From: Pseudobutyrivibrio sp. YE44
Lineage (GTDB): Bacteria > Bacillota > Clostridia > Lachnospirales > Lachnospiraceae
DNA length: 52,782 nucleotides
Direction: 5' to 3'
NCBI RefSeq assembly: GCF_900104335.1
Contig: NZ_FMXT01000015.1
Span: 1-52,782, forward strand
In this document: one piece after another, positions 1 to 52,782 of the stretch
Numbering within the stretch: the stretch's first letter is position 1
How the letters are laid out: each line of letters begins with the position of its first letter
The notes under the pieces: model-generated
What the model was told of the DNA's origin: nothing
Database searches by the model: none
What the model saw: only the letters and a program-made list of their open reading frames with translations
Translations under genes and position numbers: made by a program

Positions 1-105
1 AGAGGACTGAGCCGGGAGGGGCCGAGGCAGGGAATACTATAAACATGTAGTGGAGCAGGGGTGTCAGCCGCAAGTATCGATGGGGACAGGGAATCCGAAA
101 GTGTG

Positions 106-147
106 AAAAAGCTCCTAGGTGGCAGGAGTCCACGCTAGGAGCTTTTG
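106..147 (-). terminator. Intrinsic terminator after the HtrA-type protease gene
   Basis: A 12-bp perfect stem (AAAAGCTCCTAG with CTAGGAGCTTTT) closes a 16-nt loop and lies 21 bp beyond the protease stop codon. T runs occur on both strands, so it could also serve a plus-strand gene entering from the left edge. Bases 1-105 carry no start codon or ORF I can assign. Confidence 0.8.
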
Positions 148-167
148 TGTGTCGGTTTTGTTGTGTT

Positions 168-1550
168 TTATTGTACTTTATCGGCTTTACGAGTAAGTGT
201 TACCTGAAGGGTCTCTTCCTCGTAGTTGTTGTCTGCGCGGGCAACTGTAATGTCTACAGTGGTTCCAGCAGGAATGTACTTCATGATGTTGTTAAGTGTG
301 TTGACGTTTGTAACTTTACGTCCGTTGAAGCTTGTGATAACGTCCTCTACCTTGATACCGGCCTGGTCTGCACCTGAGCCTTCAACTACCTGTGCAACGT
401 ATACACCAACTGGCACGTTGTACTGCTCAGACATCTCTGCTGTGATATCCTTACCTGCAATACCAATGTATGATGCATCAAGCTCAGAAACTACATCGTT
501 GTCGATCATCTGCTGGATGATAGACCATGCATAAGAGATAGGAATAGCATATCCCATACCTTCTGCTGTTGTATCAACAAGCTTTGCAGATACAACTCCG
601 ATAACCTCACCCTTTGCATTTAAAAGAGCACCACCTGAGTTACCAGGGTTAACTGCTGCATTTGTCTGAAGAAGTGAGTTTGTAACTACGTTGCCATCAT
701 CATCCTGAAGAGTAACCTCACGGTCCTTTGCAGAGATGATACCGTTTGTAACCGAGATACCATAACCCATTGCGTTTCCGATAACGATTGCTGGCTCACC
801 AACAACTGTAGCATCTGAATCACCAAGTGTAGCTACCTTGATAGCTGACATTGTGTCTTCCTTGATATCCTTAACTGCTACGCTTACTACTGCAAGGTCA
901 CAAGAAGAGTCAGTTCCCTTGATTGTTCCCTCTACAGCTTCACCATCGTTAAAGGTAATTGTAAGAGTTTCTGCTCCGCTGACAACGTGGTTGTTAGTAG
1001 CGATGTAGATGAATTCCTCATCTTGTGAAACGATGATACCTGAACCTGCTGACTGTGTCTCCTGCTCCATTGTTCCAAAGAAGGTCTTGTATTCCTTGAT
1101 ACCTACATTTGAAACCTGTACCACTGCAGGAAGAACGCTGTCTGCAATTTCTGAAACGTCTGTTGTAATCTTTGTAGCTGTGGTGCTAACCTCAGCGTTT
1201 TCTGTCTTAGAAAGCTTGCCTTCCTCTTTTTCAGCATCCTTTTTAGTCTCAACTACAGCTGATGCTGTGTTTGAACCGATAAGGTGGTCTGAAACAATAA
1301 CTACAGACTCAAATGCTAAGCCTGCAATCAAACCAAATACAAGTCCGATAATTGCAGCACGTCCAATCTTCTTTCCGAAAGATGGTTGCTTTTTCTGTCT
1401 TGCTCTATTGCCATCATCATAAGGTGACCACTGATAGTAAGACTCCCCTTGATTGATATCTTCCTTTTTGTACGAATAAGTACCGGCGTTCTGCTGGCCG
1501 GTAAAGTCTGAACCATTGCCATTATGATCGTTGTTGTAAAAATCACTCAT
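168..1550 (-). CDS. HtrA/DegP-type membrane-anchored serine protease (S1C) with PDZ domain
   Basis: This is a 460-aa surface quality-control protease that cleaves misfolded exported proteins. The order is: a polar cytoplasmic N-terminus (1-60, rich in N, G, Y, Q), one membrane anchor (about 63-85), a Ser/Thr/Lys-rich linker, a trypsin-like domain (about 130-330) and one C-terminal PDZ domain (about 360-450). The catalytic triad is visible as His188 (in TNNHVV), Asp218 (in SCDLAVV) and Ser305 (in GNSGGALL). The length and single PDZ fit the HtrA/YyxA group of Firmicutes. The start is supported by a GGAGG site 7 bases upstream. It follows glmS by 66 bp on the same strand, so read-through is possible, and a strong terminator ends it. 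Family assignment is firm; which Htr paralogue it is cannot be told. Confidence 0.93.
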   Translation of the reverse strand: MSDFYNNDHNGNGSDFTGQQNAGTYSYKKEDINQGESYYQWSPYDDGNRARQKKQPSFGKKIGRAAIIGLVFGLIAGLAFESVVIVSDHLIGSNTASAVVETKKDAEKEEGKLSKTENAEVSTTATKITTDVSEIADSVLPAVVQVSNVGIKEYKTFFGTMEQETQSAGSGIIVSQDEEFIYIATNNHVVSGAETLTITFNDGEAVEGTIKGTDSSCDLAVVSVAVKDIKEDTMSAIKVATLGDSDATVVGEPAIVIGNAMGYGISVTNGIISAKDREVTLQDDDGNVVTNSLLQTNAAVNPGNSGGALLNAKGEVIGVVSAKLVDTTAEGMGYAIPISYAWSIIQQMIDNDVVSELDASYIGIAGKDITAEMSEQYNVPVGVYVAQVVEGSGADQAGIKVEDVITSFNGRKVTNVNTLNNIMKYIPAGTTVDITVARADNNYEEETLQVTLTRKADKVQ

Positions 1551-1616
1551 AAAATCGCCTCCGTTAATTCATTGTGGCTATATAGTAAATCTGTTATGTG
1601 ATGCCTAAGTGAAGAT

Positions 1617-3449
1617 TTACTCAACAGTAACTGATTTTGCCAAATTTCTTGGATGATCTACGTCGAAGCCCTTGCCAACTGATACATAGTAACCAAACAA
1701 CTGCAATGGAATAATTGCAAGTGAGTTGGTGAAGTATTTGTTGGTCTGTGGGATGTACATAACGTAGTCTGCCACTTCCTCGATGTCCTCGTGTCCAACT
1801 GTTGTAACTGCAAGGATAAATGCACCACGAGTCTTACACTCTACCACGTTTGAAACTGTCTTTGGATAGATGTTTTCCTGTGTTGCAACTGCTGCTACAA
1901 GTGTGCCCTCTTCAATAAGAGAGATTGTACCATGCTTAAGCTCGCCTGCTGCGTATGCCTCAGAGTGGATGTATGAAATCTCCTTAAGCTTAAGTGAACC
2001 TTCCATAGAAATAGCATAATCAATGCCACGTCCAATGAAGAATACATCCTTAGCTGCAACAAATCTGTTTGCAAACTTCTGGATACGCTCTTTGTTTCCA
2101 AGAAGCATTTCAATCTGCTCTGGAAGCTTCTTAAGGTCACAGATAAGTTCCTTCATCTCTTCAGCTGAAAGGTGTCCTCTAACATCTGCAAACTTCATAG
2201 CAAGAAGGTAAAGAGCAATAAGCTGAGCTGAGTATGCCTTTGTGGTGGCAACTGAAATCTCAGGACCTGCCCATGTGTACATAACCTTTTCTGCCTCACG
2301 AGCAATAGAAGAACCTACTACGTTTACGATAGCAAGTGTCATGTTGCCCATTGCGCGAGCCATACGAACCGCTTCCTTTGTATCTGCTGTCTCGCCAGAC
2401 TGGCTGATAGCGATAACAAGCTCATTGTCCTGAAGGATAGGATTACGATATCTGAACTCAGATGCAATATCCACCTCAACTGGGATACGTGCCATCTCTT
2501 CGAAGACATACTTTGCTGTAACACCTGTGTGATATGCTGAACCACAAGCTACAATACGAATACGAGAAATGTTCTTGATTTCCTCGTCTGTCATACCAAG
2601 CTCTTCAATATCTACAGTGTCATTCTTGATACGAGGATTAAGAGTATCGCGAACAGTCTTTGGCTCCTCGTGAATTTCCTTAATCATGAAGTGGTCGTAG
2701 CCACCCTTTTCTGCTGCATCAACATCCCAATCGATTGTCTTTGATTCCTTCTCGATTGGCTGTCCATCAACATCGAAGAACTCGATGCTAGACTCTGTAA
2801 GCTTTGCAATTTCCTCGTTCTCAATGAAGTAAACCTGACGTGTGTACTTAAGAACTGCAGGAACATCTGAAGCAATAAGATTTCCGTCTTTGCCCATACC
2901 AACAATAAGTGGGCTGTCCTTACGAACTGAATATATCTCGTCTGGGAAATCTGCAAAAATAATACCAAGGGCATAAGCACCCTCAACACGGTGCATAACC
3001 TTTGTTACGCATGTAAGAGGATCATTTCCCTGCTTGTAGTAGTAATCAAGAAGATGCGCAACAACCTCTGTATCTGTCTCAGACTTAAAGTTGTAGCCAC
3101 GCTTTGTAAGCTTATCCTTAAGCTTTGCATAGTTCTCAATAATACCATTGTGAACTACAGCGATTGTCTCTTCCTCATTAAGATGTGGATGAGCGTTTAC
3201 CTCACTAGGCTCACCATGTGTAGCCCAGCGAGTATGACCGATACCGATTGTACCCTTCATGCTCTCTCCATCATGAGTCTTTTCAGAAAGAAGACGAAGA
3301 CGTCCCTTTGCTTTTTCAAACTCAATTTTATTTCCATCATAAACAGCCATACCAGCTGAATCATAACCTCTGTATTCAAGTTTGCTAAGTCCATCAAGCA
3401 AAATAGGTGCTGCCTGTGACTTTCCTACATAACCAACTATTCCACACAT
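1617..3449 (-). CDS. glmS: Glutamine--fructose-6-phosphate aminotransferase (isomerizing)
   Basis: GlmS makes glucosamine-6-phosphate from fructose-6-phosphate and glutamine, the first step towards UDP-GlcNAc for peptidoglycan and surface glycans. The reading frame opens further upstream with a TTG, but an AAAGGA ribosome site lies inside that extension, 9 bases before ATG at 3449. Starting there places Cys as residue 2 (MCGIVGYVG), the N-terminal nucleophile the glutaminase domain needs after Met removal. The glutaminase domain (about 1-230, with HTRWATHG) is followed by two SIS sugar-isomerase domains (CGSAYHTG; SQSGETADT; C-terminal DHPRNLAKSVTVE). The 610-aa length is normal. I looked for a glmS ribozyme in the 135 bp upstream and saw none; a TTTACT/TAAAAT promoter is present instead. 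Confidence 0.97.
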   Translation of the reverse strand: MCGIVGYVGKSQAAPILLDGLSKLEYRGYDSAGMAVYDGNKIEFEKAKGRLRLLSEKTHDGESMKGTIGIGHTRWATHGEPSEVNAHPHLNEEETIAVVHNGIIENYAKLKDKLTKRGYNFKSETDTEVVAHLLDYYYKQGNDPLTCVTKVMHRVEGAYALGIIFADFPDEIYSVRKDSPLIVGMGKDGNLIASDVPAVLKYTRQVYFIENEEIAKLTESSIEFFDVDGQPIEKESKTIDWDVDAAEKGGYDHFMIKEIHEEPKTVRDTLNPRIKNDTVDIEELGMTDEEIKNISRIRIVACGSAYHTGVTAKYVFEEMARIPVEVDIASEFRYRNPILQDNELVIAISQSGETADTKEAVRMARAMGNMTLAIVNVVGSSIAREAEKVMYTWAGPEISVATTKAYSAQLIALYLLAMKFADVRGHLSAEEMKELICDLKKLPEQIEMLLGNKERIQKFANRFVAAKDVFFIGRGIDYAISMEGSLKLKEISYIHSEAYAAGELKHGTISLIEEGTLVAAVATQENIYPKTVSNVVECKTRGAFILAVTTVGHEDIEEVADYVMYIPQTNKYFTNSLAIIPLQLFGYYVSVGKGFDVDHPRNLAKSVTVE

Positions 3450-3497
3450 AAAATTTAATCCTTTCAATAATCAATAAAAATTTATGCAAGCCATAGT

Positions 3498-3526
3498 ATT
3501 TTACTACGAAATCAATAAAAAGTAAA
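3498..3526 (-). promoter_or_regulatory. Probable sigma-A promoter of glmS
   Basis: On the minus strand TTTACT (-35, 3521-3526) and TAAAAT (-10, 3498-3503) are 17 bp apart, giving a short leader of about 40 nt. It lies just downstream of the preceding terminator. It is a pattern match only. Confidence 0.5.
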
Positions 3527-3556
3527 ACGAGGACTGACCTTATTGCCAATCCTCGT
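3527..3556 (-). terminator. Intrinsic terminator after the LCP gene
   Basis: Inverted repeat ACGAGGA/TCCTCGT with a partly paired interior lies 28 bp beyond the LCP stop codon, and the minus strand continues into a T-rich run. The stem is only 7 bp plus extra pairs, so strength is moderate. Confidence 0.6.
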
Positions 3557-3584
3557 CGATTTTAACAATTTAATTATTTATCAA

Positions 3585-5135
3585 TTAGTCTACTTCCTGA
3601 TTTATCTCAGCACTTGATTCGCTCAAGCCTGTCTCAGACTGGATGTGCTCGCTGATAACATCAACGCCATCGTCTGTAGGATCATAATCATCCTGATCAT
3701 ATAAGAACTTGTGAAGCTTCACAACATTTGATGTAAGTGTACATGGTACAACTACACTACCTGTCTTCTTGCTAATTGTCTTTGTCTTAAGTGAGAATGG
3801 GAAACCAGATGACTCTGCCATGTTGTATTTTCCAACGTCCTTTGCCATTCCTAAGCACTGTGAAAGTGAAAGGCTTGTAGAAATCTTAGGGAATACATCA
3901 TCAGCAATATCGTTCAACTGAGATACGTTTGCATGCTTTGCCTTTTCAACAATAAGCTTAACAACCATACGCTGATTTTCTGCACGACCATAGTCGTTGT
4001 TAACAGCATATCTGTTTCGACAGAAACCAACAACCTGTGCACCATTAAGGTGATATGTACCTGGCTTGTCGAAGTAGCAATCGCTCATCTTCCAGCCTTC
4101 CTTCTCCTTTGGATAGTAGTTGAGGACGTTTTCTACCTCAGCAATGTATCCTGCAAGAGCGTTCTGACCTGTCTCTGGATTGTTTGTATCAATCATCTTC
4201 TGTGTGATTTCAAGATCAAGACCACCAAGGTCATCTACGATTTTGGCAAGTGCGTAGAAGTCTACTGAAACATAGCCATCAATCTTAATATCTAAGTTGG
4301 TGTTAAGCATCTCAAGTGCCTGCTCTACACCACCGTGATTGTATGCGTAATTACACTTTCTATATACATCCTTTTCAACCTGAAGATAAGTATCACGCTG
4401 AACTGAAAGCATCTTTACATCGTTTGTGTCGTTGTTAATTGATACAAGGATAATTGCATCTGAGTTACCGCTATCAAGATTTCCGTTTGAACGGTTATCA
4501 ACACCGAAAAGTGCGATAGTCTTGTAGTTGCTAAGTACCTCTTCTGTTGCCTCATCCAAATCGTTTGATGAAATCTCTTCCATCTTGATGTTGTCCCAAT
4601 TAACCTTGCCAAACTTGCTCCAAAGGAAGAAACCGAAAAGTAAGACTAAGATTAATACAACCTCAACAACAATGATTGTTGTACGTGTCTTTTTCTTTTT
4701 AGCTGCCTTTGAAGGCTTGCCCTTGCGGCTAGGTGCTGGACGCTGCTGAGCAGGACGTCTGCCTGCATCGCGAGAATTGCGAGGTGCTGGACCTCTGCTG
4801 CTAGCACTTCTTGCACGATTAGGATTTCCCTCTGGACGTCTTCTTGGCTGTCCACCTGAAGGTCTAGCACCTGCTGGTCTACCACCTGCTGGTCTGCCGC
4901 CTGCTGGACGTCTTCCACCAGAAGGTCTGTAATCGTACATATCTACATCATCCTCTAAATCGTAATCAAAATTATATCTGTCATCTTCCTCGTAAAAATC
5001 TACATCTAACTCAGAACCACGACGACTTCTTTCATAACCATAACCATCATCTCGAACCGGTCTGCGGCCGTTAGAAGGTGCTCTTCTAGGCGCTCTGCGC
5101 TGACGGTCGAAATCGTAATCATCATAATTACTCAT
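3585..5135 (-). CDS. LytR-CpsA-Psr (LCP) family wall-polymer ligase
   Basis: LCP proteins move lipid-linked teichoic-acid or capsule polymers onto peptidoglycan at the outer membrane face. The 516-aa protein has an unusual, very long cytoplasmic N-terminus (1-150). It is first acidic and Tyr/Asp-rich, then holds short RPAGG/RPSGG repeats (about 74-95), then a Lys/Arg-rich stretch before one membrane segment (about 152-173). The LCP domain (about 205-440) shows ALFGVD, LSVQRDTYL and CRNRYAVNNDYGRAENQR, containing the conserved Asp and the Arg cluster that bind the pyrophosphate lipid. Its place beside an exopolysaccharide cluster suggests it attaches that glycan. The Arg/Pro/Gly-rich tail is longer than in typical members and may be a regulatory or binding segment (inference). 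Confidence 0.92.
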   Translation of the reverse strand: MSNYDDYDFDRQRRAPRRAPSNGRRPVRDDGYGYERSRRGSELDVDFYEEDDRYNFDYDLEDDVDMYDYRPSGGRRPAGGRPAGGRPAGARPSGGQPRRRPEGNPNRARSASSRGPAPRNSRDAGRRPAQQRPAPSRKGKPSKAAKKKKTRTTIIVVEVVLILVLLFGFFLWSKFGKVNWDNIKMEEISSNDLDEATEEVLSNYKTIALFGVDNRSNGNLDSGNSDAIILVSINNDTNDVKMLSVQRDTYLQVEKDVYRKCNYAYNHGGVEQALEMLNTNLDIKIDGYVSVDFYALAKIVDDLGGLDLEITQKMIDTNNPETGQNALAGYIAEVENVLNYYPKEKEGWKMSDCYFDKPGTYHLNGAQVVGFCRNRYAVNNDYGRAENQRMVVKLIVEKAKHANVSQLNDIADDVFPKISTSLSLSQCLGMAKDVGKYNMAESSGFPFSLKTKTISKKTGSVVVPCTLTSNVVKLHKFLYDQDDYDPTDDGVDVISEHIQSETGLSESSAEINQEVD

Positions 5136-5177
5136 TGAAAATATGTCTCCATTCTTATAGTGTAACCATTCTGATTA

Positions 5178-5207
5178 AGTCTACTCTAAGCCAACTTCCA
5201 TTGTCAA
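5178..5207 (-). promoter_or_regulatory. Possible sigma-A promoter of the LCP gene
   Basis: Minus strand: TTGACA (5202-5207), 18-bp spacer, TAGACT (5178-5183). The -35 is perfect, the -10 weak. It lies 43-72 bp before the ATG. Confidence 0.45.
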
Positions 5208-5244
5208 GAATGGAACAACATTTCTGTAATATTTTAATAAAATT

Positions 5245-6753
5245 TTAGATTTGTGATACAGGCTCAGATTCAGCTTCTTCAGACAAGGAATTCCCTGAAG
5301 TTTCTATTTTAGAAGGGATGTCTAAAGCTCCTGTTTCCATACCTGGAAGGATATAATTTTCCATCCCCATAGGAAGATTACTATTATAAAAACCATCTCC
5401 CTTGGCAAACAATTCACCATGCTTTTCTATGAGACGAAGCTGTGATGCTGTAGGCTCCTCGCCTGCAGAAACTATTCCGTAAGTTCTTTCTCCAGGTCGC
5501 TTGTATCTTCCGATACAATTTGGAATCACAACCGTTCTAAAGCCTCTGGCTCTAGCGCGAATACAAAAATCTGTAAGAGCATCCTGACCAGAAAGACTGG
5601 TATCAAAGCCCCTAAGCATTCTATAAACCTTTGCATCAATCATGAAGCAGCCACCATCCACGGTGAAAACATCTCGTGGCATGCTGCCCCATCCTTCATA
5701 GGTATCACCAAAAATTCTCTGACCATGGAAGGCAGGATAGGCCGTTCCATCCTGTGAAAGAATGTAGCCTGCATTGTCATAGGTAAAGCCCCTGCCCCAA
5801 AATCTTATACCAACCACAGCAACATCCGGCTGGCAAAGATAGCCATACATTTTCTTAGCATTGTTTCTTGTGAAGAGTGTTACCTTCTCTTCCTTAATAA
5901 ATTTATAATCTCCACCAAAGCGTCTAAAGCTACTGTCGTCATAATCAATGTGCCATTTCTTTAAAGATGCATCCACTCGGCCATCGCACAGCACACCACT
6001 TTGTCTTAAATAGGAAAGGGCCAGTGCCAAATGCTCCTTGCAAGAATAGTTTGCCTGTGCTCTCTCTTCCTTATTAAGAGGCTTGTCTGTTGTTCGCTTG
6101 TGATATAAAAGACCTGGCACATGGGCAATCCTCTGATTCTTAAAGCAGGCTCTTAAAATATATTCATATATATAGGCACACTTTGCCTTTTCATTAAAGG
6201 ACCCTAGCTTTTTATACAGTTCCTTTGAAATGCAAACAAACTCACCAATATAGTTTGTTTGCAAAAATATTTCCTTATTAAAATCAGGTTTAAAATGAGG
6301 ATTTCGTCTATCCAGATTTATAAGCTCATCATGATCTGTGTAGATAAGATAGCTGTTGTCATTTAGAGTGTCCTTCATGGCGTTGACGATTCCATCCTCT
6401 TCGTGACCACAAAGCTCATCCACTTTTTCCTTTAGGCTGCTTAAGGTCTTACCGCTAAGGCGGTCGTGCTGCCCCACAAAAACAAGATGGTCGCCCTCTG
6501 CAAAATGGGCCCCCACATTGTAGGCATAGGCTCCCCCTGCTTTTTTCTTTAATCGTCGATAATGAACCTTGTCCACAATATCCGGGAAAAATTCTTTAAT
6601 GACAATCTCTATGGCATTTGTAGGATTATCATCCAAAATATAAAGCTCGAATTCACGATAATCCTGTTCATCAATAGACTCTAGCATGTCCTTGAACTGG
6701 TCCATGTTAGTGTCGCTTGTCCATACAATCAGGGAAAAATAAGCACCCGCCAT
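5245..6753 (-). CDS. Glycosyltransferase, GT2-like
   Basis: This 502-aa cytoplasmic transferase probably adds a sugar to a lipid-linked repeat unit. The N-terminus has the GT-A fold pattern (SLIVWTSDTN, then FELYILDDNPTN) and a donor-site motif TDHDE near residue 140. The second half has the GGCFMIDAKVYR and FDTSLSGQDALTDFC pattern typical of the acceptor half of GT2 enzymes, so it may combine two GT2-like halves as its neighbours do. Its ATG overlaps the stop codon of the upstream phosphoglycosyl transferase by one base (TAATG), which implies translational coupling. It is the last gene of the operon starting near 11.15 kb. The sugar and acceptor cannot be read from sequence. Confidence 0.82.
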   Translation of the reverse strand: MAGAYFSLIVWTSDTNMDQFKDMLESIDEQDYREFELYILDDNPTNAIEIVIKEFFPDIVDKVHYRRLKKKAGGAYAYNVGAHFAEGDHLVFVGQHDRLSGKTLSSLKEKVDELCGHEEDGIVNAMKDTLNDNSYLIYTDHDELINLDRRNPHFKPDFNKEIFLQTNYIGEFVCISKELYKKLGSFNEKAKCAYIYEYILRACFKNQRIAHVPGLLYHKRTTDKPLNKEERAQANYSCKEHLALALSYLRQSGVLCDGRVDASLKKWHIDYDDSSFRRFGGDYKFIKEEKVTLFTRNNAKKMYGYLCQPDVAVVGIRFWGRGFTYDNAGYILSQDGTAYPAFHGQRIFGDTYEGWGSMPRDVFTVDGGCFMIDAKVYRMLRGFDTSLSGQDALTDFCIRARARGFRTVVIPNCIGRYKRPGERTYGIVSAGEEPTASQLRLIEKHGELFAKGDGFYNSNLPMGMENYILPGMETGALDIPSKIETSGNSLSEEAESEPVSQI

Positions 6754-8174
6754 TACTTAGACCCCTTTCCGCCAAGTACAACAGCTACTGTTTTAAATAG
6801 AATTCTAATATCAAGTCCTAGTGACCAATTTGCAATATAGGTAGTATCCAAGGCAACAACGTCCTCGAAATCCTTAATATCACTTCTACCACTAACTTGC
6901 CACATGCCGGTTAATCCTGGCTTAATAGAAAGACGCGCCTTGTGGTGAAGAGCATAATTTTCATATTCATCCTCAAGAGGTGGTCTGGTGCCAACCAGGG
7001 ACATATCTCCCTTTAGCACGTTCCAAAACTGTGGCAATTCGTCAATTGAAAACTTTCTCATAAAATGACCAACAGGAATAACCCGAGGGTCATTTTCCAT
7101 CTTAAACATATTGCCCTGGATTTCGTTTTGCTCCATCAATTCCTTCTTCCGTTCCTCTGCATCTATGTACATGGTTCGGAATTTATAGAATTTAAACTTT
7201 CTTCCGTTCTTACCAATTCGAGTCTGGGTGAAGAACACAGGCCCCTTAGACTGAAGCTTGATGATTGGTGCAAAAATGATAAAGGCAAGCAAAGCAAACA
7301 CTAAGCCAATAATTGAGCCGAGAATGTCCATCACTCTCTTCACAAAGGCCTGACGGTTGTTTGCAATATGCATACTTGTGGTAAGCACCACGTATCTGCC
7401 GTAGGTTTCCATTATTCTGTTTGGCATAAGATTGTCGGTGTGAATAAGGGACACATGAACTGTAAGCCCCTGCTCCACTAAACGTCCTGCCAAGGATTCC
7501 TCGCTGGTTCTTGTGTTGCCATCCAAGAAAACCTCATCCACTACGTTAGTTCTAAGATATTCAAACAAGGTGTCTGCCGTAGCCACCACTGGAACACCAA
7601 GGATTCGCTGACCTGTCATATCTTTATCTACAACAGCCACGCCCTTCACCTTGAATTCCATATATGGTCCTGTAATTTCAGCAAGACATGCTTCCACTGT
7701 GGAAGATTCAGCCACCACAATAAGGGATGTCTTGTTAACATCCAAAAGCATTCTGCGGCGGATAACTCGTTTCCATCCACATCTGAAAGAATAAGAAATA
7801 ACAATCATGGCCAACCCAAAGATACCAAGGGCAAGTCGTGAATACAAAAATGAAATACGCATAGCGTACATGTACAGCAAAATCCCAAGGAAGTTTACAA
7901 GGGTATGCCAGATTGTTGCCATTAATTCCTGATATTTAGTTCGTCGTAAAATCCCCGTGTAGGTCTCAGTAAAAAGCACACATGTCAAATCGATAAGTGG
8001 CAGGATCATACCAAGATTCCTGTATAGTGGATAGTTTTCATATCGACTAATAAAAAGAATAGCACCGTCGTATCTAATGAAGACACCCACAAACAGAGCA
8101 AGCTCTGCAGCTAGCATATCAATTAAAATAAAATCAAGATGCTTGACCCACGAGCGTTTCTTTTTCTTGTACAA
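6753..8174 (-). CDS. Polyprenyl-phosphate phosphoglycosyl transferase (priming sugar transferase)
   Basis: This enzyme starts glycan assembly by transferring a sugar-1-phosphate from a nucleotide sugar to undecaprenyl phosphate. It has a basic N-terminus, four to five membrane segments (about 15-140), a CoA-binding-like domain (about 145-260) and a C-terminal bacterial sugar transferase domain. The catalytic block shows KRVMDILGS, a membrane hairpin, KFYKFRTMYIDAE, RKFSIDELPQFWNVLKGDMSLVG and KPGLTGMWQVSGRS. The frame extends to 8189, but a GGGGAG ribosome site lies inside that extension, 7 bases before a TTG at 8174, so I place the start there. This WbaP/CpsE/WcaJ-type architecture is the usual first committed step of exopolysaccharide synthesis. 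Confidence 0.93.
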   Translation of the reverse strand: MYKKKKRSWVKHLDFILIDMLAAELALFVGVFIRYDGAILFISRYENYPLYRNLGMILPLIDLTCVLFTETYTGILRRTKYQELMATIWHTLVNFLGILLYMYAMRISFLYSRLALGIFGLAMIVISYSFRCGWKRVIRRRMLLDVNKTSLIVVAESSTVEACLAEITGPYMEFKVKGVAVVDKDMTGQRILGVPVVATADTLFEYLRTNVVDEVFLDGNTRTSEESLAGRLVEQGLTVHVSLIHTDNLMPNRIMETYGRYVVLTTSMHIANNRQAFVKRVMDILGSIIGLVFALLAFIIFAPIIKLQSKGPVFFTQTRIGKNGRKFKFYKFRTMYIDAEERKKELMEQNEIQGNMFKMENDPRVIPVGHFMRKFSIDELPQFWNVLKGDMSLVGTRPPLEDEYENYALHHKARLSIKPGLTGMWQVSGRSDIKDFEDVVALDTTYIANWSLGLDIRILFKTVAVVLGGKGSK

Positions 8175-8251
8175 AAGAATTCTCCCCAATAATTACAAGA
8201 TTACCAACCCCATTCTTTTGGTAATCTTTTTCTTTAATTATATATGAACTG

Positions 8252-9226
8252 CTACTTATTTTCTAGTTCACGTTCTGCAAGCTTAACACCGTCATAATCA
8301 AGCTTTCTGGTGTGATATTCAATATCCTCAAGAAGCTTTCTGTTCTTTGCCATAAGGTCGCCCATCATACCAATCATAATAGCAATAAAGCCCATCAAAA
8401 GAAGGGTGCAACCAAGGATAAGGGACTGAACATGTCCTGCCCCACCATCTGTAAAGAAATACACCAAGAATCTGATGATAACGCCAATTCCAACCACCGA
8501 TGGAAGAATTGCAAAAAGACTAAAAGTCTTAAGTGGCTGATACATAAGATATGCTCTAAGGATTGTCACCATAGACTTCTTTACATAGCCCATCATGCTG
8601 TTGAAAAGTCGTGATGGTCTAAGCTCTCCGTTGGTGCGAATAGGCACTGAAGTCTGAGCAATTCTATTACGCCCTGCCTGAACGATTGTCTCAAGAGTGT
8701 AAGTGTAGTCGTTTGTAACATTAAGACGCATAGCAGCATCTCTAGAATATGCTCTAAAACCTGATGGTGCATCTGGGATTGTGGAATTGCTGGCCTTCTG
8801 AACCACCCAGCTACCAAAATGCTGAAGCTTTTTCTTAGTAGGAGAAAAATGCTCTGTCTTGTCGATTGGACGCTCTCCAATAACAATGTCAGACTTGCCC
8901 TCTAAAATAGGCTTCACCAAAAGCTCAATGTCATCTGCCACATACTGGTTATCTGCATCCGTATTTACGATAATGTCTGCACCGTTTCTAAGGCAGGCAT
9001 CAAGACCTGCCATAAAGCCATATGCCAAGCCCTTGTTTCTGCGGAAGTTTACCACATAGTTGACGCCCCACTTGCGAGCCACCTCAACAGTGTTGTCGCT
9101 ACTTCCATCATTTATAATCAAATATTCTATTTCATCAATTCCATCAATGTGCTTTGGCAAATCATTGAGAGCAATCTCAAGTGTATCAGCCTCGTTAAAG
9201 CATGGGATTTGGATAATTAATTTCAT
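8252..9226 (-). CDS. Polyprenyl-phosphate glycosyltransferase, DPM1/GtrB-like GT2
   Basis: GT2 enzyme that loads a sugar onto polyprenyl phosphate so that it can be flipped and used outside the membrane. The catalytic domain (about 1-220) starts IIQIPCFNEAD and has LIINDGSSDNT, NKGLAYGFMAG and NTDADNQY with the metal-binding DxD. Two C-terminal membrane segments (about 235-290) resemble GtrB/YkoT-type members. The frame extends to 9310, but a GAGGAA site just before ATG 9226 and the MKLIIQIP opening of the family fix the shorter start. The gene begins one base after the stop of the upstream GT2. Together with the GtrA protein at 14.7 kb and the GT-C-like protein at 11.4 kb it could form a three-part glycan-modification set (inference). 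Confidence 0.9.
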   Translation of the reverse strand: MKLIIQIPCFNEADTLEIALNDLPKHIDGIDEIEYLIINDGSSDNTVEVARKWGVNYVVNFRRNKGLAYGFMAGLDACLRNGADIIVNTDADNQYVADDIELLVKPILEGKSDIVIGERPIDKTEHFSPTKKKLQHFGSWVVQKASNSTIPDAPSGFRAYSRDAAMRLNVTNDYTYTLETIVQAGRNRIAQTSVPIRTNGELRPSRLFNSMMGYVKKSMVTILRAYLMYQPLKTFSLFAILPSVVGIGVIIRFLVYFFTDGGAGHVQSLILGCTLLLMGFIAIMIGMMGDLMAKNRKLLEDIEYHTRKLDYDGVKLAERELENK

Positions 9227-9227
9227 T

Positions 9228-11078
9228 TTATTCCTCTCTACCAAATGAATAATCAAATTTTGTAAGGGAAAGGTTTGGATTGTAATAAGGATCCCCTTTT
9301 TCGTATACATCCTTCCACTTACTCATAAAGTATTCTGTCTCTGAATCCATGCGAGCCTTTTTCTCAGGGTCCTGATGGTCTAAGCCACGGCTAACAGATT
9401 CAAGATGATACCACTCTGAAAATGGAGTATAAACACAAAGCTTATTCTTTACTCTAAGCTTCAAACAATAATCCACATCGTTGAAGGCAACAGCAAGCTT
9501 TTCATCAAAGCCCCCTACCTCCTGCCAAAGGCTCTTCTTTGTAAGAAGACATGCCCCTGTCACTGCAGATAAATCCTGAACGCAGGTGCTTCTGTAGAAA
9601 TATCCCACCTGCTCTCTGCCACTCATCAAGAACTGAGAGTTGGCAACTCCGCCAAGCCCAAGGATAAGTCCTGCGTGCTGAACAGTGTTGTTTCCATAAT
9701 ATAGTCTTGCACCAACAACGCCAACATCCTCACGTCTAATGAAGCCCATCATTTCCTTGATAGCATCTTCATTAATCATACGAGTGTCGTTGTTAAGAAG
9801 GAGGATATATTCTCCACTTGCATGTTCCACACCAAAGTTTACTAGCTTTGAAAAATTAAACTGGCCCTTTGTCTCTGGATGAGCTGCTGTGTAATCCACC
9901 ACCTTTGCGTTAAGCGGACCGCTAAGCTCCACCTCATGATAATACTCCTTGAGTCTGGCCTCTGTAGAGTTGTTCTCCACAATGATAAACTCAATATTTT
10001 TATAAGTATTTCGACCTGCAATGCTGTCGATACAATCCTGCAAATCCTTGCAGTGATTCATGTTTGGAATCACAATTGAAAGAAGTGGAGTGTCTGGCCA
10101 ATCATAAACTGTGCGATAGTATCCCAGATGAGTATCAAGCTCCACATGAGCTGGCACACCAATTCTCTTGTAGTGCTCCTCCACTGCCCTGCGACCATTT
10201 TCATAGGCATACATCTTTGCCTCTGGATGATCTGCAGTTGATGCAGGATGTGTACGCCAGTGATAAAGCACTCTTGGGATATGATAAATATTGGTGCACT
10301 TCTCAAGGATTCGAAGATCAAAATCGTGATCCTGGGCACCATCAAACTCAGACTTGATTCCGCCGCTTTCCTTTACCAAATCTGCTCTTGCCACAAAAAG
10401 ATGTGTAATGTAATTGTGTGAACAAAGCAAATCGATATTGAAATCTGACTTGAAGTGAGGCAGGAAATATTCCTTGGAATCCATATCGATTTTATCCTCA
10501 TCAGAATAAATCGCCTCAATGGTAGGATCTTCATTTATAGCCTTTGCAATATAAAACATTGCATCAGCTGTAATTAAATCATCATGATCGGTAAAGCCAA
10601 TAAAATCACCTGTAGCAAGCTCCATTGCAGCATTTGTGTTTCCTGCAATACCTGTGTTGCCCTCCAGCTTCTTGTAAACAATTCGCTCATCCCACTGGCC
10701 ACCTGTTGCCTTTAAAATAATATCCTTCAAGCCTTCCTTTGGGCTGCCGTCACCAAGACAAAGCTGCCAATGAGGATAGGTCTGAGCTGTAAAGGATTGA
10801 ATCAGCTCCACCAAAAATCTCTCTGGTGTGTTGTATAAAGGAATTACGATACTGATAACTGGATTATTCGTAAATACGGTATGCCTTTGCTTATCAAGCT
10901 CAGCCTCCGTAGTAGGATGTTCCTTAAGAAACTGTCGATAGCTATAGTGCTCCTGGTCGTGGCCCATAGCCTTTCTGATGGTCTTTGTCAAAGTCTTCTT
11001 AACGCCATAATGCTGAAGATACAAAAGACCTTTCTCGATTTTATTTGTAGGTTCTTTATATTGCTTTATTTCGCTCAT
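9228..11078 (-). CDS. Tandem-domain glycosyltransferase (two GT2 domains)
   Basis: The 616-aa protein has a short N-terminal helix-rich region (1-70) and two GT2 domains. The first, from about residue 74 (ISIVIPLYNTPE), has TDHDD. The second, from about 330 (LSIVIPNMNHCKD), has IIVENNS and LLLNNDTR with a DxD-type triad, followed by FNDVDYCLKLR. Such double GT2 proteins usually add rhamnose or related sugars to surface glycans. It is clearly paralogous to the C-terminal 530 residues of the GT2 protein at 34.4-36.9 kb (shared LVEL, AQTY, LCL-DGSP and YNPNLS near the end). It is the first gene of the minus-strand glycan operon, with an AGGA site 7 bases before ATG and a consensus promoter 75 bp upstream. 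Confidence 0.9.
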   Translation of the reverse strand: MSEIKQYKEPTNKIEKGLLYLQHYGVKKTLTKTIRKAMGHDQEHYSYRQFLKEHPTTEAELDKQRHTVFTNNPVISIVIPLYNTPERFLVELIQSFTAQTYPHWQLCLGDGSPKEGLKDIILKATGGQWDERIVYKKLEGNTGIAGNTNAAMELATGDFIGFTDHDDLITADAMFYIAKAINEDPTIEAIYSDEDKIDMDSKEYFLPHFKSDFNIDLLCSHNYITHLFVARADLVKESGGIKSEFDGAQDHDFDLRILEKCTNIYHIPRVLYHWRTHPASTADHPEAKMYAYENGRRAVEEHYKRIGVPAHVELDTHLGYYRTVYDWPDTPLLSIVIPNMNHCKDLQDCIDSIAGRNTYKNIEFIIVENNSTEARLKEYYHEVELSGPLNAKVVDYTAAHPETKGQFNFSKLVNFGVEHASGEYILLLNNDTRMINEDAIKEMMGFIRREDVGVVGARLYYGNNTVQHAGLILGLGGVANSQFLMSGREQVGYFYRSTCVQDLSAVTGACLLTKKSLWQEVGGFDEKLAVAFNDVDYCLKLRVKNKLCVYTPFSEWYHLESVSRGLDHQDPEKKARMDSETEYFMSKWKDVYEKGDPYYNPNLSLTKFDYSFGREE

Positions 11079-11153
11079 ATTCGTCCTATTCTAATTTTTT
11101 AGTTGCGATAACCTTCTGTGATTTTTTGAATTTTACACAGTTAGTTACATCCT

Positions 11154-11182
11154 ATTATAATTTCTTTGCACATTAGTAGCAA
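11154..11182 (-). promoter_or_regulatory. Sigma-A promoter of the exopolysaccharide operon
   Basis: Minus strand: TTGCTA (-35, 11177-11182), 17-bp spacer, TATAAT (-10, 11154-11159). It drives the four-gene set running from 11078 down to 5245. The -10 is a perfect consensus. Confidence 0.7.
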
Positions 11183-11239
11183 CCCTACAGTTACCTGTAA
11201 ATGTTTTGTTTTCTATTGTGCCTGGGCTGTGCCTCATCC

Positions 11240-11268
11240 TTGCACTGAATATATTTATAATTTAAAAT
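11240..11268 (+). promoter_or_regulatory. Sigma-A promoter of the DUF2142 gene
   Basis: Plus strand: TTGCAC (11240-11245), 17-bp spacer, TAAAAT (11263-11268). It would give a leader of about 110 nt before the ATG at 11387 and is divergent from the exopolysaccharide promoter 58 bp away. Confidence 0.55.
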
Positions 11269-11386
11269 ATGAAATTGTAGATTTCTGTTTTTAGTAAATT
11301 GAATGTTTCTATATTATTTTAGGAAGCTGCTGCTTTCTTAACTGACAGCAGAAAGTCACCAAATCTTATTTCTGAAAGGATTATAT

Positions 11387-12895
11387 ATGAGCTTAAAAGC
11401 TACTATCGCCATCATTTTGATGCTTTTATATCTCGCCCTAATGAGATTTTCTTTTGTTGCAGCAATTCACAAGCGAGGTCGTAAGATTTTCATCGCAGGT
11501 CTGTATATTCTTGGATTTCTTTATATAGCAGGTCAAGGAATCTTTTATGCCACCGACCTTCCTGATTCATCCCCTGATGAAGTTGCCCACATAAGCTACA
11601 TTTATTATGTGGATACCACAAATGAATTAATTCCTCACTTCGAAGATATGCATCTTTTCAACACTGCTCCAATCAACGGTCTGGGTGAAGGAATCGACGA
11701 CTATTACATCTACAATTATGGAATGATTAACTATCTTTGCCACCCATCCCTTTACTATCAAATCATGCGTGCGGCTGGCGGCTTCAACGACATCGAGCAA
11801 TATGTAGTTGAAGTAGATAAAATGCGACTTAGATATTTCAGCTTTGGCATTTCACTTTTGGGCGTTGCCATGCTATTATATATTGGCTGGTCTCGCATTA
11901 ATAAATCCAAGCCTTGGCTTCATTTGATTTATATCACTTCAGCCACCTGTATTCCTATTATGTGCTTGGAAATGTGCGCCGTCACAAACGATTCCCTTGC
12001 CCTTCTCACCACCAGCCTTTGTGCTCTTGGTCTAATTCGTTTTTGCGAAGAGAAGAGAAACTTTGCTACCTATCTTATGATAAGCGGCGGCATCACCTTC
12101 AGCTTTTTAAATAAGATGACTGCAGCAATGCTTTGCGTTGTAATGTCCCTCATTGTTTTGGTTGTTACAATAATAAAAGAAAAGAGTTTTGCCAAATCTC
12201 TCAAAAAAGAGTTTTGGTTTACCACTCCTCTTTTCATCTTACCTATTATATATATCATCGTAATTTACCAAAGATACGGAGTGCTTCAGCCAACACTGAA
12301 GGTCATCGCTCCACAGGGCTACTTCGAGCATTCCTTCTTCTTTGTTCCAGAAGAAGATCGCCCACCTGCAACCTTGTTAGGATACATTCTTGTTTATTTC
12401 AACAATTTCTTCCTTTCATGGGCAGGACTTGTTACCCAGGATTTAGCACTTAGGAAGACCTCTCCTTTTGCTATTTCAACCTTACCTATGGAATTGCTTT
12501 GGATTGCCCCTGCCTTCGCTTTCACAAAGAAGTTTAAAAAGGCAGCAGGCGCCCTTACTCTTCCAATTATTGCAGGCTGGTTTTCAATTCTTATCACCTT
12601 CCTGCTTCAGTTGAAAAAGGCCTACGGCAACTTCATAAACAACGGCTACACCGGCGGCTCCCAGGCCCGCTACTACGTGCCACTTATTTTCTGCCTGGCA
12701 CTGGCTGTTGTATTTGTTTTTGAAAGTCTCATAAAAGACAATGGCTTCGATCCTCAAACCGAAACCACCACTGTTTCAAGCATCAAGGATTTTGGAATTA
12801 GAACCATCCTAAACCAATCCACCTACTTAGTCGGATTGATTTACAGCTTACTGCTGTTCTATGGAAATCTTCCATTTTTCTTGCTACACAACTAG
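11387..12895 (+). CDS. DUF2142-type polytopic membrane protein, probable GT-C glycosyltransferase
   Basis: A 502-aa integral membrane protein with about 11-12 hydrophobic segments. The first long outside loop carries DSSPDEVAHISYIYYV near residue 62-77, the Asp-Glu motif of DUF2142/GT-C proteins that use polyprenyl-phosphate sugars on the outer face. A later loop has GGSQARYYVPLIFCLA, the RYY pattern common near the C-terminal helices of this family. The start is supported by AAAGGA 7 bases before ATG. It is transcribed away from the GT2 operon and stands alone. The likely partner is the lipid-sugar made by the DPM1/GtrB-like enzyme (inference). Family call is good; substrate is unknown. Confidence 0.75.
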   Translation: MSLKATIAIILMLLYLALMRFSFVAAIHKRGRKIFIAGLYILGFLYIAGQGIFYATDLPDSSPDEVAHISYIYYVDTTNELIPHFEDMHLFNTAPINGLGEGIDDYYIYNYGMINYLCHPSLYYQIMRAAGGFNDIEQYVVEVDKMRLRYFSFGISLLGVAMLLYIGWSRINKSKPWLHLIYITSATCIPIMCLEMCAVTNDSLALLTTSLCALGLIRFCEEKRNFATYLMISGGITFSFLNKMTAAMLCVVMSLIVLVVTIIKEKSFAKSLKKEFWFTTPLFILPIIYIIVIYQRYGVLQPTLKVIAPQGYFEHSFFFVPEEDRPPATLLGYILVYFNNFFLSWAGLVTQDLALRKTSPFAISTLPMELLWIAPAFAFTKKFKKAAGALTLPIIAGWFSILITFLLQLKKAYGNFINNGYTGGSQARYYVPLIFCLALAVVFVFESLIKDNGFDPQTETTTVSSIKDFGIRTILNQSTYLVGLIYSLLLFYGNLPFFLLHN

Positions 12896-12899
12896 TTTT

Positions 12900-13080
12900 T
12901 GAAACTCCTAGGACCTTCTCTGCATGTAGATTCTTCTGCTGAGAGTTGTTTCTCTGGAGGATGCTTCTCTTGAGAATCTCTTTTACTGAGGGTTTTTCTC
13001 TCTGGAATTTCTTATTTTGAGAATCCTTTCTACTGGGAGAGCTATTCTACTTAGAATTTCCTCTCTTGAGGAGCTTTTAT
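12900..13080. repeat. Degenerate CTCT/GAGA-rich repeated tract
   Basis: About 180 bp made of imperfect repeats of a unit like TTGAGAATC-CTTT-TACTG-GAG (for example near 12971, 13017 and 13057), rich in CTCT and GAGA words that can pair with one another. It has no ORF or ribosome site. It follows the DUF2142 stop codon and leads directly into the palindromic repeat block. It may be a decayed repeat array; its function is unknown. Confidence 0.4.
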
Positions 13081-13088
13081 CTTGGAGA

Positions 13089-13365
13089 TTTATCGCGGCT
13101 GGATGGAAGTATGCGGGTTTGCATGGTTGTCATTGATAAAATATCACTAAATTGGGTTACTTTTTATCGCGGCTAAACGAAAACATGAGAGTTTGCAGAG
13201 GTACCATTGATAAAAAGCTGAAGTTTTTTCCATTTTTTTATCAATAGAAAGCCATTATATGCGGCCTGGCAGGTGGTACCGCGATAAAATTAAGAGAAAA
13301 ATAAGGCTTTTTTATCAACCAGTCAATGAAAAATAAGGCCTCCCGAGATTTGCCGCGATAAAAAT
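13089..13365. repeat. Cluster of four palindrome-ended repeat units (two direct, two inverted)
   Basis: Four units of 53-58 bp share ends and not interiors: a TTTTATCGCGG end, about 33 variable bases, and a TTGATAAAA end. Units at 13089-13141 and 13161-13216 point one way. Units at 13234-13290 and 13308-13365 are the reverse complement. TTTTATC and GATAAAA are themselves inverted, so each unit can close on itself and units 1/2 can pair with 3/4. Two units share GGTACC next to the CGCGG or ATTGATAAAA end. No coding capacity is seen. MITE-like remnants, protein-binding repeats or structured RNA are all possible. Confidence 0.75.
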
Positions 13366-13399
13366 AATATATTTGATTACAGCTAAGGAGATACTAGAA

Positions 13400-13504
13400 A
13401 TGATTAATATTAATTGGATTACAATTTTATGGACACTTGGAAATCTTGCACTTTGGGCACTTATTATTGTGATGATTATAAAGTTGATTAAAAGAGGAAA
13501 ATAG
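13400..13504 (+). CDS. 34-aa single-span membrane peptide
   Basis: A short frame from ATG 13400 to TAG 13504 encodes 34 residues: a few polar residues, one hydrophobic helix (about 6-27, rich in Trp, Leu, Ile) and a basic tail KLIKRGK. The charge distribution predicts the C-terminus inside the cell. An AAGGAG site lies 9 bases before the ATG, as good as any in the window. The stop codon is 17 bp before the next start codon, so it is probably co-transcribed with the M15 lipoprotein gene. No family is recognised. It could be a small membrane-protein partner or a leader peptide. The clean ribosome site and hydrophobic pattern make it likely to be translated. Confidence 0.6.
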   Translation: MININWITILWTLGNLALWALIIVMIIKLIKRGK

Positions 13505-13521
13505 ATTTCCGAAGGAATGTT

Positions 13522-14577
13522 ATGAAAAAAATTAAGTTTAAACTACTCCCACTTTTCCTATTAACAGTAGCACTGGCGACTTGTGGACATCACAATAAGG
13601 ATGCATCTAATTCAGCTGTCAAACAGCATGAAAGCACACAACAAAAACCGAAAAATCCAATGGATAAAAACCAGAAAAATTCTTCTTCAATAGAACATGA
13701 TATTTCTATTTCATCAAACAATCATAGTTCTAATGAAACTTCAAGAGCTACTTCAAAATCAACCAGTAAGGGAAAAAAACACAAGAGGTATACTCAATCT
13801 AAAAAGAATGAGTCTCTCTCAAAAGAGAAAGAACCCCAGGAAGGGACAGATACTCAAGAGAAGCTAGATACTAAAGAAAAATCTAACCCACAGCAAGGCT
13901 CAAACACACAAGAAAAAGATACCACCCCTACAAAGGATAAAGTTATGACTACCACAAAGGTTAAAGACACAAAGAATTTCTACGGCATAGAATTCACAGA
14001 AGACAGTGAGATTTTTACAAAAATCAAAGGTAAATCCTATAAGGATAATTGCACCGTTCCAGTATCAGATTTAAGATACCTCCACGTGCTTCACACAGGT
14101 TTTGATGGACAGACCCACGAAGGTGAAATCATCTGCAACAAGTATATCGCAGAAGACTTACTGGAAATCTTCGAGGCCCTTTATGAAGCACAGTATCCTA
14201 TAGAAAAGATTCGCCTTGTAGATGAATATAATGCAGAGGATGAAGCCTCTATGGCTGACAACAATTCCTCAAGCTTCAACTTTAGATTCATCAGCTATAC
14301 AAAAAAGATTTCAAAACACGGCTATGGACTTGCTATGGACATTAACACTCTTTACAATCCATACGTCAAAACTGTAAATGGAAATCTTAGCATCGAGCCA
14401 GCCAACGCAGCAGACTACGTAGACCGAACCAAGGATTTTCCACATAAAATTGACGAAAACGACTTAGCCTACAAGCTTTTCACAGCCCACGGTTTTGAAT
14501 GGGGAGGTGCTTGGAAAAACTCCAAGGACTATCAGCATTTTGAAGTACCAGACTCAGTTTTGAAAAAGCTCTATTAA
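13522..14577 (+). CDS. Lipoprotein with M15/VanY-type D-Ala-D-Ala carboxypeptidase domain
   Basis: A 351-aa exported protein. A signal peptide (1-20) ends at a lipobox-like ALATC, with an unusual Thr before Cys21, so lipid attachment is likely but not certain. Residues 25-150 are a low-complexity linker rich in Ser, Asn, Lys, Gln and Thr, suited to crossing the wall. The catalytic domain (about 190-351) has the M15 zinc pattern: His266 and Asp273 in SKHGYGLAMDIN and His339 in DYQHFEV, with HGFEWGGAW between them. Such enzymes trim peptidoglycan stem peptides or cleave cross-bridges. It follows the 34-aa peptide and ends at a strong terminator. Peptidase type is well supported; the exact bond cut is not known. 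Confidence 0.85.
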   Translation: MKKIKFKLLPLFLLTVALATCGHHNKDASNSAVKQHESTQQKPKNPMDKNQKNSSSIEHDISISSNNHSSNETSRATSKSTSKGKKHKRYTQSKKNESLSKEKEPQEGTDTQEKLDTKEKSNPQQGSNTQEKDTTPTKDKVMTTTKVKDTKNFYGIEFTEDSEIFTKIKGKSYKDNCTVPVSDLRYLHVLHTGFDGQTHEGEIICNKYIAEDLLEIFEALYEAQYPIEKIRLVDEYNAEDEASMADNNSSSFNFRFISYTKKISKHGYGLAMDINTLYNPYVKTVNGNLSIEPANAADYVDRTKDFPHKIDENDLAYKLFTAHGFEWGGAWKNSKDYQHFEVPDSVLKKLY

Positions 14578-14595
14578 AGTTTTCATATTAAACTT

Positions 14596-14636
14596 AAAAA
14601 AATCTCCTAGGAATTTCTTCTTAGGAGATTTTTTAT
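14596..14636. terminator. Bidirectional intrinsic terminator between convergent genes
   Basis: AAAAAATCTCCTA pairs with TAGGAGATTTTTT around a 12-nt loop. A-tract and T-tract flank both sides, so it serves the M15 lipoprotein gene (plus) and the GtrA gene (minus), which converge here. Confidence 0.85.
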
Positions 14637-14661
14637 TACCTATTTTATTTTTGAACTTATT

Positions 14662-15084
14662 TTATTCTTGAACTTCTTTATTTTTAAATACATGTCTCTT
14701 TCCAGTGACATAGTTTACTGCGATTACAAATACCGTCATAATTACCTTACCAATAAGCTCTGGCATCTTCACTATTTCCACCAAAAAGATAAGTCCGAAA
14801 TAGTCTAACAGCATTGTGGCGCCACGCCAAAATACGAAGCGGGCAAATTCTTTTGTCAGCTCCCACAGATTGGCACAATGACTTTTAAAAACAAAGTTTT
14901 TATTACACAAGTAGGCTGTAAGCTTTACTGTAATAAGAGTGATTATGTTTGCGACTTTGTAAGCCATTCCAAGCTTAAGCAAGATGGCAAACATCGCTAT
15001 ATTTTGAAGGCTTGTAAGCACCCCAAAAATTGTATAAAGCATAGTCTCGCGATTAACAAGCTTCTTTAAAATCTTTTCTTTCAT
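14662..15084 (-). CDS. GtrA family membrane protein
   Basis: A 140-aa protein with four membrane helices and the GtrA pattern: an early FGVLTSLQNIAMFAIL helix, LTAYLCNKNFVFK in the middle and VNYVTGKRHVFKNKE at the end. GtrA proteins are thought to flip polyprenyl-phosphate sugars, or help do so, for surface-glycan decoration. The length is typical. An AGGA site precedes the ATG. It lies 11 bp after the acyltransferase gene on the same strand and is probably in its operon. The natural partner in this window is the DPM1/GtrB-like enzyme at 8.3-9.2 kb. The family is certain; its role in this cell is inferred. Confidence 0.88.
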   Translation of the reverse strand: MKEKILKKLVNRETMLYTIFGVLTSLQNIAMFAILLKLGMAYKVANIITLITVKLTAYLCNKNFVFKSHCANLWELTKEFARFVFWRGATMLLDYFGLIFLVEIVKMPELIGKVIMTVFVIAVNYVTGKRHVFKNKEVQE

Positions 15085-15095
15085 TAAATCTATTC

Positions 15096-16169
15096 CTATT
15101 TCAATTTTAATAATTGTTTTTCAAAACAATGCCAGCTAATGTATGCCAGTGGTAAAACGATGACAGTGGAGATGGCAAGGTTTACATATGGATCCATACG
15201 AAGATATGCATATCCATCTGGGCTTACACCAATCCACTCAATAACCAACTGCTGCACCAAAAATGACAGCACATAAACACCGTAGGATAAGTCTCCCACC
15301 TTGTCATACCAGCGGGAAATCTTCCAATCTGAAAATCCAATATACAATACAATATATGTACCAAAGATGGCAAATACGATTTCATAATCAAAGAAATAGC
15401 TTCCTGCTATCAAGCCAACAACAGCAATCAGGAAATATTTAAACTTCATTGGGATTTCGTTTCGATTGAGATAGAACAAAATTCCCATTTCAAACTGCAT
15501 TGTAAGTCGACCAAGATTTACAAGAATAGAAGTTGGAAGCATGTAAAAGTGGTCTCCCACAAATACATAGGTGAAGTATAAGTATACTGCTGCGGAAGCG
15601 GCTAAAAAGACACCAACCAAATTCTTCTTTCTGCTAAATATAGGTAGGAAGAATAGCACCAGTAAATAGCAAATCACTTCGTATCGCAAGGTCCAAATGC
15701 TTCCGTTAACACTGAACTCAATATGGGTGAAGAACACCTCAGGTAATCTTGTATAAGAAGATGCAAACACAAGGTTTAAAAGATAATCCTTAAGGCCTGC
15801 TGCGAAGTATTCCTCTCTAGAAAGAGTGGTAAGCATGGGTCCAATAATAAAAGCTGTGGACAAAATAAACAGTGCCAAAAGAGGCCATATTCTAAGGAAT
15901 CTCGCCTTTAAAAATTTCCAAATATTCCTACTCCTATCGTAGCTTTGATAAATCAAAAAGCCACTTATTATAAAGAAGATATCCACTGCAACCTGACCAG
16001 ACAGCGCTTTGTGAAAGGTCAAGGTGTACATTATATCCTTTTGCTGGGCTGCAATAGACAGCGCCAGGGAATGCATGTACATAACCATAAAGGATGCAAC
16101 CAATCTCACAAGATTTAAATTGTTATTTCTGCCTTGAGATAATGCCCCAAGGGTATATTTATCATTCAT
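15096..16169 (-). CDS. Acyltransferase family 3 (OafA/YrhL-like) membrane protein
   Basis: A 357-aa integral membrane O-acyltransferase with about ten helices. It opens with NLNLVRLVASFMVMYMHS, containing the conserved Arg and His of acyltransferase-3 proteins. It continues with VDIFFIISGFLIYQSY, FLKARFLRIWPLL and a central NGSIWTLRYEV, all family hallmarks. These enzymes add acetyl or other short acyl groups to sugars of surface glycans. It sits upstream of gtrA in a two-gene set near the glycan cluster. The start has AAGG 9 bases before the ATG. No extracytoplasmic SGNH domain is fused, unlike in longer members. Confidence 0.92.
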   Translation of the reverse strand: MNDKYTLGALSQGRNNNLNLVRLVASFMVMYMHSLALSIAAQQKDIMYTLTFHKALSGQVAVDIFFIISGFLIYQSYDRSRNIWKFLKARFLRIWPLLALFILSTAFIIGPMLTTLSREEYFAAGLKDYLLNLVFASSYTRLPEVFFTHIEFSVNGSIWTLRYEVICYLLVLFFLPIFSRKKNLVGVFLAASAAVYLYFTYVFVGDHFYMLPTSILVNLGRLTMQFEMGILFYLNRNEIPMKFKYFLIAVVGLIAGSYFFDYEIVFAIFGTYIVLYIGFSDWKISRWYDKVGDLSYGVYVLSFLVQQLVIEWIGVSPDGYAYLRMDPYVNLAISTVIVLPLAYISWHCFEKQLLKLK

Positions 16170-16358
16170 GCTTTATCGCCTTGTTAAAAATAGTAAAAAC
16201 GCCGCAAAAATTAGTAGCGACTGACATATTTTAGCATATACTTGCAAACTCTACAAACCTACAACCTCTTAATTCTGAGGTAAAATCCCCATTTTTCCTA
16301 TACGTAATAGACAAAAATCCCGCAAATACACTTCCGTTATTTTGTATAACAATTCTAC

Positions 16359-16387
16359 TTGCATATATTATTTTCAGGCGTTATAAT
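16359..16387 (+). promoter_or_regulatory. Strong sigma-A promoter of the secreted-protein gene
   Basis: TTGCAT (16359-16364), 17-bp spacer, TATAAT (16382-16387). The predicted start near 16394 gives a leader of about 180 nt, which contains an internal terminator. The rest of the 405-bp gap upstream (16170-16358) shows nothing I can name. Confidence 0.75.
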
Positions 16388-16458
16388 GTGTAACGAATTG
16401 GCAATATCATAATTCAGGAAAAGGCAGTACCACTAGTTTAATATGCACGTAATTTATC

Positions 16459-16500
16459 AAAGCCATTTACCAGGATTTTTGGGACAATGGCTTTTTTTAT
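16459..16500 (+). terminator. Leader terminator (possible attenuator or end of a small RNA)
   Basis: AAAGCCATT pairs with AATGGCTTT (9 bp, 18-nt loop) and runs into T7. It lies after a strong promoter but 75 bp before the gene, so full-length transcription must pass it. The segment AATTGGC at 16396-16402 could pair with the left arm (GCCATT) and act as an anti-terminator. No known riboswitch consensus was recognised. Confidence 0.6.
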
Positions 16501-16575
16501 TTGACTTTTTACCGGCAGTTAAGGTAGGCGCCAATAGACAAATATAACTATTTTTTATACGAGGAGAGTAATGTA

Positions 16576-17730
16576 ATGAAAAAGAAAATTGTTATCGCTT
16601 TGGCACTTACACTTGCTGTGTCTGCAGCAACTGCTGGTACAGTTTCATTTGTATCAAACGCATCAGCTTTCAGACAGGCAAGAACACCTGATGAAGTAAA
16701 CTACGGTACACTTACAGATGAGCAGCTTGAGATCATCAACAAGAAATTTGATTATGGTTTCTATGCAGCAAAGTACGCTGATGTAAAGAAAGTTTTTGGA
16801 ATGGATAAGGACATGCTCCTTCTTCACTTCGTAAAATGTGGTGTTTTCGAAGGAAGAATGGGATGGCCTACATACGATCCAGATGAGCTTGGTCTTGACC
16901 TTTCTTACATCGCAATGGTAGACGTAAACATCTTTGCAGCATCAAACCTTATGGATACTACAGATTACAACACTGTTGAGGCAGCTGTTGCATCTGCACA
17001 GGAAAACGGAGTTTCAATCATCAGCACACCATCAGGTGATTACATCGTTGCTACAGAGGAAAACCAGGAAGCTATCGAGAACGCATCAGTTGAGTACGAG
17101 AAGCTTACTGTTATCTCTAGAGACGGTGATCAAGAATGTGTTGTAATCGTATACAAGACAACAGAAGGCTTCGCTACAAAGGTTGAGACTGATATGCACA
17201 ACGGTGCAAGAGACATCGAGGGTGTTATCGGATTCGTACCAGTAGTTGTTATGGGCGTTGAAGATGGAAATGCTCTTATCGACAGCGAAGAATACAAGAT
17301 TGAGAAGTTCGAGACAGAAACAGGTATGATAATTGGTACTGAGGCTGTAACATACTCAGACACAAATGATATCATTTACTACGAGCCAGACAACTTCGAG
17401 ACACCTCACAAGAGAATGATGACTAACTACGTTGGTACAGATTACAGCGAGTCTGGTTACATCGATAACGCACCAATCGGTATCGATGAGAACGGAACAG
17501 CTGATTCCAACTACGATGTTTCAGCAAAGGCTGAGGCTGACGAGAATGGTAACGCCGTAGTTACAACAGTTATCTCAAATGACGAGACAGGTTACGTTTA
17601 CAAGGTTACTTACACCTTCGACGGCACAATTAAGTCTGAGAAGGCTGAGGCAGCTAGAAACGAAGAATCAAACTCTGAGTCTACAAACGAGGATGCTACA
17701 GAGTCTACAGAGTCTACAGACGCTGAGTAA
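16576..17730 (+). CDS. Secreted acidic protein with one HY/HF...EGR surface module
   Basis: A 384-aa exported protein of unknown function. It has a signal peptide (1-32, ending SNASAF) and a module at about 50-95 (FDYGFYAAKYADVKK ... LLLHFVKCGVFEGR) like the two in the VanW protein at 50.9 kb. A mixed alpha/beta region (about 115-300) follows, then a Glu/Ser/Thr-rich C-terminal tail (about 350-384, repeats of ESTE/STD). The ribosome site GAGGAGAG is shared with an ATG five bases earlier that stops at once (ATGTAATG), so the start at 16576 is the usable one. It is a single gene with a strong promoter, a leader terminator and a very strong 3' terminator, which suggests an abundant, regulated product. 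No enzyme domain is recognised. Confidence 0.75.
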   Translation: MKKKIVIALALTLAVSAATAGTVSFVSNASAFRQARTPDEVNYGTLTDEQLEIINKKFDYGFYAAKYADVKKVFGMDKDMLLLHFVKCGVFEGRMGWPTYDPDELGLDLSYIAMVDVNIFAASNLMDTTDYNTVEAAVASAQENGVSIISTPSGDYIVATEENQEAIENASVEYEKLTVISRDGDQECVVIVYKTTEGFATKVETDMHNGARDIEGVIGFVPVVVMGVEDGNALIDSEEYKIEKFETETGMIIGTEAVTYSDTNDIIYYEPDNFETPHKRMMTNYVGTDYSESGYIDNAPIGIDENGTADSNYDVSAKAEADENGNAVVTTVISNDETGYVYKVTYTFDGTIKSEKAEAARNEESNSESTNEDATESTESTDAE

Positions 17731-17739
17731 TTAAAACAC

Positions 17740-17771
17740 AAAGGCCCTACACAAATGTGTAGGGCCTTTTT
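17740..17771 (+). terminator. Very strong intrinsic terminator after the secreted-protein gene
   Basis: AAAGGCCCTACAC pairs with GTGTAGGGCCTTT around a 4-5 nt loop, followed by T5. It lies 10 bp after the stop codon. Confidence 0.93.
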
Positions 17772-17789
17772 CTTACCTCCTATAAATAC

Positions 17790-17818
17790 GAAAGAGACGC
17801 CAGCGGAGCGTCTCTTTC
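17790..17818 (-). terminator. Hairpin, possible end of the sulfoquinovose operon
   Basis: GAAAGAGACGC pairs with GCGTCTCTTTC around a 7-nt loop. Neither side has a good T run, but the minus strand continues TCTTTCGTATTTAT, so weak termination of the operon that ends at 18003 is possible. The segment 17819-18002 shows only a 21-codon frame and no other candidate. Confidence 0.4.
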
Positions 17819-18002
17819 AAAAGGGAGAATAATGTTATGAAAAAATTGTATCTCTTTCGAGATGAGTATATATTAACTGATATTTATGTTCAAGTTGTGT
17901 GAAGATTGTGAAAAATTTATGAATTGTCTGAGTATTCAGAAAACGATTAAGTGTGGCTAATTCACTAACTTTCTCAAACCATCCCATAAAAACTTAGTTA
18001 TT

Positions 18003-19343
18003 TTAATACTTCACAATTTCAATATCAAGCATGTGAGCCAATTTTTCCAATTCATTACCTATTCTCTTATAAATTACTACGTAGTGTGGTTCCCAACCAT
18101 TTTTGATAGTATCTTCTACTACCTTATCTGCAGGATAATCTGTCTTAACCACAATGGATGTACCATTAAACTGCTTTGGTTTATCTAAAACCTCTCCCTC
18201 TGCAATCATAAATCTAAAGGTTCCATCTGGCTTGCGACCGATTCTAAAAATTGTAGCATCCTTGCAAGCTTCACAACCAAAGTCCATAACAGGACCAATC
18301 TTTCTGTTTGGATGAACTCCAACCTGAGCGCCTGTGTCACAGCGAGCCAAATCACATGATGCCATTCCACAATGCCAATAGGTTATTGTTCCTTCTTTTT
18401 CATCCATTGCTACCGGATCTCCAAAGAAGGTAGAGTGTCCTGTAAACTTTGAACCTACAAACATTGAAAGTGCTCCATATACATCAGCCTCACAACTTGC
18501 AGGAACATCCATAGAATTTAGAAGTGATAAAACCATGCACACTGGAGTTCCAAAGCTTACAAAGAAATCTGGCCAGCATCTAGATGAAACAGCACCAATG
18601 CCACCTTCTGTAATATAGGTTTTGTAGGCCTTATACAGTCTTGCAAAATCCTTTACATTTTTCTCTGGCATAGCCTCAAGACCGACAACTTTAGACTTTG
18701 CCTCTTCAAGGTCTGCCTGGCACTCTTCATCTGTGTATGCCTTTGCCTTATCAATTAGTTCTCTAGCTTCAATAGCCTCTAGAGTCACGCCAAACTTCTG
18801 TAAAATTTCTGCATCCAAAGCTCTGCCAAAACCAAAGCCCTGTGGAGTATGTCCAATAGCAGAAAGCTTTAAGGATTTCAAAGAAACCAAAACTGAGCAT
18901 GCATCAATTGCTGCCTTAAGCTCTGTTACCACATGGTCCTCTTCTGGTGAGCCAAACATAAACTCAAAATTTCCTGCACCTCTAAAGGCTGCAATTGTGT
19001 TGGCTGCAGAATATGCTCCTGTAAGGGAGTTGCTGCGAAGTCTTCCTCCATCAATTACTGGCTCTCTAAGTGTCCAAAGCACGATTGGACACTTAAATCT
19101 TCTGAGAACCTCGCTGGCATAAGCCGCATTAGCAAAAGTGATATTTTGTAAAATCACAAGGTCTGGATTCTTTCCATCAAGATATTTTGCTACCTCATCA
19201 ACTGTTAAAAGTACCTTTTCAGGAGTAACAACCTCTTCTGAAATTTTCTTTAACGTATTTACGGATCTGTTAAACAAATCCTCTGCTGTTTCCATATGAT
19301 ATGTTCCAACACCGATTGGAACGTAAACTACCTGTATTCCCAT
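18003..19343 (-). CDS. L-fucose/L-arabinose isomerase-like protein, last gene of the sulfoquinovose operon
   Basis: A 446-aa cytoplasmic protein of the FucI/AraA-like superfamily (COG2407 type), which interconverts aldoses and ketoses with a divalent metal. Visible features are an N-terminal Rossmann-like half (VVYVPIGVGTYH; PDLVILQNITFAN; PIVLWTLREP), RLRSNSLTGAYSAANT, and the C-terminal TYWHCGMASCDLAR block typical of this group. Of two in-frame ATGs the second (19343) is chosen because AAAGGA lies 8 bases before it, while it abuts the first. It is 26 bp after tctA in the same operon. Known sulfo-transaldolase clusters already have an isomerase of another family, which is also present here. 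This one could act on sulfoquinovose, on an epimer or on another sulfonated sugar. The substrate is unknown. Confidence 0.75.
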   Translation of the reverse strand: MGIQVVYVPIGVGTYHMETAEDLFNRSVNTLKKISEEVVTPEKVLLTVDEVAKYLDGKNPDLVILQNITFANAAYASEVLRRFKCPIVLWTLREPVIDGGRLRSNSLTGAYSAANTIAAFRGAGNFEFMFGSPEEDHVVTELKAAIDACSVLVSLKSLKLSAIGHTPQGFGFGRALDAEILQKFGVTLEAIEARELIDKAKAYTDEECQADLEEAKSKVVGLEAMPEKNVKDFARLYKAYKTYITEGGIGAVSSRCWPDFFVSFGTPVCMVLSLLNSMDVPASCEADVYGALSMFVGSKFTGHSTFFGDPVAMDEKEGTITYWHCGMASCDLARCDTGAQVGVHPNRKIGPVMDFGCEACKDATIFRIGRKPDGTFRFMIAEGEVLDKPKQFNGTSIVVKTDYPADKVVEDTIKNGWEPHYVVIYKRIGNELEKLAHMLDIEIVKY

Positions 19344-19369
19344 TTTTGTCATCCTTTATCTGTAATTTG

Positions 19370-20950
19370 TTATGCTCCCATTTCCATGCTGTCCACATTT
19401 TCTGCCTGATCAAGCTTCTCATGCTCAGCCTCAATAGCTTCAATATTTGCCTGATTGAGAGCTTCAATCTTCTTGTTCATCTTCATAAGAGACACGAGAA
19501 GAAGAATTGTAAGACCTAAAATTACAAGTGAAATAGGACGTCTAAAGAATATTGTGTAATCTCTGTCATAAGCCATAGATGCTGTGACAAAGTTTTTCTC
19601 CATGATGCTTTCAAGAATCATACCAAGCATCAATGGTGTGTTATCAATATCAAGTATTGTAAGTAAGTAACTGAAGATCAAAATTGCTGCACAGATAACA
19701 AGCTCTTTTGTATTTCCTGTTGCTGCAAATGAACCAGCAAAACAGAACATGATAATAAGTGGAGCAAGATATGTGTATCTAACCTGTACAATCTTAGCAA
19801 CTGTTCTTGTCATACCAAGACCAATTGGGAAAAGAAGAATGTTTGCAATAAGACAACCAAGGATGATTGTGTATGCCATCACGCCCTGCTTTGTAAACAT
19901 TGTTGGGCCAGGGGTAATTCCATGAAGGACAAAAGCACCAAGAAGAAGTGCTGTTACACCATCACCAGGAATACCAAGTGTCAAAAGTGGAATCATGGCA
20001 GAACCAACTACTGCATTGTTAGAAGACTCTGCTGCTGCAATACCTTCAAGAGAACCCTTACCAAAATTCTCAGGGTGCTTTGAGGTACGTCTTGCCTCTG
20101 AATAGCAAAGGAACTGTGCAACACCACCACCTACACCAGGCATAGCGCCAAGGATAGATGCAACTGCAGATGATCTAAGTACTGCAGGAATAATTCCTTT
20201 TCTTTCAGTTCTTGTAAGACCTTCACGGTCAATCTTGTTTGCATCGTCAAGTTTTCCACCAGAAAGCTTGAAATCTCTAAGCTTCTGCACAACCTGTGTA
20301 AGAGCAATAAGTGCAATACATGCAGGAAGTAAATCGATACCGTACTTTAAAGTGCTTGTACCAAGAGAGAATCTTGTTACACCAGTAACTGCGTCCATAC
20401 CGATACAAGCCATAAACAAACCAAGCATACCTGAGATAATACTCTTTGGAAGTGAGTTTCCAGATACACCAGCAATAAGTGAAATACCAAGGATACCCAT
20501 TGAGAAGTACTCAACAGATGTAAAGTTAGCTACAAGCTTTGTGATAAATGAAGCACATACCAAAAGCAATACTGCTGAGAATAATCCACCAAATACAGAA
20601 GAGAAAAGTGAAGTATCAAGAGCCTTCTTAACCTTACCTTTTCTAGCAAGTGGATATCCATCAAAGGTTGTAGCAATAGCTGAGTTTGTACCAGGTGTAT
20701 TCAAAGTGATAGCACTGATAGAGCCACCGTACATACCGCCAACGTATACTGCCAAAAGAAGAATGATAGCTGTTGCTGGATCTTCAATTGTGTAAGTGAT
20801 TGGCAACATAAGAATGATACCAAGCATTACGCTAAGTCCAGGTATACAACCTACAATCATTCCTATCACAAGACCAACTAAAATCATAAGCATATTGGTT
20901 GGTGTAAACACCTGACCAGTAGCCTGTAAAATCATTTGTAAATCTCCCAT
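19370..20950 (-). CDS. tctA: Tripartite tricarboxylate transporter large permease TctA
   Basis: A 526-aa membrane protein with about 12 helices that carries solute, probably with Na+ or H+, after delivery by the TctC binding protein. The family signature is clear: VGCIPGLSVMLGIILMLP near residue 32-49, YGGSISAITLNTPGTNSAIAT, GAMPGVGGGVAQFLCY and LGIPGDGVTALLLGAFVLHG. The C-terminal 40 residues are a charged cytoplasmic tail, longer than usual. The ribosome site is GAGAGGGA. The gene is ordered tctC-tctB-tctA within the sulfoquinovose operon. Known substrates of the family are carboxylates, so import of a sulfonated sugar or glycoside would be new, but context favours it. Confidence 0.93.
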   Translation of the reverse strand: MGDLQMILQATGQVFTPTNMLMILVGLVIGMIVGCIPGLSVMLGIILMLPITYTIEDPATAIILLLAVYVGGMYGGSISAITLNTPGTNSAIATTFDGYPLARKGKVKKALDTSLFSSVFGGLFSAVLLLVCASFITKLVANFTSVEYFSMGILGISLIAGVSGNSLPKSIISGMLGLFMACIGMDAVTGVTRFSLGTSTLKYGIDLLPACIALIALTQVVQKLRDFKLSGGKLDDANKIDREGLTRTERKGIIPAVLRSSAVASILGAMPGVGGGVAQFLCYSEARRTSKHPENFGKGSLEGIAAAESSNNAVVGSAMIPLLTLGIPGDGVTALLLGAFVLHGITPGPTMFTKQGVMAYTIILGCLIANILLFPIGLGMTRTVAKIVQVRYTYLAPLIIMFCFAGSFAATGNTKELVICAAILIFSYLLTILDIDNTPLMLGMILESIMEKNFVTASMAYDRDYTIFFRRPISLVILGLTILLLVSLMKMNKKIEALNQANIEAIEAEHEKLDQAENVDSMEMGA

Positions 20951-20964
20951 AATTCAGTCCCTCT

Positions 20965-21426
20965 CTAGAAAAATATTCCTGTAGGCAGTGATACGTTAAA
21001 TACCTTCATAAACAGGAAGTAAATTCCTATTGATGCTGCCAAAATAAAAATATAGATAAACGGTTTTCTTTCACCGCAATAAGCCAAAATAAGTGCAAAT
21101 GTTACAGCTGACGCTGGAATAAATCCAATTAATAAAATAAGTGCCACATAGAGGCAAAGCAGTCCGATAAGCAAAATTGCTGGTTTCTCCTTCTGCCAAT
21201 CAAACTCCACAATCTTTTCTTTTTTTAGCACAAGGCTTTGAATTATAAGAACTATTGAAAAAATAAGCATGATAACCAGGCAAATACCTGGAATGATTCT
21301 TGGGCTTGGTGCACCTGAATCAAAAGCTGGAACTCTAACCTGATATGGCATAAGAAGCAACAGAATCAGGCTTAATCCCCCCATTATTATTCCTGACCAT
21401 AGATTGGTTTTAATTTTAAATTTCAT
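20965..21426 (-). CDS. tctB: Tripartite tricarboxylate transporter small permease TctB
   Basis: A 153-aa protein with four membrane helices, the small subunit that pairs with TctA. Helices lie at about 10-30, 45-65, 80-108 and 112-142. The LLLMPYQVRVPAFDSGAPSPRIIP loop after the first helix and the short cytoplasmic loop are typical. Sequence in this family is weakly conserved; position between tctC and tctA and the helix pattern carry the call. The GAAGG site precedes the ATG by about 9 bases. The gap to tctA is 14 bp. Confidence 0.88.
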   Translation of the reverse strand: MKFKIKTNLWSGIIMGGLSLILLLLMPYQVRVPAFDSGAPSPRIIPGICLVIMLIFSIVLIIQSLVLKKEKIVEFDWQKEKPAILLIGLLCLYVALILLIGFIPASAVTFALILAYCGERKPFIYIFILAASIGIYFLFMKVFNVSLPTGIFF

Positions 21427-21492
21427 GTCGGTTTCCTTCTCTTTTTAATATGAGTGGAGCATTTTATTGCTCCACTCAATTTTTTCTAATTA

Positions 21493-22563
21493 TTATTTGC
21501 TAAGATTTCCATATGCCTTGATTGCCTTTGAGCAAGCATCGTCCATAAACTTCTGAGCGTCATCGCCATATACCTGGAAGTTGTTAAGCATAACTGACTC
21601 AATCCATCCATAGTAATCTTCTGACTCCCAAACCTTCTTCATGATATCTGTCATATCATTGTAGAACTTCTCATCTGCACCAGCGTGAACTGCAAGTGTT
21701 CCACCTGCTGGAAGGATGCAGCTTGAGAAATCGATAGAAGCATCAAGCTCTTTAGCCTTTGCATCACCAACGATTGTAGGAACTGTGATAGCACCGTCTG
21801 GAGTTGTGAAACCTTCGAATGCCTTGTCTGAGAATGCAAGGATTGGAATAAGTGTACCAGCTTCAACCTCATCCTTAGCTGCCTGTGTTGTTCCAACAAA
21901 TACATCAACTTCGCCATTTACAAGGCCCTGCTTCTGCTCAGCGCCTCCGTCATAACCAGAAACAACAGTAAGCTTTCCGCCCTCAAGAGCTATAAGAGAA
22001 CCTAACTCTAAGTGACAGTCTGAAAGTGGATTTCCACCTGACATCTTGATACCTTCTGACTTTGCCTTTGCAAGAATAGATTCAAGTGTCTGATCTGGTG
22101 TTGTGTAAAGAATCCAAGTTCTGTCATCAACTGTTCCGATAGGCTTCATAGCAGTTCTGTCGAAATCAACTTCCTCTGTTCCATACTGCTTACCAAGGTC
22201 ATGTCTGTAGCAAAGACCATAACCAAATACTAAAAGGTCCTTTGTGTTTGCATCTTCATCAGCAAAGAAGGTTGCTGCTGCAAATCCGTCACCGCCAGTC
22301 ATGTTTTCAACTACAAAGTTGTAATCACTCTGAAGACCATTTGCTGTCTTAGCATATGTACGTGCTACAAGGTCAGCTGTTCCACCAGCACCATAGCCGC
22401 AGATAATCTTTACGGTTTCACCACCGTTAGATACCTCTTCCTCTGCGCCAGCCTCGATGGTATCAGCCCCCTCTGATACTGCTGACTCTGTGCCGCCACA
22501 TCCTACTAACATGGATGCAGACATAATTGTTGCAAGTGCTAAGCTTAAAAATCTTTTCTTCAT
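21493..22563 (-). CDS. tctC: Tripartite tricarboxylate transporter substrate-binding lipoprotein TctC
   Basis: A 356-aa extracellular binding protein anchored by lipid. The signal peptide ends in a clean lipobox, MLVGC (Cys22), followed by an acidic linker. The mature fold starts KIICGYGAGGTADLVART, the family's substrate loop with GGxxD. NFVVENMTGGDGFAAA corresponds to the usual NxxGAGG-type element, and VDVFVGTTQAAKDEVEAGTLIPIL to the hinge and second-lobe region. In this operon it may bind sulfoquinovose or its glycerol glycoside (inference from context). A GGGAGGG ribosome site precedes the ATG. A 51-bp AT-rich gap follows the GH31 gene without a terminator, consistent with one transcript. 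Confidence 0.9.
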   Translation of the reverse strand: MKKRFLSLALATIMSASMLVGCGGTESAVSEGADTIEAGAEEEVSNGGETVKIICGYGAGGTADLVARTYAKTANGLQSDYNFVVENMTGGDGFAAATFFADEDANTKDLLVFGYGLCYRHDLGKQYGTEEVDFDRTAMKPIGTVDDRTWILYTTPDQTLESILAKAKSEGIKMSGGNPLSDCHLELGSLIALEGGKLTVVSGYDGGAEQKQGLVNGEVDVFVGTTQAAKDEVEAGTLIPILAFSDKAFEGFTTPDGAITVPTIVGDAKAKELDASIDFSSCILPAGGTLAVHAGADEKFYNDMTDIMKKVWESEDYYGWIESVMLNNFQVYGDDAQKFMDDACSKAIKAYGNLSK

Positions 22564-22614
22564 TTAAAAACCCTCCCATTGTGTTTTTAATTATTTTTAA
22601 AAAATTTTCATTTT

Positions 22615-24621
22615 TTAATTTCCATAAGTACTTCTTACTTCTTCAAAAAGCTTACTTACTTCTGAATTTTTCTTGTAGAAGACTGGTGTATCCCCAAACT
22701 TTGCTTCTACTGTGCAGATGCCCTTCTTATATTCTTTTCCTGTCCAAAGATGAATGAAGCCATCCTCAGGTAGGAATACCTCTCGCTCTGTAACTCCTCC
22801 TTCGTATACAGGAGCGACAAGTACATCTGGGCCAAGTAAGTATTCAAATTGTTCTGTAAAGCATCTATCATCCCCTTGATAGTGCATGAACAATGGTCGC
22901 TGTACCGGTGTACCCTTATCAGCATTTTCCTTAACAAGCTTTTTCATAAGTGGCGAAATCATTGTATAAATATCAGTAAGTCTTGCTACCTGCTTCATAC
23001 AATCCTCATCGTCGTAATACTGGAAGCTTGTATCTGGTCTATTTCCTTCGTGGGTTCTCATAACAGGTGTAAAAGCTGCCATTTCTGCCCATCTAAGGAA
23101 CACTTCCTTTGTTCTACAATTGTCATACAAGGATGTGTATCCACCAATATCACTGTGTGTAATACCAACACCACTCATACCTGCGCTAAGTGCCGCGCAG
23201 ATTACAGTACAAAGACCATCATGTCTGGTAAAATCTACTGACTGGTCACCAGCCCAAAGCAAAGTGCAATACTTCTGTGAACCGATTCCTCCAGCTCTCA
23301 TAAAGTAAACTACATCCCCAAGCTTGCCACTTTCTTTGACAGCATCGTAGTTACATTTAGCCCAAAGTGCTGGCCAATGATTGTGCTCAATCATTGCAGG
23401 CTTTCCACTGTGAAGCACAATATCATCTGTTGGAAGATATTCTCCAAAGTCTGCCATCCAGCCATCGATTCCTATATCGATTGAATACTTTTTGATTACC
23501 TCATCCTTAAACCACTCATAAGCCTCTGGCTTTGTAAGGTCTATCACTCCGCAATCAAATTCACCGAAATCTACAAGATACACAGAGCCATCACTTTTCT
23601 TTGCGAAAACATCCTTTTCAAGACCTTCCTTAAAAAGCATTCCGTCTTTTACCAAATATGGATTAATATATCCAAGATATTTAATTCCTCTCTTGTGAAG
23701 GTCTTTTATTTTCTCTGGAAGATTTGGATACATCTCCTGATGGAAATGCCAATCCCACTGAAGTCTCTTTCCAAAGCTTGTGACTCTCTTACCACACCAA
23801 TCCTGGCACCAAAGACCAGCTACCTTGATTCCACTTTCAAGGGAACGCTCTAATATATCAAAGGATCTTTCGTTTCCGCCCTGAGCACCGATAATCAAAC
23901 CGTTGTAAATCCAATCTGGAAGTTCAATCTGTCGTCCCAGGAAAGCCGTTTCCTTTTCAAGCAGTGATACATAATCCTCTGCAGCTTCCACTCTGATATA
24001 TTCCGGAACCTCCCAAAGCTGAAGCTCGTGGAAGTTGTCATTTCTAAAATCAAAGTCTGCATAAGCTGTACTTTGAACGTGCATGTAATATTTTCTGCTG
24101 GATACAAAAGTTGTCTGTGGGAAATTGGTGTTGTAATAATCGCCACCGCTCATTCCATCCACATCACCCTTCCAAGTAATATAGGTAGTTTTATCTCTTC
24201 CTACCCCAGGCTCCCCTGTCCAAAGAGGGAAGTGTCGTCCCTTCATATCGAAGTAGGACATCTGCTCTCCGCAGCCATATACATGCTCATTGGCGTTAGA
24301 TTTTACTCTAATCCAAAATCTGTTAATCTTATCACTCTTTTCGCTAAATCTTATTGTTGCAAGATCCCCATCAACAGCGATGTTAACTGTTAGGTCTTCA
24401 CCAAACTCCAGCATCACACCATCATCTCTTTTCTTTGCAGCTGTCACGAAAAGAGGTCTTCGTTCTATTACATAGTCTTCAATTTTAAAATTTCCCCTAT
24501 ACATCAGGACGTCTTCCTTGCCCTGTCCAACGTATATCATGGGATGAGTTTGGCTGCTTTCAAAAATGGTTTCTTTGCCATTCTTTAATTTGAAATCAAG
24601 CCCTGATAAACATATCTCCAT
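22615..24621 (-). CDS. yihQ: Sulfoquinovosidase, GH31 (YihQ/SftG type)
   Basis: This enzyme releases sulfoquinovose from its glycosides, such as the glyceryl glycoside left after plant sulfolipid is deacylated. The sequence follows E. coli YihQ (as I remember it) from end to end: CGEQMSYFDMKGRHFPLWT, PGVGRDKTTYITW, ELPDWIYNG, QDWCGKRVTSFGKR, GWMADFGEYLPTD, WAGDQSVD, MRTHEGNRP. Counting from the upstream TTG, the nucleophile is Asp395 in WMADFG and the acid/base Asp463 in AGDQ. The Arg290-x-x-Trp293 pair (GKRLQW) corresponds to the YihQ residues that hold the sulfonate and separate it from ordinary alpha-glucosidases. There is no signal peptide, so it acts inside the cell on imported glycoside. 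The start is ATG 24621 or TTG 24633; both have imperfect ribosome spacing. Confidence 0.93.
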   Translation of the reverse strand: MEICLSGLDFKLKNGKETIFESSQTHPMIYVGQGKEDVLMYRGNFKIEDYVIERRPLFVTAAKKRDDGVMLEFGEDLTVNIAVDGDLATIRFSEKSDKINRFWIRVKSNANEHVYGCGEQMSYFDMKGRHFPLWTGEPGVGRDKTTYITWKGDVDGMSGGDYYNTNFPQTTFVSSRKYYMHVQSTAYADFDFRNDNFHELQLWEVPEYIRVEAAEDYVSLLEKETAFLGRQIELPDWIYNGLIIGAQGGNERSFDILERSLESGIKVAGLWCQDWCGKRVTSFGKRLQWDWHFHQEMYPNLPEKIKDLHKRGIKYLGYINPYLVKDGMLFKEGLEKDVFAKKSDGSVYLVDFGEFDCGVIDLTKPEAYEWFKDEVIKKYSIDIGIDGWMADFGEYLPTDDIVLHSGKPAMIEHNHWPALWAKCNYDAVKESGKLGDVVYFMRAGGIGSQKYCTLLWAGDQSVDFTRHDGLCTVICAALSAGMSGVGITHSDIGGYTSLYDNCRTKEVFLRWAEMAAFTPVMRTHEGNRPDTSFQYYDDEDCMKQVARLTDIYTMISPLMKKLVKENADKGTPVQRPLFMHYQGDDRCFTEQFEYLLGPDVLVAPVYEGGVTEREVFLPEDGFIHLWTGKEYKKGICTVEAKFGDTPVFYKKNSEVSKLFEEVRSTYGN

Positions 24622-24640
24622 AGCAACTACCAACCTTTTC

Positions 24641-25309
24641 CTAATAGTGAAGTTCTTTGTTCTCTCCTAGAAGCCCAGGAAAGGCCCCCTGCTTAATCAG
24701 GGGCTCTCTCTCTGGATGGGCTATCACCCATTTGTTTCTTTGAAGAAGAAGTCTTTCCTCTCCACTCTCAGCCTTTGGCTTCCTATCAAGTGGAGTATTG
24801 GTAGCTCTTGGTAATATTACAATCCCTTTGAATCCTTCATCATTAACTCTCACCGGTGAAAGATGTAGGGTTGTTTGAAACATTTCAATTGCCGTTCCCT
24901 TTGGTACAAAGAAAACCTTGGCATCTTCAACCTTGTAGGTATTATCCTCAGCTATTTCCCAAGTATGACCTAGCACCAACATAAAGTCTGTGATTGCTAC
25001 GTTTATTTCACTGCCCTTGTGATACTCAAAGCCATTGTAGGTTGTGTTTCTTCCATTACAATAGCCAACCTGAATCGGCATATCTCCATAGAAGATTTCC
25101 TTTATGTCCTTTACCACTGGATACTTTTCCATTTCTGAATCAGAAGCCACATAAACATTTCCATTCTCAGGAATATCTGTGTGCTCTTCCATATAATGAA
25201 TCAGCTCTGAAAAATCCTTATCTTTTATTACATTTCCATAGGTCTTAAAGGAATCATCAAACACTGAAGTAATAGCCACATCGTTTACTGCATTTAGTCT
25301 TTCTAACAT
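24641..25309 (-). CDS. DUF4867 family protein, probable sulfoquinovose isomerase (SftI/SqvD type)
   Basis: A 222-aa cytoplasmic protein, cupin-like in its second half (FEYHKGSEINVAITDFMLVLG, then VFFVPKGTAIEMFQTTLHLSPV), with His and Glu residues able to bind a metal. From memory, DUF4867 members in Firmicutes sulfo-transaldolase clusters convert sulfoquinovose to 6-deoxy-6-sulfofructose. That fits its place between the reductase and the sulfoquinovosidase. The frame could start at GTG 25318, but an AGGTGG site 5 bases before ATG 25309 supports the shorter form. The gap to the upstream reductase is 16 bp and to GH31 about 19 bp. Family resemblance is good; the enzymatic role rests on context and recollection. 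Confidence 0.75.
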   Translation of the reverse strand: MLERLNAVNDVAITSVFDDSFKTYGNVIKDKDFSELIHYMEEHTDIPENGNVYVASDSEMEKYPVVKDIKEIFYGDMPIQVGYCNGRNTTYNGFEYHKGSEINVAITDFMLVLGHTWEIAEDNTYKVEDAKVFFVPKGTAIEMFQTTLHLSPVRVNDEGFKGIVILPRATNTPLDRKPKAESGEERLLLQRNKWVIAHPEREPLIKQGAFPGLLGENKELHY

Positions 25310-25325
25310 GTCGGCCACCTACTTC

Positions 25326-26183
25326 TTATCTGTCTCTTACAACCTTGATTGTGGCTCTGAAATCTTCCTTTGCCATACCTCTATCAAGCGCTGTCTGATA
25401 TACATTAAGTGCATTTTCCTCTCCTGGCATCTGAACCCCACACTCATTTGCAAGGTTCACACATATTTTTACATCCTTAGCCATATTCTCAATTGAAAAT
25501 GCTGTTGTGTAGTCCTCTGCCTCAAGCTTCTTTGCCTGACCGTCTAAGTACCAGTTTGAAGCTCCGCCATATGAAACTGCTGTTGAAAAATCTGGAATTG
25601 TGATTCCGTTTGCCTTAGCAAGAGTGATTGTCTCGTTTACACCGTTCTGAATCTGTGAAACAAGAGCGTTGTGACAAATCTTCATAACCAAACCTTTTCC
25701 ATTGTCACCCATTCTGATAACGTTGCATCCCATATACAATAGGATAGGTTTCATTAATTCGAAGATTTTCTCATCGCCACCAACGTATATACCAAGTGTT
25801 CCGTCAATTGCTGCTGGCTTTGACTTTACAACTGGCGCATCAATAAACTGTGCACCTGTCTTTTTAACCATTTCAGAAATCTCCACTGAAACGCTTGGAT
25901 CAATTGTGCTCATGTCGATACAGATCTTTGAAGAATCAAGCACTCCCACAATTGACTGATAAACTGACTTTGAATGTTCACTCTTTGGAACCATAGAAAT
26001 GATAACGTCAGATTTCTGTGCCAACTCTACTGAATCCTTGCAAGGTACTGCACCCTTTGAGGCAAGCAAATCAACCTTTTCCTTTATAAAGTCGAAACAG
26101 TAAACTGTGTCATCATGTTTTTTTACGATATTCTCACACATGGACTCACCCATGATGCCGAGTCCGATAAATCCTATTTTCAT
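25326..26183 (-). CDS. Beta-hydroxyacid dehydrogenase family, probable 3-sulfolactaldehyde reductase (YihU-like)
   Basis: A 285-aa NAD(P)H-dependent enzyme that most likely reduces 3-sulfolactaldehyde to 2,3-dihydroxypropane-1-sulfonate, regenerating NAD+ during fermentation. The N-terminal Rossmann motif is FIGLGIMGESM. The substrate block reads DAPVVKSKPAAIDG where ordinary hydroxyisobutyrate dehydrogenases have DAPVSGG. This matches the layout of YihU (DVPVGRTSANAITG), with Lys in place of the YihU sulfonate-contacting Arg. The catalytic Lys lies in GLVMKICHNAL. ATG 26183 is chosen over 26204 because a GGGGGGA site lies 5 bases upstream. It is second in the operon, directly after the transaldolase that would supply its substrate. 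Confidence 0.85.
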   Translation of the reverse strand: MKIGFIGLGIMGESMCENIVKKHDDTVYCFDFIKEKVDLLASKGAVPCKDSVELAQKSDVIISMVPKSEHSKSVYQSIVGVLDSSKICIDMSTIDPSVSVEISEMVKKTGAQFIDAPVVKSKPAAIDGTLGIYVGGDEKIFELMKPILLYMGCNVIRMGDNGKGLVMKICHNALVSQIQNGVNETITLAKANGITIPDFSTAVSYGGASNWYLDGQAKKLEAEDYTTAFSIENMAKDVKICVNLANECGVQMPGEENALNVYQTALDRGMAKEDFRATIKVVRDR

Positions 26184-26220
26184 TGTATCCCCCCTGATAA
26201 TCAATGTTTTATTAACTCAT

Positions 26221-26904
26221 CTACTGTGCTGTGTTGTCCCATGCTTCACAGAAGGTTTTAAGTCCCTGTGTTGTGTATGCATGCTTCATGCAATCCTGAT
26301 ATACTGCAAGTCCACAAGTAACAATGTCTGCACCTGCTACTGCACAATCAGCAATCTGCTTTGGTGTACGAAGTGCTGCACAGATAATTTGTGTCTTTCC
26401 GTGATATCCATAGTTCTTATAAATCTCTACGATATTCTTAATGTATTCCTTGCAATCCTCTCCGTTCTGCTCTTTCCATCCAATGAATGGTGAAACGAAA
26501 AGTGAACCATTCTTTGCTGGAAGAATTGCCTGAGCTGGCGAAAAGATAAGAGTTACGTTTGTTCTGATACCTTCCTTTTCAAGAATTCTAGCTGCTGCAA
26601 TACCTGACTCGATTGCAGGAATCTTAATAACGAAGTTTGGACTAAGCTTAGCAACCTCTCTTGCCATCTTTATCATATCTTCTGTGTTATCAAAGTGTGG
26701 ATTAATCTCTACTGATACTGGGAACTTATCAACCCCCTCAAGTCCCTCTTCTTTAATCCAGTTAGCAATATCTGTGATTGCTGTCATAAAAGGTTTTTCG
26801 CTCAGCATTATATGTCTTGGATTGGTAGTAACACCATCAATACCAAAAGTGTTGTATGCGAGTTTAATTTCATCTAATTTTGCACTGTCTAAAAAGAACT
26901 TCAT
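26221..26904 (-). CDS. 6-deoxy-6-sulfofructose transaldolase (SftT/SqvA type)
   Basis: A 227-aa class I transaldolase of the short TalC-like type. It should cleave sulfofructose, pass the dihydroxyacetone part to glyceraldehyde-3-phosphate, and yield fructose-6-phosphate plus 3-sulfolactaldehyde. Schiff-base Lys94 lies in FVIKIPA, Asp6 in FFLDSA and the family motif at 24-32 reads GVTTNPRHI. Ordinary transaldolases have NPSL or NPTL here, so Arg-His is a deviation and may mark the sulfonated substrate (inference). It is the first gene of an eight-gene operon, preceded by a consensus promoter and two copies of the repressor operator. The surrounding sulfoquinovosidase and YihU-like reductase make a housekeeping pentose-phosphate role unlikely. 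Confidence 0.87.
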   Translation of the reverse strand: MKFFLDSAKLDEIKLAYNTFGIDGVTTNPRHIMLSEKPFMTAITDIANWIKEEGLEGVDKFPVSVEINPHFDNTEDMIKMAREVAKLSPNFVIKIPAIESGIAAARILEKEGIRTNVTLIFSPAQAILPAKNGSLFVSPFIGWKEQNGEDCKEYIKNIVEIYKNYGYHGKTQIICAALRTPKQIADCAVAGADIVTCGLAVYQDCMKHAYTTQGLKTFCEAWDNTAQ

Positions 26905-26920
26905 TTGTGTGCCTCCTCCT

Positions 26921-26941
26921 TTAATTAAATCTCTTAATTAA
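26921..26941 (-). promoter_or_regulatory. Operator O1 of the transaldolase operon
   Basis: TTAATTAA-ATCTC-TTAATTAA, 17 bp upstream of the transaldolase ATG and covering the predicted transcription start. The same 8-5-8 layout recurs at 27010, 28509 and 29812. A repressor bound here would block the polymerase. The ROK protein encoded at 28.6 kb is the obvious candidate. Confidence 0.75.
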
Positions 26942-26946
26942 TTATC

Positions 26947-26975
26947 ATTATCATCATCTACTTGGTCTATGTCAA
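26947..26975 (-). promoter_or_regulatory. Sigma-A promoter of the sulfoquinovose operon
   Basis: Minus strand: TTGACA (26970-26975), 17-bp spacer, GATAAT (26947-26952). The predicted start near 26940 falls in operator O1. Confidence 0.8.
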
Positions 26976-27009
26976 TCATTTTGATACCATTTTCAAGTTT
27001 TCGTAAATT

Positions 27010-27030
27010 TTAATTAAATCTTTTAATTAT
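27010..27030 (-). promoter_or_regulatory. Operator O2 upstream of the same promoter
   Basis: TTAATTAA-ATCTT-TTAATTAT lies 35 bp upstream of the -35 box. Its centre is 89 bp from the O1 centre, so two bound repressor dimers could loop the promoter (inference). Confidence 0.65.
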
Positions 27031-27066
27031 TTTTTATAAAACTTTACTAATTGATTCTGACTTATC

Positions 27067-28491
27067 CTATAAAACCCCAAATCCTGACCAAATAAGCATT
27101 GTCAGGTAGCCTACTGCCACTGCTGCAACCATTCTTGCACCGCAAACAACTAGGCCATTCTTTAATAATTTTTCTGGATCCAATCCATATCCCACTGAAA
27201 TAGCTCTGACACTAACTGGTAGTAACGATTCGAAATTCATGCCCATAGCTGTAGTGAAAATATATGGTATTGGATTCAACCCCATTTGTGTTGTAACCCC
27301 TATCACTATAGGTAGTGTAACAGCTGCAGACACTGTACTGTTTGTCATTTCGGAGATAAAACATGCAAAAACGGTGAAAATGAAAATTGTGCCTAAACCA
27401 CCGCTTAAATTGGCCTTTGAAATAAGTGTTGCAATAGATTCATTAGCCCCTGAACCAACAAGAATTTGCCCTAATGCAAGGCCTCCTGCGAAGAGTAGAA
27501 GCATGCCCCACATAACTTCTTTTTGAGCCTTATCCCAGGTAAGAAGCATCTCTTTTTTCTCAGCAGAAACAATAACGAAATTTAAAAATCCTAGAATCAA
27601 AAACAAATATGCTGGAACAAGTCCTGGAAGAAGCTCTGCATATAAAGGTCTGATAAAAGAACCTAACATTGCTGCAATAAACAATACAAGACTAATCTTT
27701 TCATCCTTTTTCATTGGGCCTAGCTCTTCATAGCACTTTTCAAAATACTCCTTGGTGCCTGATAAAGAGTTAGTTTCCAGTGGCTTCAAAAGCATCACTA
27801 CAAGCACCACTGCAGTGGCAATAATTGTATATGGCAACATTCTGGTAATCCAGTCCACGTACATAAACTCTTTTCCTGTATAGTCCTCTATGAAAGAAAT
27901 TGCAGTTATGTTCATGGCTCCACCTAAAGGTGTTCCTGCTCCTCCCACCTGAGAGCCCCAGGCAATGGCACAAAGAATTGGTGTAGCCACCTCACATTTT
28001 TTAATATCCTTATATCCTGCTGCTGCAAGCATCGATACCGCAATAGGAGTAAAAATAGCTACCACTACAACGTTTGGCATCATGTTAGACATTACTACTG
28101 CTGCCAAAAGCCATACGGTTATTTGAGACTTCATGGATGGGCCTATAAGAGAAAGTGCCTTTAAGGATATTCTCTTATCCAATCCTATCTCCGACCAAGG
28201 TGCTGTAAGTAAGCATGATCCAAAAATCAGTATGATACTTCCAGAAGCATATTGGGAAATCACACTATCCATTGGCACCATATTAAAGAGTGCATTTAAG
28301 GCTACTGGTAGCAATGCTGTAACCGTAATGTCCACCGGTCTTGTGACCCACCAATATATCATCCAGGTGCCTACACCTATTCCCTTTGCAGCATTAAGTT
28401 CGGTGACGCCAGAACTTCCCAAGGCAAAAACAATCAACGCAAATAGCCCCGGCCCCATTAATAAATTAATAATTCTTTTCTTGTTGTCCAT
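27067..28491 (-). CDS. DASS/SLC13 family anion transporter, probable DHPS exporter or sulfonate carrier
   Basis: A 474-aa membrane protein with about 12 helices of the divalent-anion:sodium symporter family. Both pseudo-repeat motifs are visible: SNMMPNVVVVAIFTPIAVSM in the first half and SEMTNSTVSAAVTLPIVIGV in the second (SNT-like hairpin tips), plus WGSQVGGAGTPLGGAMNI. Family members move sulfate, dicarboxylates or other anions. The operator 18 bp before its ATG ties it to the sulfoquinovose regulon, so the fitting jobs are export of dihydroxypropanesulfonate or uptake of a sulfonate. It has its own RBS (GGGGAAGG) and sits between the repressor gene and the catabolic operon. Family is firm; substrate and direction are inferred. 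Confidence 0.85.
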   Translation of the reverse strand: MDNKKRIINLLMGPGLFALIVFALGSSGVTELNAAKGIGVGTWMIYWWVTRPVDITVTALLPVALNALFNMVPMDSVISQYASGSIILIFGSCLLTAPWSEIGLDKRISLKALSLIGPSMKSQITVWLLAAVVMSNMMPNVVVVAIFTPIAVSMLAAAGYKDIKKCEVATPILCAIAWGSQVGGAGTPLGGAMNITAISFIEDYTGKEFMYVDWITRMLPYTIIATAVVLVVMLLKPLETNSLSGTKEYFEKCYEELGPMKKDEKISLVLFIAAMLGSFIRPLYAELLPGLVPAYLFLILGFLNFVIVSAEKKEMLLTWDKAQKEVMWGMLLLFAGGLALGQILVGSGANESIATLISKANLSGGLGTIFIFTVFACFISEMTNSTVSAAVTLPIVIGVTTQMGLNPIPYIFTTAMGMNFESLLPVSVRAISVGYGLDPEKLLKNGLVVCGARMVAAVAVGYLTMLIWSGFGVL

Positions 28492-28508
28492 GATAAAAAC
28501 CTTCCCCT

Positions 28509-28529
28509 TTGATTAAGACTTTTAATTAA
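28509..28529 (-). promoter_or_regulatory. Operator in front of the DASS transporter gene
   Basis: TTGATTAA-GACTT-TTAATTAA, same 8-5-8 layout, 18 bp before the ATG. An AATAAT -10 overlaps its edge (28529-28534), but no convincing -35 was found at 16-18 bp. Confidence 0.7.
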
Positions 28530-28535
28530 TTATTC

Positions 28536-28568
28536 CGAAAAAATAGGAGAGATTTACTTCTCCCCTAC
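28536..28568 (-). terminator. Intrinsic terminator after the ROK regulator gene
   Basis: Minus strand: TAGGGGAGA pairs with TCTCTCCTA (one A-C mismatch, short loop) and continues into T6. It separates the regulator transcript from the DASS gene. Confidence 0.7.
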
Positions 28569-28588
28569 TATTCCTTCAGGTATTAATT

Positions 28589-29794
28589 CTATGCATAAAA
28601 CCATTCGTTAAGCGCTGTAGCTAAAGGCTCAATGTGATTCTCACGAATGCTGTTTTCCGACTTGATAAACACACCTTCCTTCAGGCTACTGTCATATTCT
28701 TTATATTTCTGTATGAATCTCTTATAGATGCCTTCTACATCAAACATGTACCCCATCAGTATGACCTTTCCTGGATCTAACAGGGTTCTATAATTCCTCA
28801 TAGAGAAAGCTAACATCTCTATTTTAGAATCAAAGATATCCAGAATCTTTTCGTCTGATATCTCCGCCCACTCATCAACGTTTTTGTAGGTCATTTCGTT
28901 GCCTTCATTAAACCACTGTTCCAGGCCTGGCATCTTCTTTGGAGCCTTTTCATACTCCGCCTGAATGTCGTCCATAATTGCATGGGTGGAAATCTCTGTC
29001 TCAAGGCAACCCTTCATTCCGCAGTTGCATGGCTTTCCATCTTTATTAACAGAAACATGTCCGATTTCTGCTGACATGCCATTGGCACCACCATAGATAC
29101 AATGGTCTGTAATAATGGCAGAGCCAACACCCGGGCCCCATTTCAAAATAATGAAGTTGGCATCCTCTTTTCCGTCTCCAAAAAGAATCTCGTTTTCAGC
29201 AGATGTCTTAAGGTTGTTTTCCACAACAACTCTAATGCCAAGCTTTTCTGACAAAATCTTGCCCACAGGAACTGGCTTGGTCCAGATACTAAAGGAATTT
29301 ACACTGATACCTTTTTCCCTGTCCACAAGACCTGGAACAGATACTGCTGCACCTAAAACATCATTCTTTGATATGCCCTTTCCCCACATTATCTTGGCAC
29401 TTTCTACCGCGATTTTTTCTAGGAAGATTTCAGGCTTTCCTTTCTTTTCAGTTAAGATTGTGATGCTGTCTAGAACCAATCCCTTCAGGTTGGTTATAGA
29501 AATGTACGTCTCATCCGTTTCAATGCAAATGCACAAAATATATTTGTACAACGGGTTGATATCCACAAGAATCTTCTTGCGCCCGGCTCGTTTTTCCTCT
29601 ACAGCCTCTCCAAGCTCGTTAATTATGCCCTCATCAATTAACTCATTGCAGATAAGTGTTACGCTGGCTGCAGTTAACCCAGCTTTTTTCGCTATATCCT
29701 TTCTGGACATAGCCCCCTCATTATTTAGGATGTGAAGTATCGCAGATCTGTTATTATTTTTTACATTTTCCAGATTAATTCCTTGATATTTCAT
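28589..29794 (-). CDS. ROK family transcriptional repressor (XylR/NagC type)
   Basis: A 401-aa sugar-responsive repressor. The N-terminal winged helix (about 15-75) reads AILHILNNEGAMSRKDIAKKAGL then ASVTLICNELIDEGII. The ROK domain (about 85-395) has AAVSVPGLVDREKG, the GPGVGSAI glycine loop, GGANGMSAEIGHVSV and the zinc site CNCGMKGCLE. Two features link it to the sulfoquinovose genes: it lies next to them, and the TTAATTAA-type operator is in its own promoter as well as in theirs. The likely inducer is sulfoquinovose, sulfofructose or a phosphorylated intermediate (inference). It has its own promoter and terminator and is probably autorepressed. It is not an enzyme of the pathway; a true ROK kinase lacks the helix-turn-helix. 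Confidence 0.9.
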   Translation of the reverse strand: MKYQGINLENVKNNNRSAILHILNNEGAMSRKDIAKKAGLTAASVTLICNELIDEGIINELGEAVEEKRAGRKKILVDINPLYKYILCICIETDETYISITNLKGLVLDSITILTEKKGKPEIFLEKIAVESAKIMWGKGISKNDVLGAAVSVPGLVDREKGISVNSFSIWTKPVPVGKILSEKLGIRVVVENNLKTSAENEILFGDGKEDANFIILKWGPGVGSAIITDHCIYGGANGMSAEIGHVSVNKDGKPCNCGMKGCLETEISTHAIMDDIQAEYEKAPKKMPGLEQWFNEGNEMTYKNVDEWAEISDEKILDIFDSKIEMLAFSMRNYRTLLDPGKVILMGYMFDVEGIYKRFIQKYKEYDSSLKEGVFIKSENSIRENHIEPLATALNEWFYA

Positions 29795-29811
29795 ATTCCC
29801 CTCTCTGATAT

Positions 29812-29832
29812 TTATTTAAAGCTTTTAATTAA
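29812..29832 (-). promoter_or_regulatory. Operator in the repressor's own promoter
   Basis: TTATTTAA-AGCTT-TTAATTAA, 18 bp before the repressor ATG and over its predicted start point. Degenerate half-sites (TTAATTAT, TGATTAA, TTAATTCA) follow at 29875-29903, a possible second, weaker site. Confidence 0.7.
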
Positions 29833-29837
29833 TTACT

Positions 29838-29866
29838 ATTATGGTGTCTACAATCCCTGATGTCAA
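29838..29866 (-). promoter_or_regulatory. Sigma-A promoter of the ROK repressor gene
   Basis: Minus strand: TTGACA (29861-29866), 17-bp spacer, CATAAT (29838-29843). The layout relative to the operator is the same as at the transaldolase operon. Confidence 0.75.
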
Positions 29867-29907
29867 CAATATTTTTAATTATTTCTGATTAACTTTTAAT
29901 TCATTAT

Positions 29908-29942
29908 ATAAAAAAAACGCCTCTCTTTCGAGAGGCATTTTA
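29908..29942 (-). terminator. Intrinsic terminator after pyruvate kinase
   Basis: Minus strand: GCCTCTC pairs with GAGAGGC around a 4-nt loop, then GTTTTTTTT. It lies about 16 bp past the pyk stop and insulates the repressor gene. Confidence 0.88.
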
Positions 29943-29957
29943 TTATGTCATATTCTA

Positions 29958-31373
29958 TTACTGAATAGTCTCAACCTTGATTGTGTTTGTGTTACCAACG
30001 TTACCGTCGATAGGACCACCTGTAAGAACAACCATGTCGCCCTGCTTTAAGTTAAACATCTGCTGAACACGGTTTGTTGCATGGTAGAACATAACATCAA
30101 GAGACTTGAATCTGTCTACGAGAACTGGTGTAACACCCCAGCTAAGAGCAAGTCTTCTCCAAACCTTCTTGTCTGTAGTCATAGCTACAACATCTACTGG
30201 GCAACGGAAACGGCTAACACGCTTTGCTGTGTAACCAGACATTGTGCAAGCAACGATTGCCTTTGCTTCAACATCGATAGCCATTGAACATGTTGAATGG
30301 CAAACAGCATCTGCTGTGTTGATAACAGCGATATCTTCCTTGTGGAAACGACCTTCGTAGTTGATGTCGTTCTCTGTAGTCTCAGCGATTTCTGCCATTG
30401 TTGCAACAGCCTGAACTGGGTATTTACCCTGAGCTGACTCGCCTGAAAGCATGATAGCTGATGTACCATCATAAACAGCGTTAGCAACGTCAGAAATCTC
30501 AGCACGTGTAGGACGTGGATTTGTAATCATAGACTCAAGCATTTCTGTTGCTGTAACAACGCTCTTACCAAGAGCACGAGCCTTTGCGATAAGCTCCTTC
30601 TGAACAGCTGGAAGCTTAACGAATGGAATCTCAACACCAAGATCACCACGGGCTACCATGATACCATTTGCAATCTCAAGGATTTCCTCAACATTGTCAA
30701 CACCTGGCTGATTCTCAATCTTTGCGATAACGACGATATCCTTACCACCGTTTTCATCAAGGAAAGTTCTAAGCTCTTCCATATCCTTCTTTGTAGAAAC
30801 GAAAGAAGCTGCAACGAAATCAACTTCGTTCTCGATACCGAAAAGGATATCCTTCTTGTCCTGCTCTGAAAGATAAGGACCAGACATAACCTTGTTAGGG
30901 AAGCTCATAGACTTCTTGTTTGACATTGTTCCGCCTGTTGTACACTTTGTGATAACGTCATGTCCCTGGATGTCTGTAACCTCGAAGAACACGATACCAT
31001 TACATACTGAAAGTGTGTCACCAACTGCAAGATCCTTGTGAAGGTTCTTGTGTGTAACTGAAACACGTGTCTCATCACCTTCAACATCATCTGTTGTGAA
31101 GATGAATGTGTCGCCTTCTTTAACAGTAACTGAACCGTCTTTGAAGGTCTTAATACGATACTCTGGGCCCTTTGTATCAAGCAAAATAGCGATTGGAAGG
31201 TTAAGCTTCTTGCGAACCTTTTTAACCAAATCCATCTTCATGCCCTGCTCCTCATGATCTCCATGGGAGAAGTTCATTCTTGCTACGTTCATACCGGCTT
31301 TTGCCATCTCTGTAAGAGTTTCCTCATTCATGCTGGCTGGACCGATTGTACAAATAATTTTTGTTTTTCTCAT
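29958..31373 (-). CDS. pyk: Pyruvate kinase
   Basis: Final ATP-forming step of glycolysis, phosphoenolpyruvate plus ADP to pyruvate. The 471-aa sequence has the opening KTKIICTIGPAS, NFSHGDHEE, the active-site block IVVIAKIENQPGVDN with the catalytic Lys and Glu, GIMVARGDLGVEIP, and the C-terminal allosteric domain. It lacks the extra PEP-utiliser domain found in Bacillus-type enzymes, so the length is that of the short form. A GAGAGG site precedes the ATG. It is a single gene with its own promoter and terminator. Glycolysis at this point would also take fructose-6-phosphate made by the neighbouring sulfo-transaldolase route. Confidence 0.97.
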   Translation of the reverse strand: MRKTKIICTIGPASMNEETLTEMAKAGMNVARMNFSHGDHEEQGMKMDLVKKVRKKLNLPIAILLDTKGPEYRIKTFKDGSVTVKEGDTFIFTTDDVEGDETRVSVTHKNLHKDLAVGDTLSVCNGIVFFEVTDIQGHDVITKCTTGGTMSNKKSMSFPNKVMSGPYLSEQDKKDILFGIENEVDFVAASFVSTKKDMEELRTFLDENGGKDIVVIAKIENQPGVDNVEEILEIANGIMVARGDLGVEIPFVKLPAVQKELIAKARALGKSVVTATEMLESMITNPRPTRAEISDVANAVYDGTSAIMLSGESAQGKYPVQAVATMAEIAETTENDINYEGRFHKEDIAVINTADAVCHSTCSMAIDVEAKAIVACTMSGYTAKRVSRFRCPVDVVAMTTDKKVWRRLALSWGVTPVLVDRFKSLDVMFYHATNRVQQMFNLKQGDMVVLTGGPIDGNVGNTNTIKVETIQ

Positions 31374-31435
31374 TCAAAAAACCTCTCTATCTTTATCTTT
31401 AAACAACACACGTTTAAAAAATCGAAATCCGTTCT

Positions 31436-31464
31436 ATGATAACACCAAATGGCATTTCAGTAAA
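31436..31464 (-). promoter_or_regulatory. Possible promoter of pyk
   Basis: Minus strand: TTTACT (31459-31464), 17-bp spacer, TATCAT (31436-31441), giving a leader of about 55 nt. The rest of the 228-bp gap to glgD is AT-rich with no further element seen. Confidence 0.4.
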
Positions 31465-31601
31465 CAACAGATTTCTATTATTTGTCCGTAAAGCCCCCTA
31501 ATATCTCCCAACATTATTACTTTTCTATTTTATCATAAAGAATAACATATGTCCTTGTACGAAGTGTGAAAATAACGGTTCATTTTTGTACTATTTGCCA
31601 A

Positions 31602-32720
31602 CTACAAAACATCGTTACGTCTTACATAGGCAGGAGTAACTGATTCAGACACAATCTTCTTCACATTCTTCACCTTTACCCACTTATCAATAACGGCATT
31701 TTCAATATAAGTTCCGTCAGAAATATCTGTGTATGATAGAATTATTGAATTCTTTATGATTGCTCCCTTTCCAATGTGCACATTACGTCCGATGATTGAA
31801 TTCTCAACAGTTCCTTCGATAAGAGCCGCGTTACAAACCATAGAGTTGGTAACCTTTGCTCCCTGGAAGTACTGAGTTGGACAGGCATCAGTGGTCTTTG
31901 TGTAGAATGGCCAATCCTGCTTAAAGAAATCCATGGCAGTTTCATAATCAAGAAGTTCCATATTTGCTCTGTAGAAATCATCCAAACTGGTGATTGCTGC
32001 AAAAAATCCCTTGTGCTGATAGCCTCTTACATCAAGTGTTTCGCAAGAAAGACCAATCATATCTGCCAAAGAATATGCGCTTGATTCTCTTCTAGCCTTT
32101 CTAATCAAATCTACAAAAAGCTTCTTAGACATAACATAGGTGTCCATGCTGATGTTCTTCTCCTTGGCAGTACCCATGTTTCTCTCTAGACTTTGAACAC
32201 CCTTTTGCTTGTTGAGATTTACCACGTTACAAGCTCTGTAATATTCCTTTGCCTGATCCACCTTGTGATAAAGGACAGTAATATCATTTCCTGCCTCTAC
32301 ATGAGCATCCAAAAGTTCCTGATAGTCCTGCTTGTATACCATGTAGCTAGGAGCAATAATAACGTAATCCTGAGGCATACGCTCTATCTGCTCGCAATTC
32401 TCTATATATGCGTTTATATCTGTGTTATAGATAGAATTTGCGCCATTCTGCTGAGTAAACAACAACTGAAGGTTACCACGCTTTGAGTTGATGTTGTAAT
32501 GACGGCCAGATCCAATATGCTCCACCAAGGAACGAGGACGGCTGTTAAGATAAACGTGAATTCTGTTAATGCCACTGTTACTCATATTTGAAAGGGCAAA
32601 GTCTATGACTCTGAATCTTCCAAGGAAAGAAAAGGCTCCAATAGGTCTGTAGTCGTGAAGACCTTCAACTCTAATATAGTTTGCTGCGGAATTAATCACG
32701 CCAAAAGCTTTATTTGCCAT
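31602..32720 (-). CDS. glgD: Glucose-1-phosphate adenylyltransferase-like subunit GlgD
   Basis: A 372-aa partner of GlgC in ADP-glucose synthesis for glycogen. It has the nucleotidyltransferase fold, but the N-terminal catalytic loop is altered (INSAANYIRVEGLHDYRPIGAF instead of a GGxGxRL-type loop), as in GlgD proteins. These are regulatory or weakly active subunits in Firmicutes GlgC-GlgD complexes. NMSNSGINRIHVYLNSRP and the left-handed beta-helix C-terminus (NSIIGRNVHIGKGAIIKNSII) are clear. It starts 3 bp after glgC, with its GGGGGAGG site at the glgC end, so the two are coupled. Length is typical. Confidence 0.93.
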   Translation of the reverse strand: MANKAFGVINSAANYIRVEGLHDYRPIGAFSFLGRFRVIDFALSNMSNSGINRIHVYLNSRPRSLVEHIGSGRHYNINSKRGNLQLLFTQQNGANSIYNTDINAYIENCEQIERMPQDYVIIAPSYMVYKQDYQELLDAHVEAGNDITVLYHKVDQAKEYYRACNVVNLNKQKGVQSLERNMGTAKEKNISMDTYVMSKKLFVDLIRKARRESSAYSLADMIGLSCETLDVRGYQHKGFFAAITSLDDFYRANMELLDYETAMDFFKQDWPFYTKTTDACPTQYFQGAKVTNSMVCNAALIEGTVENSIIGRNVHIGKGAIIKNSIILSYTDISDGTYIENAVIDKWVKVKNVKKIVSESVTPAYVRRNDVL

Positions 32721-32723
32721 AGT

Positions 32724-33863
32724 TTAATCCTCCCCCTTTACATTTTTTGCCACGAGAAGGATTTCCTCGCTTTTCTTTTCGCCAACCTTTGCATTTTTGC
32801 CAATGCGGACATTCTCGGCCACCAGGGCACGGGTAACCACTGCACCCTCTTCAACAATAGCACCTGGCATAAGCACTGAATCAATAACCTTTGCTCCCGG
32901 AGCAATCTTGCAGTTTGTGAATATTACTGAGCGGGTTACAGCACCTCCTACTGCTGCACCCTGATTAATATATGCACCATCAATCTTTGCTGAGGCTGCT
33001 ATATACTGAGGAACGATTCCTGAATCCTCGGTGTAAATCTTCCAAGAAGTATCATCCAAGTTAAGCTCGTTGTCGCTATCTAAAAGATCCATGTTTGCTT
33101 CCCAAAGAGAATCGATGGTTCCAACATCCTTCCAATAGCCTGAGAACTCGTAGGCACAAAGCTTCTTATCATCATTAAGCATCACTGGAATTATGTCATT
33201 TCCAAAGTCATGGCTAGAATCAGGATTTTTCATATCCTCAATCAAAAGCTTTCTAAGAGTCTTCCATGTGAAGATGTAGATTCCCATAGATGCCAGATTG
33301 CTCTTTGGCTTAGCTGGCTTTTCTTCAAACTCAACGATTCTGCCATCGCCATCAGTGTTCATGATTCCGAAGCGGCTAGCCTCTCTCATAGGCACACTTC
33401 TAACTGCAATAGTCGCGTCAGCCTTTTGTTCCTTGTGGAATCTAAGCATCTTGTCATAATTCATTTTGTAAATGTGGTCCCCAGAAAGCACCAACAAATA
33501 TTCTGGATCATACGCATCGATGAAATCGATATTCTGAGAAATAGCATCAGCTGTGCCCCTGTAAACATCAAGACCTGAATCAGCCTTTTCACGAGGTGTT
33601 AAAACAAACACACCACTATCCTTGGTATCAAGTCCCCATCTACCGCCAGCGGCAACATAGCTATTAAGCAATACTGATTCGTACTGGGTAAGAACACCCA
33701 CGATATCAATACCCGAGTTTGCACAGTTACTAAGAGGAAAATCGATGATACGATATTTACCTCCATAAGAAACTGCCGGCTTTGCAACCTTGTTAGTCAA
33801 ATCATGCAGACGACTTCCACGTCCACCAGCTAAAATCATAGCCAGCATATTGGTTTGAGCCAT
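32724..33863 (-). CDS. glgC: Glucose-1-phosphate adenylyltransferase, catalytic subunit
   Basis: Makes ADP-glucose from ATP and glucose-1-phosphate, the committed step of glycogen synthesis. The 379-aa protein has the intact catalytic loop [49 protein letters not shown] with the metal-binding Asp, GIYIFTW, and a C-terminal beta-helix ([20 protein letters not shown]). The GGGAGG site lies 7 bases before the ATG. It is the first gene of the glgC-glgD pair. The other glycogen genes (synthase, branching enzyme) are not in the window. Confidence 0.96.
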
Positions 33864-34025
33864 ATAATTACCTCCCTTTCAAAAATACTTCCCTTCAATA
33901 ATCCTTCAAATTTAATCTCTCTCCGCCCAATTAAATCTGATATATACTTTTATTCTAATGGTTTTGCACAAATATCGCAATTAATTCCGGGATTTATTGT
34001 ATATTTTCTATAAAGAATTGCATCA

Positions 34026-34077
34026 AAAAAGCACTTCAAACTTTTTCCAAGTTTTAAAGTGCTTTTTCTTAATATAA
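34026..34077. terminator. Bidirectional hairpin between tRNA-Glu and glgC
   Basis: AAAAAGCACTT pairs with AAGTGCTTTTT, with extra pairing AAAC/GTTTT inside. It is a second, back-up terminator for the tRNA transcript. Bases 33864-34025 show no gene. Confidence 0.7.
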
Positions 34078-34102
34078 TCCTGTTTTAAAATCTCATATAA
34101 AC

Positions 34103-34134
34103 AAAAAAGCATCGCGAGCTACGCGATGCTTTTT
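34103..34134 (-). terminator. Intrinsic terminator directly after tRNA-Glu
   Basis: AAAAAGCATCGCG pairs with CGCGATGCTTTTT around a short loop, ending 3 bp from the tRNA 3' end. T runs are present in both directions. Confidence 0.88.
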
Positions 34135-34136
34135 AG

Positions 34137-34208
34137 CAGTTCCTAGCGGAATCGAACCGCTGTTTTCGCCGTGAGAGGGCGACGTCTTAACCGCTTGACC
34201 AAGGAACC
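34137..34208 (-). tRNA. tRNA-Glu, anticodon CTC
   Basis: A 72-nt cloverleaf on the minus strand. The acceptor stem is GGTTCCT/AGGAACT (first pair G-U), the D arm GTC/GAC, the anticodon stem TCGCC/GGCGA with loop CTCTCAC (anticodon CTC, reads GAG) and the T arm AGCGG-TTCGATT-CCGCT. The discriminator is G and no CCA is encoded, so the tail must be added. It is a single tRNA gene between its own promoter and a terminator. CTC is the less common Glu anticodon; a TTC isoacceptor should exist elsewhere. Confidence 0.95.
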
Positions 34209-34230
34209 ATATGTCCTAACGACAAGAAGT

Positions 34231-34259
34231 ATATTACTATGGATTCTTCCATACGTCAA
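34231..34259 (-). promoter_or_regulatory. Sigma-A promoter of tRNA-Glu
   Basis: Minus strand: TTGACG (34254-34259), 17-bp spacer, TAATAT (34231-34236), about 22 bp before the mature 5' end. Confidence 0.7.
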
Positions 34260-34354
34260 TAGAAAAATCACTATTTTTTAATATTCAGAATTATTCAAAC
34301 ATTCTGACAGTAATAAACAATATCTTTCAGTGGTCTTTTACCAGTAAATCCTTA

Positions 34355-34394
34355 TAAAAAGAGCTAACCTGCCACCATGACAAGTCAGCTCTAA
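34355..34394 (-). terminator. Intrinsic terminator of the second glycan operon
   Basis: Minus strand: AGAGCTGACTTG pairs with CAGGTTAGCTCT (two mismatches), followed by T5. It lies 5 bp past the GT2 stop. Confidence 0.85.
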
Positions 34395-34398
34395 AATC

Positions 34399-36864
34399 TT
34401 ACTCTTCTTTTAATCTGTACCATCCATCCAGGATTGAAAGATTTGGATTGTAATATGGGTCGCCTGTTTCTAAGATATCAGGCCAAAGCTTTTCAAGCTT
34501 CTCCACCTCTGAATTAAATCGGGCAACCTTTTCGCCTGTATCTTCATAGCCACGAGACTTTGACTCGTAATGATAAAGCTCCGCGTGTGGATTGTAAACC
34601 ACAAGATATCCCTTGTCGCGAACCTTCATACAGAAGTCTACATCGTTAAAGGCAACGGCCAAATCCTCTGTAAGACCATTAACCTCTTCAAATACATCCT
34701 TTCTAACCATAAGGCAGGCAGCTGTAACGGCAGAAAGATCCTGAGTGGTAACTGCACGGAACATGTAACCTGGCTCACTGCGCTCAAGGCCAACAAAGGT
34801 GTGGCCAGCAATACCGCCAATTCCCATTACAACACCTGCGTGCTGCACAGTGTTGTCAGGATAGTAAAGAAGGGCTCCGCAGATACCTACATCTGGACGA
34901 AGGCAAACGTCAACAAGCTCCTTGATACAGGTCTCATTGATAATCTCTGTATCGTTGTTGAGAAGCAGGAACATATCTCCAGTGGCATGCTTTGCTCCCA
35001 AGTTGTTGATTGCTGAGAAGTTGAAGCCAGGAGTCTCGTAGTGAACGATTTTTACATCCTCACGTCCTTCGATAGACTTGTAATATTCGAAGGTCTCAGG
35101 CTCTGTGGAATTGTTCTCCACAATAACGTACTCAATATTCTTATAAGAAGACTTTGCATCAATAGACTTGATACACTTGTCTAAATCGTCTGTGTGATCC
35201 TTGTTAGGAATGATGATGGAAACCTTTGGCTCCTTGTCCCAGTTGTAAATGGTGCGGTAGCAGCCATAGAAGGTATCCTGCTCAACAGTGGCAGGAATGC
35301 CAAGTCTGTCATAGTGAGCCTGAACTGCACGAGCACCAGCATCGAAAGCGTAAAGCTTGCTTTCTGCTGACATAGCTGTGGAAGCAGCATGGCTTCTCCA
35401 GTGATAGAGAGCCTTTGGCACATGATGAATCTTTTCAGCCACCTCACAGTATCTAAGAATCAAATCGTGATCCTGAGCGCCATCATATTCCTTATTGAAA
35501 CCACCAACCTTTTCATATAAATCGCGACGGAAAATGAAAAGATGGCAGATATAATTTACTGAACAAAGTAAGTCTAAGTTGAAATCTGGCTTAAACACTG
35601 GCTCAAAATATTCCTTGGAATCCATGGAAATCTTGTCCTCGTCAGTGTAGATAACATCAATGGTTCTGTCTGCATTTATAGCAGACACACACTCGTACAT
35701 TGCGTTTGGAGCAAGAGTATCGTCGTGGTCTGAAAGCACGATGAAGTCACCTGTAGCAAGAGCGATGGCAGCATTTGTGTTGTCGGAAATGCCAAGGTTT
35801 GCCTCAAGGTGAGTGTATTTAACACGGCTGTCTGAGCCATATTTCTTTTCAATGAATTTGCCAAGACTGTCATCTGGGCTGCCATCTGCAAGGCAAAGCT
35901 CCCAGTTTGTGTAAGTCTGAGCAACAATGGAATCAACAAGCTCCACAAGGAACTTCTCTGGAGTCTGATACATAGGAATAACAATACTCATAAGAGGATT
36001 GTATTCAAACTTTGTATCACGCTGACGCTGAAGCTCCACCTCTGTAGGGCCAAAGCTTGTAAGGAAATCCATGTAGGTATACTTTGGTGCCTCTGAATCC
36101 TTAAGCTTGTCAAAGGCATGCTTGATAGTAGCACTGATACCATTATCCTGACGGTAAAGCTCAATACGCTCCCAAAGTGACTTCTTCGGAAGAAGATTTC
36201 CGCCAGTAAGTACATGCTCTGTATCTACCTTGCAATCGTAAACCTGTCCATTTGCAGTGATTGTAAGGCGAAGCTTTTTATAGTTGCCCTTATCGAAGAC
36301 GATTTCCAAGCCGGAATCGCACTTTTCTGTAAGCTCTGGATAAACTCCGTAAACATCCTTACGGAACATTCTCTTAACTGAGATCGGAATCTCTGTGTTT
36401 CCATCATAAAGATGGAATTCCTCTGGCACATTTCCAATGGCCCAGCCAAGAATCTGAATCTTGTCCTCTGTGACAGCTGCACGCTCAAGGTTGTATTCAT
36501 ATTCCTTCTTAAGCTTCTGAAGGTCCTTGCCCTTTGCCTTGTAAACAACTTCACAAACCTGATTCTTGCTTCCGTTTTCACCTAAAACGCAAATAAGCTT
36601 TAGGCTCTTTACTGTAGATAAATCTGTTGGAAGCTGAATCTCGCCAACATATTCCTTAGAAACGCTTTTGTGAGCTGCAATGTAGCGACGACGAACCTCG
36701 TTGCCTTCGTTGATGGTGATGTCCATCTTGTAAGGCTGTCCGTTCATCTCTGCCACAAGCTCGTAACCCTTTGGATTGTCAAAAGGGTAAAAGCCCTGGA
36801 ATAATAATGTATTTTTCTTTGTAAGATGGTATCTGATAAATACCACGTTAAATGTATCTCTCAT
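34399..36864 (-). CDS. Large tandem GT2 glycosyltransferase with N-terminal beta-rich domain
   Basis: An 821-aa cytoplasmic protein with three parts. Residues 1-230 form a beta-rich region with two related halves (each with a GxxxxxxxP-type sugar-binding look), seen in large rhamnosyl/GT2 proteins of Clostridia. GT2 domain 1 starts near 291 (LMSIVIPMYQTPE) with LSDHDD near 380. GT2 domain 2 starts near 546 (KVSIIIPNKDHTDD) with VIVENNS, LLLNNDTE and FNDVDFCMKVR. Its last 530 residues are paralogous to the 616-aa GT2 at 9.2-11.1 kb. It is the last gene of the operon starting at wzt. The nearest ribosome-site candidate, GAGG, is 12 bases before the ATG and inside a REP-like repeat. Confidence 0.88.
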   Translation of the reverse strand: MRDTFNVVFIRYHLTKKNTLLFQGFYPFDNPKGYELVAEMNGQPYKMDITINEGNEVRRRYIAAHKSVSKEYVGEIQLPTDLSTVKSLKLICVLGENGSKNQVCEVVYKAKGKDLQKLKKEYEYNLERAAVTEDKIQILGWAIGNVPEEFHLYDGNTEIPISVKRMFRKDVYGVYPELTEKCDSGLEIVFDKGNYKKLRLTITANGQVYDCKVDTEHVLTGGNLLPKKSLWERIELYRQDNGISATIKHAFDKLKDSEAPKYTYMDFLTSFGPTEVELQRQRDTKFEYNPLMSIVIPMYQTPEKFLVELVDSIVAQTYTNWELCLADGSPDDSLGKFIEKKYGSDSRVKYTHLEANLGISDNTNAAIALATGDFIVLSDHDDTLAPNAMYECVSAINADRTIDVIYTDEDKISMDSKEYFEPVFKPDFNLDLLCSVNYICHLFIFRRDLYEKVGGFNKEYDGAQDHDLILRYCEVAEKIHHVPKALYHWRSHAASTAMSAESKLYAFDAGARAVQAHYDRLGIPATVEQDTFYGCYRTIYNWDKEPKVSIIIPNKDHTDDLDKCIKSIDAKSSYKNIEYVIVENNSTEPETFEYYKSIEGREDVKIVHYETPGFNFSAINNLGAKHATGDMFLLLNNDTEIINETCIKELVDVCLRPDVGICGALLYYPDNTVQHAGVVMGIGGIAGHTFVGLERSEPGYMFRAVTTQDLSAVTAACLMVRKDVFEEVNGLTEDLAVAFNDVDFCMKVRDKGYLVVYNPHAELYHYESKSRGYEDTGEKVARFNSEVEKLEKLWPDILETGDPYYNPNLSILDGWYRLKEE

Positions 36865-36876
36865 ATTTTAGTAACA

Positions 36877-36919
36877 CCTCATCAGTCACCTTTGGTGACA
36901 GCTTCCCCTCAAGGGGAAG
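36877..36919. repeat. REP-like double palindrome between two operon genes
   Basis: Two adjacent hairpins: GTCACC-TTT-GGTGAC (36885-36899) and CTTCCCC-TCAA-GGGGAAG (36902-36919), preceded by CCTCATCA. From memory, near-identical elements are scattered between genes in many gut Clostridia. This copy touches the stop codon of the 1178-aa gene and supplies the only SD-like bases for the downstream GT2 gene. Confidence 0.75.
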
Positions 36920-39900
36920 TCAATTATATTCAACCACCCAGGTGCCGGTTTTTACGTCGAACTTTTGAACACCGTCGTTGCAGTAGCTATCCTCCACCTG
37001 AAGGGCGGTTGCAATTCTTTCGGTTAAAGTACCAGCTGCTATTATATCATGGAATAAATCTTCTACAACTGTTGGATTGCAAAGTTCTGTATCCTCAAGT
37101 GGAAGCTGCTTGCAAACAGAGCCGTACTGGCTTACAAATGCAAGAATACCGCTCTGGAGGCGCTTAACATCCTCGCTGAGGTAGTCGTCATCCTTGAAAT
37201 GAGGCTGTGGCTTTCCATTTTCCATAGTGAAATGTGTAAGCTGACCAAATGGCGCAGCAAGGGCATTCTCCAAGAAGAGCTGGTATCTAAGAACCTTGCT
37301 CTTTTCAATCATAAGTGGGTCTGTGATTTCATAAATAGCATCTGCTCTTCCGCCAATGCGCTGAGGCTTATTAGAGTGAAGGGCAAGATAATGACCGCCG
37401 ATATCTCTGCCAGTAAGCTTCATAAGGAAAAACTGGATGGTACCAGAGAAACCAACATCCACAACTGCCACATCTGAAGCACCTGCCATAGCCTCACGAA
37501 CGTATACAAGATATGCGTTCTTTTCTGCCTTGGCATGCTCTAAAATCTCGTCTCTATAGGAAGCAAGCTTTTCCATGACTTCATCTGGAAGCTCTGTATA
37601 TTCAAGATGAACATCCTCATCCTCTGGATGAAGCTCAACACCGAAGCGCTCCTTAAGGAAGGTGCTGAAGGTTCCCTTGTATTTCTGAGAGGCAAGTTCT
37701 CTAATATCCTCATCGTTTTCAAGGGCTGCCACAGAAACGGCACGTCTCGAAGTGAGGAAGTAGGTCATATCTGGCTCGCCAATTCCTCGGCTGCCGCAAT
37801 ATGCCTTAATAAGTCTCTCAAGCATGTAACCCTCGCGAGAAAGCAAGAGAAGACGCTGATGATTCTTTTTATTTTCAGTTACAATCCACTCTACGAATCT
37901 GGCGAGAAGTGGACCGATAACTGTGTAACCAAAGTCATAAATATCCTTAAAGTTTACAGTTCCATCCTCTGCAAAAGCAAATGGAGAATTGAAAAGTGCT
38001 CCAGAAAGCGACTGTCCTACCATAAGTGAGTTTGCAAGATTTTCCTTGGCGATAGCCTTGAAATAAGGGAAATCTGAAAGCTCTAACAAGGTGTTGGCAT
38101 TGAAAATAATGTGGTTTGGAATGCATTTTTCCATAGGAATCTGTGAATCGCTACGGAAATTATCACCCACATGGATAAAGGTCTTTGGATCGTAGTTTTG
38201 CATAAGCATATCCCACATCGAACCGTCATCCTTGCGGAACCCAACCTCGCAAGAAATCAAAAGCTCGTCATAGTAGCTTATGCCGCACTTGTGTAGCAAG
38301 CCAACAATCTGCACACGGTTAAGGTACATATCGCTAACAAGGATAACTCGCTTGCCCATAGCCTTGAGCTGGTTGTAAACCTCTACCATATCCTTACGAG
38401 GAATGCAAAGAGCTGTCTCTAAATCTACCTCAAGCTTTTTGATATCCATGGCAAAGTTGCCCAAAGCCTTGTCCTTTGCCACCTCAACATAAATCTTGTC
38501 GATGGTGGTAAGGGCTCCATACTTAGCATTGGCTGTAGCCTCAGCTTCCTTACGAAGCTTTAAGAAATCTACATCAACATTATATTTAGATTTAATAATC
38601 TGACCAAGCATGACAAATACATCGTCAGGATTATAAATAGTACGAGCAATCAAGGTATCGAAGATATCGAAGGAAACCACCTGATAGGTGCCAAGCTTCA
38701 TAATAAGAAGCTCCTTGTCCAGCTTGATACTGTCCATGTATGGACGAAGACTCTTGTTCTTGAAGGTCTCACCGCCGTCAGCATTCAAGATGTATGAATC
38801 ATAGCCCTGCTTAGCTGTGATAAATGGAACTACGCGCTCCAAAGCGTGAGCAAGTGTACCGTCTGTCTGGCCTGCCTCCTGAGGGAAATCCTCATAAGTG
38901 TAGCCGTGCTCTAAAAGTGGGCGAAGGGAATCTGTAGAAGCCCAGAAGAAGGAACCTGCTGGATAATTGAATACAACAGGCATATCCCCAAGATCGTACT
39001 CCTCAAAAAGCTTCTTACCAAGCTCCACATTTGCAAGCCATGAATAAGCAATCTCTGGAATCTCTGTATAAATATCTGGATAAATCAATCCAGCGTTGTC
39101 ATTCTTAAATAAATCAAGGATGTAGTTGATCTGCTCTGGTGAACCTAAAAGAAGATTCAGGCAGTACTGACGCCATCCCATTTTCTCTGAACCTGAGTAA
39201 AGAGACTTCTTAGAATGAACATGTAAAAAATAATCGTGTTTTAATATTTCAGATGCAAACACTCCATAAAGAGGTGCCAGGTCACGCCCTCTATTAGGAA
39301 GCTTTCTAACATCTGCAACACCAACATTCTTAAGCTCTTTTAACTTAGTCTTTACAGCATTAACATCCCCATCCTCTTTAAGAGAAATATATAAATCGAA
39401 CTTGTAAGGAATGTTTGCCAAGTAAGAACAAAACTCTGGCAAAAGATCCTCATAGAAAAGATGGATATGAACAGCAAGACTTGGAAGCTTTTCAGCCTGT
39501 CCCTGCTTCTTTTGCTTTGCCTCAAGGCGCTTGCGCTTCTCCTCTTCCTTGCGGGCACGCTTTGCCTGACGAGCTGGTGTATCCTCTCGCTTAAGGAAAG
39601 CTTTGAAGGCACGGAAGTTTTCTACCGCTTTATAGCCCTTTGAGCCGACAATCTCATCATATTTAGCCTGAAGAATAGTGTTTCCGGCCTCAATATTGCG
39701 AATATGAACATCCTTTGCAGCAATAAGTTCCTGAAGCTGCTTAATCTGAAAATCACGACTGGCGATTGTAAAGTCTGCAGCTGTCTTGGTTTGTGATGCC
39801 ACATGCATTTTCAACTCGCTAAGGTTCTTAACATCCTTAAAGCAGTATTCGCTTTGGAAGTGCTCTTCCATCTTCTGATAGATTGGCTTTTCTGCATCAG

Positions 39901-40456
39901 GAATCTGAACGAAGCTTGGTGTAAGACCACCAAAAATCATACCTCTGTAAAGAAGGTAGTTGATTGGAATTGGGAAATCGAAGGTCCACTCATAATCGAT
40001 GATTTCCCAGCCTTTATCTGTAACGATGATATTGTCAAAAATTAAATCTATATCTAAGTATTTAGTTGCAAGCACTCCCTGTGGAAGCTCTACCTTTCCA
40101 AATACTTCTTCGAACTCTGGAGTACATTTAAACTCCTCAGCGTGAGGAAGATAAGCCTTGCGGATAGCCTCAACAAAGTCTGCTGTATCCTTTGACTGAA
40201 GACGCTTGCCCTCAATAAACTGACACTCGACATTTTCCCCAACTAGTTTTGTTTCATTTACGCAAAAATCAGAGCCCTGCAAGGTTTCCTGCAAGCCTCT
40301 GTAGCAATCGTACATTTTAAGAATGTGTGCTTTGGAGTCCTGATTGTATGGTCGCTTGATGACCACCTTCTGGCCGTCACGTTCCACAATATCAGTAATA
40401 ATATTGAAGCGCGGATTGCGCTCATTAGAAAGCTTTTCGTATAATAATTTATCCAT
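36920..40456 (-). CDS. Multidomain glycan protein: kinase-like, RgpF-like and HAD-like regions fused
   Basis: An 1178-aa soluble protein. Residues 1-210 resemble a sugar/choline-kinase fold, with a late IIVTDKGWEIIDYEW that fits the N...IDxE metal motif. About 235-325 is a charged coiled coil with a KRARKEEEKRKR run. About 326-580 matches rhamnan-synthesis F (RgpF): VHIHLFYEDLLPEF, NRGRDLAPLYG, HVHSKKS, PAGSFFWA. About 595-800 is HAD-like: SFDIFDTL (motif I), VILVSDMYL (II), FIHVGDNFRSD (IV). The last 380 residues are unrecognised, with VDVGFSGTIQFFLMKLTG. The start overlaps the upstream stop (TAATG). It probably builds or modifies a rhamnose- or phospho-containing surface polymer exported by Wzm/Wzt. 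Domain calls are by pattern; the kinase part is least sure. Confidence 0.8.
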   Translation of the reverse strand: MDKLLYEKLSNERNPRFNIITDIVERDGQKVVIKRPYNQDSKAHILKMYDCYRGLQETLQGSDFCVNETKLVGENVECQFIEGKRLQSKDTADFVEAIRKAYLPHAEEFKCTPEFEEVFGKVELPQGVLATKYLDIDLIFDNIIVTDKGWEIIDYEWTFDFPIPINYLLYRGMIFGGLTPSFVQIPDAEKPIYQKMEEHFQSEYCFKDVKNLSELKMHVASQTKTAADFTIASRDFQIKQLQELIAAKDVHIRNIEAGNTILQAKYDEIVGSKGYKAVENFRAFKAFLKREDTPARQAKRARKEEEKRKRLEAKQKKQGQAEKLPSLAVHIHLFYEDLLPEFCSYLANIPYKFDLYISLKEDGDVNAVKTKLKELKNVGVADVRKLPNRGRDLAPLYGVFASEILKHDYFLHVHSKKSLYSGSEKMGWRQYCLNLLLGSPEQINYILDLFKNDNAGLIYPDIYTEIPEIAYSWLANVELGKKLFEEYDLGDMPVVFNYPAGSFFWASTDSLRPLLEHGYTYEDFPQEAGQTDGTLAHALERVVPFITAKQGYDSYILNADGGETFKNKSLRPYMDSIKLDKELLIMKLGTYQVVSFDIFDTLIARTIYNPDDVFVMLGQIIKSKYNVDVDFLKLRKEAEATANAKYGALTTIDKIYVEVAKDKALGNFAMDIKKLEVDLETALCIPRKDMVEVYNQLKAMGKRVILVSDMYLNRVQIVGLLHKCGISYYDELLISCEVGFRKDDGSMWDMLMQNYDPKTFIHVGDNFRSDSQIPMEKCIPNHIIFNANTLLELSDFPYFKAIAKENLANSLMVGQSLSGALFNSPFAFAEDGTVNFKDIYDFGYTVIGPLLARFVEWIVTENKKNHQRLLLLSREGYMLERLIKAYCGSRGIGEPDMTYFLTSRRAVSVAALENDEDIRELASQKYKGTFSTFLKERFGVELHPEDEDVHLEYTELPDEVMEKLASYRDEILEHAKAEKNAYLVYVREAMAGASDVAVVDVGFSGTIQFFLMKLTGRDIGGHYLALHSNKPQRIGGRADAIYEITDPLMIEKSKVLRYQLFLENALAAPFGQLTHFTMENGKPQPHFKDDDYLSEDVKRLQSGILAFVSQYGSVCKQLPLEDTELCNPTVVEDLFHDIIAAGTLTERIATALQVEDSYCNDGVQKFDVKTGTWVVEYN

Positions 40457-41007
40457 TATTCTCTCGCAATAAGCAGGTAATCTCCTGCACCTCCTCCTAT
40501 ATAATCCTCGGCGTATATCTCTGTGGTATACATGTAATCCGGATGGAGTCTAAAGGTTTTGATATCACCAAATCCCGCTTCCTTAAGAAGCTTTTTGGTG
40601 AAAGCTGAAAGTCTATCTTTTTCTGCCAAGGCATATACTAGGCAACCACCTTCCTGAAGAAGATCCTTTAAAGTAGCTGGGGTCTCCGCAAGACTTCCAA
40701 TATTGAAAATTATGTTAAATTTATCTTTAATTTCTGTAAGTAATTTCTTTTCTATTTCCTCTGGAATAAGTCTGGCAACATCTTCCATGTCTAGGCCGTA
40801 GTCATTTGTCATACCAACGATGGTGTTGTCAGCCTTTTCCTTCATCCACTCTACCAGCGATACGCTGTCTGGATTGATCACCAGCACCTGGTCCGAGGAC
40901 ATAATATTCACAGGAGATAGAGCGTTGCTTCTAAGATGGGAATACAACTGAATCGCTTCATCTGTTCCTTCATCGAAAATACGTCTGTTGTACTTTTCCT
41001 GAATCAT
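40456..41007 (-). CDS. Small methyltransferase-like protein with degenerate SAM site
   Basis: A 183-aa cytoplasmic protein. The order of elements resembles a class I methyltransferase: VLVINPDSVSLVEWMKEKADN at the place of the glycine-rich SAM loop, FNIIFNIGSLAE in the middle strand, LLQEGGCLVYAL and KEAGFGDIKTFRLHPDY at the end. The expected GxGxG is replaced by NPDSVS, so it may be inactive or bind something else. ATG 41007 is chosen over 41019 because GGAGG lies 5 bases before it and inside the longer version. It lies between wzt (30 bp gap) and the 1178-aa gene (one-base overlap), so it belongs to the glycan operon. Methyl capping of chains before Wzt-type export is known elsewhere, but here it is only a possibility. 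Confidence 0.6.
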   Translation of the reverse strand: MIQEKYNRRIFDEGTDEAIQLYSHLRSNALSPVNIMSSDQVLVINPDSVSLVEWMKEKADNTIVGMTNDYGLDMEDVARLIPEEIEKKLLTEIKDKFNIIFNIGSLAETPATLKDLLQEGGCLVYALAEKDRLSAFTKKLLKEAGFGDIKTFRLHPDYMYTTEIYAEDYIGGGAGDYLLIARE

Positions 41008-41037
41008 ACAAACCTCCATAATTAATTCTAGTTATAA

Positions 41038-42357
41038 TTATTTCACCTGTTCAACGGTTACTTGTGAGTTCATATCATAAAAGCCAACTGTATTTTTTGA
41101 GCTAACTACAGTGATGTTTAAAATATCATAAAGCCTGTTGTAGGCTACAAAATCTACACCATCAAAGCCTGTACAGCTGATGGACATAAGGTATTCGCCA
41201 CCCTGCATATCCATGCGCTGAGTGAAGGTTGCAACATATTCGCTGCCCTCCTTGCAAAGGCCCACGTCACACTTTTCGTACATGGTGTTGGTGCCTGTAA
41301 CATCGATACCCTTGATAGTCTTGAAGGTAAGGGTAAAGATAGGATTTTCAATATCTGTATTGAAGTGCACCTTTGACTTTACAGTGAAAGTGCTGCCCTT
41401 CATGATGGCGTTTGTATAGGTGCCATTTTCATCAATAACAGCAAAATCAACAATCTTTGCTCTGCCGTCACCGTATTCATTAACATTAGGGTTCAGCTGG
41501 TAGTTTGACTTCCAATTAGTGTCCCCTGAGTTGTCGGCGATAACTGCACTGTCCGCCTGGCTTGCATTAGCCTCTGCCTCAATAGCTTCTGCCTCGTCAA
41601 CCTTGCTGCGAAGCACTGGCTCCTGGCCTACCAATATCTTTTTATAGATATCAATCATATCCTTTGGTGTGCCCTCTGCCACCTTGTCACCCTTATTAAT
41701 AAGGATGGCTCTGTCGCAGTATTTGCTGATGGCCCCTAAATCGTGGGATACGAAAAGGATTGTCTTTCCTGCTTCTTTGAATTCCTCGAACTTCTTGTAG
41801 CACTTTGCCTGGAAGAAAACATCACCTACAGAAAGGGCCTCGTCTACAATGAGGATTTCAGGATCAATATTTATAGCAACAGCAAAGGCCAAACGGACAA
41901 ACATACCTGAAGAGTATGTCTTTACTGGCTGGAAAACGAATTCCCCAATATCTGCAAAGGAAAGGATATCATCAAGCTTCTCGTCGATTTCTTCCTTGCT
42001 ATAGCCAAGCATGGTGCCGTTTAAGTAAATATTTTCAATACCGGTGTATTCCTGGTTAAAACCTGCGCCAAGCTCAAGGAGGGCTGAGATTCTGCCATCT
42101 ACGTAAACATCTCCATTGGTAGGAGAAAGAACGCCAGTAATAATCTTTAAAATTGTGGATTTTCCAGAACCATTGGTACCAATAAGACCGACACATTCGC
42201 CCTTTTTAACTTCAAAATTCATATCCTTTAAGGCGAAGTGCTCTTTATAGTTCTTTTTTCTTGTGAGGCCAAGGGTGTCAGCCACTCTGGCTTTATTGCT
42301 ATCAAAAAGCTTGTAGACCTTGTCCACATGCTTAACTTCTATAACATTGTCGCTCAT
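41038..42357 (-). CDS. wzt: ABC transporter ATP-binding protein for polysaccharide export, with C-terminal Wzt domain
   Basis: A 439-aa ATPase that powers export of a finished glycan chain through its Wzm-type permease. The nucleotide-binding domain has Walker A GLIGTNGSGKST, signature YSSGMFVRLAFAVAI, Walker B ILIVDEALSVGD and the switch His in VSHD. The C-terminal region (about 285-439, beta-rich) is a Wzt_C-type substrate domain, which in known systems recognises the capped end of the polymer. It starts the four-gene operon ending at 34.4 kb. The permease gene is not adjacent: it lies 3.2 kb upstream beyond three unrelated genes. A structured 191-bp palindrome abuts its ribosome site (AGGAG). 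Confidence 0.93.
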   Translation of the reverse strand: MSDNVIEVKHVDKVYKLFDSNKARVADTLGLTRKKNYKEHFALKDMNFEVKKGECVGLIGTNGSGKSTILKIITGVLSPTNGDVYVDGRISALLELGAGFNQEYTGIENIYLNGTMLGYSKEEIDEKLDDILSFADIGEFVFQPVKTYSSGMFVRLAFAVAINIDPEILIVDEALSVGDVFFQAKCYKKFEEFKEAGKTILFVSHDLGAISKYCDRAILINKGDKVAEGTPKDMIDIYKKILVGQEPVLRSKVDEAEAIEAEANASQADSAVIADNSGDTNWKSNYQLNPNVNEYGDGRAKIVDFAVIDENGTYTNAIMKGSTFTVKSKVHFNTDIENPIFTLTFKTIKGIDVTGTNTMYEKCDVGLCKEGSEYVATFTQRMDMQGGEYLMSISCTGFDGVDFVAYNRLYDILNITVVSSKNTVGFYDMNSQVTVEQVK

Positions 42358-42376
42358 ATATGCTCCTAGTGTTTAT

Positions 42377-42567
42377 TTGTTACTATTCACACCCCCCATA
42401 TTCATAATGGAAGTCTTTCAGACTTCTTTCTCAGTGCTAAAGCACTTAACATTATTCATATGGGGGGAGTCACTGATTCCAGTTTATAAATATTCAAAGA
42501 TTATTCTTTTACAAGCAAGCTTGACAAGAACTAATCCTTGAATATTTATTACTGTGAATAGTAACAA
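42377..42567. repeat. 191-bp multi-branched palindromic element upstream of wzt
   Basis: An outer stem of 14 perfect pairs (TTGTTACTATTCAC 42377-42390 with 42554-42567) encloses two arms. Arm A: 42392-42409 pairs with 42450-42467 (16 of 18) and holds two small hairpins (GAAGTCT-TTC-AGACTTC and AGTGC-TAAA-GCACT). Arm B: 42487-42503 pairs with 42532-42548 (16 of 17), with an inner stem around CAAGC-AA-GCTTG. No ORF is present. It could be a structured RNA leader, a DNA cruciform or a non-autonomous mobile element. Confidence 0.8.
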
Positions 42568-42600
42568 TTGTTTCATTATTTTACCACATTTGTAGACATA

Positions 42601-42632
42601 GTAAAAGGCACCGGTGCTCCGGTGCCTTTTAC
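42601..42632 (-). terminator. Hairpin after the GDPD gene
   Basis: GTAAAAGGCACCGG pairs perfectly with CCGGTGCCTTTTAC around a 4-nt loop. A second hairpin (GCTTTAGG/CCTAAAGC, 42634-42658) and a GC-rich CGCGCGCG stretch lie between it and the GDPD stop. T runs are short, so termination is likely but not certain. Confidence 0.65.
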
Positions 42633-42702
42633 GGCTTTAGGCAACCCCATACCTAAAGCTGGGTGAAATATGTTCTAACGCCCCAATACGCGCGCGAACT
42701 AA

Positions 42703-43530
42703 CTATTGATAGACTACGTTATCAGTAATCACACCATCCACGCCAAGACGCTGCAGAGAAAGCATCTGGCCCTTTGTCTCCGGTGTGTAACAATATACCT
42801 TAGCTCCTGCCTCATGAATAGCGGCCACAGTTCTTGGAGTCAAGGTCTTCATGTTGATTCCGTAGTACTCAGCAGGATATTTTTCTGGGAGATTTGATTT
42901 TCCGAAAGATGCCAGCTTCATAATAGGCTGGTCTGGATTAATCTCCTTAATATCCTCAAGATAGTCATATTTGAAGGATAAAAAAATCACCTTATCCAAC
43001 ATGTCATATTTTACAAAAGTATCATAAACCTGAGCTGCAAACTCCTGATCCTCACCAATATCTTTTAACTCGCAAAATATTCGCATATTGGTAGATTGCA
43101 ACAGGCTCAGGGTCTGATCCAAGGTAGGAATTCTCTCTAATCTGAATTCCCTGTCATACCACTCTCCTGCATCATACTGGAGAAGCTCCTCATATGTATG
43201 ATCAGCAATTGTTGTCTCGTCTTCTTCACCGTTTATCTTTTGAAGTGTCTCGTCATGGTAAATAACTAGCTGACCGTCCTTTGTCTTTCTAACATCAAAC
43301 TCAACCGTCTTGGCACCACAGGCGTAGGCCCCTGCGAAAGCACTTAAGGTGTTTTCTGGATAAGCCCCAGAATACCCCCTGTGAGCCACCAATTGTACAA
43401 CCATATCTTCATCAGCATTTGCCGGTAAATAGTAGAAGGCATTCAAGAATGTAACAGAGCAAAGCAAGGCAACCATGCTGACTGCGACGGTTCTCCCTAC
43501 TTTAGAAAAATACTTACCCCTCATACGCAA
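42703..43530 (-). CDS. Glycerophosphodiester phosphodiesterase family protein, exported or membrane-anchored
   Basis: A 275-aa enzyme that splits glycerophosphodiesters, or glycerol-phosphate polymers such as teichoic acid, into glycerol-3-phosphate and an alcohol. A hydrophobic segment (about 12-34) acts as signal or anchor. The catalytic domain starts VAHRGYSGAYPENTLSAF with the His-Arg and Glu-Asn pair. It continues with TVEFDVRKTKDGQLVIYHDE (metal-binding Glu, Asp and the second His) and ends VDGVITDN. All key residues are present. A GGGGG site precedes the ATG. It is the third gene of the block lying between wzm and wzt and may recycle teichoic-acid or lipid parts at the surface. Confidence 0.92.
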   Translation of the reverse strand: MRMRGKYFSKVGRTVAVSMVALLCSVTFLNAFYYLPANADEDMVVQLVAHRGYSGAYPENTLSAFAGAYACGAKTVEFDVRKTKDGQLVIYHDETLQKINGEEDETTIADHTYEELLQYDAGEWYDREFRLERIPTLDQTLSLLQSTNMRIFCELKDIGEDQEFAAQVYDTFVKYDMLDKVIFLSFKYDYLEDIKEINPDQPIMKLASFGKSNLPEKYPAEYYGINMKTLTPRTVAAIHEAGAKVYCYTPETKGQMLSLQRLGVDGVITDNVVYQ

Positions 43531-43650
43531 GCCCCCTTTTTCTAGCTAAGTCTATTCTAGCACAAAAAGGAGGCAATAAGGACTACCAAGTCCCCGAAAA
43601 AATGCCCTAAATCTCACGTCTATTTTCGTATAATTGTTCTTATGTTCATT

Positions 43651-44700
43651 TTATTTGATTGGTTTTAGTTCATAGCCATAATAATACAGTTCATCGTTAT
43701 AGCCCATTTTATGCCTTTTTTCATCCAGCATTTTATCTGCTTCATCAGCCGAAATAGCTTCTATGCCTTCTTCAGCAAGAGCATTAATTGCCAATCTATA
43801 TGGGTCTTGTGAATCAGATTTATCCTCCAAAATATCAAGGTTTTCTTTATCAACAATATAAACCACATAAAACGGTTCAGTATAATCTCTATTAAGAGAG
43901 CATTTCTGAATATACATTCCAATACCTTTGCCAATTAGCTGTTCGTTATATACTAAGTCTCCATCTTGAGCTATGTTATAACCCTCTTCAGAAGAAAGCA
44001 CAAGTAAGTGATACTTACCGTCGGCATCAATAAAACCTTTTTCATAATCATGTGTTAAATAACTATGCATAAAAGAGAAAAATACATTTCCAGAATATTG
44101 TACATCAGTATAGGTTATATCAGTTGCGTCTCCAGAAAAACAGATAATTAGCTCTCCATCTACATTCTTTACTACAAGAGTAAGGTTCAACATCGCCCCT
44201 ATATCTAGTTTCAATTCATATGTGGAATCTAACCCTAAATCAATATAGCTTTCTTTTACATTGTTTTCGTAAAACCAGTTTTCACCATACTCAGAATTCT
44301 CGCTAAGAGTTTGCTCTATATCAATCAATGAATAGCTTTGCCCATCAACAAGAACTTCTGACAATCGAAGGTGTCGAGTAATGTCTCCATCAGCATCAAA
44401 TACAGCTTTAGTTTTCCCCTCTATGAAGCTTTTATATAATGATTCTGATTCTTCATCTAATTCAATCTGCTCTTTAGGCTTTGAAGAAACATATTCGCGA
44501 TACACTTCCCATTGGTGATCGTATCTTTCTGTATCATTATCTTCTTGATTATTATTATATGAATTTAGGTCATATGAAGCTTTGCCTAAATCTTCAGTTT
44601 CACTAAGTTGCTCTTTTGGCCCAGTTATGTCACTTTTAGTACAGCCCGTCATAGTTATAACCAAAAGCAATGACCACAATACAGCTTTTTTCAAATACAT
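43651..44700 (-). CDS. Lipoprotein of unknown function (349 aa)
   Basis: I do not recognise a family. The signal peptide (AVLWSLLLVITMTGC) ends in a lipobox with Cys about residue 20, followed by a hydrophilic Asn/Asp/Glu-rich linker (about 25-80). The remainder is an acidic alpha/beta region with several strand-like segments (LSEVLVDGQSYSLIDIE; LNLTLVVKNVDGELIICFSG; YHLLVLSSEEGYNIA; FYVVYIVDKENLDIL). ATG 44700 is preferred over 44712 because GAGG lies 7 bases before it. It follows another lipoprotein gene of similar lower-GC, Asn/Asp-rich character with a 13-bp gap, so the two are co-transcribed and may be distant relatives. Both look unlike the neighbouring glycan genes and could be a recent insertion. 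Confidence 0.7.
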   Translation of the reverse strand: MYLKKAVLWSLLLVITMTGCTKSDITGPKEQLSETEDLGKASYDLNSYNNNQEDNDTERYDHQWEVYREYVSSKPKEQIELDEESESLYKSFIEGKTKAVFDADGDITRHLRLSEVLVDGQSYSLIDIEQTLSENSEYGENWFYENNVKESYIDLGLDSTYELKLDIGAMLNLTLVVKNVDGELIICFSGDATDITYTDVQYSGNVFFSFMHSYLTHDYEKGFIDADGKYHLLVLSSEEGYNIAQDGDLVYNEQLIGKGIGMYIQKCSLNRDYTEPFYVVYIVDKENLDILEDKSDSQDPYRLAINALAEEGIEAISADEADKMLDEKRHKMGYNDELYYYGYELKPIK

Positions 44701-44713
44701 ATTCGACCTCATA

Positions 44714-45412
44714 TCATTTAGCTTTAAAAGATTTTACGCTATACCCATCAAAACAACTATATGGATTTTTAACCAATACTATCCCTGCAGCTTCCTCACT
44801 GCCATCCGACAGCTCAAACAGTGCATTAAGGACGATTTCATTACCCTTTGATTCGCTTTCATAGGACTTAATATTTGCATATAAAAATCCACTAGAGGGA
44901 TTATCAACATCAATCTTATCATCTCCTAATATTTCAAACTTCTTGTACACGCCTGAAAATGAATAATAAATATATTCAACCTGTTGCGAAGTAATATATC
45001 CTCCATTGGCATCTGCAGCATCATATAGGTAATCGAATCCAAACCAAGAATTCTGGCAAAAACACCATATAAATGCATTCTCAGCTTCTTCGTCCAGTTC
45101 ATCATCTGAATTAAAATCCTTATAATAGACTGCCATATTTTCTAGTAAGTTTTTTAAATCACCTTCAAGTATAAATTTTGATGAGTAATCACATTTTATT
45201 ATGCCAAGAGCATCAACCAATTGTTCTCCGTTTATTACTTCTTGTTTGTCAGTTGTAGGATCTAAAGTGTTGTTTTTATCAACAATATCTGTTGATTTTT
45301 TGCTATTACTTTTGTTTACAGCATTGCCAACTTCAACATTAGAATTATTTCCACATCCAGCAACCATACAACTAATTATAATTGCTATTATTATTCTTTT
45401 GATATAAACCAT
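44714..45412 (-). CDS. Lipoprotein of unknown function (232 aa)
   Basis: No family is recognised. The signal peptide (RIIIAIIISCMVAGC) ends in a standard lipobox with Cys about residue 20, then an Asn/Ser/Lys-rich linker (20-50). The mature part is acidic, with FNSDDELDEEAENAFIWCF and strand-rich NEIVLNALFELSDGSEEAAGIVLVKN near the end. The frame is open to 45523, but the signal peptide, a GGAG upstream and the terminator that would otherwise be translated all favour ATG 45412. It resembles the next gene in design: a lipoprotein with an early conserved acidic EEAEN/DEESES helix and a late beta sheet. A shared origin is possible but weak. Confidence 0.7.
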   Translation of the reverse strand: MVYIKRIIIAIIISCMVAGCGNNSNVEVGNAVNKSNSKKSTDIVDKNNTLDPTTDKQEVINGEQLVDALGIIKCDYSSKFILEGDLKNLLENMAVYYKDFNSDDELDEEAENAFIWCFCQNSWFGFDYLYDAADANGGYITSQQVEYIYYSFSGVYKKFEILGDDKIDVDNPSSGFLYANIKSYESESKGNEIVLNALFELSDGSEEAAGIVLVKNPYSCFDGYSVKSFKAK

Positions 45413-45510
45413 CTCACCATCAGCTCCTAGTTTACAAAATCTTTCCCATTCTATACTGATATTTTTCTTAATCCAACACTTTGGCAAGTTTAGCTTAATT
45501 CTGGCAAATA

Positions 45511-45556
45511 AAAAAGCTTCCAAAACAATACGAATAGTAATTGTTTTGGAAGCTTT
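45511..45556 (-). terminator. Very strong terminator after wzm
   Basis: 17 perfect pairs: AAAGCTTCCAAAACAAT with ATTGTTTTGGAAGCTTT around a 10-nt loop. The minus strand then runs into T6. It ends the wzm transcript 38 bp after its stop and marks the left side of the block between wzm and wzt. Confidence 0.9.
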
Positions 45557-45594
45557 AATTGATTATCTAATATGTGTTACAAAATAATTCTAGT

Positions 45595-46410
45595 TTACAG
45601 TACATCCGCAAATTGACTCTGAAGCTTTTTGAAAACATGTGTGCCAAGTGCGAAAACTACTAGGGCCAGGGCCCAGAAGTAGGCTGTAAGGACTGGGCGA
45701 GTCCAGAAGCCGATGTGGTTGATGATACTGTCACGGTAACCGCTGGTGATGTAATACATTGGGTTTAGCTCAAGGATGTAGGCGAGCCAGTTAGGGATGC
45801 GGCCGTCTGCGCGCATTCCGTCAAAATTCCACATGATTGGTGTAGCCCATACGCCCACCTGAAGGAAAATATTTACAAGCTGTGCCATATCTCTAAAGAA
45901 AACACATAGAGCGCTGGCAAGATATATGATTCCAATAGCAAGCGCCAACATAGCAACTGAATAGTAAATCACCTGGAATATATAAGGACTAAAGCCATAG
46001 CCATATAGGAAATATACCAGCAAAGTAAAGAGCACGAAAAATCCATGTACAAACAAGGATGATACCGCCTTTACAATTGGAAGCACATTGATTGGGAACA
46101 CCACTTTTTTAACCAAGTAGTTGTATTCCAGCAATACGATTGTGCCGGCTGATAAAACCTCACTAAAATAAAACCAAGGAACGATACCTGCTGAAAGCCA
46201 AAGTACGAATGGAGCCTCTATTCCTGCCTTTGTACCCTGTGTACCAGCATTTAATGCCTTATCAAAAACAATCCAATAAACAAGCACAGTTACAACAGGC
46301 TGTACGAAGGCCCAAATTACGCCTAAGGTGGAGCCTGCGAACTTCTGCTTAAAGTCGTTTCGTGCAAGCTTTGCTATTAACTTTTTGTTAGCTATTATGT
46401 CCTTAATCAT
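45595..46410 (-). CDS. wzm: ABC-2 type polysaccharide export permease (Wzm)
   Basis: A 271-aa membrane subunit that moves a complete glycan chain across the membrane, working with the Wzt ATPase at 41.0-42.4 kb. It has the family opening LIAKLARNDFKQKFAGSTLGVIWAFVQPVVTVLVYWIVF, about six helices and the late WATPIMWNFDGM and LELNPMYYITSGYRDSI. The length is normal. It is 14 bp downstream of the 653-aa membrane protein gene, in one operon. Separation of wzm from wzt by a strong terminator and three other genes is unusual, because the pair is normally adjacent. Confidence 0.93.
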   Translation of the reverse strand: MIKDIIANKKLIAKLARNDFKQKFAGSTLGVIWAFVQPVVTVLVYWIVFDKALNAGTQGTKAGIEAPFVLWLSAGIVPWFYFSEVLSAGTIVLLEYNYLVKKVVFPINVLPIVKAVSSLFVHGFFVLFTLLVYFLYGYGFSPYIFQVIYYSVAMLALAIGIIYLASALCVFFRDMAQLVNIFLQVGVWATPIMWNFDGMRADGRIPNWLAYILELNPMYYITSGYRDSIINHIGFWTRPVLTAYFWALALVVFALGTHVFKKLQSQFADVL

Positions 46411-46424
46411 TTCAAATCCTTTAT

Positions 46425-48386
46425 CTATTTATATTTGTATATTGTAATATCATCGTTTACAAAAACCAGCTGGAGCTCTGAGCTTGTGGCTTTGTAGTCT
46501 GGATGAATCAATTTTGAAACTACCAAATAATTGATTTGCTTTTCATCCATAGCAGCCTCTGCCTCAGCAGGATCACCACTGTAAAACTTCTCGTTGGTGT
46601 CCAGCATTTCTTCCACACGCTTTTCTGTCACATCTGAATAGTCATAGCCCTCCAAATAGCACTGGCGCTCAGAAATGGCACTGGCATAGAAATAAATACT
46701 TCTGTAATCCAATTCCTCTGAAAGTCTGTCTACAGCAATCTTTGTGTCCTCAGGAGTGTTGTCCTTTAGCCAGTAGTAAGCATTAACTGTGTCTGCTGAA
46801 ACAAAATCTGCCCTATCCTCTGATGGACTATTAAACACCTGAAGCTGCTTGTAATCGCCGTAGCAGAAGTTTGCAATATCCGCTAGCAAAATCAGCGCTC
46901 CGATTGCAAACATCACATGCATAAGTCTATAAATAATATCCTTACCGCTGATGGTCATGTATTTCATAGAACAGTAGAAAATCAAACCTGCAGTGGTAAG
47001 CACAAAATATCCCTGGGATAAACCTGGCACACTAACAGCGCAGAATCCGATTACACCCATAAGAATCATCCCAATAGAAAACCAATCGAAAATATCTCCG
47101 ATGGTACCTTCCTTTACCAGTGTCTTGAACTTTCCAATGGTAAAAGCTGTAAAAGGCAAGATACATGGACCGAGGATAAATATCACTGTAAAGATAATAC
47201 CTATAACCACCCAAGGAAAGGCCATATAGTCAAAGCCAAGCTTTGTAATAATCTGACCAACTCGCCCTGCCTCTAAGGTGCCAGCAGCAGTGGCCTTCAT
47301 TGCTCTGTTGTTGGCTCCTGAAGGATGTAAACCAACTGTCACCAAAAGGTATGTGATTACAAACCCTAAAGTTAAAGCAAGATTATATAAAAGCTGTTGA
47401 AGATGAAACTTTTTCATAATGCACATCTCAACAACAAATACTACCCAAGCTATAGCAACTAACATTATTCCTGTAGTACCTTTGAAGCCTGTAGCGGCGC
47501 AGGATAAAATGTAAATCGCGATTATATTTCTGGCATCTATTGCATCATACCAAAGCTCTGCCACTATATCCAAAACCAATACTGTAAGGGATACTGCAAG
47601 GCCAATGGCGTTCGCATTGCTAAAAAGATGATTATCTAGCCAAGACAATGGGAAGCGTCCACCAGCTACATTAAGAGGTAACAATGCGATACAAGAGACT
47701 AACAAACCTGAGCAAAAGAAGAAATACTTAAAGGCAGTGTATTCCTTGATTCCTCGAATTCGCTCACCAATGGTGATCAACGCCATTGTAAGTGGAAAGG
47801 CACAAACGATAGCGTTGCCGTTTAAATAAACCAATAATGCATCCACCTTGAAAAGGTGCTTGCACAAGGCAAAAATCAGCTCATAAAAATAATGATAATA
47901 AAAGGTTAAGCCATCGATTCTCAAGTCTGGAGCAGGAAAAGAACGGCTTAACGCTGCAATGTTTCCTGTGTGGAACAAAAAGTCATGATATATCTGAGTG
48001 GTCTGGCCTGAAAAAGCAAACAGGTACTTGGCCTGGAAATTCAAGGCGGATACCACATAAATAAAAGCAAAGATAATCACGTAGGTCCACCTAAAACGCT
48101 CGGTAGCATTAAATACAGATGGGCGGCCTTTTTTTGCATAAACTGAGGCTGCAAGCAAAGAAAGAATTGGGCCTGCCGCTAGCAAAAGGTATTTCACACC
48201 TGTAAGGCTTTCTAGGTAATAAACAGCTGCCATAACCATAAAACCCATGAAAAATCCTGCCAAAAGTCTAGTCGAAAACTTTAGGCGTCTAGGCAACAAA
48301 ATATGACAAAATAGCATACCTGGGACCTCAAGCCACACGATACAATATGCGAAAAATATTAAACTAGTTGAAATACTAAGAGTCAT
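46425..48386 (-). CDS. Polytopic membrane protein, possible GT-C glycosyltransferase (653 aa)
   Basis: A 653-aa integral membrane protein with about 13-14 helices in the first 490 residues and a soluble C-terminal domain outside (about 500-653). The first long loop has TTQIYHDFLFHTGNIAALSRS and the following GLTFYYHYFYELIFAL, where the HD and YYHY motifs are typical of GT-C-like Clostridial membrane proteins. The C-terminal part has YYWLKDNTPEDTKIAVDR, as in PMT-like or O-antigen-linked proteins. No exact family name is certain. It is translated from a GGAGG site at the very edge of a 132-bp long hairpin and lies just before wzm, so it probably modifies the exported glycan on the outer face. 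Confidence 0.72.
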   Translation of the reverse strand: MTLSISTSLIFFAYCIVWLEVPGMLFCHILLPRRLKFSTRLLAGFFMGFMVMAAVYYLESLTGVKYLLLAAGPILSLLAASVYAKKGRPSVFNATERFRWTYVIIFAFIYVVSALNFQAKYLFAFSGQTTQIYHDFLFHTGNIAALSRSFPAPDLRIDGLTFYYHYFYELIFALCKHLFKVDALLVYLNGNAIVCAFPLTMALITIGERIRGIKEYTAFKYFFFCSGLLVSCIALLPLNVAGGRFPLSWLDNHLFSNANAIGLAVSLTVLVLDIVAELWYDAIDARNIIAIYILSCAATGFKGTTGIMLVAIAWVVFVVEMCIMKKFHLQQLLYNLALTLGFVITYLLVTVGLHPSGANNRAMKATAAGTLEAGRVGQIITKLGFDYMAFPWVVIGIIFTVIFILGPCILPFTAFTIGKFKTLVKEGTIGDIFDWFSIGMILMGVIGFCAVSVPGLSQGYFVLTTAGLIFYCSMKYMTISGKDIIYRLMHVMFAIGALILLADIANFCYGDYKQLQVFNSPSEDRADFVSADTVNAYYWLKDNTPEDTKIAVDRLSEELDYRSIYFYASAISERQCYLEGYDYSDVTEKRVEEMLDTNEKFYSGDPAEAEAAMDEKQINYLVVSKLIHPDYKATSSELQLVFVNDDITIYKYK

Positions 48387-48397
48387 TTATATCCTCC

Positions 48398-48529
48398 GCC
48401 AGTCTTTTCTTATTTTTCTCAGCTAGTTACAGCCACAAGCCTTAGTGTTTCTCTGTTCAGCTAACACGCTTCACTGAGAAACCTAAGAGCTTGTTACTTA
48501 CTAGCTAATTTATGCTATGAAAGACTGGC
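48398..48529. repeat. 132-bp long imperfect hairpin upstream of the 653-aa membrane protein gene
   Basis: Nested inverted repeats: GCCAGTCTTT (48398-48407) with AAAGACTGGC (48520-48529), AGCTAGT (48421-48427) with ACTAGCT (48500-48506), and an 18-bp inner arm (48436-48453 with 48476-48493, about 17 pairs). It lies between tdk and the next gene and touches the latter's ribosome site. No T run follows, so it is not a simple terminator. Confidence 0.75.
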
Positions 48530-48555
48530 TAGCTTTAAAATACCAGCTCAATTAA

Positions 48556-49125
48556 TTATTCTTCAGGCTTTAACTGCCCTAATTTGTAATGTTTACGACA
48601 TAACGCAACATAGGAATCGTTTGCACCCAGCATAACCTGTGGGCCAGAACGAACTACTCCGTTTTCGTTGTAACGGGTGTTACAGGTTGCCTTACGACCA
48701 CACCAGCACACAGTCTTAACCTCATGTATAACATCAGCAATGGCGATTAATCGCTTAGATCCAGGGAATAACTCATTCTTAAAATCTGCTCTAAGACCGT
48801 AAGCCACTACTGGCACATCCATAAAATCCACAATATCTGAGAGATAATCTATCTGCTCTGGAGTTGCAAACTGCACCTCGTCCACGATAATACAGTCGTA
48901 TTTCTTTATTTCCTCCTCTGGCATCTCCACCAAATCCTCAAGGAAGATACACTCATTCTCCAAACCAATACGAGAATGAACAACGCGATCTCCATCACGT
49001 GTATCTATGGCCGGCTTTACCAAAAGGGCATTCTGTCCAACCTCCTGATAATTGAAATGAGTCATCAGAGCATTGGCTGTCTTTGATGAGCCCATTGCAC
49101 CGTAATAGAAATATAGCTTTGCCAT
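48556..49125 (-). CDS. tdk: Thymidine kinase
   Basis: Salvages thymidine to dTMP with ATP. The 189-aa protein has the P-loop YFYYGAMGSSKTANAL, LLVKPAIDTRDG, DCIIVDEVQFA with the catalytic Glu/Gln region, YGLRADFKNELFPGS, and the zinc site cysteines (VCWCGRKATCNTR and ALCRKHY). This is the standard type II, tetrameric form. The frame extends to 49191, but the family start MAKLYFYYG and a GGGGG site 9 bases upstream fix ATG 49125. It follows the GGDEF gene by 92 bp. Confidence 0.96.
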   Translation of the reverse strand: MAKLYFYYGAMGSSKTANALMTHFNYQEVGQNALLVKPAIDTRDGDRVVHSRIGLENECIFLEDLVEMPEEEIKKYDCIIVDEVQFATPEQIDYLSDIVDFMDVPVVAYGLRADFKNELFPGSKRLIAIADVIHEVKTVCWCGRKATCNTRYNENGVVRSGPQVMLGANDSYVALCRKHYKLGQLKPEE

Positions 49126-49217
49126 AAGGAAATACCCCCACACATAAATTGACAGAAGACTTTGTAGCCTTCTGTCTATACTTTGAACCATATTATAATT
49201 CTTTAGTGGTACCTATG

Positions 49218-50837
49218 TCAAAAAATCTTGCGCCATTCCTTGGTTTCAAGGTCATTTCTGCCATTGATAAGTCTTGCATTTGCCTTGCCATGCTCCTTCA
49301 CAAAATAAAGGGCATAATCTGCAGAATTCAAGAAATCCCAGGCACGGTTTGCAGACTGTGGAACGTGATTTACAATACCTTGAGACACACTGAGCTTATC
49401 AATATTAAGCTCTACACGAACCTCTTCCACAATATCTCTAATTCTCTTAACTATCTCGATAATCTCCTCGTCAGTCATATCAAAATAATAAAGAATAAAT
49501 TCGTCACCGCCATAGCGGGCGATAAAAATCTTGTCACTAACCATCTCACGAAGACGACGTCCAATTGCTGCCAGCAAGCTATCTCCCTTGGCATGGCCAA
49601 GATTGTCGTTTACCTGCTTGAAAAAATCCAAATCCATCATCTCAACACCCAGATTCTTACCGTTGTTTAGCGCCTCTAAGAACAGCTCATCAATAACGTT
49701 GTTAAGCTTTGCTCTATTAGCAAGACCAGTAAGAGTATCGGTCTCAGCTGCAGCTGATAAGAATAAATTCTTTGTCCTTTGCTGAATCAACTCGTTCTTT
49801 AAGCGCAAAGTGGTTGTAAAGGATTTCTTGCTATCCAAAGAGCGCTTCTCATGATACTGATAATAACGATATGAGCAAAGATCACGCTTTGCCTCTTCCC
49901 CTGTACACTCGTACATTCTTATCTTCCAGCGCTCCAAATGAAGACGAAGATTAAAGAGCTCATAATCCCCAAGCTTCTCATCTATATCTTTAAACACTTC
50001 CTCCATAATAGAGTAATCCTTGCGTTCCAAAAGAAGCTGAAGAAGAATCTCAATCTCATCAAAATAAACCATCACATCATAGCATTGTTTAAAGGCATTG
50101 ATAGAATCAGCTTTATACTTTTCTACTGCCTCTATGTCGCCAGAGCGACTGTAATACAGCCAGTTTGCAATAGCCACATCAAAATCATTATCTGGATCAG
50201 GAACCTCTTCGTTCAAACGATTCATCTCATCCAAATGTTTCTTTGCATCCTCCAGGCCACCAAGAACGATATAAGCAATGGCAAGCTGAGAATACTCTCC
50301 AACTAGGAAAGGCGTTCTTATAGAAGCCTCCTCAATAAACTGGCTACACTCCAGGGAACGATAGTGATATTCCAAGCATTCCTGCATGGCACCCATTTCC
50401 TCGCAAAGTGCCGCAAAATTACCACATGCAATGGCCTCCTGTAAATACATCTGGTTAATTCTAGCAACATCGATGCTATTGAGGAAATTCTCCTCAGAAG
50501 TAATGAAATGGCCCTCATTACGCATAATGATTCCCATCTCGTTGTAACATCTGCAAATAAGCTTGTATTCATCGGTTTTCTGCAAGCCCTGCAAACCTGC
50601 TGTAAGATAATAAACAGCCTCTGAAAACCTGTTATTTTGCCACAATGCATCACCAAGAGAACAGCTTGAGTAGTCTCTCAGATCTTCATTTCCACTTTCT
50701 TGGGCCATATCAAACAAATCGCAAGCCATATCCAGGTATTTCTCATTCTCTACCTTTCTTAGCTTTTCCATTTCCTCGATTAGCGCCACTACTCCAGGTG
50801 ATTTTTTTGTGAGAAAAGTATTATTCAAATCTTTCAC
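49218..50837 (-). CDS. TPR-GGDEF protein, probable diguanylate cyclase
   Basis: A 539-aa soluble signalling protein. Residues 1 to about 320 are helix repeats of the tetratricopeptide type (ALWQNNRFSEAVYYLTAGLQ; CYNEMGIIMRNEGHFITSEE; QEAIACGNFAALCEEMGAM), likely a protein-sensing part. A coiled linker (RLKNELIQQRTKNL) leads to a GGDEF domain (about 355-520) with DTLTGLANRAKLN, DLDFFKQVNDNLGHAKGDSLL and an intact GGDEF at about 443-447, so c-di-GMP synthesis is expected. No membrane segment and no EAL domain are present. The start is a GTG at 50837 pressed against GGGG, or a TTG three codons later with better spacing. It is followed by tdk. Confidence 0.9.
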   Translation of the reverse strand: MKDLNNTFLTKKSPGVVALIEEMEKLRKVENEKYLDMACDLFDMAQESGNEDLRDYSSCSLGDALWQNNRFSEAVYYLTAGLQGLQKTDEYKLICRCYNEMGIIMRNEGHFITSEENFLNSIDVARINQMYLQEAIACGNFAALCEEMGAMQECLEYHYRSLECSQFIEEASIRTPFLVGEYSQLAIAYIVLGGLEDAKKHLDEMNRLNEEVPDPDNDFDVAIANWLYYSRSGDIEAVEKYKADSINAFKQCYDVMVYFDEIEILLQLLLERKDYSIMEEVFKDIDEKLGDYELFNLRLHLERWKIRMYECTGEEAKRDLCSYRYYQYHEKRSLDSKKSFTTTLRLKNELIQQRTKNLFLSAAAETDTLTGLANRAKLNNVIDELFLEALNNGKNLGVEMMDLDFFKQVNDNLGHAKGDSLLAAIGRRLREMVSDKIFIARYGGDEFILYYFDMTDEEIIEIVKRIRDIVEEVRVELNIDKLSVSQGIVNHVPQSANRAWDFLNSADYALYFVKEHGKANARLINGRNDLETKEWRKIF

Positions 50838-50907
50838 CCCCGCAGTAATAATCGGCAGTCTTGTCTCTGCCCTCTGCTTAACTCCCCATTGAATTAAGGA
50901 ACTGCTT

Positions 50908-51768
50908 TTAGTTTTCCAAATAAATTGCAGCTGTGAGAATGCCGTTGTTTGCAGTCTCGTAAACTACAATATTTTTGTCGTATCTATTAACAAACTTAAG
51001 ATCTAAGGCATTTCCAGATATTGTTGCATCCCAGCCTGCTGGAAGATATGCCACTGGAAGAGAATGTGGATGTCTCTCTGATGCGGTGATTCCTGCTGTC
51101 TTCATAGCAGCGTAGATTGTAGATGAAACCTGACAAACGCCGCCACCAATGCCTCTAGCGTGTTCCTTGTTGATGAAAACAGGTGCCTCTACAAAACCAT
51201 TTGCTGTGGTACGAGGACCAATAGCCTTGTTGGCTGAGAAAGTCTTTCCTGGTGCAACAATTGTGCCATTTACATGGTCTGCAGCAATCTTGATGTTAGT
51301 AGCTCTATCCTGGGTTGAAACATACTCGGTAGAATAAATACCAAGAAGAGTATAGCTTGCAGGAACTGCTATCTCTGAACCAGCTACAGGTGTGGCATCT
51401 CTGCCCTCTGCCTTACCAGCATTTGCATAATGGAAAACATAACCAATCATGTTGTCCCCATACACCGCCTTTAAATCTGGATTCTTGTTCATATAATCTG
51501 TGGCGTTGAAGGTTGCACTTGCGTTTCTTCCCTCATAAACACCGAAATAAACGTAATGATTTAAAAGTGCCAACTGACTGCCATTTACTGATGCAGCAAC
51601 ATCAGGATAAAGAGTAGCGTAATAAGCACCATCAAATATCTTTGAAGCAGCTATTAGCTCGTCATTGGATGCTGCCTGAGCATCCACAGAAGGAGCTAAA
51701 GTGATGGCTGCCATCATTGCTAAAACAGAACATAGAGTCCTTCTCATGTTGAATCTCATTTTCTTCAT
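50908..51768 (-). CDS. Secreted VanW-domain protein with two HY...EGR modules
   Basis: A 286-aa exported protein. The signal peptide (about 1-33, ending VDAQAAS) is followed by two tandem modules at about 45-130: FDGAYYATLYPDVAA ... LLNHYVYFGVYEGR and YMNKNPDLKA ... VFHYANAGKAEGR. The VanW domain (about 150-286) has APGKTFSANKAIGPRT, GFVEAPVFIN, GIGGGVCQVSSTIYAAMK and ERHPHSLPVAYLPAGWDAT. VanW proteins accompany some vancomycin clusters but are common in Clostridia, and their activity is unknown. ATG 51768 is chosen because GGAGG lies 4 bases before it and inside the longer frame. The modules match the single one in the secreted protein at 16.6 kb and may bind the cell surface. Confidence 0.88.
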   Translation of the reverse strand: MKKMRFNMRRTLCSVLAMMAAITLAPSVDAQAASNDELIAASKIFDGAYYATLYPDVAASVNGSQLALLNHYVYFGVYEGRNASATFNATDYMNKNPDLKAVYGDNMIGYVFHYANAGKAEGRDATPVAGSEIAVPASYTLLGIYSTEYVSTQDRATNIKIAADHVNGTIVAPGKTFSANKAIGPRTTANGFVEAPVFINKEHARGIGGGVCQVSSTIYAAMKTAGITASERHPHSLPVAYLPAGWDATISGNALDLKFVNRYDKNIVVYETANNGILTAAIYLEN

Positions 51769-51837
51769 AAACCCTCCAAAAATTTTCCGCATACTCTGCT
51801 GAATTTTAAGAATATTCTAACACTTTTGGAGCAAATA

Positions 51838-51866
51838 TAAAAGAGCACCAGGCCTGGTGCTCTTTA
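51838..51866 (-). terminator. Intrinsic terminator between the small membrane protein gene and the VanW gene
   Basis: A 26-bp perfect palindrome, AAAGAGCACCAGG with CCTGGTGCTCTTT. The minus strand continues TTATATTTGC, so it ends the transcript of the gene at 51887-52363. Confidence 0.8.
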
Positions 51867-51886
51867 AAAAATCTGTGAAATATTAA

Positions 51887-52363
51887 TTATTTATTCTTTT
51901 CAGCTTCAAGTTCCTTACGCTTGTTTAATGCCCAAGCTCTAAGCCCCTTTTTCTTCTTTGTGTCAACCTTTGCATTGCCACCGCGAAGTCCCTTTACCTT
52001 TGTGATGTAAAGACCAGAAACAGTAGCCTTAACCTCTTTCTTAACAGGGATTTCATCGAAAATCTCTGCATCGCAGATAAGAGTCATCATCTGTGGACCA
52101 ACCTTCGCCTTAACAACTGGCACCTTAACACCCTTCTGATACCAAGGTACTGAGCTAATAACAGCCTCTGGGAGACCAGATTCCTTCATCTTAAGCTTTT
52201 TCTTATCAATGATAAGCATTGAAACCTGCTGTGCAACTGCATCCATCTGTGCGCGCTGCTCGTCCTGACGAGCCTGTGCCTTCTTACCCATGAAGTAAAG
52301 AGCCACAAATGCTGCAATCATTACCACCAAAATTACAAGTAAAACAATCATTGGTGTGTTCAT
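51887..52363 (-). CDS. Conserved small membrane-anchored protein of unknown function (158 aa)
   Basis: A single N-terminal membrane helix (about 4-24, MIVLLVILVVMIAAFVALYF) is followed by a charged coil (KKAQARQDEQRAQMDAVAQQ) and a compact beta-rich domain (about 60-130, with SVPWYQKGVKVPVVKAKVGPQ and ATVSGLYITKVKG). A Lys-rich tail (about 130-158) follows. The topology predicts that the domain is cytoplasmic. Proteins of this look are frequent and unnamed in Lachnospiraceae (from memory). ATG 52363 has a GGAGG site 7 bases upstream, while the longer frame would translate it. It is a single gene with its own terminator. Confidence 0.75.
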   Translation of the reverse strand: MNTPMIVLLVILVVMIAAFVALYFMGKKAQARQDEQRAQMDAVAQQVSMLIIDKKKLKMKESGLPEAVISSVPWYQKGVKVPVVKAKVGPQMMTLICDAEIFDEIPVKKEVKATVSGLYITKVKGLRGGNAKVDTKKKKGLRAWALNKRKELEAEKNK

Positions 52364-52411
52364 AAAATATCCTCCAACTTCTAAGCTCTCTACGAGCCAC
52401 AACTATCGTAT

Positions 52412-52440
52412 ATCTTAACATGTCAAGCACCTAAAATCAA
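52412..52440 (-). promoter_or_regulatory. Possible promoter of the small membrane protein gene
   Basis: Minus strand: TTGATT (52435-52440), 17-bp spacer, TAAGAT (52412-52417). The strength is moderate. Confidence 0.4.
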
Positions 52441-52782
52441 TACAACAAGCAACGATTCACCGTCTACAACCCACACAGGCGCCCCTTATACATTTCCTGG
52501 GACGCTTGTTTTGATTAAGCACCATATTTACTGCTGTCACAGGCCCCCTCTCCCTACTTCCTGACATTGTCACAGAATCTTTCTTTTCTAACTGCTACAT
52601 GCAGCTTTTCTTATGGTGGGTGTCTTTTCAATTCATTGCACTTTGTGCGCTACAGTATGTATCACGCAGACACACATTATTTATAGTTAATTCTCTATCA
52701 GACTATATACAGAATTAAGTGTCTGATTTTGGAATGAACCTAGTGGAATAGAAAATGAGTTTTGAAATGTATAGGCATGTGC
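52441..52782. other. Non-coding right edge
   Basis: 342 bp with no supported ORF or RNA. The only structure seen is a weak inverted repeat TTAATTCT/AGAATTAA (52688-52719). It may hold upstream signals of a gene beyond the window. Confidence 0.4.

Follow-up and report, generated by a model that had tools for sequence, protein, structure and literature searches.

About 10 billion tons of sulfoquinovose (SQ), the sulfur sugar of green plants, are produced each year (PMC12890257), and gut bacteria feed on it, giving DHPS as a product that leads to hydrogen sulfide via Bilophila (PMC11968277). For Firmicutes with the sulfofructose-transaldolase (sulfo-TAL) pathway, the literature assigns uptake either to SftA, whose type is not given in the passages of PMC12330013 and PMC11659671 that name it, or to a predicted ABC system. 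The window analyzed here, a stretch of 52,782 nucleotides from Pseudobutyrivibrio sp. YE44 (contig NZ_FMXT01000015.1), places a tripartite TctABC transporter (TTT) inside such an operon, and thus raises the question of what this transporter carries.

The operon is confirmed as a sulfo-TAL operon with the full gene set for sulfoquinovose fermentation in a gut-type bacterium, comprising the ROK repressor, DASS carrier, SftT, SftR, SftX, GH31 sulfoquinovosidase, TctC-TctB-TctA, and SftI (Table 1). Enzyme family and solved-structure matches support the original prediction of a complete fermentative operon, and all the genes it named are present and open (ORF check), although its list omitted SftI, the DASS carrier, and the ROK repressor. 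The arrangement recurs, whole or partial, in all 32 TctC loci of a genome scan, and is therefore more than chance.

Table 1. Predicted features of the operon region and the matches or positions on which they rest.
Feature	Position	Strand	Basis
sulfo-TAL operon	18003-29794	-	
Two terminator-like hairpins, 13 pairs each	17740-17819	-	after SftI
SftI, sulfoquinovose isomerase, second pathway step	18003-19352	-	NF048012; Fucose_iso_C
TctA, large membrane subunit	19370-20950	-	Pfam TctA E 2e-133
TctB, small membrane subunit	20965-21426	-	Pfam TctB E 3.5e-16
Hairpin between tctC and tctB	21451-21478	-	MFE -19.4 kcal/mol, z -6.95
TctC, solute-binding lipoprotein of putative sulfosugar TTT clade	21493-22563	-	solved TctC matches, fold
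GH31 sulfoquinovosidase	22615-24633	-	PDB 6pnr 1099 bits, YihQ 759 bits
SftX, DUF4867 cupin	24641-25318	-	Pfam DUF4867; PDB 9gyy/9gyz E 2e-70
SftR, candidate sulfolactaldehyde reductase, beta-hydroxyacid dehydrogenase family	25326-26204	-	NAD_binding_2/11, place beside SftT
SftT, sulfofructose transaldolase	26221-26904	-	TAL_FSA; PDB 8bc3 BmSF-TAL E 5e-83
Candidate operator 3	26920-26939	-	downstream of promoter-like site 26975-26947
Candidate operator 2	27009-27028	-	upstream of promoter-like site 26975-26947 before SftT
DASS (SLC13-like) anion carrier, candidate DHPS exporter	27067-28491	-	CitMHS/Na_sulph_symp
ROK-family repressor	28589-29794	-	Pfam ROK + winged helix
Candidate operator 1	29811-29830	-	between promoter-like site 29866-29838 and ROK

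The enzyme assignments are predictions from close solved or characterized relatives. The best match of the GH31 protein is 6pnr, the E. rectale SftG, and it reaches 932 bits (cut-off 553) in the Pfam/NCBIfam search against PRK10426 "alpha-glucosidase," which we take to be the YihQ model. The YihQ sulfoquinovosidase motifs proposed for it are borne out: GKRLQW (from 288) and GGYT (from 497) align with 6pnr, the YihQ counterparts being GKRVMW and GGYT, and the Arg, Trp, and Tyr sites of YihQ, presumably the sulfonate-site residues, are retained. Inspection of the sequence by eye revealed no signal peptide, and therefore the enzyme is probably cytosolic. The NPRHI motif of the transaldolase, described earlier as altered, is common to the sulfofructose transaldolase BmSF-TAL, with VTTNPRHIM identical letter for letter. 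The DUF4867 protein, SftX, is likewise present as proposed and probably assists a step involving the sugar ring or its anomers. The reductase is YihU-like in the broad family sense and not in the specific one, since SftR scores 154 bits against the YihU model (cut-off 348) and is matched better by the tartronate-semialdehyde reductase and HIBADH models, likewise under their cut-offs. Its listed start is TTG, with an ATG at about 26183, and its relatives adjoin SftT in related loci, so that its place is conserved.

SftI matches NF048012 over its full length (E 5e-121) at 404 bits, under the curated cut-off of 700 bits, whereas its Fucose_iso_C match is above the cut-off of that model. The lower score could be taken as a sign that the substrate of the cluster is not SQ but another sulfosugar. 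We regard this as very improbable, because the SftI proteins of C. symbiosum (L073; 424 bits) and F. prausnitzii (L063; 414 bits), for both of which sulfo-TAL expression is reported (PMC8397734), score alike and miss the same cut-off, as do those of P. ruminis L058 and of L036, and because the GH31 enzyme stands nearest to SftG with the YihQ sites kept.

Taken together, we consider it likely that this is a ROK-controlled operon in which TctABC imports sulfoquinovosyl glycerol (SQGro) or SQ, the four enzymes GH31, SftI, SftT, and SftR convert it to DHPS, and the DASS carrier exports the product. The lipoprotein TctC would capture SQGro and/or SQ outside the cell, and TctAB would move it inward, probably by a cation gradient. 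The cytosolic GH31 would then cleave SQGro to SQ, SftI would isomerize SQ to sulfofructose, SftT would transfer a three-carbon unit onto glyceraldehyde-3-phosphate to yield fructose-6-phosphate and sulfolactaldehyde, and SftR would reduce sulfolactaldehyde to DHPS with regeneration of NAD+, DHPS leaving most likely via the DASS carrier. In E. clostridioformis YL32, for which an sft cluster has been reported, SQ is converted to DHPS at about 1:1 (PMC12330013).

At 0.001, TctC hit none of the Pfam or NCBIfam models; sequence comparison nevertheless pairs it with solved TctC proteins, and the first 17 PDB matches in a Foldseek search with its AlphaFold model (pLDDT 88) are all TctC/Bug-type, with TM-scores by target of 0.71–0.84. 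A lipobox, LVGC, was recognized by eye. A genome search returned a single TctA match, which makes the TctA of the operon the only one found in its own genome.

A genome scan with the TctC of the window, which is the search for tctC beside yihQ-type GH31 genes that had been suggested as a check, recovered 32 loci spanning Lachnospiraceae, Oscillospiraceae, and Treponema, and sulfoglycolysis genes adjoin TctC in every one of them. L040 was taken as the same genome as L068, and L057 as L088, each counted once. The seeds of the scan were sulfo-linked TctC patterns, which puts distant TctC proteins beyond its reach. Linkage is reduced to a GH31 fragment at the end of the contig in L083 and to SftI and ROK in L088. 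Across the clade, the linkage to sulfoquinovosidase and SftI extends over at least two Bacillota families and one Spirochaetota species, and the 32/32 linkage leads us to reject a chance neighborhood of TctABC and sulfo genes. Searches of a family sample and at class level are a less biased test than the seeded scan, although their positives are few (3 and 2 genomes). TctC (E <= 1e-20) occurred in 3 of 397 genomes of the family sample, and all three belong to the 25 genomes that carry an SftT orthologue (p 2e-4, if genomes are independent). In the class search, which scored at most three candidates per genome, the TctA matches outside G504 are 28–44% identical, and therefore a substrate is not transferable from other TTTs.

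In a TctA tree of 49 rows (31 sulfo-linked and 18 other clostridial; L065, cut by a contig end, L089, without TctA on the contig, and L088, L032, and L040 were left out), the sulfo-linked sequences form one clade (100/100). The search listed 48 other TctA places; the 19 of these that were read as outgroup loci contained no SftT, SftI, or GH31 match. This absence and the separate clade speak against a general citrate-type TTT sitting here by accident. The original prediction regarded TctABC in this operon as new; it belongs in fact to a widespread clade that includes named species such as F. prausnitzii (L063) and C. symbiosum (L073). Its other proposal, that TctABC takes up SQ or its glycoside, as its position in the operon suggests, is strengthened by the comparison with these relatives: because related bacteria keep TctABC beside sulfoquinovose genes, the gene context makes import of the sulfur sugar its most likely role, and the TTT family would then extend to sulfonated sugars.

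The pathway behind the transporter is less constant than the transporter itself. SftT without transketolase is found in 18 of the 32 loci, transketolase without SftT in 8, and neither in 6, the last mostly cut by contig ends; among the transketolase-only loci, L061 and L084 are also cut, with SftT possible beyond the edge. One further locus, L120, has both. The TctA tree forces at least three switches between the transaldolase and transketolase routes. The sugar end is all that these routes have in common, which makes SQGro and/or SQ the most likely substrate. Locus linkage and retention across the switches lead us to reject export of DHPS or isethionate by TctABC, as does the fact that binding-protein transport systems are an uptake design.

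It might still be argued that TctABC is a mere regulon neighbor taking up another anion, such as citrate, another carboxylate, sulfolactate, or DHPS, as most characterized TTTs bind di- or tricarboxylates (PMC5812351) and the TctC fold and GGxxD loop are conserved. We find this distinctly unlikely, given the clade-wide linkage to sulfoquinovosidase and SftI, the retention of TctABC when the C3-sulfonate route gives way to the C2 (transketolase) route, whose product is isethionate and not DHPS (PMC11659671), and the presence in the genome of only one PFL-like enzyme that might use DHPS.

Against the TTT motif P-F-X-A-G-G-X-X-D (PMC5812351, section 13), G60, G61, and D64 of TctC are invariant (32/32), Y57 replaces F (32/32), and P is the clade majority, but the window has G56. 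D146-D147-R148-T149 are invariant in the sulfo-clade TctC and W150 nearly so, at about the site of a conserved proline in carboxylate binders; RTW falls beside VPN in a profile alignment with TphC and TBP. The TctC alignment left out L032, L040, L057, L088 (two pieces, different frames), and L089 (partial). On balance, we lean toward a distinct TTT clade of anaerobic gut and rumen bacteria dedicated to sulfosugars, which would bind the carboxylate-free SQGro/SQ via a rebuilt pocket, would serve as a main entry route for SQ into F. prausnitzii, C. symbiosum, Oscillibacter, and their kin, and would have been retained through several pathway exchanges. The enzymes were known already; what is added is a defined candidate carrier clade for the uptake step, with TctC as candidate sulfosugar binding protein, and a possible marker gene for metagenomes that spans the transaldolase and transketolase routes.

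Alternatively, the DASS carrier might import SQ, leaving TctABC auxiliary or for a second sulfosugar glycoside. In the window, DASS is the gene next to the repressor, L033 has DASS and no Tct (though it has a GPH carrier), and L058 combines two GH31 types with two importer types. DASS was found in the window, L033, L058, and L059, which are close kin of one lineage, and none has a TauE-type exporter in the locus; across the 32 Tct loci, DASS occurs in 2, TauE in 18, and both in none. This pattern fits DASS as an exporter stand-in, with the proviso that the DASS loci are close kin, and renders its role as SQ importer unlikely. We therefore retain TctABC as the probable importer and treat DASS, on gene context, as a candidate DHPS exporter; it scores 134 bits against TIGR00785 (cut-off 198.6, not reached), and a TauE-type exporter is present in the genome, unlinked to the operon.

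Other importers occupy related loci. The family sample has 24 further SftT loci (L033–L056): GPH carriers occur in 5, SSF in 2, parts of ABC systems in 6, and Tct in 1, and 10 showed none of the importer types looked for, including L034, whose Tct is on another contig (L057) and makes a second Tct case; L048 joins the GPH cluster by looser grouping. Replacement of one importer by another is therefore not universal. A GPH carrier stands alongside Tct only in L058 among the 32 Tct loci, and therefore one of the two may serve another role there. No SSF or ABC system was found above thresholds in the 32, with weak ABC-permease matches (30–35%) at the margins of L072 and L078 under looser thresholds, and the window's own genome has no GPH match at 1e-20.

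The ROK protein, a relative of which is kept in 27 of the 32 TctC loci, probably regulates the operon. A 20-bp candidate operator is present in three exact copies, all at the operon and none elsewhere in the genome. The pattern was derived from these sites, so that the exact matches arise by construction, and the case for it lies in its scarcity elsewhere in the genome and its occurrence in some relatives; at two mismatches the genome has one extra site, and a reversed control pattern also gave one. Among 15 relatives scanned, without a shuffle control, sites were found in 4 (L058 with 1 mismatch, L033 and L036 with 2, L077 with 3) and none in 11. The promoter scan (41 against a shuffle mean of 34.6, sd 5.9) is barely above shuffles, and therefore the two promoter-like sites are leads only. 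All 30 tctC-tctB spacers folded, the window included, reach -10 kcal/mol or lower, with a shuffle control for the window alone (L062, L087, and L088 were left out for length, L089 for want of a TctB match); the hairpin is a candidate for stabilizing the mRNA in favor of tctC. No Rfam family reached its gathering score in 17000–32000.

A search of openly licensed papers found no TTT linked to sulfoquinovose. Frommeyer et al. 2020, said to be the founding sulfo-TAL paper, might describe the C. symbiosum transporter. PMC10507020 contains both a TTT and sulfoquinovose, the TTT serving sulfolactate. Compared with known systems, the sulfo-TAL (sulfo-SFT) clusters of E. rectale, F. prausnitzii, E. 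clostridioformis, and C. symbiosum share SftG/YihQ GH31, SftI, SftT, SftR, and SftX with the window, and F. prausnitzii (L063), C. clostridioforme AGR2157 (L064), and C. symbiosum (L073) have TctABC at the same place, with a TauE-type exporter where the window has DASS. The Smo-type ABC importer of other SQ clusters likely does the same job but is of an unrelated family (PMC11659671, PMC13219744), and so, by gene context, do the GPH and SSF carriers, whose families are unrelated to TTT. Tct transporters had been described to us as known for carboxylates; sulfolactate (PMC5812351) and alginate oligosaccharides (PMC13390454) are substrates too, though both bear carboxylates. SlcHFG of Roseovarius and Chromohalobacter, a TTT likened by its description in PMC5812351 (Table 1), takes the sulfonate sulfolactate, a C3 compound that retains a carboxylate, unlike the SQ/SQGro proposed here. 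The TTT binding protein of Vibrio sp. C42 takes acidic sugars, alginate oligosaccharides, as described by ITC, crystal structure, and docking (PMC13390454); these are uronic acids with carboxylates, and the proline that is essential in that protein and conserved in other TTT binding proteins seems, via the TphC/TBP alignment, to be replaced in the sulfo clade.

The operon comprises ten co-directional genes on the minus strand of the window, encoding ROK, DASS, SftT (sulfofructose transaldolase), SftR (reductase), SftX (DUF4867), GH31 (sulfoquinovosidase), TctC, TctB and TctA (binding lipoprotein, small and large membrane subunits of a tripartite tricarboxylate transporter, TTT) and SftI (sulfoquinovose isomerase), with gaps of 7 to 66 bases from SftT to SftI. 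Its TctA is the only match in a search of the whole genome. Among 397 genomes of the family sample, SftT orthologues (48–100% identity, above a background of ≤45% at E ≤ 1e-40) occur in 25 and TctC-like proteins (E ≤ 1e-20) in three, all inside those 25; the two genes are adjacent in the window's genome and in G293, and in G205 each is found at the start of a separate contig. TctA was found in 28 of the 391 genomes of the class sample, where the only one more than 60% identical, the window's aside, belongs to G504, on a contig carrying TctCBA-GH31-SftT-SftI and transketolase genes.

A scan of genome contigs yielded 32 TctC loci (53–87% identity), and sulfoglycolysis genes adjoin TctC in all 32. 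The original prediction had proposed searching for tctC beside yihQ-type GH31 genes, and under stricter thresholds GH31 was indeed present in 28 loci, together with GH31b, a second GH31 type (2), SftI (29), SftX (25), SftT (18), SftR (18), transketolase (8) and ROK (27). At least one of GH31, GH31b, SftI and SftT was detected at these thresholds in 31 of the 32, the odd one (L083) having only a GH31 fragment at a contig edge. Hosts include F. prausnitzii APC923/61-1, C. symbiosum ATCC 14940, C. clostridioforme AGR2157, C. aminophilum, Oribacterium, Oscillibacter, Pseudobutyrivibrio ruminis and Treponema zioleckii. In a tree of TctA, the 31 sulfo rows group as a single clade with 100/100 support, against 18 other rows. 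As an outgroup, 19 TctA loci (33–45% identity) were read of 48 other TctA places listed; no SftT, SftI or GH31 match was found in these 19, of which L104 and L129 are short contigs, and weak reductase or transketolase matches occurred in three (L131, L135 and L137). The distant TctA of L137 is possibly part of another sulfonate or sugar-acid cluster.

The 32 loci comprise 18 with the transaldolase route (sulfo-TAL), eight with the transketolase route (sulfo-TK), including L061 and L084, which are also cut by contig ends, and six with neither, most of them cut by contig ends. Over 19 TAL rows (including the window) and eight TK rows, the TctA tree requires four label changes, three of which are forced by well-supported branches. 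The deep-branching TctCBA locus L120 (G504:C112) has GH31, SftT, SftI and transketolase genes, hence both routes, and might encode a bifurcated route like that reported in Faecalicatena (PMC11659671). The two routes have sulfoquinovose glycosides, sulfoquinovose and sulfofructose in common, and their released sulfonates differ. Since one clade serves both routes and only the sugar steps are common, the most likely place of action of TctABC is the sugar end of the pathway.

Other importer types accompany SftT elsewhere. Besides that of the window, the family sample has 24 SftT loci; these contain GPH (5), SSF (2), ABC parts (6) or Tct (1), and ten have no match to any of these; of the ten, L034 has Tct on another contig and L048 a GPH-cluster member by a looser grouping. 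Among the 32 Tct loci, L072 and L078 have weak ABC-permease matches near their edges, below the stricter thresholds, and Tct and GPH occur together in L058 (P. ruminis), which also has both GH31 types. GH31b is present in 12 of the 24 loci, five of which have a GPH symporter. In all six aligned GH31b, Tyr-Gln replaces the Lys-Arg of YihQ and the window GH31 before the site's Trp, and its substrate may differ from that of the window GH31 type.

TctC has a lipobox (by eye), and its AlphaFold model (pLDDT 88, built from 32 sequences) gave only TctC/Bug-type proteins as the first 17 Foldseek matches in the PDB. In sequence it is far from solved proteins (best E 6e-10 with the single sequence, 3e-13 with a profile). 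Residues D146, D147, R148 and T149 are invariant in 32 of 32 sulfo-TctC, and W150 is found in at least 90%; profile alignment places this segment opposite Ala-Thr-Val-Pro-Asn of TphC and the terephthalate-binding protein. A proline described as essential for binding in the alginate TTT is said there to be conserved among such proteins (PMC13390454), and we read it as the Pro of the segment replaced in sulfo-TctC. The invariant D146–T149 segment suggests an altered ligand head group, with sulfonate binding as a candidate.

The predicted YihQ sulfoquinovosidase motifs of GH31 were borne out: its GKRLQW and GGYT correspond to GKRVMW and GGYT in E. coli YihQ, residues of which presumably take part in sulfonate binding. 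Its closest PDB match is 6pnr (1099 bits), deposited by the E. rectale paper, in which SftG is reported to be a functional sulfoquinovosidase (PMC11968277). No signal peptide was seen by eye on the window GH31, and therefore the glycoside has to enter the cell first. The short transaldolase with an altered NPRHI motif was likewise correctly recognized, NPRHI being common to SftT and the solved B. megaterium sulfofructose transaldolase 8bc3 (E 5e-83). SftX matches 9gyy (E 2e-70); mutarotase activity was looked for in this family and went undetected (PMC11968277). SftR belongs to the beta-hydroxyacid dehydrogenases, its substrate, sulfolactaldehyde, being assigned by gene place. SftI, missed earlier, matches NF048012 over its full length with 404 bits, under the cut-off of 700, which seems too strict for this branch because SftI of F. 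prausnitzii L063, C. symbiosum L073 and P. ruminis L058 (407–424 bits) and of L036 (387) score alike.

The genome holds a single PFL-like enzyme, and therefore DHPS is probably the end product. With moderate confidence, DASS is a candidate DHPS exporter. It was found in the window, L033, L058 and L059, with no TauE-type exporter seen within these four loci, and among the 32 Tct loci two have DASS, 18 TauE and none both. The four DASS loci are close kin, and therefore this exclusion counts as one event; an unlinked TauE lies elsewhere in the window's genome. The glycyl-radical enzyme in L041 is a candidate DHPS lyase or dehydratase.

Promoter-like sites precede ROK and SftT, in a scan that as a whole was close to its shuffles, and make two transcription starts likely, for ROK-DASS and for SftT to SftI. 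A 20-bp candidate operator, AATTAARAGMTTTAAWTAAA, its pattern drawn from the window's own sites, has three copies in the window, all within the operon's two control regions; the 3.24 Mb genome has one further such site (2 mismatches), a number equalled by the reversed control pattern. Allowing up to 3 mismatches, similar sites occur in 4 of 15 relatives' loci scanned, at or just 5' of DASS (L058), before GH31b (L033 and L036) and before SftT (L077). A hairpin between tctC and tctB (-19.4 kcal/mol, z -6.95 in the window) may raise tctC relative to tctBA; 30 of 30 such spacers, the window counted, fold to ≤ -10 kcal/mol, some being >200 bases, with the shuffle control applying to the window only.

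Two stray loci were also noted. The TauE gene of L032 shares 99% identity with its counterpart in F. prausnitzii L063, and this supposed phage record is therefore probably a bacterial contig filed under the wrong label. L035 has no SftI, SftX or GH31 match within the locus, and a different use of its transaldolase is possible.

Features of the operon flanks and of comparison loci
Feature	Location	Context	Basis
Pyruvate kinase gene	29958-31373	flanks operon	recognised by eye
Two terminator-like hairpins	17819-17740	other flank of operon	
GH31b (these four and kin)	L033:5061-7091	sulfo-TAL locus	
GH31b	L036:6470-8428	sulfo-TAL locus	
GH31b	L042:10703-12709	sulfo-TAL locus	
GH31b	L046:6516-8495	sulfo-TAL locus	
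Glycyl-radical enzyme (PF02901)	L041:6059-8338	directly after SftI; SftT locus without SftX	
SftT, SftR, SftX, GH31, TauE, TctCBA, SftI, ROK	L032 (MT835892.1, 1-15821)	filed as 'Bacteriophage sp.', human faeces	
SftT orthologue (78%)	L035:7539-10679	near LarA-type nickel-pincer isomerase/racemase relative	
Distant TctA (33%)	L137:13118-15768	near SftR-like reductase (33%) and transketolase halves (39-44%)	

Sulfo-TAL clusters are already known. E. clostridioformis YL32 converts sulfoquinovose to DHPS at about 1:1, with an importer named SftA, its type unstated in the available part of that source (PMC12330013). If the tags advance in fives, the interval between those given there for YihQ (09300) and SftI (09270) could hold five genes, into which an exporter, tctCBA and one more gene would fit. 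Our literature search found no paper linking a TTT to sulfoquinovose; TTTs for sulfolactate (PMC5812351) and for alginate oligosaccharides (PMC13390454) are in print, and the candidate tie between TctABC and sulfoquinovose has strong gene-context support.
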